From a virus: a stretch of DNA of 33,756 nucleotides. Positions 1-33,756 of this stretch are shown piece after piece. The position numbers and the translations under genes are program-made. Positions within the stretch are counted from its first letter, which is position 1. Each line of letters begins with the position of its first letter. A model generated the notes under the pieces. The model worked only from the letters and a program-made list of their open reading frames with translations, was not told the origin of the DNA and searched no databases. The stretch is from IMG/VR virus record IMGVR_UViG_3300032401_000043, positions 1 to 33,756 of that record; one strand, written 5' to 3'.

Positions 1-13
1 ACTTTAACAATTT

Positions 14-86
14 AGTCCCATGATGTAATTGGATAACATATTTCTCTTCTAAAGAAATCTTTCAGGTTCGAACCCTGATGGGACTA
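14..86 (+). tRNA. tRNA-Arg (TCT)
   Basis: Full cloverleaf: acceptor AGTCCCA/TGGGACT, D-arm with ATTGG, anticodon stem TTTCT/AGAAA around loop CTTCTAA (anticodon TCT), T-arm TCAGG/CCTGA with loop TTCGAAC, discriminator A. CCA is not encoded. It reads AGA, the favoured Arg codon of this AT-rich genome. First gene of the window and separated from the main array by the attenuator region. Confidence 0.93.
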
Positions 87-104
87 CAAAAAAAAACAAA
101 AACA

Positions 105-215
105 ATGGATGAAACATTAGAAGAGATGCACATTGAGTTTATTAACTCCGAAGAATATTGTGTGTTATTACAGAGATTTAGAGACGAAGAAGAAGAAAGA
201 TATTCAACAAAATAA
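105..215 (+). CDS. Small acidic hypothetical protein (36 aa)
   Basis: ATG to TAA, 36 residues beginning MDETLEEMHIEF and rich in Glu and Arg near the end (RDEEEERYSTK). It lies just after a tRNA gene and before a host-type promoter. I recognise no family. The codon use is like the neighbouring genes and the frame is short but clean. It could be a real accessory protein or a chance frame; the absence of a visible promoter of its own leaves this open. Confidence 0.45.
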   Translation: MDETLEEMHIEFINSEEYCVLLQRFRDEEEERYSTK

Positions 216-225
216 AAAATAATAC

Positions 226-255
226 TTGTCAAATGAAAAAGTTTGACTATATTTG
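226..255 (+). promoter_or_regulatory. Host-type promoter (TTG / TATATTTG)
   Basis: TTG at 226-228 and TATATTTG at 248-255 with a 19-base gap match the Bacteroidetes -33/-7 promoter pattern. It would start transcription near 260 and drive the leader ORF, terminator and tRNA array that follow. Confidence 0.7.
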
Positions 256-285
256 TACCATAATTAAGATTTTAACAAAAAACGA

Positions 286-295
286 TATATTTATA
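286..295 (+). promoter_or_regulatory. Late-type promoter element TATATTTATA
   Basis: An exact TATATTTATA five bases before the ATG at 301. The same element precedes many virion genes in this window. Together with the host-type promoter just upstream, it gives the leader two possible transcription starts. Confidence 0.5.
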
Positions 296-300
296 ACAAG

Positions 301-414
301 ATGAAAACAACACAGAAACATATGAGCTTTAATTCCCCGTGTAATAATTGGGTCAAGTCGTATAGTACGCTAATTCGCGTATCTCGGTGTCTTTCATTAA
401 ATTTTATGGTATAA
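301..414 (+). CDS. Leader peptide of a tRNA-array attenuator (37 aa)
   Basis: ATG to TAA, beginning MKTTQKHMSFNSPCNN and ending CLSLNFMV. It is followed by a strong terminator (447-480), a boxA site (511-519) and then tRNA genes, so it is placed like an attenuator leader. Its codons include several that should be rare in an AT-rich genome (CCG, TCG, ACG, CTA, CGC, CGG). Bases 381-387 (ATCTCGG), inside the reading frame, repeat the terminator's right arm and can pair with its left arm (449-455), which would form an antiterminator if a ribosome stalls upstream of them. Function is inferred from layout and base pairing; no family is recognised. Confidence 0.6.
   Translation: MKTTQKHMSFNSPCNNWVKSYSTLIRVSRCLSLNFMV
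381..387 (+). promoter_or_regulatory. Candidate antiterminator segment
   Basis: ATCTCGG here is identical to the 3' arm of the downstream terminator and complementary to its 5' arm (CCGAGAT, 449-455). The two pairings exclude each other, as in a translational attenuator. Confidence 0.55.
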
Positions 415-446
415 CGTATCATCATAATATAACCACAAATGAATAG

Positions 447-480
447 ACCCGAGATTTTTAAAAAGATCTCGGGTTTTTTT
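447..480 (+). terminator. Intrinsic terminator ahead of tRNA array (attenuator)
   Basis: Nine-base perfect stem ACCCGAGAT/ATCTCGGGT (447-455 and 466-474) followed by a run of T. It stands between the leader ORF and the boxA and tRNA genes, so read-through or antitermination is needed to express the array from the upstream promoter. Confidence 0.85.
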
Positions 481-510
481 ATGGTTAAAATTGGTGTAGT
501 TCAATTAATA

Positions 511-519
511 GTTCTTTGA
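511..519 (+). promoter_or_regulatory. boxA-like antitermination site
   Basis: GTTCTTTGA within a longer shared block (GTTCTTTGACATATTGGTAA) that recurs at 6392. It resembles bacterial rRNA boxA (TGCTCTTTAACA) and the sequence found in Bacteroidetes rRNA leaders. It lies 31 bases after a terminator and 18 before the first tRNA of the array. Confidence 0.65.
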
Positions 520-536
520 CATATTGGTAAATTTAA

Positions 537-607
537 TGTTCCCTCGTCTAGCGGCAGGACCCTTGGTTTTGGGCCAAGTGACCGAGGTTCGAATCCTTGG
601 GGAACAA
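537..607 (+). tRNA. tRNA-Gln (TTG)
   Basis: Acceptor TGTTCCC/GGGAACA, anticodon stem CTTGG/CCAAG around TTTTGGG (anticodon TTG), T-arm CGAGG/CCTTG with TTCGAAT, discriminator A. First tRNA after the boxA site; the next tRNA begins five bases downstream. Confidence 0.94.
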
Positions 608-611
608 CAAT

Positions 612-696
612 GTCTGTGTTGTCTAGTTGGTCGATGACACCTCTTTTGTAAGGAGGATGGGAAACCGCACCGGGAGTTCGAATCTCTCCACAGACT
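612..696 (+). tRNA. tRNA-Thr (TGT)
   Basis: Acceptor GTCTGTG/CACAGAC, anticodon stem CCTCT/GGAGG around TTTGTAA (anticodon TGT), T-arm GGGAG/CTCTC with TTCGAAT. At 85 bases it is longer than usual for Thr because of an extended variable region with a GG-GAAA-CC turn. CCA is not encoded. Confidence 0.88.
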
Positions 697-738
697 CAAA
701 TATTCGAAAACAAGGATTGACTCTTTTACATAGTACGA

Positions 739-748
739 TATATTTATA
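739..748 (+). promoter_or_regulatory. Late-type promoter element TATATTTATA
   Basis: Exact TATATTTATA four bases before the HNH gene's ATG at 753, which gives that gene its own start within the tRNA array. It also supports the start at 753 over an upstream in-frame ATG inside tRNA-Thr. Confidence 0.5.
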
Positions 749-752
749 TTAT

Positions 753-1421
753 ATGAAGTGGTCTAAAAAAGAAATTAATGAGTGTATAGTGCTTTTACGA
801 AATGGCAATAACTATGATGAAATTGCAAATAAAATTGGTAGAACAAAAAAATCAGTAACCGTTAAATTAAACAGGTTAAACATTTATATAAAAGATTATT
901 CGGATGAGGTTTATTTTATTAAAAAAGAATGTCCGGTTTGTACAAAAGAGTTTGTGTCTTATAAATCTGAAAATAGAATTTACTGTTCTAATTCTTGTAG
1001 TAATAGTGAGAATAATAAATTAAGAAAAAAATGTTTAACAAAAAAATGTATAAACTGTGGTGAGGATGTTAAAAAACTATTTTGTAACCTTACTTGTGTG
1101 GGGGAATACAAAAAGAAAGAAATTTATTGTAAAATAAAGAATGGGGACGTAACATTGGCTTGCAGAAATTATAAAAATTACTTAATTAATCAATTTGGTA
1201 ATAAATGTATGATATGTGGGTGGAATGAAAAAAATATAATAACAGGCAAATCCCCTATAGAGTTAGATCACATTGATGGGAATTCGGATAATAACGATTT
1301 GGGTAATTTAAGGTTATTATGTCCGAACTGTCATTCTCTAACACCAACATATAAAGCTTTGAATAAAGGTAATGGTAGATTTAAAAGGGTCGAAAGAAGA
1401 AACCGAGGAAAAAGTTTTTAA
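753..1421 (+). CDS. HNH homing endonuclease with helix-turn-helix and zinc fingers
   Basis: About 222 residues. The N-terminus (WSKKEINECIVLL to GRTKKSVTVKLNRL) is a helix-turn-helix of the SANT/Myb-like kind often fused to phage HNH nucleases. It is followed by Cys clusters (CPVCTKEF with YCSNSC; CINC with FCNLTC) and a C-terminal HNH core: CMICGW, LDHIDGNSDNNDLGNL, LLCPNCHSLT, where the DH pair and the final CxxCH carry the metal and catalytic residues. The start at 753 is chosen because an upstream in-frame ATG lies within tRNA-Thr. Free-standing nuclease between tRNA-Thr and tRNA-Ser, with its own late-type promoter. It probably drives spread of the tRNA island. Domain call is firm; the target is unknown. 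Confidence 0.85.
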   Translation: MKWSKKEINECIVLLRNGNNYDEIANKIGRTKKSVTVKLNRLNIYIKDYSDEVYFIKKECPVCTKEFVSYKSENRIYCSNSCSNSENNKLRKKCLTKKCINCGEDVKKLFCNLTCVGEYKKKEIYCKIKNGDVTLACRNYKNYLINQFGNKCMICGWNEKNIITGKSPIELDHIDGNSDNNDLGNLRLLCPNCHSLTPTYKALNKGNGRFKRVERRNRGKSF

Positions 1422-1433
1422 CTATAACAATAA

Positions 1434-1517
1434 GGAAGATGAATCATAGCGGCCTATGACCCCGTCTTGAAAACGGGCGGTACCGAAAGGTATTGGGATC
1501 GACACCTACTTCTTCCT
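1434..1517 (+). tRNA. tRNA-Ser (TGA)
   Basis: Class II tRNA: acceptor GGAAGA/TCTTCC, anticodon stem CCCGT/ACGGG around CTTGAAA (anticodon TGA), long variable arm GGTACC-GAAA-GGTATT, T-arm GGG/CCT with the unusual loop ATCGACA. The second Ser tRNA (2810) also has a non-standard ATCGxxA T-loop. Confidence 0.85.
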
Positions 1518-1584
1518 CTAACTAACACAGAGTTGAATGATACGAGCCGTCAAAGTTCGAAAGGAGTCATGGTGTTGGTTTTTA

Positions 1585-1660
1585 CGGGATGTGGACTAAT
1601 TGACTAAGTCGCCACTTTTGGGAAGTGGACATCATCCAGGTTTGAGTCCTGGTATCCCGA
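1585..1660 (+). tRNA. tRNA-Pro (TGG)
   Basis: Acceptor CGGGATG/TATCCCG, anticodon stem CCACT/AGTGG around TTTGGGA (anticodon TGG), T-arm CCAGG/CCTGG with loop TTTGAGT, discriminator A. The 67 bases before it (1518-1584) hold no gene, only a possible AACAC/GGTGTT helix. Confidence 0.92.
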
Positions 1661-1733
1661 CTAAACAAATAAATAAACAATTAAAAACAAGTATCATGGA
1701 AAGTGACAAGAGCGACAAGAGTCGCAAACAGAA

Positions 1734-1805
1734 GATCTCGTAGCTTAATGGTAAAGCCTCTGACTTTTAATCAGATGACCGTAGGATCAGTACCTACCGG
1801 GATCA
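1734..1805 (+). tRNA. tRNA-Lys (TTT)
   Basis: Acceptor GATCTCG/CGGGATC, anticodon stem TCTGA/TCAGA around CTTTTAA (anticodon TTT). The T-loop is ATCAGTA rather than TTCGAAT, a relaxed T-loop also seen in the Ser and Glu genes here. Confidence 0.88.
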
Positions 1806-1876
1806 CAAAAAAATTTAGTAAAAAAGAATGATAGTACCCAAAAAATGGTTATCTTCGTTCCAAAAAACTAAAACAC

Positions 1877-1949
1877 GCACCTTTAGCTCAGTTGGTAGAG
1901 CGTTGCTTTTACATAGCAAATGTCATAGGTTCGAATCCTATAGGGTGTA
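1877..1949 (+). tRNA. tRNA-Val (TAC)
   Basis: Acceptor GCACCTT/AGGGTGT, D-arm GCTCAGTTGGTAGAGC, anticodon stem TTGCT/AGCAA around TTTACAT (anticodon TAC), T-arm ATAGG/CCTAT with TTCGAAT, discriminator A. Standard in every part. Confidence 0.95.
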
Positions 1950-1956
1950 CAAATAA

Positions 1957-2029
1957 GGGAGTATCGGCAGGGTCCTGATCGTGTCTGTAAAACATCGTCT
2001 TGGTGGTTCGATTCCATCTGCTCCCACCA
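1957..2029 (+). tRNA. tRNA-Tyr (GTA), CCA encoded
   Basis: Acceptor GGGAGTA/TGCTCCC, loop CTGTAAA (anticodon GTA), T-arm with loop TTCGATT, discriminator A followed by an encoded CCA. The anticodon stem is weak (TGT/ACA) and the variable arm is short for a bacterial Tyr tRNA. One of three genes here with CCA in the DNA. Confidence 0.87.
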
Positions 2030-2035
2030 AAAAAT

Positions 2036-2110
2036 TGACTAGAAGCTTAAGTGGTTATAAGCTACGTTCTGTTAAAGCGAAGATAGTAGGTTCGAGTCCT
2101 ACCTAGTCAG
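2036..2110 (+). tRNA. tRNA-Asn (GTT)
   Basis: Perfect acceptor TGACTAG/CTAGTCA, loop CTGTTAA (anticodon GTT) on a stem with one A-A mismatch and a T-G pair, T-arm GTAGG/CCTAC with TTCGAGT, discriminator G. Typical Asn apart from the weak anticodon stem. Confidence 0.88.
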
Positions 2111-2132
2111 CAAAATTTTTTTAACAAACCTT

Positions 2133-2142
2133 GATATTTATA
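2133..2142 (+). promoter_or_regulatory. Late-type promoter element GATATTTATA
   Basis: A copy of the recurring ATATTTATA element 33 bases before the ATG of the second HNH gene (2176). Confidence 0.4.
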
Positions 2143-2175
2143 TGTATCAATAAATGTAATTAAAAGAATAAAGGT

Positions 2176-2751
2176 ATGTATGAAGAAATTTTAAGTTTGA
2201 GGAGAGAAGGAAATTCATTAGGTGAAATATCAAAAAAACTTAATAAACCAAAATCAACGATAAGTGTCATTTGTAAAAGGTACGGTTTATCTGGTAGATC
2301 TGACGGTAAAATTGAGTTCCCTAAACACATGATTATGGAGTTGAATGATTATTATAAAACTCACACATCAAAAGAAACTTCCGAATTTTTTGGAATAAGC
2401 GTGTCGGTTGTAAAATATCATGTTGATAAAAAAAGAACCATTCTAAGTGACGAAGATCGGAAATTGAATAATTACAAACACGTTAAAAACTTCAGGCAAA
2501 AAAATAAAGAAAGGGCGGTAGAGTACAAAGGTGGTAAATGTAATAGATGTGGGTATGATAAGTGTATAATCGCTTTAGAATTTCACCACACAGACCCGAA
2601 AGAAAAAGATTTTCATATATCAGGTAATATGAATAAATCTTGGGATAAAGTAAAAAAAGAATTAGATAAATGTATTTTAGTTTGTTCAAACTGCCACAGA
2701 GAGATACATTATGATTTATTCTATAATACGGCACATATACCCTCCGTCTGA
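2176..2751 (+). CDS. HNH homing endonuclease with N-terminal helix-turn-helix
   Basis: 191 residues. Residues 1-40 form a helix-turn-helix (SLRREGNSLGEISKKLNKPK, then STISVICKRYG) and a second HTH-like stretch follows (TSKETSEFFGISVSVVKYHV). The C-terminus is an HNH core: CNRCGYDKC, LEFHHTDPKEKDF, then ILVCSNCHREIHYD, with zinc-binding CxxC pairs and the HH catalytic site. Its last eight codons and stop overlap the 5' half of the tRNA-like gene at 2729, which suggests that the nuclease gene inserted into, or grew into, that tRNA. It is related in layout but not in detail to the HNH genes at 753 and 7672. Domain assignment is firm, target unknown. Confidence 0.85.
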   Translation: MYEEILSLRREGNSLGEISKKLNKPKSTISVICKRYGLSGRSDGKIEFPKHMIMELNDYYKTHTSKETSEFFGISVSVVKYHVDKKRTILSDEDRKLNNYKHVKNFRQKNKERAVEYKGGKCNRCGYDKCIIALEFHHTDPKEKDFHISGNMNKSWDKVKKELDKCILVCSNCHREIHYDLFYNTAHIPSV

Positions 2752-2808
2752 TACGCGGTTGAAAGGTTAATAGGTCCCATGTAGGTTCGATTCCTACTGT
2801 GCCGACCA
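2729..2808 (+). tRNA. tRNA-Ile-like (GAT), D-arm reduced, CCA encoded
   Basis: Perfect acceptor CGGCACA/TGTGCCG, T-arm TAGG/CCTA with TTCGATT, discriminator A and encoded CCA. An anticodon arm CCGT/GCGG around CTGATAC would give GAT (Ile). Only eight bases lie between acceptor and anticodon arm, so the D-arm is missing, and the variable region is long. The 5' part is also the 3' end of the HNH gene (stop at 2749-2751). It may be a working odd tRNA, a damaged one, or a tRNA-like RNA. It is the only GAT candidate with an otherwise normal acceptor and T-arm. Confidence 0.55.
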
Positions 2809-2809
2809 T

Positions 2810-2898
2810 GGAAAGTAATCCCTGAAGGCGACGGGACTTGTTTGCTAAACAATGTGACCGGTGAGAATCCGGTTGTGGATCGTTACCACTTCTTTCCT
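2810..2898 (+). tRNA. tRNA-Ser (GCT)
   Basis: Class II: acceptor GGAAAG/CTTTCC, D-stem TCCC/GGGA, anticodon loop TTGCTAA (anticodon GCT) on TTGT/ACAA, long variable arm ACCGG/CCGGT, T-arm GTGG/CCAC with loop ATCGTTA. Begins one base after the CCA of the preceding gene. Confidence 0.88.
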
Positions 2899-2904
2899 CA
2901 ATAT

Positions 2905-2975
2905 GCCGAGTGGTCTGGGACCGAGGTTGGTTCATATCCGACCTTAGAGTGGATCGTTACCATTACTCGGTACCA
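2905..2975 (+). tRNA. tRNA with CAT anticodon (Met or Ile2), CCA encoded
   Basis: Acceptor GCCGAGT/ACTCGGT, anticodon stem GGTTGG/CCGACC around TTCATAT (anticodon CAT), T-arm AGTGG/CCATT with loop ATCGTTA, discriminator A and encoded CCA. The D-arm is very short (GGTC-TGG-GACC). Two other CAT tRNAs occur (7068, initiator-like; 12339, elongator-like), so this one may be the Ile tRNA that needs lysidine. Confidence 0.75.
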
Positions 2976-3152
2976 AGAAGATTAGTGTAATCGTTAGTTA
3001 GGGTGAACAGTTCATTACTTTGAAACTACTATGTAACATACTCTGAAGATAGTGTTTAATTACGTAAACGGACAGGAAAATAGGAATATGGGTCAACAAC
3101 ATACCATACGTGGAGTGTGGAGTTCCGAAATCGGGGATCTTTGATATTAAAT
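2976..3152 (+). other. Noncoding spacer between tRNA genes
   Basis: No gene seen. It begins with a sequence like the start of the tRNA-like family (TTAGTTAGGGTG near 2994) but lacks the matching 3' half, so it may be a remnant. A possible hairpin TATGG/CCATA lies near 3088-3109. Confidence 0.4.
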
Positions 3153-3226
3153 GGTGTTTGTAGCTCAATCGGAAGAGTGTCGGTTTGTGGAACCGAAGGT
3201 AGTGGGATCGAAACCCACCATTCACC
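3153..3226 (+). tRNA. tRNA-His (GTG)
   Basis: Anticodon stem TCGGT/ACCGA around TTGTGGA (anticodon GTG), T-arm GTGGG/CCCAC with loop ATCGAAA. The extra 5' G (position -1) opposite C73, the His identity mark, is present. The acceptor GTGTTTG/CATTCAC has two T-T mismatches in the middle. Confidence 0.88.
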
Positions 3227-3232
3227 CAAATT

Positions 3233-3305
3233 ACCCACATAGTTCAACTGAACAGAATACCCGACTACGGATCGGGAGATAGGAGTTTGAATCTCTTTGA
3301 GGGTA
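3233..3305 (+). tRNA. tRNA-Arg (ACG)
   Basis: Acceptor ACCCACA/TGAGGGT with one mismatch, D-stem GTTC/GAAT, anticodon stem CCCGA/TCGGG around CTACGGA (anticodon ACG), T-arm AGGAG/CTCTT. A34 would need deamination to inosine by TadA to read all CGN codons. Confidence 0.9.
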
Positions 3306-3368
3306 CAATAAACTAAAATTTGCTTAATAAACAAGGTATGTTTATCGTAGCAAAAACAAGTTTATCAT

Positions 3369-3439
3369 ACAGGATGCAGACAAGGCGTCGGGCAGGCCTC
3401 CAAAACCTCGCCGGGTTGGTTCAATTCCAACATCCTGTG
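3369..3439 (+). tRNA. tRNA-Trp (CCA anticodon)
   Basis: Acceptor ACAGGAT/ATCCTGT, loop CTCCAAA (anticodon CCA), T-arm GTTGG/CCAAC with TTCAATT, discriminator G as expected for Trp. The anticodon stem is short (AGG/CCT) and the D-loop is small. Confidence 0.87.
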
Positions 3440-3443
3440 CATA

Positions 3444-3502
3444 GGACGGGAGGCAAGTGTTGGGGGTACAACCGTTAGGATACCCCAACCGAGTCCTCCC
3501 CG
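3444..3502 (+). ncRNA. Strong hairpin element after tRNA-Trp
   Basis: Two stacked helices: CGGGAGG with CCTCCCCG and TTGGGG-G-TA with TACCCCAA, around a 12-base loop (CAACCGTTAGGA). It has no T-run, so it is not a plain terminator. It could be a processing signal or small RNA. Confidence 0.5.
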
Positions 3503-3514
3503 AAGAAATTAAAT

Positions 3515-3545
3515 TTTGCCAATTAAAAAAGTTTTTGTATCTTTA
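3515..3545 (+). promoter_or_regulatory. Host-type promoter (TTTG / TATCTTTA)
   Basis: TTTG at 3515-3518 and TATCTTTA at 3538-3545, 19 bases apart. The ATG at 3550 follows at once, so the mRNA would be nearly leaderless. Confidence 0.6.
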
Positions 3546-3549
3546 CAGT

Positions 3550-4044
3550 ATGAAAGACGCACTACCATATTGTAATATAGGAAAAGCCATTATAGGTTAT
3601 GATGAATCAACAATTGCAAAAAGAGAGACCAACGATTGTGTTGTGAGAGCATTTGCATCTTGTTTTGATTTACCTTACGATAGGGCTCATAAATACGTTA
3701 AAGTAAATTTTGGACGTATAGATCGTACCGGGACTTATGGTACTGTAACTAGAATGGGTGAACTTGCAAAAAAGGGAACTCAAGTAAACTATAAAAAAGT
3801 TAAATGTGTTGGTACGATAAATGAATATCATAAACATACGTTGGAGTATACTGTTAAAGTGAAGGGAGAAAGAGTTAACCGTAAAATGACTGTTGGTACG
3901 TTTACAAAACAAAACCCTGTTGGAACATTCTTCATTCTTGTTTCAAGACACGCCTTCACGATTAAAGATGGTGTTGTGATTGGTAACTATGAAGATTCAA
4001 CTAAGAAGAAACGTATTATAAAACATGCGTTTGAGGTTAAATAA
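3550..4044 (+). CDS. Putative cysteine-peptidase-like protein
   Basis: 164 residues. Signature-like pieces in papain-fold order are visible: KRETNDCVVRAFASCF (candidate catalytic Cys in a helix), GTFFILVSRHAFTI (candidate His) and VIGNYEDS (Asn or Asp). Similar short proteins occur in T4-like phages and are usually called hypothetical or C39-like. The upstream extension of the frame to 3457 is rejected because a host-type promoter ends five bases before 3550. The stop codon abuts tRNA-Phe (4045). Substrate unknown; it could process a phage or host protein. Fold call is moderate. Confidence 0.6.
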   Translation: MKDALPYCNIGKAIIGYDESTIAKRETNDCVVRAFASCFDLPYDRAHKYVKVNFGRIDRTGTYGTVTRMGELAKKGTQVNYKKVKCVGTINEYHKHTLEYTVKVKGERVNRKMTVGTFTKQNPVGTFFILVSRHAFTIKDGVVIGNYEDSTKKKRIIKHAFEVK

Positions 4045-4117
4045 GGACAGGTAGCTCAGTTGGTAGAGCACCACATTGAAGATGTGGGTGTCGGAGGTTC
4101 GATTCCCTCTCTGTCCA
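4045..4117 (+). tRNA. tRNA-Phe (GAA)
   Basis: Acceptor GGACAGG/TCTGTCC, D-arm GCTCAGTTGGTAGAGC, anticodon stem CCACA/TGTGG around TTGAAGA (anticodon GAA), T-arm with TTCGATT, discriminator A. It starts on the base after the stop codon of the preceding CDS, so both are probably cut from one transcript. Confidence 0.95.
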
Positions 4118-4123
4118 CAAAAT

Positions 4124-4193
4124 GCTCAGGATGATCGTGGTGGTCGGTTAGTCTGCAAAACTAATGGTGTAAGTTCGATTCTTACCTTGAGCT
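4124..4193 (+). tRNA. tRNA-Cys (GCA)
   Basis: Acceptor GCTCAGG/CTTGAGC, anticodon stem TTAGT/ACTAA around CTGCAAA (anticodon GCA), T-arm GTAAG/CTTAC with TTCGATT, and the Cys discriminator T. Confidence 0.93.
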
Positions 4194-4202
4194 CAAAAAT
4201 AT

Positions 4203-4276
4203 ACCCCTATGTCGGAATTGGTATACGAGTCACTTTTAGAAAGTGAATTTTGCAGGTTCAAGTCCTGCTGGGGGTA
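4203..4276 (+). tRNA. tRNA-Leu (TAG)
   Basis: Acceptor ACCCCTA/TGGGGGT, D-arm TCGGAATTGGTATACGA, anticodon stem TCACT/AGTGA around TTTAGAA (anticodon TAG), T-arm GCAGG/CCTGC with TTCAAGT. The variable arm is only about five bases, short for Leu, but the D-arm is Leu-like. Confidence 0.9.
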
Positions 4277-4305
4277 CAAATAATACAATAATTAACATAA
4301 AAATA

Positions 4306-4337
4306 TTTGGTTTATTAAAAAGGAGTAAGTATCTTTG
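4306..4337 (+). promoter_or_regulatory. Host-type promoter (TTTG / TATCTTTG)
   Basis: TTTG at 4306-4309 and TATCTTTG at 4330-4337, 20 bases apart, just before the gene pair at 4355 and 4612. Confidence 0.7.
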
Positions 4338-4354
4338 ATAAAAATAAATAAATT

Positions 4355-4615
4355 ATGGTGGTTATGGTAAGAAAAATGGCAGGTCCAATATTGTTAATAA
4401 CGGGGATATTAATAATGACTCTCAGTATTTTACGCTTCGTCCACAAAGAGGACACAGAATGTGATCAGGTTATATTCCTTGAAGGAGAACTGAGTATGGA
4501 CGTGATGGATGTTAATTCCTACGAAAATGGTATGTCTACCATTTATTTATGTGATGGTAAAACATTACGAGTACCAACTAGTAGAATAATTAAAATTGTA
4601 GATAAAGAAATATGA
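4355..4615 (+). CDS. Small membrane protein, unknown
   Basis: 86 residues. One clear membrane segment near the start (MAGPILLITGILIMTLSILRF) is followed by a 55-residue soluble part with many acidic residues (HKEDTECDQVIF) and a closing basic-hydrophobic strand pattern (TLRVPTSRIIKIVD). A start at 4364 is equally possible. The stop overlaps the next start (ATGA), so the two are translationally coupled. No family recognised. Confidence 0.65.
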   Translation: MVVMVRKMAGPILLITGILIMTLSILRFVHKEDTECDQVIFLEGELSMDVMDVNSYENGMSTIYLCDGKTLRVPTSRIIKIVDKEI

Positions 4616-4839
4616 AAAATAATATGAGTAGGGAATTTGATAACACAACATTTAATTACATTGCAAACTCATTAAAAGAGACCGTTAATAGAATGAACTA
4701 TACGGGTGATATTTCGGATCTTGGTAATGAAATTGGTGTTGTTGTGGGATCGGCATTTAAAGATATGACCGATGATGATATAACCGAATTTATTCACGGT
4801 TTTAAACATGGGGTAAGTTTAACAAATGGAACTCATTAA
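4612..4839 (+). CDS. Hypothetical protein (75 aa)
   Basis: Starts four bases before the end of the membrane-protein gene (ATGA overlap) and is expressed from the same promoter. Sequence MKNNMSREFDNTTFNY to HGVSLTNGTH; soluble, mildly acidic, probably helical. I recognise no family. Similar small soluble proteins are common in early regions of T4-like phages. Confidence 0.65.
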   Translation: MKNNMSREFDNTTFNYIANSLKETVNRMNYTGDISDLGNEIGVVVGSAFKDMTDDDITEFIHGFKHGVSLTNGTH

Positions 4840-4842
4840 AAT

Positions 4843-5232
4843 ATTACCCTGCTTGAAGTAAACAAATACTGTGGTCTATAGGTACTTTGATTCAGGTTCA
4901 ATTCCTGTGAGTATTATCCACAACCAAGAGTGGAGTTGTTTATGAAAGGATAAGAGATCCATGTAGTTGAGTAAACTATATATCTATTAGAGTTAATGAC
5001 TCTTCTAAAACTTATTCACACACTTGGAGTGACAGGGTAACATTCTTTCCAATTGTGTTGAAATACCACACAATAAATTCGCCAGATAAAAGTGGACTGG
5101 ACCTATGTGCTAAAGGGAAATATGTACAACTCGTGTTGTTCCCTTGAGAAAGGAAAAAGGTATTTTGTATAGTGGTTGAGTTTAGAAATAGATTCTTATG
5201 TACACAACACAGAGGAGTTCTCAACCTCAAAT
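4843..5232 (+). ncRNA. Structured noncoding RNA region with kissing-loop module
   Basis: No credible gene. The 5' part looks like a degraded tRNA (T-loop TTCAATT at about 4897, acceptor-like AATATTA/GAGTATT). Further on are AGAGT/ACTCT, ACAAC/GTTGT and ATTGTGT/ACACAAT hairpins. The 3' end carries GTGTTGT (5133-5139) pairing with ACAACAC (5204-5210), hairpin TTCC/GGAA with loop containing TTGAGAA (5144-5150), and hairpin GAGG/CCTC with loop containing TTCTCAA (5218-5224); the two loops are complementary over seven bases. The same module recurs at 10378-10451, and both are followed within ten bases by a tRNA-like element. Confidence 0.6.
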
Positions 5233-5326
5233 AGTCAGGTGGCGGAATTGGGATAATCGCACGTGAGACCCCAAGGTGGATGCCTACCAATTAAGATTGA
5301 AACAGGTTCGAGTCCTGTCCTGACTA
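5233..5326 (+). ncRNA. tRNA-like element A
   Basis: Acceptor AGTCAGG/CCTGACT, D-arm GCG/CGC, T-arm ACAGG/CCTGT with TTCGAGT, discriminator A: the shared frame of a six-member family. The core between D-arm and T-arm has no normal anticodon arm, only a possible GGT/ACC hairpin. It would be scored as an undetermined tRNA. It directly follows the kissing-loop module. Confidence 0.6.
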
Positions 5327-5492
5327 CACATAGTCCTCTGCGTAGTACTGCGTATGGATCGAAGATAGGGAAAGCCTCTTGAACGTTAGTTAGAATATTT
5401 CGGTATTCTTTAATCAATGCTCACATCGCCCTCCGAATCGTGTGTCGGCACAGTTTGTACGTTCTGGGGATAAACCAAAAACGTACATTTTT
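5327..5492 (+). ncRNA. Structured spacer between tRNA-like elements A and B
   Basis: Hairpins AGAATA/TATTCT with a TTTCGG loop and a strong GTACGTT/AACGTAC stem capped by TGG-GGATAAA-CCA just before element B. No gene seen. Probably part of the same long RNA. Confidence 0.45.
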
Positions 5493-5596
5493 AGTCAGGT
5501 GGCGGAATGGTAGACGCTAAAATAATGGGTGGATAGCGTGCCATTGGGGAAGAACCAAGAAAGTTACGCATACAGGTTCGAATCCTGTCCTGACTA
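5493..5596 (+). ncRNA. tRNA-like element B
   Basis: Same acceptor (AGTCAGG/CCTGACT) and T-arm (ACAGG/CCTGT, TTCGAAT) as element A, with D-arm GCG-GAATGGTAGA-CGC like a Leu tRNA. The 54-base core forms AATGG/CCATT and TTGG-GGAAGAA-CCAA hairpins, with no convincing anticodon loop. Confidence 0.6.
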
Positions 5597-5850
5597 CGCG
5601 TGGTTTCCGTGTTCGGAAATAAACAAAAAGAGGGTTGTACCCGCCTAATATGATCCCGTATGATGAGAAGTGGTGTCACTACCACAGGGACCTGATCCGA
5701 TTACTTGAACCTAAGTCGGTTGGTTGGTGTACCAGTAACAGGAGTAAGTTAACACACAAGTTCTAACCTCCCACGTAAGTGGGTTGCCGCTGAAGCCTCA
5801 AGACGCTATTCGGTATTAGGGACAGTCAGAAATGATTGGGCGAATTTTTT
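5597..5850 (+). ncRNA. Structured noncoding tail with terminator
   Basis: No gene. Hairpins TTTCCG-TGTT-CGGAAA (near 5605), GTGGT/ACCAC (near 5671) and CCCAC-GTAA-GTGGG (near 5769, a GNRA loop). It ends with ATTCG/CGAAT enclosing CAGTC/GATTG and a long T-run at 5845, a likely terminator for the whole array. Confidence 0.5.
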
Positions 5851-5880
5851 TTTAAAATTTTAACACTTTACAAAAGAGTG

Positions 5881-5890
5881 GATATTTATA
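5881..5890 (+). promoter_or_regulatory. Late-type promoter element GATATTTATA
   Basis: Recurring ATATTTATA element 14 bases before the ATG at 5905. Confidence 0.55.
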
Positions 5891-5904
5891 ATTAAAATAA
5901 CATT

Positions 5905-6201
5905 ATGAAAAAAATTATAAAACTTACAGAATCAGATTTATCACGTATTGTTAAACGTGTAATTAAAGAAGAAGATGAAATGGAAGGTAGAAGTATGTCC
6001 ATTACGGTAGAAGATGTGTTTAAGGAGGTTAGGAACGCTCTTCACGAACTTGGTATGTATGATGATGCATCTATGGGAGAAAAGGCAATGAATTTGGCTA
6101 AAATGATTATGAGTAACATGCAAGATGACTTGTCTTACGTTACTGAAAATTATGAGGATCAACTTTATGAGATTCTTGGTGATGAAGAAGAAGAATATTA
6201 A
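5905..6201 (+). CDS. Small acidic putative virion protein with KLTESDLxRIVKRVIKE tag
   Basis: 98 residues. The N-terminus (KIIKLTESDLSRIVKRVIKEE after the start) is a conserved opening that recurs at 21206 and, in part, at 30535; such openings are common in proteins of Bacteroidetes phages. The tag ends in I-K-E, matching the [L/I]-x-E cleavage pattern of T4 prohead protease. The rest is acidic and helical and ends in DEEEEY. It has its own late-type promoter and no neighbours in the same unit. I infer packaging into the head; no enzymatic function is visible. Confidence 0.7.
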   Translation: MKKIIKLTESDLSRIVKRVIKEEDEMEGRSMSITVEDVFKEVRNALHELGMYDDASMGEKAMNLAKMIMSNMQDDLSYVTENYEDQLYEILGDEEEEY

Positions 6202-6230
6202 ATAAAACTTGACACTTTACAAAAGTTTCA

Positions 6231-6240
6231 TATATTTATA
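6231..6240 (+). promoter_or_regulatory. Promoter with TTGACA and TATATTTATA
   Basis: TTGACA near 6210 and TATATTTATA at 6231-6240. It mixes a host-like upstream box with the late-type element and precedes the second leader-like unit. Confidence 0.5.
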
Positions 6241-6261
6241 ACAAAACAAATAAAAACGCAA

Positions 6262-6336
6262 ATGAAAAATTTACATATCATAACATTATTGGGGGCTGAT
6301 TTAGAAGCTGGTGATATTACTATGGTGATGGTGTGA
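6262..6336 (+). CDS. Possible leader peptide (24 aa)
   Basis: ATG to TGA, beginning MKNLHIITLLGADLEAGDI and ending TMVMV. Placed as at 301: promoter, short ORF, intrinsic terminator (6363), boxA (6392), then a tRNA gene. Unlike the first leader I find only a weak alternative pairing with the terminator, so attenuation is less certain. Alternatively the short frame is incidental to a regulated terminator. Confidence 0.4.
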   Translation: MKNLHIITLLGADLEAGDITMVMV

Positions 6337-6362
6337 TAAATTAATACATAATATTTTTTAAG

Positions 6363-6391
6363 ACCCATTTCCAAAAGAGATGGGTTTTTTT
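6363..6391 (+). terminator. Intrinsic terminator ahead of second tRNA cluster
   Basis: Stem ACCCAT/ATGGGT with a T7 run. It lies between the short leader ORF and a boxA site, the same order as at 447-519. Confidence 0.8.
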
Positions 6392-6400
6392 GTTCTTTGA
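6392..6400 (+). promoter_or_regulatory. boxA-like antitermination site
   Basis: GTTCTTTGA inside GTTCTTTGACATATTGGTAA, identical over 20 bases to the site at 511. It lies directly after a terminator and 22 bases before tRNA-Leu. Confidence 0.65.
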
Positions 6401-6421
6401 CATATTGGTAATGATAGTAAT

Positions 6422-6501
6422 ACCCGGGTGGTGAAATTGGTATACACGCTGTGTTTAAGCCGCAGTTCTTCGGAATGAGGGTTCGACTCCCTCCTCGGGT
6501 A
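6422..6501 (+). tRNA. tRNA-Leu (TAA)
   Basis: Acceptor ACCCGGG/CTCGGGT, D-arm of Leu type (GGTGAAATTGGTATACACG), anticodon stem CTGTG/CGCAG around TTTAAGC (anticodon TAA), variable arm with TTC-TTC-GGAA, T-arm GAGGG/CCCTC with TTCGACT, discriminator A. Confidence 0.93.
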
Positions 6502-6521
6502 CAAAAAAAAATGAAAAAAGA

Positions 6522-6553
6522 TTTGGCAGATCAAAATAGATTACATATCTTTG
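6522..6553 (+). promoter_or_regulatory. Host-type promoter, copy 1 of a repeated cassette
   Basis: TTTG at 6522-6525 and TATCTTTG at 6546-6553, 20 bases apart. The surrounding sequence (AAAAGATTTGGCAGATCAA) is nearly repeated at 6791 and 9917. Confidence 0.75.
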
Positions 6554-6556
6554 TAA

Positions 6557-6760
6557 TGTTAGGTTAAAGAAATGGTTTTGTGACTTTCCATATAAAAAGT
6601 TATCCCTCAATCTTTAGGGGTTGGGGGGATGATTGAAAAAGAGGGATGTACTCCCAAATACGTCGAAAGATGGTAATCATAGGTTCCCCTGTAAGTACCT
6701 AACAGGCGTAGTGCATTTGGCGATACTAATGTGACTGAGGTGGGGTTACCCACCTCTTTT
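6557..6760 (+). ncRNA. Independent small RNA of about 200 bases
   Basis: Bounded by a strong host-type promoter and a strong terminator (6737-6760), with no gene between. Hairpin ATCCCTC-AATC with GATT-G-AAAAA-GAGGGAT near 6601-6647, then CCTGT/ACAGG near 6699. Looks like a self-contained regulatory RNA. 6S-like size, but I cannot show the 6S central bubble. Function unknown. Confidence 0.55.
6737..6760 (+). terminator. Intrinsic terminator of the small RNA
   Basis: Perfect eight-base stem GAGGTGGG/CCCACCTC with a four-base loop and T4 run. Confidence 0.85.
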
Positions 6761-6790
6761 ATTTATAACACAAAAATAAATGAAAAAAGA

Positions 6791-6822
6791 TTTGGCAGAT
6801 CAATAAAGATTATATATCTTTG
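6791..6822 (+). promoter_or_regulatory. Host-type promoter, copy 2 of a repeated cassette
   Basis: TTTG at 6791-6794 and TATCTTTG at 6815-6822. Nearly identical to the promoter at 9917 over more than 35 bases. Confidence 0.75.
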
Positions 6823-6826
6823 TAAG

Positions 6827-7005
6827 ACAAATAAGGTATGTGAGATATAAGAAACGGGAAACTCGTAAAGTTTATTAACCTGTTAACACAAGATAGTGAA
6901 ACGAGAGTGTGTGTTAACTATGGATCGCAAAACTTAAAATATCAATTAATATGTGTGGGTGCGAATCCTACCGAACAGGAAAGGTGGTTGATATTAATTG
7001 TTTTT
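6827..7005 (+). ncRNA. Structured RNA leading into tRNA-like element C
   Basis: Starts at a host-type promoter and contains GTTAACAC/GTGTTAAC and a ten-base CAATTAATAT/ATATTAATTG stem that closes a 38-base loop just before element C. It shares a CAAAACTTAA block with the starts of the noncoding regions at 10068 and 11539. No gene seen. Confidence 0.5.
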
Positions 7006-7060
7006 AGTTAGGTGGAGGGTTATAGGTGCTCCCGGACAGGTTCGAGTCCTGTCCTGACTA
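7006..7060 (+). ncRNA. tRNA-like element C, no anticodon arm
   Basis: Only 55 bases: acceptor AGTTAGG/CCTGACT, D-arm GGAG/CTCC with an 11-base loop, three-base linker, T-arm ACAGG/CCTGT with TTCGAGT, discriminator A. There is no room for an anticodon arm, so it cannot decode. It has the shape of a tmRNA tRNA-like domain or a decoy. Confidence 0.6.
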
Positions 7061-7067
7061 CTAATAT

Positions 7068-7138
7068 TGCGTTATGGTGTATTTGGTTGCATAATGGGCT
7101 CATAACCCAAAGGAGTGGTTCGAATCCACGCTACGCAA
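7068..7138 (+). tRNA. tRNA-Met (CAT), initiator-like
   Basis: Anticodon stem TGGG/CCCA around CTCATAA. Three stacked G-C pairs are the initiator mark. T-arm GTGG/CCAC with TTCGAAT, 3' end CGCAA as in bacterial fMet tRNAs. The acceptor has two mismatches at its base, and the first pair is T-A rather than the usual C-A mismatch. Confidence 0.78.
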
Positions 7139-7356
7139 CTGGAGTGAATCAGTAGAGTTCAACTTGAGAATGAGGTAACATACACTTAAAATATGCGTTA
7201 CAATGTATCAAGTCGTTTATTCAGTTTTGAGCGTTAAAAACTGGCGTTTTGTGGAGATAGTTTAATGTAAAAAACTTACACCCGTGATGTTAGTGGGTTT
7301 GACCACCCCTTTCCCGTTAATAACCGTGGCAACTGAACCTAAAGGTTGTCACAACT
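7139..7356 (+). other. Noncoding structured spacer
   Basis: No gene. Hairpins GTAAC/GTTAC (near 7175-7203) and CAGTTTT/AAAACTG (near 7220-7242). A stretch from about 7252 to 7317 resembles a worn tRNA (D-arm-like GTTTAATG to AAAC, T-arm-like GTGG/CCAC), but its anticodon loop lacks U33. Confidence 0.4.
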
Positions 7357-7430
7357 GCGGGTGTAGCTCAATTGATTAGAGCACTAGCCTTCCAAGCTGG
7401 GGGTTGTGGGTTTGAGTCCCACCGCCCGCT
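7357..7430 (+). tRNA. tRNA-Gly (TCC)
   Basis: Acceptor GCGGGTG/CGCCCGC, D-arm GCTCAATTGATTAGAGC, anticodon stem CTAGC/GCTGG around CTTCCAA (anticodon TCC), T-arm GTGGG/CCCAC with TTTGAGT, discriminator T. Confidence 0.94.
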
Positions 7431-7435
7431 CAATA

Positions 7436-7534
7436 GATAGGATAAACGTGCAGTAATGTATGGATTACGCCTTTATGGGTTAATCACCCATTGATGATCG
7501 GATATAGATGGGAGGTTCCGGTTAAGTCCTATCG
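7436..7534 (+). ncRNA. tRNA-like element with AAT in anticodon position
   Basis: Perfect acceptor-like stem GATAGGA/TCCTATC, a hairpin GTAAT/ATTAC in the D-arm position and a perfect ATGGG/CCCAT stem with seven-base loop TTAATCA. The T-arm is not canonical. AAT would mean Ile, but this anticodon is not used by bacteria, so it is more likely a decayed or repurposed tRNA. Confidence 0.4.
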
Positions 7535-7544
7535 ACGTTATTAT

Positions 7545-7619
7545 GGGGGTGTAGCTCAATTGGTTGAGCGGCTCGTTTGCAACGAGAGGGTTATGTGGGT
7601 TCAAGTCCCACCACTTCCA
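7545..7619 (+). tRNA. tRNA-Ala (TGC)
   Basis: Acceptor GGGGGTG/CACTTCC, D-arm GCTCAATTGGTTGAGC, anticodon stem CTCG/CGAG around TTTGCAA (anticodon TGC), T-arm GTGGG/CCCAC with TTCAAGT, discriminator A. The usual G3-U70 Ala mark fits (G3 opposite T). Confidence 0.93.
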
Positions 7620-7671
7620 CTTCGTTATTTACTTTTTCCACAAATTATGGTATTTATATATAAAAAGGTAT

Positions 7672-8454
7672 ATGAAAACTTGTAAAAATTGTGGTAAAGA
7701 AATTAAAGAAAAAAACACTTATTGTTCTTTGACTTGTAGAAATGTTTATGTAAACAAAAATTTAAGGGATTATAGTAAAATTGGGAAAAGTTTAAAAAAA
7801 AATTCAATAGAAAAATATTTACAAAACCCTAAAAAATGTAAAAAATGTGAAAATTTTATAGATTATGATAATAGAATTAATTTATATTGTTCTAAGGATT
7901 GTAGTAAAACAACAATCAACCAAACTAATAGAGAGGGTCTTAAATATAAAATGTCAGATCAAGGTAGGGAGAATATAATAGAATCAAATTTAAGTAGATT
8001 AGGTGATGAATATATACATTATATGGAAAACCCAAATAGGTGTATTCATTGCGAATTGGTGTTGGTATTTAAAAAACGTAAGAATAAATACTGTACAAAT
8101 GATTGTAGAAGAAAAAATGAACGAGAATTAATGACGGAATACCATAAATATAAAATAGATTGTAAATTTAACTTTAACTTATCTAAATTCCCTTTGGAAT
8201 TTGAATTTACTTTAATAGAAAAATATGGTTGGTATAAACCTAAAAATAGGGGGGATAATTTAGGGGGTGTTAGTCGTGACCATATTTATTCGGTAAATGA
8301 GGGGTTTAAAAATAATGTTAATCCCAAAATTATTTCTCATCCAGCCAATTGTAGGTTAATGATTCATACGGATAACATATCTAAAAATAAAAAATCCGAC
8401 ATTTTAATGGAGGATCTTTTGAAAAAAATTGAGGATTGGAATAAAAAATATTAA
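7672..8454 (+). CDS. HNH homing endonuclease with three zinc-finger repeats
   Basis: 260 residues. Three Cys4 knuckles come first: CKNCGKEI with YCSLTC, CKKCENFI with YCSKDC, and CIHCELVL with YCTNDC. The C-terminal nuclease core is SRDHIYSVNEGF, NVNPKIISHPANCRLM and HTDNISKNKKSD, where DH, N and H are the catalytic pattern. The start at 7672 is chosen because upstream in-frame ATGs lie within tRNA-Ala. A TATTTATATA element lies 12 bases before it. Third HNH of the tRNA island and the most diverged of the three. Likely a selfish nuclease sited after tRNA-Ala. Confidence 0.82.
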   Translation: MKTCKNCGKEIKEKNTYCSLTCRNVYVNKNLRDYSKIGKSLKKNSIEKYLQNPKKCKKCENFIDYDNRINLYCSKDCSKTTINQTNREGLKYKMSDQGRENIIESNLSRLGDEYIHYMENPNRCIHCELVLVFKKRKNKYCTNDCRRKNERELMTEYHKYKIDCKFNFNLSKFPLEFEFTLIEKYGWYKPKNRGDNLGGVSRDHIYSVNEGFKNNVNPKIISHPANCRLMIHTDNISKNKKSDILMEDLLKKIEDWNKKY

Positions 8455-8517
8455 TTTGATTATTTCAGTTAATATTATTAAGTTTATCTAACTAAAAAAG
8501 TAAAAAAAAAAGATGAA

Positions 8518-8733
8518 ATGGGAAAAGTTAAGTTAGGTATCTGGGGAGTTGTAATCCTCACATTTATCTACCTGTTGGTTATGAATGTATTTTTTGAATA
8601 CGTGATTAATAGGGAGGTGGATATAATTCTACAAGCGGGTGGGTCAGTTATAGCCTTGATGTACACCGTCTTTATGATAAGGTTAGTAGTAAATAAATTA
8701 TTTAACAAATTAAAAAAAGAAGAAAAAAAATGA
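8518..8733 (+). CDS. Small two-span membrane protein
   Basis: 71 residues with two hydrophobic segments (LGIWGVVILTFIYLLVMNVF and GGSVIALMYTVFMIRLVV) and a very basic tail (NKLFNKLKKEEKK). Its stop overlaps the start of the prohibitin-like gene (ATGA), so the two are coupled and probably act together in the membrane. No family recognised. Confidence 0.65.
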   Translation: MGKVKLGIWGVVILTFIYLLVMNVFFEYVINREVDIILQAGGSVIALMYTVFMIRLVVNKLFNKLKKEEKK

Positions 8734-9635
8734 TTAGTATTGGAATTTTAGTGATCTCGTTGATCGTAGGTGTGTTTATGTTTTTAAATAACGCAAAAAA
8801 TAATGTGGATATGCCGGTTTTAAAACCAGCTTTGGTTGTGGTAATGGGACTTTTAATTAGTTTTATCCAACCATATTCGTTGGAAAGAATTGATGCTGGT
8901 AACAAAGGTATTGTGGTTAATTTAAGTGGTGCTGAACGTGGTGTCGCAAAATACCAATACAAAACAGGTTGGGTTGTATATAATAGTTGGACAACACAGG
9001 TATTGGAGTTTCCGATCTTCCAACAACATATTGAGTATGATGATCAATCTGTAATTTTAAAGGGTGGATTTAGTGCAACGATCAAACCAACATTCAACTA
9101 CTCATTACGTGAGGATGCGATTGGTGATATGTTTGTAAACTTAAGACGACCAATTGTGGATGTTGAACAAGGGTGGTTGAAAAACGCAATTATTGGAGCA
9201 GTTAATGATGTTGCAAATACTTGGGAAGTTGATAGTATTTTTAATCACCGACAAGCGTTTGAATATGCGATTGTTGTTGAATGTAATGTAAGATTATCTA
9301 AATGGTTTAATGTTTCTCAATTGAGAACAAATATTACACCACCTGAAACCTTACAGGAGGCGATTATCGCAAAGACAAAGGCAATCCAACAAGCGGAAGC
9401 ATCAGAACAACAAGCAATTGCCGCAATCTCTGAGGGTAAACGTAAGGTGGCCGTGGCAAGAGCCGATTCTGCTGAAACTGTGATTAACGCAAATGCTTCG
9501 GCACTTGCAATTAAGATCAAACAAAGTCAATTAACTCCAATGTATATTGAGTTCTTAAAGGCCCAAAGCTGGGATGGGGTCCTTCCAACAACGGTTGCAG
9601 GTGGTTCAGGGTTGTTTTTAAACCTAAACAAATAA
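8730..9635 (+). CDS. Prohibitin / SPFH (Band 7) family membrane protein
   Basis: 301 residues. Two N-terminal hydrophobic stretches (residues 1-22 and about 30-50) anchor the protein. Then comes the Band 7 domain from about residue 58 (AGNKGIVVNLSGAERGV, YKTGWVVYNSWTTQVLEFPI, SVILKGGFSATIKPTFNYSL) and a C-terminal coiled coil rich in Ala, Glu and Gln (AIIAKTKAIQQAEASEQQAI, GKRKVAVARADSAE), the classic prohibitin layout and length. SPFH proteins form large rings or cages in membranes and guard proteases such as FtsH. In phage it may remodel or protect the host membrane. It sits between a coupled small membrane protein and a lipoprotein gene. Confidence 0.85.
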   Translation: MISIGILVISLIVGVFMFLNNAKNNVDMPVLKPALVVVMGLLISFIQPYSLERIDAGNKGIVVNLSGAERGVAKYQYKTGWVVYNSWTTQVLEFPIFQQHIEYDDQSVILKGGFSATIKPTFNYSLREDAIGDMFVNLRRPIVDVEQGWLKNAIIGAVNDVANTWEVDSIFNHRQAFEYAIVVECNVRLSKWFNVSQLRTNITPPETLQEAIIAKTKAIQQAEASEQQAIAAISEGKRKVAVARADSAETVINANASALAIKIKQSQLTPMYIEFLKAQSWDGVLPTTVAGGSGLFLNLNK

Positions 9636-9910
9636 TGAAAGGTAAATTAATTGGGGGGATGATCTTTATGATCACCCTCCTTTTATTGGGAAGTTGTAGT
9701 TGTCCTGACGAAGAGGTTATATATAAAAATAATTTCAAATATAAAGTAGGACAATTTGTACATCATAGGGTAAGTGAAGATAAAGTATTAATTATTGATA
9801 CTATGAGGTATTATGATTGTAGTTCCGATACTGATGTTGAGTTAATGTATAGAGGTATAAATTCAGCTGAAAATGAAAATGTTTACACAGAAATTGAATT
9901 AAAACCGTAA
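9635..9910 (+). CDS. Small lipoprotein, unknown
   Basis: 91 residues. Signal peptide MKGKLIGGMIFMITLLLLGS ends in a lipobox (LLGSC), so Cys21 should be lipidated and the protein anchored in a membrane. The mature part (SCPDEEVIYKNNFKYKVGQF to YTEIELKP) is small and probably beta-rich. The start overlaps the stop of the prohibitin-like gene (TAATG), giving a three-gene membrane operon. It could be a superinfection-exclusion lipoprotein, but nothing in the sequence proves that. Confidence 0.7.
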   Translation: MKGKLIGGMIFMITLLLLGSCSCPDEEVIYKNNFKYKVGQFVHHRVSEDKVLIIDTMRYYDCSSDTDVELMYRGINSAENENVYTEIELKP

Positions 9911-9916
9911 AAAAGA

Positions 9917-9948
9917 TTTGGTAGATCAATAAAGATTACATATCTTTG
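9917..9948 (+). promoter_or_regulatory. Host-type promoter, copy 3 of a repeated cassette
   Basis: TTTG at 9917-9920 and TATCTTTG at 9941-9948. Drives tRNA-Glu and the following structured RNA. Confidence 0.75.
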
Positions 9949-9994
9949 TAAGACAAACCAAGTATGGTGACGGTCAGGAGAGACTGACAAATTT

Positions 9995-10066
9995 GGCCCA
10001 TTCGTCTAAAAGTAAGGACATATGGTTTTCATCCATAAAATCTCGGAGCGTTACCGGGATGGGCTA
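9995..10066 (+). tRNA. tRNA-Glu (TTC)
   Basis: Acceptor GGCCCAT/ATGGGCT, D-stem GTCT/GGAC, anticodon stem TATGG/CCATA around TTTTCAT (anticodon TTC), T-arm CTCGG/CCGGG with the unusual loop AGCGTTA, discriminator A. A hairpin GTCAG/CTGAC lies just upstream. Confidence 0.88.
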
Positions 10067-10457
10067 CAAAACTTAAGATTAATTACCTTAAGAATGGTAG
10101 GTTATAAACTACCGATTGATTATAGTGTATGGTCGCACGACAGAACGAAGTAATTAACACTCGCATTAGCGGAGGGATGAAAGGGGATGTAAGAATATGG
10201 TTCGTATCCATTTTAATCAACAATGATAGTGGTTTTCCCCATTCAACGGATGTCGACAATCCAGAATGGATCAGGAATTCATCACCCCCTGAAAAGGACA
10301 GTGCCGAGGCCTCGTAAAACTACGATTATGCACTTAAGATTGGAGCGAGACGGGTACTCCATCACTATCAAAAAATTGTGTTGTTCCCTTGAGAACGGAA
10401 TAATTTAGAGTTATAAAGAAACTATACAACAACACAGAGGTTCTCAACCTCAAATTT
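10067..10457 (+). ncRNA. Structured noncoding RNA with kissing-loop module
   Basis: No credible gene. Long-range helix TGATAGTG (near 10231) with CACTATCA (near 10363) closes a domain. Local hairpins GGTAG/CTACC and GGAG/CTCC. The 3' end repeats the module of 4843-5232: GTGTTGT (10378-10384) with ACAACAC (10429-10435), TTCC/GGAA hairpin exposing TTGAGAA (10389-10395), GAGG/CCTC hairpin exposing TTCTCAA (10441-10447). It is followed six bases later by tRNA-like element D. Confidence 0.62.
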
Positions 10458-10570
10458 GGTCAGGTGAGCGGAATGGCATCGCACTCGGAGATCAATCCCG
10501 AGTATCTCTTTCGACAGAGGTTATCCAGGTGAATAATGGCACCACACAGGTTCGATTCCTGTCCTGACAA
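10458..10570 (+). ncRNA. tRNA-like element D
   Basis: Acceptor GTCAGG/CCTGAC, D-arm GCG/CGC, T-arm ACAGG/CCTGT with TTCGATT. The core closely matches element E: ACTCGG/CCGAGT with a nine-base loop, ATCTCT/AGAGGT, and GGTG-AATAATGG-CACC. Paired changes against E support these helices. The variable first loop (nine bases here, five in E) argues against a decoding anticodon. Confidence 0.65.
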
Positions 10571-10585
10571 CTAAAAATAAAAATT

Positions 10586-10786
10586 ATGGAAAAAAACGAC
10601 ATTAAAAAGTCACTATATAAAGAAAAACCTAACGCTCACATACAGTTTGTAAGAAAAGGGATTGTATATTATTATGCGGACTTAGAAGAAATGAAAGTTC
10701 ATTTTCAAGTACCTGTTGAGGATATGGGTGATGCTGATTTTTTACCAACTATGGAAGGTAAATTATTAATTAGATGGATTGTTTAA
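10586..10786 (+). CDS. Hypothetical protein (66 aa)
   Basis: Starts MEKNDIKKSLYKEKPNAHIQ, with an aromatic middle (GIVYYYADLEEMKVHFQVPV), ending LIRWIV. Soluble, mixed charge; no family recognised. It follows tRNA-like element D by 15 bases and is probably read from the same transcript. The next host-type promoter overlaps its 3' end. Confidence 0.6.
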   Translation: MEKNDIKKSLYKEKPNAHIQFVRKGIVYYYADLEEMKVHFQVPVEDMGDADFLPTMEGKLLIRWIV

Positions 10787-10809
10787 ATTAAAAAAAATTA
10801 CTATATTTG
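10779..10809 (+). promoter_or_regulatory. Host-type promoter (TTG / TATATTTG)
   Basis: TTG at 10779-10781, inside the end of the preceding gene, and TATATTTG at 10802-10809. It would start the 0.5 kb structured RNA that follows. Confidence 0.65.
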
Positions 10810-10812
10810 TAA

Positions 10813-11349
10813 GACAATTAGAGAGAACCGTGAGTCCGCGGATGGAAACAACTATAGGACGATCATACGTCATACTCTAATTAAGACCCCACGATTAACA
10901 GAAGTGTCCGACTGTTATGGTGTGTGATCCTGACTTGAAGGCTTCAAGGCTATGGGGGAGGCTACACAGGTTAGGTAAGGATTCCCCATTATGGATAGAG
11001 GGGGTAAGGGGTCTTAAGTGATCGTAATACAATCCACAAGTTGTGAGAACACTGAACAATCTTACAATATACACTCTTCTTCCGAGTGAGACTCACCACG
11101 TAACTTTGGGGGTATGGTGAAGATGTTCTGAGGGCAGCACTGAACGCCATATACGAAAGACTATGACTCACTTGATTAGGTTAGTAGGTATGGACGGAGT
11201 GTGAAAGTAGAAACCCCCGATGGATGGTTACTATGATCTCTAACTTAAGAGGTATAGTCGGGAGGGATATATTAGTTAAGGGAAACTATATAAAATCTAA
11301 GGTCAGTTCCGATGTAACCCCTATCGGTGTAAGTGTCTGACCTTTTTAT
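10813..11349 (+). ncRNA. Structured RNA of about 540 bases
   Basis: No credible gene in 560 bases. Nested helices are visible: AATTAGAG/CTCTAATT (10816-10823 with 10876-10883), TTAAGACCCC/GGGGTCTTAA (from about 10881 with about 11007-11016), hairpin CACTC/GAGTG near 11073-11089, and a 3' stem AAGGTCAG/CTGACCTT with CCGAT/ATCGG inside it (11299-11345), followed by T5. The order of end helix, multi-branched body and closing hairpin resembles the giant phage RNAs (ROOL or GOLLD). It runs into tRNA-like element F. Confidence 0.65.
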
Positions 11350-11490
11350 AGTTAGGTGACGGAATTGGCTAACGTGCTGGTCAGTACCCAAAAGAGTGTT
11401 GAATGGGGGAAACTGGTGGACATATCACAAACACGAGTGGTAGGAGATTATATCTTTAAATCCTTACAGGTTCGAACCCTGTCCTGACTA
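11350..11490 (+). ncRNA. tRNA-like element F
   Basis: Acceptor AGTTAGG/CCTGACT, D-arm ACG/CGT with GAATTGG, T-arm ACAGG/CCTGT with TTCGAAC, discriminator A. At 141 bases it is the longest member. The core holds a GTGTT/AACAC helix and an AGGA/TCCT hairpin and no anticodon arm. It follows the 0.5 kb structured RNA by a few bases. Confidence 0.6.
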
Positions 11491-11707
11491 CAAACGAGAA
11501 AAAGACACTCGTAGGGTTTTTAAGTATCCCTCTCAAAACTTAACGGAGCTGGTACTACCCCGTTAAAGGGTACTCGTTGGGAATAAGGAAGGAAGATCCT
11601 CCTCTCCCCCAAGTAAGGATTGACGTTTTCAAGGGGTAAGACCCGCAGGTTTTTGAAATAGTAAAAACCGAATTATCCACTTATAGTTGTCTCCTATAGG
11701 GATTTTT
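11491..11707 (+). other. Noncoding structured spacer
   Basis: No gene. Hairpins ACGAG/CTCGT, TACCC-CGTTAAA-GGGTA and GGTTTTT/AAAAACC. It contains the CAAAACTTAA block shared with 6930 and 10068. Confidence 0.45.
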
Positions 11708-11780
11708 GGTCCATAGGTCAAACGGTTAAGATGTTTCGTTGTCTGCGAAGTCGGAGTGGGTTCGACTCCCACATGGACCG
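11708..11780 (+). tRNA. tRNA-Asp (GTC)
   Basis: Perfect acceptor GGTCCAT/ATGGACC, anticodon stem TTTCG/CGAAG around TTGTCTG (anticodon GTC), T-arm GTGGG/CCCAC with TTCGACT, discriminator G as expected for Asp. Confidence 0.94.
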
Positions 11781-11832
11781 CAATAAGATCGTAAATCCAA
11801 GTAACCGCTTGGTAGGTTTTAGATCTTTAATA

Positions 11833-11872
11833 ATGATGTTGGGAGAATATCCTAACATCATTTAATGTTTTA
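11833..11872 (+). terminator. Terminator after tRNA-Asp
   Basis: Eight-base stem ATGATGTT/AACATCAT with a partly paired loop, then a broken T-run. A second stem-loop (AAGATC/GATCTT with CCAAG/CTTGG) precedes it at about 11785-11827. Confidence 0.6.
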
Positions 11873-11886
11873 AATAGAAAATAAAT

Positions 11887-11917
11887 TTTGAAAATCAATT
11901 AAAAATACATATCTTCG
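11887..11917 (+). promoter_or_regulatory. Host-type promoter (TTTG / TATCTTCG)
   Basis: TTTG at 11887-11890 and TATCTTCG at 11910-11917, 19 bases apart, just before the small gene at 11934. Confidence 0.6.
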
Positions 11918-11933
11918 TAGAAACAAAAAAGAT

Positions 11934-12098
11934 ATGGAAAGATTTTCAATGAGACAGGTCATTATTAACAAGTTTGGTGAGACCGAGAAGAATGTAAAAA
12001 CAAGTAGATCAACAAAGAGATCTAATGACAAGATCAAGGATCAAGGTAAGTATATGGTTAAGATCGTTGATGGTGTTAAATATATGGTATTAAAATAA
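11934..12098 (+). CDS. Small basic hypothetical protein (54 aa)
   Basis: Starts MERFSMRQVIINKFGETEKN, highly charged and basic in the middle (TSRSTKRSNDKIKD), ends VKYMVLK. A host-type promoter directly precedes it and tRNA-like element E follows its stop by seven bases, so gene and element are probably co-transcribed. No family recognised. The basic patch would suit nucleic-acid binding, which is a guess. Confidence 0.6.
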   Translation: MERFSMRQVIINKFGETEKNVKTSRSTKRSNDKIKDQGKYMVKIVDGVKYMVLK

Positions 12099-12104
12099 CA
12101 AAAT

Positions 12105-12214
12105 AGTCAGGTGGCGGAATTGGTTATCGCACTCGGTGATCCCGAGTATCTATATCGACATAGATTACCCAAGTGAATAATGGCACTGTGCAGGTTCGAA
12201 TCCTGTCCTGACTA
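12105..12214 (+). ncRNA. tRNA-like element E
   Basis: Acceptor AGTCAGG/CCTGACT, D-arm GCG-GAATTGGTTAT-CGC, T-arm with TTCGAAT, discriminator A. Core helices match element D with compensating changes: ACTCGG/CCGAGT, ATCTAT/ATAGAT, AGTG-AATAATGG-CACT. The first could be read as an anticodon arm with GAT (Ile), but D has a longer loop at the same place, which argues against decoding. Confidence 0.65.
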
Positions 12215-12338
12215 CGAGGGGTGTTGGTATTCCTGACGGGTTTAGATGTGTTACTTCCCTTCCCACAACCAACAATACAATGGGATTAAGTAAGGCGCAA
12301 CTCTTTGGCAACGTTATCAGATTAAACAGTTGCATTTT
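12215..12338 (+). other. Noncoding structured spacer
   Basis: No gene. Helix TGTTGGT/ACCAACA (from 12222) and a GCAAC/GTTGC pair near the 3' end that leads into a short T-run before tRNA-Met. Confidence 0.4.
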
Positions 12339-12412
12339 GGACCTGTAACTCAGTTGGTTAGAGTGCAACACTCATAATGTTGAAGTCCCTGGTTCGAGTC
12401 CAGGCTGGTCCA
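12339..12412 (+). tRNA. tRNA-Met (CAT), elongator type
   Basis: Acceptor GGACCTG/CTGGTCC with one T-T mismatch, D-arm ACTCAGTTGGTTAGAGT, anticodon stem CAACA/TGTTG around CTCATAA (anticodon CAT), T-arm CCTGG/CCAGG with TTCGAGT, discriminator A. Lacks the three G-C initiator mark, so an elongator Met tRNA fits best. Last tRNA of the island. Confidence 0.9.
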
Positions 12413-12447
12413 CAATTTATTAAATAATATTTAAAAAACTTTATAAT

Positions 12448-13035
12448 ATGAAAAATTGTATCTTATTAGTTTTTATTTTTATTGTGAATTTTACATATTC
12501 ACAAAACGAAAAATTAAGTCCTGTTAAGGATTATGGGAAAATAATCGTATCTAACCCATCAGATTTGTTTATTGATAGTATGATTACTTTTGTTGGGATT
12601 GATATAGATCAACAAAAAACAACAGAGGAGTTTTTAATTCTTTTAAATGACTATAGGGGGTTTTATGGGTTATCTCCTGTAACTATGGATTCAAAATTAT
12701 CCATTGCCTCAGAAATTCAAGCGAAATACCAATCAGATAATCAAATTGTTACTCACAATAACCCAACTAATGGGTTTGAAACTCAAATTGATCGTATGAG
12801 ATATGTTGGGATCATTTTAGAAAATGGTATTAGTAGAGAGATTTGTAATGGTATTAAGAAAGAAAATGCTTTTTGTCGAAATAGAACAATTGCTCAAGAA
12901 TCTTTAGATAAATGGGCTCACAGTCCCCCACATAATGAAGCAATGTTATGGGTTGATGCAAAGATTGTTGGGATATCATTTAGTCAATCCACTAAAAACA
13001 AAGGTGAAGTATATGTAACGGTTTTATTTTTATAA
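12448..13035 (+). CDS. Secreted CAP/SCP domain protein (YkwD-like)
   Basis: 195 residues. Signal peptide of Bacteroidetes style (KNCILLVFIFIVNFTYSQ). The CAP domain begins near residue 60 (FLILLNDYRGFYGLSPVTMD) and shows the family order: long N-terminal helix with Leu-Asn-Arg, SIASEIQAKYQ, HNNPTNGF, then AQESLDKWAHSPPHNEAML with the conserved W-x-x-S-P-x-H, and a final strand (GEVYVTVLFL). Bacterial CAP proteins are secreted and often linked to cell-wall or membrane work. In this phage the gene heads a block of wall-active genes, so a part in host entry or lysis is plausible. It abuts the convergent gene at 13049. Confidence 0.8.
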   Translation: MKNCILLVFIFIVNFTYSQNEKLSPVKDYGKIIVSNPSDLFIDSMITFVGIDIDQQKTTEEFLILLNDYRGFYGLSPVTMDSKLSIASEIQAKYQSDNQIVTHNNPTNGFETQIDRMRYVGIILENGISREICNGIKKENAFCRNRTIAQESLDKWAHSPPHNEAMLWVDAKIVGISFSQSTKNKGEVYVTVLFL

Positions 13036-13048
13036 TAAAACCGTTTTT

Positions 13049-14263
13049 TTATCCCCCAAATGCTGGACAAATATCCAATCTTTTTTTAGTTCCTTCATTT
13101 GGTTTAAATAAAATACTTTTAAATCCACTTGTTGGTACTCTACCACCTGGAATGTTCTCAATCACATTAATTTCCATAGTATAGTTTTTTGATGTGATTG
13201 TTTGAAATTGTTTTTCTTCAGTAGGTAAATTACCCCATACTATTTGTAATTCTACATTAATTATACAATACTTATATTGTAAATAGTCGTTAATATTTGT
13301 GTGGGGAGTTTTAAAGGCGTTTCTTTTAGATTCGTCAGTTATTATGGTAATTCCATCACTTGTTAGTTGTAATGGTTTTGGTGGGTTTGGTCCTGATGTT
13401 CCATCACCATTCGTCCCACCTTTTAATGTTATTACGTTATCTGGTACAGAAATACCAAAACTTTCCAACCCTATTTTTAATTCATTTTTAACATTTTCCG
13501 CTCTTTCTTTTGATAGTTGTACCCAAGTTTTATTTGATGCGTTTCCTGTGTTTCTTAATCTAGAACTACTTGAAACAACATCCAATTTTGTACAAACAAC
13601 TGATCCATTTACAGATTTTGCAAAAGTTTGTAATTTTTGAGACTCTGAAAGCATCTTAGATATTTCGGACTTTATATATTCTGTTACGGTACTTTCGTTA
13701 TCAATATAAACATTTTTACCAACGTCTTTACTATTAAATTCTTTCAATAAAATAGTGGGTGGTGGAGGTTCGGTAAGATCTGGAGGTAACGCAACATTTT
13801 CGGTTGTCTTTGCACCTTCAATAAGATGGATATTAACGTCTTTTTTTCCTTTTTGAATTCTTTTACTTGCGGTTTCCAAATAAGAAACCCATTGATTTAA
13901 AAAAACTTTTCTTGATTCTTGAGTTAATTGTTGGTACCAAATCTCAGCATTTTCAGATTTATATGGTGATTTTGATAGACCCGTAATAAATGATGTGTAC
14001 TTATCACCAAACTCTGAGGTTAATTCGTTATATAGTTCAGAACTACCATTTTTAAGTTTTCTTGTAAAATTATTAACCGCAACTGCACCACCACCACCTT
14101 TAAGTAGGGTTACTTCTTCCAACGGTGGTAACATAACATCCCCCGTTTTACCTGAAAACCCCTGAGATACCGTTTGTTCTGTTATAGTTTTTTTTACTGA
14201 ACTATGCATCTCAAGAATTCTTAATTTTTCAGAATCATCAATGTCTAATATAAATCTTGCCAT
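13049..14263 (-). CDS. Putative virion protein with OmpA-like C-terminal domain
   Basis: 404 residues. Opens with IDDSEKLRILEMHSS, the same tag as the protein at 25581. A Thr/Pro-rich linker lies around residues 160-180 (LTEPPPPTILL). An OmpA-like peptidoglycan-binding domain follows from about residue 180: LDVVSSSSRLRNTGNAS and WVQLSKERAENVKNELK match the GHTDxxGs and LSxxRAxxV parts of OmpA_C, and DNVITLKGGTNGDGTSGPNP the end motif. The tag ends in I-L-E, a T4-type prohead cleavage pattern. It is transcribed toward the CAP gene and shares a divergent promoter region (14264-14324) with the SLT gene. Likely a wall-binding virion protein. Confidence 0.7.
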   Translation of the reverse strand: MARFILDIDDSEKLRILEMHSSVKKTITEQTVSQGFSGKTGDVMLPPLEEVTLLKGGGGAVAVNNFTRKLKNGSSELYNELTSEFGDKYTSFITGLSKSPYKSENAEIWYQQLTQESRKVFLNQWVSYLETASKRIQKGKKDVNIHLIEGAKTTENVALPPDLTEPPPPTILLKEFNSKDVGKNVYIDNESTVTEYIKSEISKMLSESQKLQTFAKSVNGSVVCTKLDVVSSSSRLRNTGNASNKTWVQLSKERAENVKNELKIGLESFGISVPDNVITLKGGTNGDGTSGPNPPKPLQLTSDGITIITDESKRNAFKTPHTNINDYLQYKYCIINVELQIVWGNLPTEEKQFQTITSKNYTMEINVIENIPGGRVPTSGFKSILFKPNEGTKKRLDICPAFGG

Positions 14264-14298
14264 ATGTGATAAATATTTATTAAAAAATTTTTTAATAA

Positions 14299-14307
14299 AT
14301 ATTTATA
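14299..14307 (+). promoter_or_regulatory. Divergent late-type promoter elements
   Basis: ATATTTATA on the plus strand here, and AATATTTATC on the minus strand just left of it (about 14267-14277), serve the two divergent genes at 14325 and 14263. Confidence 0.5.
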
Positions 14308-14324
14308 TTAATAATATATTGGTT

Positions 14325-15089
14325 ATGAAAAAAAAGATTATGATAACAGAAGAGGAAGTTAAAAGTATTTTAAATAAACATAAAAATTTAAAAGAGTCAG
14401 TTGAGGTTACGGATGTGATAACTGATGATATCCCCTCTGACAGTAAAAATCTTAAAAAATTCATTGAGTTTTTAAATGGTAATGTTGATCTTGACGTTAT
14501 TTTAAATGACATAAAATTAATTGATGTTAAATTACTTGATGCGCCAAAAGACACCACAATTGATAGTGGTAGTAAAGTAACTGAAAAAGGTGGTAAATTA
14601 TTGAATAACCCTATTTTTAAGAAAAAATTAAGTGAAATATCTGACGCTATTAATATCTCAGAAAATTCTATAATAAAATTAATGAAGCATGAGTCGGGAT
14701 TAGATCCAACAATAAAGAATAGTATTGGGTGCGTTGGTTTAATACAATTTTGTCCTGGTGGAGGTATGCCAAAAACAATCAATGGTAAATCATATACATT
14801 AGATGAAATAAGATATGATTTAGAAGCTCAGATGGAAGGTATAAAACAATTTTGGTTGTCAGGATATGAAAAAGGTAAAATTAAAAAACCGGCAGATTTA
14901 TATATATACAACTTTTTCCCCGTTGCTGCAGGAAAACCTGACGATTTTATTATACAAGCAAAAGGTTTATCGGCAACAAAAGTTGCAAACGCAAACCCAA
15001 TATTCAATAGAGTTTTAGGTAGAGAAAAATCGGCACCATTGACTGTAGGATTATTAAATAAGTATTACCAAAAAACAGGGATGATTTAA
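14325..15089 (+). CDS. Lytic transglycosylase (SLT-like), putative virion enzyme
   Basis: 254 residues from the ATG at 14325; the upstream frame reaches 14241 but overlaps the promoter. N-terminal tag ITEEEVKSILNKHKNLKES ends in L-K-E. An acidic linker follows, then the lysozyme-like domain from about residue 110: IIKLMKHESGLDPTIKNSIG has the catalytic Glu in the usual ESG-x-x-P setting, followed by CVGLIQFCPGG (GLxQ motif), then ADLYIYNFFPVAAGK (the Y-N motif). It would cut peptidoglycan glycan strands, either during DNA entry or at release. The tag favours packaging in the particle. Strong domain call. Confidence 0.8.
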   Translation: MKKKIMITEEEVKSILNKHKNLKESVEVTDVITDDIPSDSKNLKKFIEFLNGNVDLDVILNDIKLIDVKLLDAPKDTTIDSGSKVTEKGGKLLNNPIFKKKLSEISDAINISENSIIKLMKHESGLDPTIKNSIGCVGLIQFCPGGGMPKTINGKSYTLDEIRYDLEAQMEGIKQFWLSGYEKGKIKKPADLYIYNFFPVAAGKPDDFIIQAKGLSATKVANANPIFNRVLGREKSAPLTVGLLNKYYQKTGMI

Positions 15090-15157
15090 AAAATAAATTA
15101 CGTAGAAATATGTAATCTGTTAATTTTTTTCAAACATTACAATACTTATATATTACA

Positions 15158-15772
15158 ATGTTTGAAAATATGATAGGAATACTAATTGCGTTTATCACAG
15201 GGGTTTTAGGGCCTATCATGATTATACTACTTAAAAATTATTTAAATAGAAATAAGAAAAAACCTGATATGGTTACAGAGACACTCAGAGTGAGTGAATT
15301 AATAACAACCAAAATCGAACATATGAGGGAAGAATTCCATGCAGATCGTGTATGGGTAACCCAATTCCATAATGGTGGTAATTTTTATCCAACAGGAAAA
15401 TCAATGGCAAAATTCTCAGTTATGTATGAAACAGTTAACCCTGGTGTTGGATCAATACAAACAAATTTTCACAATATCCCCGTAAATCTTTTTAGTAAAT
15501 CAATTAATCAATTATTGGTTAATGATGTTATAGAGATACCTGACTTCAAAGATGAAACAATCCCAACATTTGGACTTAAATACATTGCCGAAGATACAAA
15601 CTGTAAATCTGGATATCTATTCGCAATTAAAACAATTGATGGTAAATTCATTGGAACATTAGGGATGGATTATACAAAACGTAAAACAAAACTTGATATA
15701 GCAGCAATAAACCATATTATGGTTCATGCATCATCTCTTGGTGGTGTTCTTATGACACACTTATCAACTTAA
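15158..15772 (+). CDS. Membrane-anchored GAF-like domain protein
   Basis: 204 residues. One N-terminal membrane span (IGILIAFITGVLGPIMIILL), a short helical linker (MVTETLRVSELITTKIEHMR) and a GAF-like sensor or binding domain: FHADRVWVTQFHNGGNFYPT, SMAKFSVMYETVNPG, then GYLFAIKTIDGKFIGTLGMD. The pattern of central strands and the final helix (AAINHIMVHASSLGG) fits GAF folds. Proteins of this layout occur in T4-like environmental phages with no known role. It sits between two wall-lytic genes, so it may sense or regulate lysis; this is an inference. Confidence 0.6.
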   Translation: MFENMIGILIAFITGVLGPIMIILLKNYLNRNKKKPDMVTETLRVSELITTKIEHMREEFHADRVWVTQFHNGGNFYPTGKSMAKFSVMYETVNPGVGSIQTNFHNIPVNLFSKSINQLLVNDVIEIPDFKDETIPTFGLKYIAEDTNCKSGYLFAIKTIDGKFIGTLGMDYTKRKTKLDIAAINHIMVHASSLGGVLMTHLST

Positions 15773-15794
15773 TGTTGATATTTTAATATAATCA

Positions 15795-15804
15795 TATATT
15801 TATC
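15795..15804 (+). promoter_or_regulatory. Late-type promoter element TATATTTATC
   Basis: Five bases before the ATG at 15810; implies a very short or absent 5' leader. Confidence 0.5.
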
Positions 15805-15809
15805 TAATA

Positions 15810-16562
15810 ATGGAATTAAACGAAGCAAATACATATGATTTTCCTCAAGGATCTGTAGATTCTGGTAAGGTTGTTTTTGGCGGTACCAATAACAATTGGG
15901 GTGGATCAATGGAAAGAACTTTGGAAATTGCAAACTACGCTAAATCTTGTAGTGGTAAAAAGAACCCAATCTCATCACAAAAAAGATCTAGAGTAAAAAC
16001 CGCATCAGGAAATGTGTCTGATCACTATGAGGGTAATTTATCGGCATATGCGGTTGATCTACCAACAAAAGGTGAAAAAGGTGATGAATTACTTAAATGT
16101 ATAATGTCAAAATTTGATAATGGTAGTCATTCCGATTATACTGGTGGTAAATGGTTAAATGTTAATAAAGACGGATATAGATACCAATTTGGGTGGAAAG
16201 TTAAAGACCATTATGACCATATTCATGTAGGTGTTAAAAAAACAGGATCTAAAGACTCTGAAGAAGTAGTAAAAGAACTACCAAATAAAGAAACAGTTAA
16301 ATTGGTTAAGTTTGATGAAAAATCAAAAGTGAACTTAAATAAGTTAATTGATAAAATGAGGTCTAAGGGAATATTAGACCCTATTGCCGAAATTAAAAAA
16401 TGGTTGGGATCAACAACTAAGACCAATAAGTTTATGACATTTAAGGATCTACTTAATTCAGACGAATATAAGGCAATATTAAAACATTTAAATACGGAAG
16501 AATATATCCATATGAATGAGGAGGTGGATAGAATTAAAGATATTATGAAAAAAATCATCTAA
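15810..16562 (+). CDS. M15-type peptidase domain protein (putative endolysin)
   Basis: 250 residues. The metal-binding pattern of M15 / D,D-carboxypeptidase-like enzymes is visible: VSDHYEGNLSAYAVDLPTKG (H and D ligands) and VKDHYDHIHVGVK (the closing H-x-H). The domain covers about residues 15-150; a C-terminal helical tail (EEVVKELPNKETV to RIKDIMKKII) follows and could bind a partner or the virion. It should cleave peptide stems of the cell wall. Next to the SLT and GAF-like genes, it forms a lysis or entry cluster. No signal peptide, so export would need a holin or packaging. Confidence 0.78.
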   Translation: MELNEANTYDFPQGSVDSGKVVFGGTNNNWGGSMERTLEIANYAKSCSGKKNPISSQKRSRVKTASGNVSDHYEGNLSAYAVDLPTKGEKGDELLKCIMSKFDNGSHSDYTGGKWLNVNKDGYRYQFGWKVKDHYDHIHVGVKKTGSKDSEEVVKELPNKETVKLVKFDEKSKVNLNKLIDKMRSKGILDPIAEIKKWLGSTTKTNKFMTFKDLLNSDEYKAILKHLNTEEYIHMNEEVDRIKDIMKKII

Positions 16563-16567
16563 CCCCC

Positions 16568-16598
16568 TTGTTTAATCAAAACTAAAGACATATATTTG
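16568..16598 (+). promoter_or_regulatory. Host-type promoter (TTG / TATATTTG)
   Basis: TTG at 16568-16570 and TATATTTG at 16591-16598, followed by a TTGTTGT/ACAACACAA stem. First of two tandem promoters before the small gene at 16709. Confidence 0.6.
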
Positions 16599-16650
16599 TA
16601 TTGTTGTTAAGGTGTTCAACACAACACAACAAAAAAAAAGAAAAAAATAC

Positions 16651-16681
16651 TTGACAGATTAACTTAAAAGTATTAACTTTG
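16651..16681 (+). promoter_or_regulatory. Host-type promoter (TTGACA / TAACTTTG)
   Basis: TTGACA at 16651 and TAACTTTG at 16674-16681, 20-base gap. Reads the small gene at 16709. A near copy at 16877 reads the giant RNA. Confidence 0.7.
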
Positions 16682-16708
16682 TAAAACAAATTAAAAATCA
16701 TTCTTAAA

Positions 16709-16858
16709 ATGACAGAAGAAATCAACAAAGATATTGTTATGTATTCGTACTACGGATCTGACGGAAAAAAGTATTGGACCTCTAACCTTGAATTTGCAAG
16801 ATCAAGAGCGTCTTTTCACGGAAGTGAAGATGTTTACATCGAAACAACAAAAAATTAA
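16709..16858 (+). CDS. Small hypothetical protein (49 aa)
   Basis: Starts MTEEINKDIVMYSYYGSDGK, ends HGSEDVYIETTKN. Aromatic and strand-like, with no membrane segment. It has two host-type promoters in front, pointing to strong early expression, and is followed at once by the promoter of the large RNA. No family recognised. The clean frame and codon use support a real gene. Confidence 0.6.
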   Translation: MTEEINKDIVMYSYYGSDGKKYWTSNLEFARSRASFHGSEDVYIETTKN

Positions 16859-16876
16859 AAAAAGTTCATAAAGTAC

Positions 16877-16907
16877 TTGACAAAACAAAACAAATGTCGT
16901 AACTTTG
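16877..16907 (+). promoter_or_regulatory. Host-type promoter of the large RNA
   Basis: TTGACA at 16877 and TAACTTTG at 16900-16907. Transcription would start near 16912, ahead of a small hairpin (ATCGGA/TCCGAT) and the boxA site. Confidence 0.7.
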
Positions 16908-16935
16908 TAAAACAAAATCGGAAACGTCCGATAAC

Positions 16936-16944
16936 GTTCTTTGA
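16936..16944 (+). promoter_or_regulatory. boxA-like antitermination site before the large RNA
   Basis: GTTCTTTGA, the same nine bases as in front of the tRNA arrays and the tmRNA. Suggests the long noncoding transcript is protected from Rho like rRNA. Confidence 0.65.
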
Positions 16945-17833
16945 AAAATTAGATTATCCGTTCAGGAGTAAGTAATGAAACTGATAAAGATATTGGGCCG
17001 TGTATAGTCCATAAAATAAACTACGAAAGTAGGATAAAGTGAACCCTTAAGTGTGTTGGGTTTGCGGTTTAGGAAACTGAACTTGAGTACACAAGCGGGA
17101 TACCGTTTAATCTTTAGTACCGAGGTCAACGATGTAGGGAAAATGGTTAAATGATAAGGTGATGTGGGTCATCTTATTGCGATGGGAACATCTATAGGAA
17201 TAACTCGTAGGGATATTGCAAAAAATATGGTTATCCGATTATATTATTGCGTGTTTCAGTATCAGAGGGTACTTAAAACCGAAAGGTATGTTAGAGAACG
17301 GGTGGTGCCGTTACTAACCTTGACAATCTCCTACCAAGGGGTAAATCTCGAAGTAATCTTAAAATATCGAAATGGGGACATTTCACGAAGCAGTTTGGTA
17401 TTTCGTTGTTCAAAAGACAACGAATCTGAAAGACGGACCACTGCTTTGATCAATCCACAACACAAAAACTTTTATGGAAAAGGTAAAACTAAAACTAAAA
17501 AGCAAAAGTGTCCGTCAGGTAATAGTGAAAGGTGACTACATAGTAATGAGCCGTTCATTGCACAGAAAGATCGCAAGTCTGACTGTATTCTTACTAAAAA
17601 CCTCTATTCCCGCAAGGAAAAGTTGGGGAGGCATCCTCGAAGAGAGTTGAGTAATAAGAGAGTAACTAGTATCTCAAGGAGTGGTACACCTAAAAGACCG
17701 TCACTGAGGAATACTTCTCAAAAGGAAGTGGATACGAAGGGAAACAATAATCCTTCAAAAGATTCTCAACAAAAACTATAATCTCAGGTTTTTATTTTTT
17801 AGGTAAAACTTATTAAGTTAAAAAAATTAATTA
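16945..17833 (+). ncRNA. Large ornate structured RNA (about 0.85 kb, GOLLD/ROOL-like candidate)
   Basis: Over 850 bases with no believable gene, its own promoter, boxA and terminator. Many perfect hairpins: CTAC-GAAA-GTAG (17021-17032), ATAAGGTGA/TCATCTTAT (17154-17177), GATG-GGAA-CATC (17181-17192), ACC-GAAA-GGT (17278-17287), GTTAG/CTAAC with inner AACGG/CCGTT (17290-17318), GAAATG-GGGA-CATTTC (17369-17384), TTCGTTGT/ACAACGAA (17402-17424), long-range GACGGAC/GTCCGTC (17432-17438 with 17510-17516), ACTTC/GAAGT (17713-17729). Four of these have GNRA-type loops. Size, phage setting and nearby tRNA genes recall GOLLD RNAs; identity is not proven. An open frame at 17164-17535 is rejected, since it cuts across these helices. 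Confidence 0.75.
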
Positions 17834-17861
17834 GGGACGATGTGAATCGATCCCTTTTTTT
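17834..17861 (+). terminator. Terminator of the large RNA
   Basis: GGGA-C-GAT / ATC-GA-TCCC stem-loop followed by T7. Confidence 0.75.
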
Positions 17862-17864
17862 GTG

Positions 17865-17936
17865 CTCAAAACAATAATAATCTCACAACTCAAAACAATA
17901 ATAATCGCACAACACAAAACAATAATTTTAACGCAT
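17865..17936. repeat. Three tandem 24-base repeats
   Basis: Units at 17865, 17889 and 17913 share CTCAAAACAATAATAATC then CACAA; the third is diverged. They lie between the two terminators that face each other at the ends of the large RNA and the tmRNA. Confidence 0.6.
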
Positions 17937-17963
17937 AAAAAAACCCCATCTGTGGAGATGGGG
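17937..17963 (-). terminator. Terminator of tmRNA
   Basis: On the minus strand CCCCATC/GATGGGG with a T7 run, nine bases past the tmRNA 3' end. Confidence 0.85.
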
Positions 17964-17973
17964 AGTTACTAAG

Positions 17974-18365
17974 TGGAGGTGGAGCGACTCGAACGCTCGT
18001 CCAAAACATCCCGTAAAACAAGGACTACACGTTTAGGTTGGTATTTTCTAACACCCCAAAATATTTGATTTTTCACACCGATCAATAAACGGTGACAGTT
18101 ATTACGGGGAACCATACCCGTTTTGTTTCTTTTTGGGTAGATACTACACCCTTTATCACTTCTGTTCCTAAGCGTATGTGAACCGGCTTGCGTTTCCGTT
18201 ACTTATTAAGCTACAGATACTTCAGAAGTACGGACTAATCCAATAACTTCCATTTTCGATAATACGTCGCCGATTGTTTTTCTGAATCAGTTTTTAAGGA
18301 GATTAATTCAGTCCCCACGTGCCCTTTATTTTCAGCCGACATCTGTCAAATCCAAAAACACCCCC
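17974..18365 (-). ncRNA. ssrA: tmRNA (transfer-messenger RNA)
   Basis: Read on the minus strand it begins GGGGGTGTTTTTGGATTTGA, the tmRNA 5' signature, and ends with T-arm GAGCG-TTCGAGT-CGCTC and acceptor CACCTCC-A, which pairs with GGGGGTG. Length about 392 bases, normal for one-piece tmRNA. CCA is not encoded. The tag frame (18271 down to 18206) starts at a GGC resume codon after AACAATC, opens G-D-V-L-S-K, ends T-S-E-V-S-V-A and is followed by two TAA stops. Bacteroidetes host tags end in ALAA, so this tag differs. It would rescue stalled ribosomes and label the products. It has its own promoter and boxA. Confidence 0.9.
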
Positions 18366-18370
18366 ATAAA

Positions 18371-18379
18371 TCAAAGAAC
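18371..18379 (-). promoter_or_regulatory. boxA-like site before tmRNA
   Basis: GTTCTTTGA on the minus strand, five bases upstream of the tmRNA 5' end and downstream of its promoter. Confidence 0.65.
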
Positions 18380-18396
18380 TTTCGTTTCTATAAATA

Positions 18397-18426
18397 CAAA
18401 GATAATACAAAAACTCAATATTCCAA
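18397..18426 (-). promoter_or_regulatory. Host-type promoter of tmRNA
   Basis: On the minus strand TTG (18426-18424) and TATCTTTG (18404-18397), 19 bases apart. It overlaps the upstream region of the divergent gene at 18453. Confidence 0.65.
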
Positions 18427-18434
18427 CTATTATT

Positions 18435-18444
18435 GATATTTATT
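18435..18444 (+). promoter_or_regulatory. Late-type promoter element GATATTTATT
   Basis: Eight bases before the ATG at 18453. Confidence 0.45.
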
Positions 18445-18452
18445 ATTAATAT

Positions 18453-20096
18453 ATGGAAAACGGAGAATACAACCCATACGAAACGAGTAAGATTATTTAT
18501 GAGGACGATAAGGTAAAATTTATTGAGGTGTTTGACTCTATGGATGCCAAGTATTTTGGTGGGTGGGAGTATGATACTAATTGGAATGATAAATACCGTG
18601 AGGGTGATTTATACTTCATTATTGATGGTGTTGATGATGAGGATTATTCTATGCATAATGTTGATGGTAAAACTGAATTCAGACAAATTAATGGTAATGT
18701 TACTTTCACTGATCCTACGGATATATATAAAGAATTTCCAACTATTAAGGGTCTTATTAGTGAGAAGGTTTTTGGTAGTGATGTATATAAATTATTGGTT
18801 AAGATAAAAAATGGTTATGATCCTGGTTGGGTGTCTTTAGGTAAATATGATAATTTACTTTATGATATGATTTTTAACGAAAAATCCCCGGGATCAAGTA
18901 AGATAACGATTCAATTTGATAGTGATGAAGACTATTTGGGGTTATTTGAAGATTTAGATAATCAAGATATATATTCAATTATAGATCTTTTGGGTAGTAA
19001 TCAATATGATAGTAATAGGTATGAGACATCAACAGAATGGGGTGAGGGACGGATTTATGATTATTATTTAGATGATGAAAATAAAGAAAAGGTTGATTTA
19101 ATTCTTTCATTGATGGTAAAAGATCAGTCTGGGTTAAGTAACGAACAAAGGATGTCAGTATTTTCTAATCATTTTGGTGATGTTGCGGATCGTATTACCG
19201 AAGAATGGGGATCAATTGAGAGTGAATGTGTTAGAGAACAACTTAAAGATGAGTTGTATGAAGAATTTGGTAATAAATTTTTTACTGTTGGTATAATAGA
19301 AAAAAACCCATTACGTAGGTATGAAACTACGGTAAATATCTTATTAAAATTATTTACTGTTATTGGTAATAAAACCCAAACATTGGAGGAGTTATTAAAG
19401 GCGATTATTAAAAAATTTGATAATGCGTCTCACGGTTGGTATGATGAAATGTATTGGAATACAAATTGTCCTAATTATGATATGGTAAGTTTTAATAAGG
19501 AAGCCAAGTGGTATCTTGATAGACTTTATGGAAGTATTGTGGATAGTAATGAATATAAAGATGTTTCCGAGTATATTGAGATTAAGGATAGGGTAGAAAG
19601 TGAGTATGGTTTTGATCAATGGAATAAAACTAAAATTAACCCTGATCTGAATTTTAGAATTGACGATATTGATAAGAAGACGAATAATCTTATTGTTGTT
19701 GTTAAGGTGGGTGATAACCGAGCGGAAAAAAGAACTATGAGTTATGAGGATCTTAAACGACTTGAATCTCAATATGAACTATTTGAAAATAAAAAACTCT
19801 TTAATGAATCTGTTGATCCTAAATTTAAATCTGTTTTAAAGTGGTTAAACAAAGAGTTTGGGGATCTTACTCCGGTGGTTAAAGATGACACAACATTTTA
19901 TGTTGATAAGGACCGAAAACCGTTATTTGTGTATTACCAGGATGAAAAAAATGGGAATGTTTATATAAATTACGATAAAATTTGGGTATTTTTTAAATCC
20001 ATTTTTGGATTGAATGGCTCACAAACAAGGGAGATACTAACTATATGGTTGGAAGAGACCTATAATTTAAGGGGAGTCATACCTACTTATCGGTAA
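18453..20096 (+). CDS. Large acidic protein of unknown function (547 aa)
   Basis: Strongly acidic and aromatic, with many Asp-Tyr clusters (GGWEYDTNWNDKYREGDLYF, DYYLDDENKEKVDLIL). No membrane segment, signal peptide or catalytic motif that I can recognise. Residues 440-547 read like a compact C-terminal domain (VDPKFKSVLKWLNKEFGDLT, TREILTIWLEETYNL). It has a late-type promoter and is probably a virion or host-takeover protein. Oddity: the last 16 codons and the stop lie inside the first repeat and first spacer of the CRISPR-like array, so the C-terminus (EETYNLRGVIPTYR) is partly repeat-encoded. Confidence 0.65.
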   Translation: MENGEYNPYETSKIIYEDDKVKFIEVFDSMDAKYFGGWEYDTNWNDKYREGDLYFIIDGVDDEDYSMHNVDGKTEFRQINGNVTFTDPTDIYKEFPTIKGLISEKVFGSDVYKLLVKIKNGYDPGWVSLGKYDNLLYDMIFNEKSPGSSKITIQFDSDEDYLGLFEDLDNQDIYSIIDLLGSNQYDSNRYETSTEWGEGRIYDYYLDDENKEKVDLILSLMVKDQSGLSNEQRMSVFSNHFGDVADRITEEWGSIESECVREQLKDELYEEFGNKFFTVGIIEKNPLRRYETTVNILLKLFTVIGNKTQTLEELLKAIIKKFDNASHGWYDEMYWNTNCPNYDMVSFNKEAKWYLDRLYGSIVDSNEYKDVSEYIEIKDRVESEYGFDQWNKTKINPDLNFRIDDIDKKTNNLIVVVKVGDNRAEKRTMSYEDLKRLESQYELFENKKLFNESVDPKFKSVLKWLNKEFGDLTPVVKDDTTFYVDKDRKPLFVYYQDEKNGNVYINYDKIWVFFKSIFGLNGSQTREILTIWLEETYNLRGVIPTYR

Positions 20097-20340
20097 TTGA
20101 TTTTGTAATTGAAGTTGGAAGAGACCTATAATTTAAGGGGGGTCACACCTTCATCTAATAACAACAAGGTTCTTTTGTTGGGTTGGAAGAGACCTATAAT
20201 TTAAGGGGGGTCACACCCACAACTTTCGTTGATGTAAATTTAATTTCAGGTTGGAGGAGACCTATAATTTAAGGGGAGTCACACCTCTTTTCCTAAACTT
20301 AACCTTCCCAAATATGGTTAGAGGAGACTTATAATTTGAG
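20048..20340 (+). CRISPR. Short CRISPR-like array (five repeats, four spacers)
   Basis: Repeats of 36 bases start at 20048, 20114, 20182, 20250 and about 20317. They begin GTTGGAAGAGACCTATAATT and end TTAAGGGGGGTCACACC, with few changes in the first four; the fifth is degenerate, as is usual for a terminal repeat. The four spacers are unlike each other and 30-33 bases long. From memory, repeat length, the GTTGGA start and the GGG-TCAC end resemble type VI-B (Cas13b) repeats of Bacteroidetes, but type is not certain. No cas gene is in the window, so it may use host Cas proteins or ones encoded elsewhere on the phage. The first repeat overlaps the end of the preceding gene. Confidence 0.75.
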
Positions 20341-20378
20341 ATAATTATAAATAAATTTTTTAATTCAAATAAATTCCA

Positions 20379-20386
20379 TATATTTG
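20379..20386 (+). promoter_or_regulatory. Host-type -7 box TATATTTG, leaderless start
   Basis: Ends four bases before the ATG at 20391, so the peptidase mRNA would start at or near its first codon. The upstream -33 box is weak. Confidence 0.55.
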
Positions 20387-20390
20387 TGTT

Positions 20391-21176
20391 ATGGAAAGAA
20401 ATTATGAATTATTAAAAGATGTGTTGTCGGTTCCGACAAAAACTTATCAAGAGGATTTAATGATCCAATACATCTGTGATTGGTTAGACCAAAATAGTAT
20501 TACCTATTATGTGGATAAACATTACAATATCTACGCAACAAAACAAACAGATGTAAATGTTGAATTCTTCCCTTGTGTTGTTGCCCATACAGATACGGTT
20601 CATAATATTGACACAATCAATGTTGTTGAAGAAATGCTACCTGATGCTCAAGGAAATATTAAACTATCCTTAAAGGCATACAATGATAGTGGAAATCCAA
20701 CAGGAATTGGTGGTGATGATAAATGTGGTGTTTTTGGTTGTTTGGAATTGTTAAAAGAATTACCAAACTTGAAGGCCGCATTCTTTGTATCCGAAGAAAC
20801 AGGATGTAAGGGATCATTTAATTCAGATCCGGAATTCTTTAAAAATATTGGATATGCGATTCAGTTTGATGCTCCAGAGAACAATATGATCTCAGAATAT
20901 TTGATGAGTGTCAGTATGTTCAAACGAGATAGTGATTTTTTCAAAGTTGGTGGAAGATTAATTACAGAACATTTCCCGGCAGATACGAAATATCACAAAC
21001 ACCCATATACCGATATATATCCGATTCACACGATGTATGGTATTTCTTGTTTCAACATATCAATTGGTTATTATAGATACCACACACCTAACGAATATGT
21101 TGTTGTGGAGGATGTATATAATGGAATTAAGGTTGGTAAATTAATGATTGGCGAACTTGGTTATACAAAACATTAA
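20391..21176 (+). CDS. M20-family-like zinc metallopeptidase
   Basis: 261 residues with the whole set of metal and catalytic positions of the M20/M28 fold in order: VVAHTDTVH (H and D), TGIGGDDKCGVFGCLELL (bridging D), AFFVSEETGCKGS (catalytic E and metal E), IQFDAPENN (metal D), and YYRYHTPNEYV (last metal H). Shorter than bacterial PepT because the lid or dimerisation domain seems to be missing. It should cleave short peptides or amides in the cytoplasm. It may recycle peptides or attack a host signal; the substrate cannot be told from sequence. It stands alone with a host-type promoter, pointing to early expression. Confidence 0.8.
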   Translation: MERNYELLKDVLSVPTKTYQEDLMIQYICDWLDQNSITYYVDKHYNIYATKQTDVNVEFFPCVVAHTDTVHNIDTINVVEEMLPDAQGNIKLSLKAYNDSGNPTGIGGDDKCGVFGCLELLKELPNLKAAFFVSEETGCKGSFNSDPEFFKNIGYAIQFDAPENNMISEYLMSVSMFKRDSDFFKVGGRLITEHFPADTKYHKHPYTDIYPIHTMYGISCFNISIGYYRYHTPNEYVVVEDVYNGIKVGKLMIGELGYTKH

Positions 21177-21192
21177 TTTTTTGGTTTTACCG

Positions 21193-21202
21193 TATATTTA
21201 TA
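21193..21202 (+). promoter_or_regulatory. Late-type promoter element TATATTTATA
   Basis: Exact copy, three bases before the ATG at 21206. Confidence 0.55.
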
Positions 21203-21205
21203 TAT

Positions 21206-21487
21206 ATGAAAAAAATTATAAAATTAAACGAAACCGATCTAACTAGAATTATATCTAAAACTATTAATGAGATTAGAGATAAAGAAGGTATTGATTTATA
21301 TATGGAGTTAAAAGAATTACTTCACCCTTATTATAAAAAACAACAATCAAATGGTAAGATGTTGAGTAGTAGTGAAAGAATTGTTAGAATAAAACAAGTT
21401 ATTAATGAACTTCAGGATTATGTTGGGATTTTAAACCACGAATTAAGTGCCGAACAGGATCGGGAATCAGGAAGATATAGTATTTAA
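21206..21487 (+). CDS. Small putative virion protein with KLNETDLTRIISKTINE tag
   Basis: 93 residues. The opening matches the protein at 5905 nearly residue for residue in pattern, and ends in I-N-E. The remainder is helical and charged (LYMELKELLHPYYKKQQSNG, RIVRIKQVINELQDYVGILN) and may form a coiled coil. Independent late-type promoter. Function beyond likely head packaging is unknown. Confidence 0.65.
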   Translation: MKKIIKLNETDLTRIISKTINEIRDKEGIDLYMELKELLHPYYKKQQSNGKMLSSSERIVRIKQVINELQDYVGILNHELSAEQDRESGRYSI

Positions 21488-21497
21488 AAAAAGGAGG

Positions 21498-22760
21498 TTA
21501 TTCAACCTCCTTTTTCTTTTTAGTTCTTTTTGGTTTTTCTGTGGTAATTAACTTTGATGGTTCGGTAATCGTTATAACATCATCTTTTACTATAAGAGTG
21601 TAGTTAGTATTTTCCTTAACATCACCAATTAAAATACCTTCAGATATTAGATCCTCAATTTTATCTTGTATTGCTCGTTTTAGAGGACGGGCACCAAACA
21701 TCTCATCAAATCCAACTTTTGAAATCATCTCAATCACCGAATAATCGGCAATAAAGTTATATTTCATTTTTGTTAATCTATTTAACAAAATGTCAATCTC
21801 AAGTTTAACAATCTTATCAATATGATCTTTCTTAAGTGAATTAAAGATAATAACATCGTCAATTCTGTTAAGGAATTCAGGGGCGAAAAATTTACTTAAC
21901 TCAGATTTAAGAATATCTCGTTTATGTTCTTCCTCAACATAATCACTCTTCTTGAATCCCATTCCACCACCAAAATCTTGTAATTTTCTAACCCCTATAT
22001 TTGAAGTCATAATAATTAAACAATTTTTGAAATTAATCTTTCTACCCAAACTATCTGTAAGGTGACCATCGTCCAAAATCTGTAATAATGTTGAAAAAAT
22101 ATCTTTATGAGCCTTCTCAACCTCATCAAATAAAATTACTGAGTACGGTTTATTTTTTACTTGCTCCGTAAGTTGCCCACCATCATCTGAATTAACATAC
22201 CCAGGAGGTGACCCAATAAGTTTTGAAATTGAGTGTTTTTCTTGGTATTCGGACATATCCACACGGATCATATTATCTTCATTACCAAAGATTTCTTTTG
22301 CTAGTTTCTTAGCCAAATGTGTGTTGTGAGATAAAATACCGTTGGTGTAATATCTTCTAGTGGATCCCTCTTTTAATTCTAAATCATACATCACTTCTTC
22401 ATATCCTAAATTGGTAACTTCAATAACTTCTGATTCCGTTAGATTACCATTATCATCAGACACCATAACAAACGAACCAATTTCTAAATCTTTAACAAAT
22501 TTCTCAGTTAAACCAACTGACTCAAAAGTTGTTTTATTATATACGGTAACAAATACAATATGGTTATCGGCACATTTAAGTTCTTTTCCATCGCTTAATT
22601 TAAGATGATATACTTCATATGGTATTGTCTCATGTAATGCTTCTATATCAACAAATCCATCATCAGTTAAAACTTCATACTCGATAATTTTGGTTGTTTT
22701 AGTAATTTTTTTTAATGATTCTAATTCGTGTTTGTCGACTCTTTTTTTAATTTCTTCCAT
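21498..22760 (-). CDS. Split-intein C-part fused to ClpC-type ATPase C-terminal half
   Basis: 420 residues. Residues 1-146 are the C-terminal intein piece: it carries block B (KELKCADNHIVF), block F (EEVMYDLELKEGS) and block G (GILSHN), with Thr147 as the +1 residue. From 147 the sequence is the D2 ATPase of a ClpA/ClpC unfoldase: THLAKKLAKEIFG resumes exactly after the Walker A Lys, SVILFDEVEKAH is Walker B, IIMTSNIG sensor 1, FLNRIDDVI the Arg finger region, GARPLKRAIQ sensor 2. MGF near GGGMGFKK could be the ClpP-docking loop. Trans-splicing with the product of 24067-25398 would rebuild a protein of about 683 residues. Confidence 0.88.
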   Translation of the reverse strand: MEEIKKRVDKHELESLKKITKTTKIIEYEVLTDDGFVDIEALHETIPYEVYHLKLSDGKELKCADNHIVFVTVYNKTTFESVGLTEKFVKDLEIGSFVMVSDDNGNLTESEVIEVTNLGYEEVMYDLELKEGSTRRYYTNGILSHNTHLAKKLAKEIFGNEDNMIRVDMSEYQEKHSISKLIGSPPGYVNSDDGGQLTEQVKNKPYSVILFDEVEKAHKDIFSTLLQILDDGHLTDSLGRKINFKNCLIIMTSNIGVRKLQDFGGGMGFKKSDYVEEEHKRDILKSELSKFFAPEFLNRIDDVIIFNSLKKDHIDKIVKLEIDILLNRLTKMKYNFIADYSVIEMISKVGFDEMFGARPLKRAIQDKIEDLISEGILIGDVKENTNYTLIVKDDVITITEPSKLITTEKPKRTKKKKEVE

Positions 22761-22770
22761 TCTACCTATT

Positions 22771-24021
22771 TTATTTATTATTTAGAAAATCAATACATTT
22801 ATTTATTATTTCTTGTTTATTTCCCCATCTATATTCCGAATCCCATATTACTAACACATCAAAACCTTTTTTGATGGCGACATCCAATTTCCTTTTATCC
22901 TTATTCCACATCTCTTGTGCTGTTATCTCTTTTCTAAATGGATGTGGGTAATCTGTCGATTTATACTTTTTTGGGTTCCCATGAAACATATCGCCATGAA
23001 ACTCAATTATTTTTTTATTGTTGAAATCAGTAAAATCATATAACCAAATTCCACCTTCTGATTCGAATTTATTTAATTTATATTCTTTATTATGAGTTGC
23101 AAAATAAATATCATTTCTTTTATCAATAACATAGGTTTCCAATAAAACGTTAAACAACTCTTGAGATATTTTAGAATAACCAATATTTAAGTTACCATTA
23201 GTTGATAGTGATTTTGACCATTTATGTTGTCTTTCAGTAAAAATTTTTAACCCTTCCTCCTCACCATATTTTTCTATACAAATTTTTTTAGAAAATGTTT
23301 TTTGCCTTTCAGATAATTTTATTTTACTTTCTTTTTTAGAATAACCTTTTTTTAACCAATAACCTAATTGAGTGCTAGTTGTTGATGAATAATTGTTTGG
23401 GTTATCTTTTTTTAATTTAATTAGTTTATTAGAGTTTTCTTTTTGTAATTCACTTATTTTAATCTTAGAGTCATTTATTGAATAACCCCTGTTTAACCAA
23501 TATAATTCAGTTGTTGGTGTTGATGTGATATTTTTGATTTCAATTTCTGAAAATCCATTTTCTTTTAAATTTTCTTTTGAAACAACAAATCTATTCTTAA
23601 CTAGTTTAGAATTTTTAGATTGTAAACCAAAAATTTCATTAGTCGCTTCTTCTTTAGTGTAACCTTTATTAATCCAATACTCCTCACATAAACGATTCCT
23701 TTGTTTAATTTCTTTATTGCGTTTATTTATTTCTTCTAAAGCATTTTCTTTATACCAACCACGTTCAATGAAATACTCAATATTACCCCATTTTTTAGTT
23801 TTAAAACTATAATTTTTAACTAACCAACCACGCATCAACGATAACGAAACAATACCCTCTTGTTCTCTTAGTTTAACCATCAAAGATTCAATTTCTTTTT
23901 TAATCATTTCGTTATCGTATCGTATGTTTTTATCTAGTTTTAAAACATGATTTTTAAAACTTTCCGTATATGGAAAAACTTCATTCACCTCTTTAACGCC
24001 TCTGATGGTTTTTATTTTCAT
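22771..24021 (-). CDS. Homing endonuclease, Vsr-like, in the split-intein gap
   Basis: 416 residues. The N-terminal and middle parts hold repeated small motifs (YWINKGYTKEEATNEI, YWLNRGYSINDSKIKISELQ, YWLKKGYSKKESKIKLSERQ), probably DNA-binding modules. The C-terminus is Vsr-like: ESEGGIWLYDFTD, KKIIEFHGDMFHGNPKKY, then MWNKDKRKLDVAIKKGF and VLVIWDSEYRW. This matches the endonuclease type described in fractured split-intein genes from environmental phages. It lies between the two intein halves on the same strand, with its own late-type promoter (24035-24044). It is expected to cut intein-free alleles and spread the locus. Confidence 0.85.
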   Translation of the reverse strand: MKIKTIRGVKEVNEVFPYTESFKNHVLKLDKNIRYDNEMIKKEIESLMVKLREQEGIVSLSLMRGWLVKNYSFKTKKWGNIEYFIERGWYKENALEEINKRNKEIKQRNRLCEEYWINKGYTKEEATNEIFGLQSKNSKLVKNRFVVSKENLKENGFSEIEIKNITSTPTTELYWLNRGYSINDSKIKISELQKENSNKLIKLKKDNPNNYSSTTSTQLGYWLKKGYSKKESKIKLSERQKTFSKKICIEKYGEEEGLKIFTERQHKWSKSLSTNGNLNIGYSKISQELFNVLLETYVIDKRNDIYFATHNKEYKLNKFESEGGIWLYDFTDFNNKKIIEFHGDMFHGNPKKYKSTDYPHPFRKEITAQEMWNKDKRKLDVAIKKGFDVLVIWDSEYRWGNKQEIINKCIDFLNNK

Positions 24022-24034
24022 GTTCTTCGTTTAT

Positions 24035-24044
24035 TATAAATATA
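24035..24044 (-). promoter_or_regulatory. Late-type promoter of the homing endonuclease
   Basis: TATATTTATA on the minus strand, 13 bases before the ATG at 24021. Confidence 0.5.
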
Positions 24045-24066
24045 TGAAAGATTTAAAAAGTTAGGA

Positions 24067-25398
24067 CTAATTGGCGTCGGTTATGGTATTTTTAAAAAAT
24101 TCTATTGAAACAGTCTCAATAAGACCAGTTTCTTTATTCCTAATAGTGATTAAACTATCATCACAAATACATTTACCCACACCTGTTGATCCCAAGAATA
24201 TGAATGAACCAATTGGTTTATTTGGATCCTTAATTCCGACTCTATTTCTTCTTATTGCTTTTGATATTTTGGCAACCGCTTCTTCTTGACCGATAACCAA
24301 ATCATTAAGGGTATCCTCAAGATTAACTAAAGATTTTGTTTCATCAATTGTAATTTTACTTACAGGTATTTTGGTCATATTGGATACTACCTCATATACA
24401 AGTTCTGGTGAAATTTCTTTCTTTTTAATTGTTAATTCATCATCAAACTTCTTTTTTTCTTCTGCAAGTTTTGTGATAATTTTTCGTTCTTTATCTCTCA
24501 ACTCTGCCGCCATCTCAAATTTTTGACTTTTAATAACGTCAATTTTTTCTTGTTTGATATCAGAGGCTTGTTGTTTTAATTTTTCAATTACTTCAGGTAG
24601 TTTTATATCCACTTGGGATCTGGCACCAACCTCATCTAAAATATCAAACGCTTTATCGGGAAATTCACGATCTGTGATATAACGATCCGCAAGTTCAACA
24701 CAAAGACCCAAAATCTCATCTGTGTATGAAACTTTATGGTGTGCCTCATATTTTGCCTTACTATTTTGTAGGATGATTAATGTTTCTTCTTTTGTTGATG
24801 GATCAACAATAACCTTTTGGAAACGTCTTTCTAACGCCCCATCTTTTTCAAAGTTCTTACGATATTCATCTAATGTTGTTGCACCAACACATTGTATCTC
24901 TCCTCGGGCAAGTGCCGGTTTAAAGATGTTGGATGCATCCAATGATCCTGATGAACTACCCGCACCAACGATTGTATGGATCTCATCAATGAATACCACA
25001 ATATTGGGGTTGTTCTGAAGTTCCTCAATAATCACTTTCATTCTTTCCTCAAACTGACCACGATATTTTGTTCCTGCAACAATTGAGTTCATATCCAAAG
25101 ATACGATACGTTTATCCATCAAATTTTTAGGACAATCACCTTCATATATTTTCATTGCCAAACCTTCAACAATCGCAGTTTTACCACATCCAGGTTCCCC
25201 AACAATAATTGGGTTATTTTTCTTTCTTCTTGATAGGATTTGAGCAATTCTCATTATCTCAGATTCTCTACCAACTACAGGGTCTAATTTACCCTCTTCT
25301 GCTAGTTTATTAAGGTCTCTACTGAAATTATCTAATACTGGTGTTCCTTTATCTGACGACTTTTTGTTTTTGTCCTCACTATCCATATTTTCTATCAT
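24067..25398 (-). CDS. ClpC-type ATPase N-terminal half fused to short split-intein N-part
   Basis: 443 residues. No N-terminal Clp repeat domain. D1 ATPase: Walker [16 protein letters not shown], Walker [10 protein letters not shown], Arg finger region ALERRFQ. A middle domain with a UVR-like motif ([19 protein letters not shown]) marks it as ClpC-like. D2 begins ([16 protein letters not shown]) and stops at the Walker A Lys. Cys410 then starts the intein N-part ([16 protein letters not shown]), only 34 residues long and holding block A alone; block B is in the partner gene. Such a short N-part marks an atypical split intein. Full activity needs trans-splicing, since neither half has a complete D2 P-loop. 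Confidence 0.9.
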
Positions 25399-25450
25399 TG
25401 TTTTCTCTTTTTTAAAGTTTAATTATAATATATCAAAAAGTATATTAATT

Positions 25451-25494
25451 TGACAATATGTCATTAACTTTTTTTACATACTGACATTTTGTCA
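25451..25494. promoter_or_regulatory. Two TGACA-N3-TGTCA operators
   Basis: Perfect palindromes TGACAATATGTCA (25451-25463) and TGACATTTTGTCA (25482-25494), centres 31 bases apart (three helical turns), with a further half-site TGACA at 25507. They lie between the divergent Clp and tagged-protein genes. Likely binding sites for a dimeric regulator. Confidence 0.5.
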
Positions 25495-25524
25495 GGTTTT
25501 ATATTTTGACACGCATTTAGTAAA

Positions 25525-25551
25525 AAAAGACCTGTTATGGGTCTTTTTTTT
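25525..25551 (+). terminator. Bidirectional terminator or attenuator
   Basis: AGACC/GGTCT stem flanked by A7 and a long T-run. Odd position between divergent genes; it may stop a transcript begun at the operator region. Confidence 0.6.
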
Positions 25552-25559
25552 TATTATCG

Positions 25560-25569
25560 TATATTTATA
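25560..25569 (+). promoter_or_regulatory. Late-type promoter element TATATTTATA
   Basis: Exact copy, 11 bases before the ATG at 25581. Confidence 0.55.
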
Positions 25570-25580
25570 ATAAAAAAACT

Positions 25581-26183
25581 ATGAACAATAATCTTTTTAA
25601 AATAGATGATTCCGAAAAAATAAGAATTTTGGAAATGCATCAATCGGCAACAAGTAGACATTACTTGGGAGAACAAGTTGCACCGGCAACAACAACAACT
25701 GCGGCCGCACCCGCAACTGCACCAGGACCTAAAGATCCTTCAGGTTTTGTTGTTAACGACATTCAGGGAATTGTTATTGGGTCAAATACGTTTAAATTTG
25801 AAAAATTCAATGGAATATCTGACTTAAATGGACAATTTAGTCCAATTACTTTAACCGCAACTGCGGTGGTAAACCCCCCAATAAAAAACCCATCAACAGG
25901 AACTATGGTTAGTAGTTATGAAATTAAATTAAATGATCCTGAAAATAAGATTATGTTTACATTTAATTATGGTTGTGGTGGAAGTTACGCAACTAATACT
26001 TCTATTGTGGTTTCTGCTGACAATCAAATAAAAGTTAAAAATCCTATAACTGGAAAAGAATCTATAAAAAAGGATGAAATTCAAACTTTATTATCCACCG
26101 CTTTTGCAACTGTAAAGAAAACACTTTTACCCGCAAAAAATCCATTCCTAAGTACTTTTTCCCAACAATATTGTAAGTCATAA
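25581..26183 (+). CDS. Putative virion protein with IDDSEKIRILEMH tag
   Basis: 200 residues. Opens KIDDSEKIRILEMHQSAT, almost the same as the OmpA-like protein at 14263, and ends its tag in I-L-E. Next is an Ala/Pro/Thr-rich linker (PATTTTAAAPATAPGP) and a beta-rich domain (FVVNDIQGIVIGSNTFKFEK, FSPITLTATAVVNPP, ENKIMFTFNYGCGGSY). Two cysteines lie in the domain (CGG and QQYC). No family recognised. Late-type promoter and tag suggest packaging into the head. It faces the secreted-protein gene across a shared terminator. Confidence 0.65.
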   Translation: MNNNLFKIDDSEKIRILEMHQSATSRHYLGEQVAPATTTTAAAPATAPGPKDPSGFVVNDIQGIVIGSNTFKFEKFNGISDLNGQFSPITLTATAVVNPPIKNPSTGTMVSSYEIKLNDPENKIMFTFNYGCGGSYATNTSIVVSADNQIKVKNPITGKESIKKDEIQTLLSTAFATVKKTLLPAKNPFLSTFSQQYCKS

Positions 26184-26210
26184 AAAAAAGGTCCATTAGG
26201 ACCTTTTTTA
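26184..26210. terminator. Bidirectional terminator
   Basis: A-run, GGTCC-ATTA-GGACC, T-run; serves the convergent genes at 25581 and 26648. Confidence 0.85.
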
Positions 26211-26648
26211 TTTAAAATAACTAATCATACCATATGATTTATTTGTATTTATGTCCGAATAAAATTGGGTAACATATGGGTCATTTGATTTAAGGATGTT
26301 TGTGTTTACAGTAACAAACAAATCCATTGGTTCGTTTGTTTTTCTATCAATTGTCTTACAAGTGAAAATATAAACACCTTTTTCTATTTTATATTCCATA
26401 ACCCCATTTGAAAATTCAATACCAAGAAAGAAGAATTTATAGGTTTTAGATTTTAAATCAAAAGTTAATTTATTCTGACCATTACCTTGACCTAAGAAAA
26501 AAATATTAGGATCAGAAATAACACTACTATATTCTTCAGTAAATCCACACTCAAAAGTTTTCCATTCATTAATTTCCGCAATTATAATTTGAGAAAACCC
26601 AACAAACGATACAAACGATAATACTACGGATAAGATAAAATTTTTCAT
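26208..26648 (-). CDS. Secreted protein, unknown
   Basis: 146 residues from the ATG at 26648, chosen because it begins a good signal peptide (MKNFILSVVLSFVSFVGFSQ) of Bacteroidetes type; the frame extends 13 codons upstream without one. The mature part is beta-rich (WKTFECGFTEEYSSVI, KTYKFFFLGIEFSNGVMEYK) with two Cys. It looks like small Bacteroidetes periplasmic proteins and may have come from the host. Function unknown. Confidence 0.65.
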   Translation of the reverse strand: MKNFILSVVLSFVSFVGFSQIIIAEINEWKTFECGFTEEYSSVISDPNIFFLGQGNGQNKLTFDLKSKTYKFFFLGIEFSNGVMEYKIEKGVYIFTCKTIDRKTNEPMDLFVTVNTNILKSNDPYVTQFYSDINTNKSYGMISYFK

Positions 26649-26734
26649 AATTTCTAAGATTTTAATTGTTTCTATAAAGATAAACAAATTATTGAGTTAT
26701 TTATAATAAATATTATATTTTTAAAAAAAAAGTT

Positions 26735-26977
26735 ATGGCAATTTTAAAAGAAGAAATCGTTGGGTCAAAAATTATTAATGAGATCCAATCTACAAACGTT
26801 ACAAAAACGGAGTATGATACAACAACAAAAAAGTTGATTGTTGAGTTCAAAAATGGAACAAAGTATGAGTATGATGAGGTACCCCACCAAATATACACAC
26901 AATTTAGAATGTCGGAATCTCAAGGGAAATTCTTTAGTTCCAAAATTGCAAAGGAATTCAAATACAAAAAAGTATAA
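26735..26977 (+). CDS. KTSC domain protein
   Basis: 80 residues. The body fits the small KTSC domain: STNVTKTEYDTTTKKLIVEF, NGTKYEYDEVPHQIYTQF, SQGKFFSSKIAKEFKYKKV, with the hallmark Y-x-Y-x-x-VP and S-x-G-x-FF spacing. This domain occurs alone in many phages and plasmids and has no proven function. Full length for the family. Confidence 0.78.
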   Translation: MAILKEEIVGSKIINEIQSTNVTKTEYDTTTKKLIVEFKNGTKYEYDEVPHQIYTQFRMSESQGKFFSSKIAKEFKYKKV

Positions 26978-27008
26978 ATAAATCAATTAATCCTTGTATT
27001 TATTATAG

Positions 27009-27743
27009 ATGGATAAATACAAGGATATACTTTCAAGTTTTAAGGCTCAAAAAGAATTAAATCCCAAAATTTGGGATGGTAAGGGAGAATCTGCAAAAAT
27101 GAATCCTGAAATCAGAAACCGACTTCTTGAAATTTCATATGAATTCATTGATTTTTTAGGTGTAGATGTCGTTGTTACCGACATAATAATGACGGGATCG
27201 TTATCTAACTACAATTGGTCAAAATACTCTGATGTTGATTTACACATCGTTGCCAATTTTAATCAATTTCCGACTAACCAAGTAGATCTATATAAAGAAT
27301 TCTTTAATTTAAAAAAAATAATATTTAACGATAAACACGATATAACCATATATGGTTATGATGTTGAACTTTATCTCCAAGATGAAGAAGAAACACACTT
27401 TAGTAGTGGTGTGTATTCGGTATTATTTGATGAATGGTCAAACAACCCTAAAAAAGAATCAATAACAATAGATAAAGAACAAATTAAAAATAAAACCAAT
27501 CAATGGATGAACATTATTGATGGTGTAATTGATAATATGGAAGATGAAGATATTGATACCGTAAAAAAATCACTTAAAAAATATAAGGATAAATTAAAGA
27601 AATATAGAACTTGTGGTTTAGAGAAAGACGGTGAGTATTCTAACGAAAATTTGGTCTTTAAGACACTAAGAAGAAACGGTTATATTGAAAAATTACACAA
27701 TTTTGGTAACGAGTTCTTAGATAAAAAATTATCAATTAAATAA
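27009..27743 (+). CDS. Nucleotidyltransferase-fold protein (Pol beta superfamily)
   Basis: 244 residues. The hallmark IIMTGSLSNYNWSKYSDVDL gives GS...SDxD with both metal-binding Asp; a third acidic position may be in YGYDVELYLQ. The C-terminal half is helical and charged (DTVKKSLKKYKDKLKKYR). Proteins of this kind occur in T4-like phages of environmental origin near head genes; substrate unknown. It could modify a tRNA, a protein or a small molecule. It is not a CCA-adding enzyme by any motif I can see, though most tRNAs here lack CCA. Confidence 0.72.
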   Translation: MDKYKDILSSFKAQKELNPKIWDGKGESAKMNPEIRNRLLEISYEFIDFLGVDVVVTDIIMTGSLSNYNWSKYSDVDLHIVANFNQFPTNQVDLYKEFFNLKKIIFNDKHDITIYGYDVELYLQDEEETHFSSGVYSVLFDEWSNNPKKESITIDKEQIKNKTNQWMNIIDGVIDNMEDEDIDTVKKSLKKYKDKLKKYRTCGLEKDGEYSNENLVFKTLRRNGYIEKLHNFGNEFLDKKLSIK

Positions 27744-27801
27744 AAATTTTAACAAAAAATAAACCATTATCAATCATTATGATAATAAACAACGATTATT
27801 G

Positions 27802-27811
27802 TATATTTATA
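27802..27811 (+). promoter_or_regulatory. Late-type promoter element TATATTTATA
   Basis: Exact copy, 31 bases before the ATG at 27843. Probably drives the four-gene block that ends at 31887. Confidence 0.55.
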
Positions 27812-27842
27812 TAATAAAAATAATTTTATAAAAAAAAATAAA

Positions 27843-29285
27843 ATGGGAAGTTTAAAACCAATTGGTAGTGAAAAACTACAAGGGATGGATAAAATCAGAA
27901 GAATGATTGAGATTTCAAATTATAATGGACATCAATCAAATCCTGTAAATGAAAATGAATCCGCAAATTTTAACCGTATGTTAGCAGATGGTAATCGCTA
28001 TGAGATCGTTAAAGAAAAAACGGGTTATATCATTAAAAAACAACTTTCAGAAGGGGTTTTAGAATATACTGAACCTATGAAAAATAGAAAATACCATTCA
28101 TCGTATTCTCAAGCACTTAGAAAATTAAATTTAATGGCTAAAGAATTAAATTCGGTTAATGAACATAAAGAAGAAATTTCATTATTTGGTGAAGAGAAGA
28201 AATTTTATCTAAAGAAAGGAACTAAAGAAATTGATGAACAAGCGGCAGTACCCGCTCCGGCACCTGTACCTGCACCCGCACCTGTTCCATCACCGGCACC
28301 AACACCTGAAGAAGAACCGATGCCAGAACCTGAAATGGATATGGAAGAACCTGAAATGGATATGGAAGAACCTGAAGACGATGGTGAAGAAGTTACTTTT
28401 AAATCAATTCAAAAATTAACTGGTAAATTAGCACAAAAAATACGTGATCTTGAATCTAAGTCTGAAGACGAGGATGGGGGTATGACAGGAAATGATGTTA
28501 AATATGTAATCAATTCTATTTTATCATCTTTGGATTTGGATAAATTGGAAGAAGATGATGTTGATGAGATTATGTCTCGTTTTGAAGGTGAAGAAGAAGG
28601 AATGGACACTGAAGAAGGTGATGAAGATATGGATATGGGTATGGAAGAACCAATGCCTGAGGAAGGAATGGAAGAACCGGCACCTGAAGGTGAAATGGCT
28701 GAAATGATGAATATGGGTCAAGCAATTAATAAAGGTGTTGGAATGAAATATTCTGATATTATGAAAAACGAATTACCTGAAATGTTTGACGAAGGTGATG
28801 ATGAAATGGACTTTAGTTCTATGATGGATGACGATGATGAGTATGATGTGGAAAATGATGAAGATTTCGGAGAAATTAGAGCTGACGGATCAGACGATTT
28901 CGGTTATTCAGATGAAGACGAGGACGAAGACTTTAATCCAAGAGGTGCTAGAAAGAAGATTCACAGAATGAATGATATGGAAGATCATTTTTCACACGGA
29001 ACATTTAGTGAGGCTAAAGTTGATAGTATCCTTAAAAAATATTTTTCAGTAGAAGACGCTGAAAAACAAATTAACGAAAATAAGAAAACAACTTTTTTAC
29101 ACTTAAGAGAAACAAGATCTGAAATTGAAAGATTATCAGAAAATGTTCGTCAAGAGAGATCGGCAATTAAATTCTTAGATGAAAATAAAAAGGCGGAATT
29201 AGTTGGTATAACTAATAAGAAAAATTTGGTATTCCAATTAAATAACCAAGAGTATAAGATATCCACACGAGGAAGTGTTATATGA
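27843..29285 (+). CDS. Large acidic putative head or scaffold protein (480 aa)
   Basis: N-terminal region (residues 1-110) compact and basic-aromatic; an Ala-Pro linker (VPAPAPVPAPAPVPSPAPTP) and tandem EPEMDMEE repeats follow, then a long acidic part with helical segments (FKSIQKLTGKLAQKIRDLES, DVKYVINSILSSLDLDKLEE) and a folded C-terminus (TRSEIERLSENVRQERSAIK to YKISTRGSVI). The acidity and position before terL recall prohead core proteins, but no homology is shown. Start of a tightly packed block: the stop overlaps the next start (ATGA). Confidence 0.6.
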   Translation: MGSLKPIGSEKLQGMDKIRRMIEISNYNGHQSNPVNENESANFNRMLADGNRYEIVKEKTGYIIKKQLSEGVLEYTEPMKNRKYHSSYSQALRKLNLMAKELNSVNEHKEEISLFGEEKKFYLKKGTKEIDEQAAVPAPAPVPAPAPVPSPAPTPEEEPMPEPEMDMEEPEMDMEEPEDDGEEVTFKSIQKLTGKLAQKIRDLESKSEDEDGGMTGNDVKYVINSILSSLDLDKLEEDDVDEIMSRFEGEEEGMDTEEGDEDMDMGMEEPMPEEGMEEPAPEGEMAEMMNMGQAINKGVGMKYSDIMKNELPEMFDEGDDEMDFSSMMDDDDEYDVENDEDFGEIRADGSDDFGYSDEDEDEDFNPRGARKKIHRMNDMEDHFSHGTFSEAKVDSILKKYFSVEDAEKQINENKKTTFLHLRETRSEIERLSENVRQERSAIKFLDENKKAELVGITNKKNLVFQLNNQEYKISTRGSVI

Positions 29286-29689
29286 ATAAATTGATTTATA
29301 TCAATGGTCTAGGACCAAACTATAAAGGAGACAATATATATGAATTTATATTTTCAGACACTTTAGAAGTTTGGGGTGAAAATTGGGAATCAAAACCAGC
29401 AAATGGTTATCCCTTACCTCCTGACATTGAACATATCAAGAAAGTTGGAGTATTAAGAAACGGTGAAATAACATTGGAGTTAATACAAAACTCTGATGTT
29501 TTTTCTATTATGGACGCAACTGACGATGTAATTGCGTTAGGGTGGGAGAGTGAAGGTGAAAACTTAGATTTCTCAATAATAAAAAGACTTGTTTTTAAAT
29601 TTGGTCAAACCGAAGAAGAAGTGAAAGATAAATTATATGAACGAGATATCGTTCTTGAGTTCGAAAAAAAAGTAGTATATGAAAACTAA
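29282..29689 (+). CDS. Hypothetical protein in virion block (135 aa)
   Basis: ATGA overlap with the upstream gene and 11-base overlap with the next, so it is translated as part of the block. Soluble alpha/beta sequence (LIYINGLGPNYKGDNIYEFI, ITLELIQNSDVFSIMDATDD), no signal peptide or catalytic motif. Similar proteins are found beside packaging genes in related environmental phages as far as I recall, without a function. Confidence 0.65.
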   Translation: MNKLIYINGLGPNYKGDNIYEFIFSDTLEVWGENWESKPANGYPLPPDIEHIKKVGVLRNGEITLELIQNSDVFSIMDATDDVIALGWESEGENLDFSIIKRLVFKFGQTEEEVKDKLYERDIVLEFEKKVVYEN

Positions 29690-30533
29690 TAACCATACAT
29701 TAACATTACTTGAGAATGGGATCCATTTCTCAACACTAACTAATATGTCAGAAAGACAAATTAGAGTTTTGGCTGAAAGGTTTAAAAAGGAAGAAACTAA
29801 AGAATCAACAAAACAAGTTGTAACAAATATAACTTTTGACCCTAATAACCCAACAGACCAAAAAGAATTGGCATCTAAAGGTGTTCATGTTGATCCGGCA
29901 ACAAAAAAAATATCTATGACTGGTGAGATGACCGAAAAATTTGAATCTAAATCACAACAAGGTTTATTTTGGGCAAAATGTAATAACAGTAAAGGTAAAG
30001 AAAAGAAAAAATGGTGTGATATGGCAAGAGAATTCTCTGATAGCACAACAAAAAAGGATTATAAGAAAATGCCGGAAAAGAAACATCCTGAAAAAACTGT
30101 GGAATACAAAAAGAAAGTTCAAAAAGAAAGTAATGAACAATATTTAGAAGACAGAATAATGGAAATGATTGAAAAAAATATTAACCCAAGAATCACTAAA
30201 GGTGATTTAAAGAAAAATATTTCAGAAAGATCTGATAGTATGATGTTGAGAAACCCGAAAAAAATGTCTATGTTTAGTGATGAATCAGGAATTGAAATGA
30301 AGAAAATGAACAGACCAATCGGTAAAATTTCATCTATGGGTAGAATGTCTATGGAAGAAAACGGAACAAAAGAAAAAGAGGCACCAACAAAACCTGGCAC
30401 TAAAACACCGCCAAAGAGAAAAGGGAACCCATTTAAGAACCCTAATCCTGGTGTTAAAGAGAATCCAAGAGGTGATAGTAAAGAAGATGTTAAAATGACA
30501 TTTATTAATCAAATTAAAAAAGCACTATATTAA
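29679..30533 (+). CDS. Basic putative virion protein with DUF3008-like segment
   Basis: 284 residues, very Lys-rich. Residues 85-135 (ESKSQQGLFWAKCNNSKGKE, WCDMAREFSDSTTKKDYKKM) resemble the small DUF3008-type phage proteins that pair S-K-x-Q-Q with a following K-K-D-Y/L helix. A disordered Met/Lys/Pro-rich tail follows (KKMSMFSDESGIEMKKMNRP, TKPGTKTPPKRKGNPFKNPN), ending in a helix (MTFINQIKKALY). Basic, unfolded head proteins often bind packaged DNA. Starts 11 bases inside the preceding gene. Confidence 0.6.
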   Translation: MKTNNHTLTLLENGIHFSTLTNMSERQIRVLAERFKKEETKESTKQVVTNITFDPNNPTDQKELASKGVHVDPATKKISMTGEMTEKFESKSQQGLFWAKCNNSKGKEKKKWCDMAREFSDSTTKKDYKKMPEKKHPEKTVEYKKKVQKESNEQYLEDRIMEMIEKNINPRITKGDLKKNISERSDSMMLRNPKKMSMFSDESGIEMKKMNRPIGKISSMGRMSMEENGTKEKEAPTKPGTKTPPKRKGNPFKNPNPGVKENPRGDSKEDVKMTFINQIKKALY

Positions 30534-30534
30534 G

Positions 30535-31887
30535 ATGGGAAATAAAGATTTAGAAAGATTAATCAGAAAGGTTATAAAAGAAGCCCCTGTCGATTACGGT
30601 GATTATCCTGAGAGAATGGACCCAAAGAGTCAAAAAAAAGTTGAGGATCCTGAAGGAATATACGCAAAAAACAGAGCATTTAAAGGTGGTGTTTCTGACG
30701 TAGAAAAAATTGCAGGAACAAGATTTAAAGAAGTTGTTGATTATGTTAAAAGATATTTTGGAACAGAGGAGAATATAACAAGACCTTTGGTTAAAAGATC
30801 AATACAAGTGGAACAAATTAGAGCGGTAGAACAAGTAATGATGATTGAATCTTCACATAAGAGTGAGTTAAAAGATTTAGCAGTTGAAATAGCGGCAAAA
30901 GAAGAAGGGTGGATGCCTTATACATCAACTCTTGAGGAGGTGATAGAAGGGGGATCAATTAATAAGTCCCCAATTCAAGGTGCTGGCACAAAATATAGTT
31001 TTGAGTTCATTAATGTTGTTGCATTTTTAAATGAACAAAATATTGACCCAAATGAATTCCAAATGGCTAAGTCAAAACTTCCTAAATTGGAGTTACCACC
31101 AAACTTTTCATTTGATATTGATGAATTAACACCGGAAGAACAAAGACAATTAGAAATTGAGAAACGTCACGTAATTAATGCGATTATTCAAGGTAAAGGT
31201 AAAAGAGGACAATTTAGTTATCAAGGATTTAAAGATAGGTTGGATGAAATAGACCCAAGGTTATATTCATTATATAATAAAATTATGTCAGCAAATGACC
31301 TTATGTATTTTACTGATGAGGATCTAATTCAGGCGATGGGTGGTAATGCCGCTGGATCGTCAAAAATTGAGAGTAGTGATGATGATGAAGATGAAGAAGG
31401 TGAGGACGAAGGAATGGATGCCGTTGTTGCTAATGGTATTATATTTCCAATCTTATTACACGAATTAGTTAAAGGTTTTGCATCCGTTGCATCAAGAGAA
31501 CAATGGAGAGATGTTGATCCTGGTATGGCACAAGATGTTATGGGACAAACAGACATAATGCCGAATGAACCAATGCAATTTAGAGTTGGTGGTGAATTAG
31601 TAAGAAAATTAAAAACATTACTACCTGACGAATTAACAATTAATGTTGAAAATAGAGAGTTATTACCATTCTTTGAAAGAATTTTATATGGTATTCCAGC
31701 TGAACAATTTTTAAAAGATATTATGGCCAATGTTATCTCTGAAGTACCTGCGGATAATGAAAAGGCAAAACGTAAATTCAGAGAAATTTTGGATAAAGCA
31801 AAAAGAGATTATCAAAGATATAAAGGAAATGATCAAGACGAAGATGAGGACGAAGATGATGATCTTTTGGCTCAGTTAGGATTATAA
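30535..31887 (+). CDS. Putative virion protein upstream of terL (450 aa)
   Basis: Begins with a short tag LERLIRKVIKEAP that matches the end of the 5905-type tag (RIVKRVIKEE) and ends I-K-E. Mostly helical with acidic insertions (SSDDDEDEEGEDEGMD near residue 280 and DEDEDEDDDLLAQLGL at the end). A hydrophobic core piece (VVANGIIFPILLHELVKGFA) is followed by RELLPFFERILYGIPAEQFL. No catalytic motif. Conserved position just before terL suggests a head or packaging role. Follows the previous stop by one base, and ends before a strong terminator. Confidence 0.6.
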   Translation: MGNKDLERLIRKVIKEAPVDYGDYPERMDPKSQKKVEDPEGIYAKNRAFKGGVSDVEKIAGTRFKEVVDYVKRYFGTEENITRPLVKRSIQVEQIRAVEQVMMIESSHKSELKDLAVEIAAKEEGWMPYTSTLEEVIEGGSINKSPIQGAGTKYSFEFINVVAFLNEQNIDPNEFQMAKSKLPKLELPPNFSFDIDELTPEEQRQLEIEKRHVINAIIQGKGKRGQFSYQGFKDRLDEIDPRLYSLYNKIMSANDLMYFTDEDLIQAMGGNAAGSSKIESSDDDEDEEGEDEGMDAVVANGIIFPILLHELVKGFASVASREQWRDVDPGMAQDVMGQTDIMPNEPMQFRVGGELVRKLKTLLPDELTINVENRELLPFFERILYGIPAEQFLKDIMANVISEVPADNEKAKRKFREILDKAKRDYQRYKGNDQDEDEDEDDDLLAQLGL

Positions 31888-31906
31888 AATAGTATTTAAT
31901 TAATGT

Positions 31907-31940
31907 AAAACCCCCTTTTATGAAAATAACTGGGGGTTTT
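31907..31940 (+). terminator. Terminator between virion block and terL
   Basis: AAAACCCCC/GGGGGTTTT stem with 16-base loop and T4. Confidence 0.8.
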
Positions 31941-31950
31941 GATATTTATA
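31941..31950 (+). promoter_or_regulatory. Late-type promoter element GATATTTATA
   Basis: Directly after the terminator and 13 bases before the terL ATG at 31964. Confidence 0.55.
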
Positions 31951-31963
31951 GTTAAATAGTACT

Positions 31964-32971
31964 ATGAGTTTTACTAAAGAACAATTAACGTTAGAGTATG
32001 TGAAGTGTATGAAAGATACTCCATATGCGTTAAAGACTTACCTACAAACATACGACAATACGGTATCACAATATGTTCCATTACAACTATTTCCTGACCA
32101 AGTATCATTGTTGGAGGATTACGATAAATATAATGAGAACATTGCATTAAAGTATCGTCAGGCGGGTGTATCAACGGTTACTGCCGCTTGGGTTTCCAAG
32201 AAACTTGCATTTGCCAAAAAAAATAAACCTGAAAAAATTCTTATAATTGCAAACAAACTTGATACGTCATTGGAGATGGCAAATAAGATTAAGGCATTTG
32301 TTGCCCAATGGCCAAAATGGGTTGGTGCAGATTTTTCGGCAGAAAAAAATTCACAAAAACATTATAAATTAACAAATGGTTGTGAGGTCAAAGCGGTTGC
32401 AACATCAAAGGATGCACTTCGTGGATTTACCCCAACAATATTAATATTTGATGAGGCGGCCTTTATTGAAGCTGATAGTGATTTTTGGGCGGCTTGTATG
32501 GCATCCCTATCTACGGGGGGTAAAGTAATCGTTGTTTCTACACCAAACGGATATGATCCAATTTATTATGAAATCTATGATCAGGCATTGAGAAATATGA
32601 ATGATTTTAAAATTACTGAAATGTATTGGTTTAGAGATCCAAGATATACTAGGGATTTATATTTAGTGAAAACTGAAAACATAATACATTATTTGTTAAA
32701 TAAAGAAGAATATACTGAAGACCAAATATTGAGTTGGGAAGGAATACCGTTTGAAACTCGGAATTATGATGACCTAAAAACAATTATGGATTCGGGGTAT
32801 AAACCTTGTTCTGTTTGGTTTGAGGGGATGGTTAAAAAACTTAAATACGATAAAAGGAAGGTATCTCAGGAGTTAGAGTGTGTTGATGGGAACACATTAG
32901 TAACAATAAAAGACACGATAACCGGAGATATTAAGAAAATAAAAATTTCAGAATTATATGAAATAATTTAG
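31964..32971 (+). CDS. terL: Large terminase ATPase part fused to short split-intein N-part
   Basis: 335 residues. T4 gp17-type ATPase: adenine/Q region LQLFPDQVSLLEDYDK, Walker A KYRQAGVST (a deviant P-loop, as in T4), Walker B ILIFDEAAF with catalytic Glu, coupling motif VVSTPNG. The extein stops at residue 305 (RKVSQELE), just before the nuclease domain; the next residue is Cys306 of an intein N-part (CVDGNTLVTIKDTITG to ISELYEII), 30 residues holding block A only. The C-terminal intein piece and terminase nuclease must lie beyond the window. The layout is that of the atypical AceL-TerL split intein known from an Antarctic lake. Confidence 0.9.
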   Translation: MSFTKEQLTLEYVKCMKDTPYALKTYLQTYDNTVSQYVPLQLFPDQVSLLEDYDKYNENIALKYRQAGVSTVTAAWVSKKLAFAKKNKPEKILIIANKLDTSLEMANKIKAFVAQWPKWVGADFSAEKNSQKHYKLTNGCEVKAVATSKDALRGFTPTILIFDEAAFIEADSDFWAACMASLSTGGKVIVVSTPNGYDPIYYEIYDQALRNMNDFKITEMYWFRDPRYTRDLYLVKTENIIHYLLNKEEYTEDQILSWEGIPFETRNYDDLKTIMDSGYKPCSVWFEGMVKKLKYDKRKVSQELECVDGNTLVTIKDTITGDIKKIKISELYEII

Positions 32972-32999
32972 TTGATTTAAGTTTTTGCGGGACTCTTCA

Positions 33000-33009
33000 T
33001 ATATTTATA
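33000..33009 (+). promoter_or_regulatory. Late-type promoter element TATATTTATA
   Basis: Exact copy, three bases before the GTG start of the endonuclease-like gene; supports that start. Confidence 0.5.
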
Positions 33010-33012
33010 TAT

Positions 33013-33756
33013 GTGGGGTCTTTAGAAAAAATAAAAAAGGATATTATTAATACGGGATATATTACCGACATTACAATTGGGACTTATTTCCATATGAAGT
33101 ATAAGGAACTTTATAAAAAAATATTAGAATTAACAAAACCTCTTGAGTCTACCTATAAAGTTAATTTATTATTTAGAGGTAGGGTTTTATTTATAGTAAA
33201 ATATAGTTGTGATTTGTCAAAAATTATGAACCATAATAGTTATTTAACTTTTGATAGAAAACTTGACGATTTTACAGATAGGACGCACAACTCCACTAAA
33301 ATAGGTTGGGATAAGATAAAAAAAGACCTTAATTCTGTTGAAGTTCTTCCATTTAATGAAACTCAAAAATTAGTTAAAAGTATGTCAAATTGTGATATAT
33401 TTGGGAGATCTAAAAATAGAACTCTAATTAAAAAAAACCCAAGGTTATATAATAGTATTTTACATCATTCAAATGAGTTATCAAAATTTGATAGAAATAG
33501 TAATAAATTTCCCTCAAAAATAATTTTTATTAGAGATTATAATTCAGAACTTGATAAATTACTATGTGAGGATTGTCAAATAAAGTACGTAACCTATAAC
33601 ACAAAAAGTTGTGGTTTTAATAAAAAATGTAAAAATTGTTATTATAAGACTGATGATTTTTACCCACAAATAGGTTTTTTTAAAAAAAAATATGGTGAAA
33701 ATTGGGAAGAATTTCATAAAAAAGATAGGGAAAATATTAAAAATAAAAAAGTTAAT
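33013..33756 (+). CDS. Probable homing endonuclease in the terL intein gap (partial)
   Basis: Open from GTG at 33013 to the window edge, 248 codons without a stop; the nuclease domain is not reached. Seen so far: MGSLEKIKKDIINTGYITDI, a Cys-rich finger (CEDCQIKYVTYNTKSCGF, KKCKNCYY) and FFKKKYGENWEEFHKKDREN, which resembles KYGEEEGLKIFTERQHKW in the Clp-locus endonuclease. The GTG start is preferred because no ATG lies near the start of the frame and a late-type promoter ends three bases before. Position right after the intein N-part is the strongest argument. Could instead be an unrelated mobile gene. Confidence 0.65.
   Translation, partial: MGSLEKIKKDIINTGYITDITIGTYFHMKYKELYKKILELTKPLESTYKVNLLFRGRVLFIVKYSCDLSKIMNHNSYLTFDRKLDDFTDRTHNSTKIGWDKIKKDLNSVEVLPFNETQKLVKSMSNCDIFGRSKNRTLIKKNPRLYNSILHHSNELSKFDRNSNKFPSKIIFIRDYNSELDKLLCEDCQIKYVTYNTKSCGFNKKCKNCYYKTDDFYPQIGFFKKKYGENWEEFHKKDRENIKNKKVN

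What the first reader, a model, noticed from the sequence alone, without database searches (positions are those of the whole stretch)
31964..33756. Second atypical split intein in terL, with its endonuclease gene starting at the window edge
Seen: TerL stops before its nuclease domain and ends in a 30-residue piece starting CVDGNTLV with only intein block A, followed by a Cys-rich mobile-type ORF. Known: the AceL-TerL intein has a comparably short N-part in the same protein. Two unrelated essential genes in one phage carry the same rare split layout, which suggests that this endonuclease and intein family is spreading within the genome.
Basis: partly seen in the sequence, partly recalled or inferred. 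Interest (0 to 1): 0.88.

Follow-up and report, generated by a model that had tools for sequence, protein, structure and literature searches.

The report
Split intein with homing endonuclease, terminase
This freshwater phage's DNA-packaging motor gene is cut in two by a known kind of self-splicing protein element that travels with its own DNA-cutting enzyme; close relatives show both the full element and the empty site, so it is a good textbook case but not a new kind of system.

Summary
TerL (31964-32968) ends after its ATPase domain in a 30-residue intein N-part beginning CVDGNTLV. A separate endonuclease ORF starts at 33013 and runs off the record, which ends at 33756. The missing part cannot be read here, but homologous viral contigs show it: the rest of an I-Bth0305I/Vsr-type (EDxHD) nuclease, then a gene with a 108-residue intein C-part ending SHN|C, then the TerL C-terminal half. 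Near-identical phages (99% identical TerL N-part) have an uninterrupted gene, QELE|CNFLGSG, exactly at the predicted junction. This is the AceL-TerL/GOS-TerL/Cat-TerL type of atypically split intein in the 'fractured gene' layout, at its usual terL site; isolated phages carry it too (PX29 is annotated as such). The proposed spread within the genome is not supported: TerL and Clp inteins fall on opposite sides of a fully supported branch. Instead the intein and its nuclease track a phage whose TerL is only 72% identical, which indicates horizontal homing between phages. New member of a known kind; modest interest. Side result: this one site hosts three unrelated endonuclease classes, and some copies have lost the nuclease or look re-fused.

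The parts
31964..32878 (+). TerL N-extein (ATPase part, 305 aa, ends ...KVSQELE)
   Evidence: Pfam Terminase_6N; 99.3% identical to intein-free TerL in L002
32879..32968 (+). Intein N-part (IntN), 30 aa CVDGNTLVTIKDTITGDIKKIKISELYEII; stop codon 32969-32971
   Evidence: Similarity to intein-free DNA stops at 32881; 97% identical to the L082 IntN, which is paired with an IntC there
33013..33756 (+). Free-standing homing endonuclease ORF (248 aa present, cut by the record end; nuclease domain missing)
   Evidence: 79% identical to the first 249 aa of the complete 393-aa endonuclease of L082
24067..25398 (-). Comparison element: Clp-type ATPase N-part with its own IntN (34 aa, 24070-24171) inserted in Walker A GSTGVGK|C
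22771..24021 (-). Comparison element: endonuclease of the Clp split intein; shares only its C-terminal nuclease domain with the TerL one
   Evidence: phrog_22677 E=2.5e-24; hhalign 99.6% over 141 columns
21498..22760 (-). Comparison element: Clp IntC (22323-22760, ends SHN) plus the rest of the Clp ATPase (THLAKKLAK...)
   Evidence: Pfam Intein_splicing and AAA_2

Best explanation
The terL gene of this T4-type phage is a 'fractured gene': a naturally split class-1 intein of the AceL-TerL/GOS-TerL type sits between TerL residue E305 and the following Cys, with an EDxHD (I-Bth0305I/Vsr-like) homing endonuclease gene between the intein halves. Two separate proteins are made: TerL-N-IntN (in the window) and IntC-TerL-C (past the window edge, seen in relatives). 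The intein halves associate, trans-splice through Cys1, the terminal Asn and Cys+1, and ligate the two parts into intact TerL. The endonuclease is inferred to cut intein-free terL alleles of co-infecting relatives, so repair copies the whole cassette into them. Shown by sequence: the layout, catalytic residues, homology, empty alleles, and TerL/intein incongruence. Inferred: trans-splicing activity, cleavage activity and homing.
For: Eight relatives (L082, L086, L087, L088, L090, L091, L093, L094) carry TerL-N+IntN, endonuclease, IntC+TerL-C with ...SHN|C[ND]FLGSGD. 73 of 80 nearest terL loci are uninterrupted (QELECNFLGSG); one ends before the site and six are interrupted. L002/L004 match the window at 94% over ~3.9 kb and stop at the junction. 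The L082 intein matches PDB 6DSL, consensus intein CatC, E=1.6e-13. The nuclease matches 3R3P, I-Bth0305I, by profile E=0.00024 and by predicted fold: best Foldseek hit, VIA Z 10.5; Vsr Z 9.0. No Rfam intron match in window, L082 or L030. C-exteins align to intact TerL at 66-72%. Mobility: the window N-extein is 89.5% identical to L006 and 72.5% to L082, but IntN is 63% and 97%; DNA identity crosses over at the junction; the extein data reject window+L082 as sisters, p-AU 0.0002.
Against: The C-half and the nuclease catalytic domain are not in the window record, so their presence in this particular phage is inferred from relatives. No splicing or cleavage was measured. Foldseek's own E-value for 3R3P is weak (0.096), and only residues 283-393 of the model are covered. 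The intein/endonuclease tree does not quite reject window+L006 (p-AU 0.0755).
Confidence: 0.93

Rival explanations
1. The TerL and Clp split inteins are copies of one element that spread from one gene to the other within this phage genome.
For: Same split layout and related C-terminal nuclease domains in both.
Against: In the intein tree all 21 TerL-site inteins lie on one side of a 100/100 branch, with all Clp inteins, the window's included, on the other. The endonucleases share only the last ~140 residues. Each intein has close relatives at its own site in other phages.
Confidence: 0.04
2. terL is interrupted by a self-splicing RNA intron or by a plain free-standing homing gene, and the 30-residue tail is just read-through.
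For: Phage terL introns with nearby homing genes are known (ICP1, PMC10448857).
Against: No group I or II intron match at gathering threshold. The tail is conserved as an intein block and is paired in relatives with an IntC ending HN|C. L102 carries a contiguous intein at the same site.
Confidence: 0.01
3. Dead remnant or assembly chimera: terL is broken in this record and no functional split intein exists.
For: The record ends inside the endonuclease; some relatives have lost or broken the endonuclease (L023, L022).
Against: Reading frames are intact, and DNA identity to L082 stays high across the junction into the endonuclease. TerL is essential for tailed phages (established knowledge), and both halves are intact in several relatives.
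Confidence: 0.02

Closest known systems
AceL-TerL, GOS-TerL and the consensus Cat-TerL split inteins (PMC11766414; PDB 6DSL)
   Same: Inserted in TerL; short IntN (30 aa here; 25, 37 and 30 aa reported); Cys1 and Cys+1 as in AceL and Cat; IntC homologous to CatC, E=1.6e-13
   Different: Different sequence, from freshwater phages. The IntC of this exact phage was not sequenced. GOS-TerL uses Ser1.
'Fractured genes' with split inteins and a new endonuclease family (Dassa et al. 2009, doi 10.1093/nar/gkp095; paper not held, known here by title and citation)
   Same: Free-standing endonuclease gene between the two split-intein genes
   Different: Host gene is terL; not compared sequence by sequence because the paper could not be opened
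I-Bth0305I (EDxHD homing endonuclease, PDB 3R3P; PMC3943268)
   Same: Homologous catalytic domain by profile and predicted fold; nuclease domain joined to a long DNA-binding region
   Different: I-Bth0305I was described as an intron-encoded enzyme; the N-terminal ~280 residues here were not matched to a known fold
Aeromonas phage PX29 gp17A/gp17B (GU396103), annotated as N-intein and GIY-YIG + C-intein
   Same: Same gene split in two by an intein at the homologous site
   Different: Its endonuclease is GIY-YIG and is fused to the IntC half

Membership tests
AceL-TerL-type atypically split intein | Insertion in terL just before the Cys of the C-x-F-[LM]-G motif | tested here: met
   QELE|C junction; empty alleles read QELECNFLGSG
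AceL-TerL-type atypically split intein | Short IntN (about 25-37 aa) starting with the nucleophile, here Cys1 | tested here: met
   30 aa starting CVDGNT, then stop; reported lengths in PMC11766414
AceL-TerL-type atypically split intein | Long IntC ending in His-Asn, followed by Cys+1 and the TerL C-half | tested here: met
   Met in relatives L082, L086-L091, L093, L094; outside the window record itself
AceL-TerL-type atypically split intein | Sequence homology to a characterised member | tested here: met
   PDB 6DSL CatC, E=1.6e-13 with L082 IntN+IntC; the 30-aa IntN alone gave no PDB hit
AceL-TerL-type atypically split intein | Protein trans-splicing activity | not testable with these tools
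   Needs a wet experiment
EDxHD (I-Bth0305I) homing endonuclease | Catalytic domain homologous to I-Bth0305I/Vsr | tested here: met
   Met for the complete relatives: 3R3P E=0.00024; VIA Z 10.5 (3R3P) and 9.0 (1VSR) over L082 residues 285-393. The window ORF ends before this domain.
EDxHD (I-Bth0305I) homing endonuclease | Conserved E, D, H and D catalytic residues | tested here: inconclusive
   E (N-x-E), D (D-F) and H (Y/F-W/Y/F-H) are conserved in the alignment, the last D in most rows; not mapped residue by residue on I-Bth0305I
EDxHD (I-Bth0305I) homing endonuclease | Cuts an intein-free target and promotes homing | not testable with these tools
   Only indirect support: empty alleles and TerL/intein incongruence

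The most novel reading that the evidence does not exclude
The terL intein split point is a reusable socket: the same split intein site has been occupied independently by three unrelated endonuclease classes (EDxHD, HNH, GIY-YIG), and after nuclease loss the two genes can persist as a bare split intein or re-fuse into one contiguous intein, so fracture is reversible.
Probability: 0.5. Interest if true: 0.5.

Novelty: new member of a known kind. Interest (0 to 1): 0.35.

Why it matters
It adds a well-documented natural case of a split intein moving between phages, with full, empty, nuclease-deleted and contiguous alleles at one site, and new short-IntN inteins of the kind used for protein labelling. 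It also shows that two split inteins in one phage genome need not mean spread within that genome.

Tried and rejected
Own-genome search for sequence past the edge: the record ends at 33756. IntN alone against PDB: no hit. Pfam on the L082 endonuclease: none; L030 only DUF559 at E=0.056. PDB profile search with the Clp endonuclease alignment: nothing meaningful. Genome-contig scan for a host or prophage: no relative, so the host is unknown. Dassa et al. 2009 could not be opened. RNA intron: no Rfam match. Spread within the genome: rejected by the intein tree. AU test of window+L006 on the intein/endonuclease data: not quite rejected (p 0.0755), so the transfer claim rests on the identity crossover and on the extein test. 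L090's TerL N-part aligned badly in the extein tree (long branch) and was not relied on.

Full report
What is in the window. ORF 31964-32971 (335 aa) is the ATPase half of a T4-type large terminase. Its last 30 residues, 32879-32968, begin CVDGNTLV and end in a stop codon. A second ORF begins at GTG 33013 and is still open at the last base, 33756. The record is a 33756-base virus record, so the rest of the element cannot be read from this phage.

Empty alleles. Of the 80 nearest terL loci in viral contigs, 73 read straight through as QELECNFLGSG..., one ends before the site and six are interrupted there. L002-L004, with TerL N-parts about 99% identical, match the window DNA at 94% over up to 3.9 kb; the match ends at 32881, the Cys codon shared by the intein's first residue and the extein's +1 residue. 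That fixes the insertion point between E305 and Cys.

The full element in relatives. L082 has TerL-N+IntN (IntN 97% identical to the window's), a 393-aa endonuclease (79% identical to the window ORF), and a gene of 108 intein residues ending SHN followed by CNFLGSGD and a 285-aa TerL C-half. L086, L087, L088, L090, L091, L093 and L094 have the same order. The IntC half matches the consensus split intein CatC, PDB 6DSL, E=1.6e-13. IntN lengths reported for AceL-TerL (25), GOS-TerL (37) and Cat-TerL (30) bracket the 30 seen here (PMC11766414). No RNA intron was found.

The endonuclease. A profile of nine sequences matches I-Bth0305I, PDB 3R3P, E=0.00024. A predicted structure of the L082 protein (pLDDT 83, pTM 0.46) has 3R3P as its best Foldseek match, though with a weak E-value (0.096); VIA-align gives Z 10.5 for 3R3P and 9.0 for Vsr over residues 285-393. 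The window itself contains only the first 248 residues, not this domain. The N-terminal region, which includes paired cysteines as in a zinc ribbon, is probably the DNA-binding part (inference).

Mobility. The window TerL N-part is closer to L006 (89.5%) than to L082 (72.5%), but its IntN is closer to L082 (97%) than to L006 (63%). DNA identity changes over at the junction: with L082 it rises from about 70% to about 84%, with L006 it falls from about 84% to about 68%. The TerL data reject window and L082 as sisters, p-AU 0.0002. This is the pattern expected of an element that moved between phages. Homing activity itself is inferred.

Spread within the genome. The window's Clp intein (24070-24171 and 22323-22760, minus strand) has the same layout, but belongs to a Clp-site family found in 31 further loci. 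In a tree of 42 inteins, the TerL and Clp inteins are separated by a 100/100 branch. The two endonucleases share only their last ~140 residues. So two related elements were acquired separately; one did not copy itself into the other gene in this phage.

How general it is. At the terL site the gap between the halves holds EDxHD-type nucleases (the window's clade, and Va1, where it is fused to IntC), HNH nucleases (L108, L113, L115, L125) or GIY-YIG nucleases (PX29, 92A1). In L023/L092 the nuclease is deleted down to a C-terminal remnant while both intein halves remain. L102 is contiguous but nests inside the split clade (99/98), which suggests re-fusion, with the caution that it is joined there by a long-branched row (L116). 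PX29 is already annotated with an N-intein and a C-intein, so the kind is known.

Verdict. A real, well-supported split intein with its endonuclease, at a site and in a layout already described.

Noticed in passing
window 17386-17790 (+): GOLLD giant RNA, Rfam RF02032, 316.7 bits, in a genome with a large tRNA array.
   Followed up: no
window 17971-18365 (-): tmRNA, Rfam RF00023, 98 bits, which ARAGORN did not list; unusual cargo for a phage.
   Followed up: no
window 1-12413: 22 tRNA genes interspersed with ORFs that look like HNH-type endonucleases by eye (627-1421, 2176-2751, 7564-8454).
   Followed up: no
L030 5575-7974 and 8176-10341: The TerL C-half carries a second, contiguous LAGLIDADG intein (HN|CDVSRG), and the gp20 portal gene just downstream carries an HNH intein: three inteins in neighbouring packaging genes.
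   Followed up: partly
L022 7110-7283: The endonuclease gene in the terL gap is broken after about 40 residues and followed by a sequence resembling the start of a TnpB protein (from memory), at the contig end.
   Followed up: no
L142, L161, L162: Clp inteins at the first Walker A site (GxPGVGK|C) nest among those of the second Walker A site, suggesting a jump between two P-loops of one protein.
   Followed up: partly
L154 3892-5233: A contiguous Clp intein nested within split ones, a second possible re-fusion.
   Followed up: no
L164 1837-5179 (Vibrio phage VP-1): TerL with a contiguous intein at Walker A and a GIY-YIG endonuclease fused behind the second IntN.
   Followed up: partly
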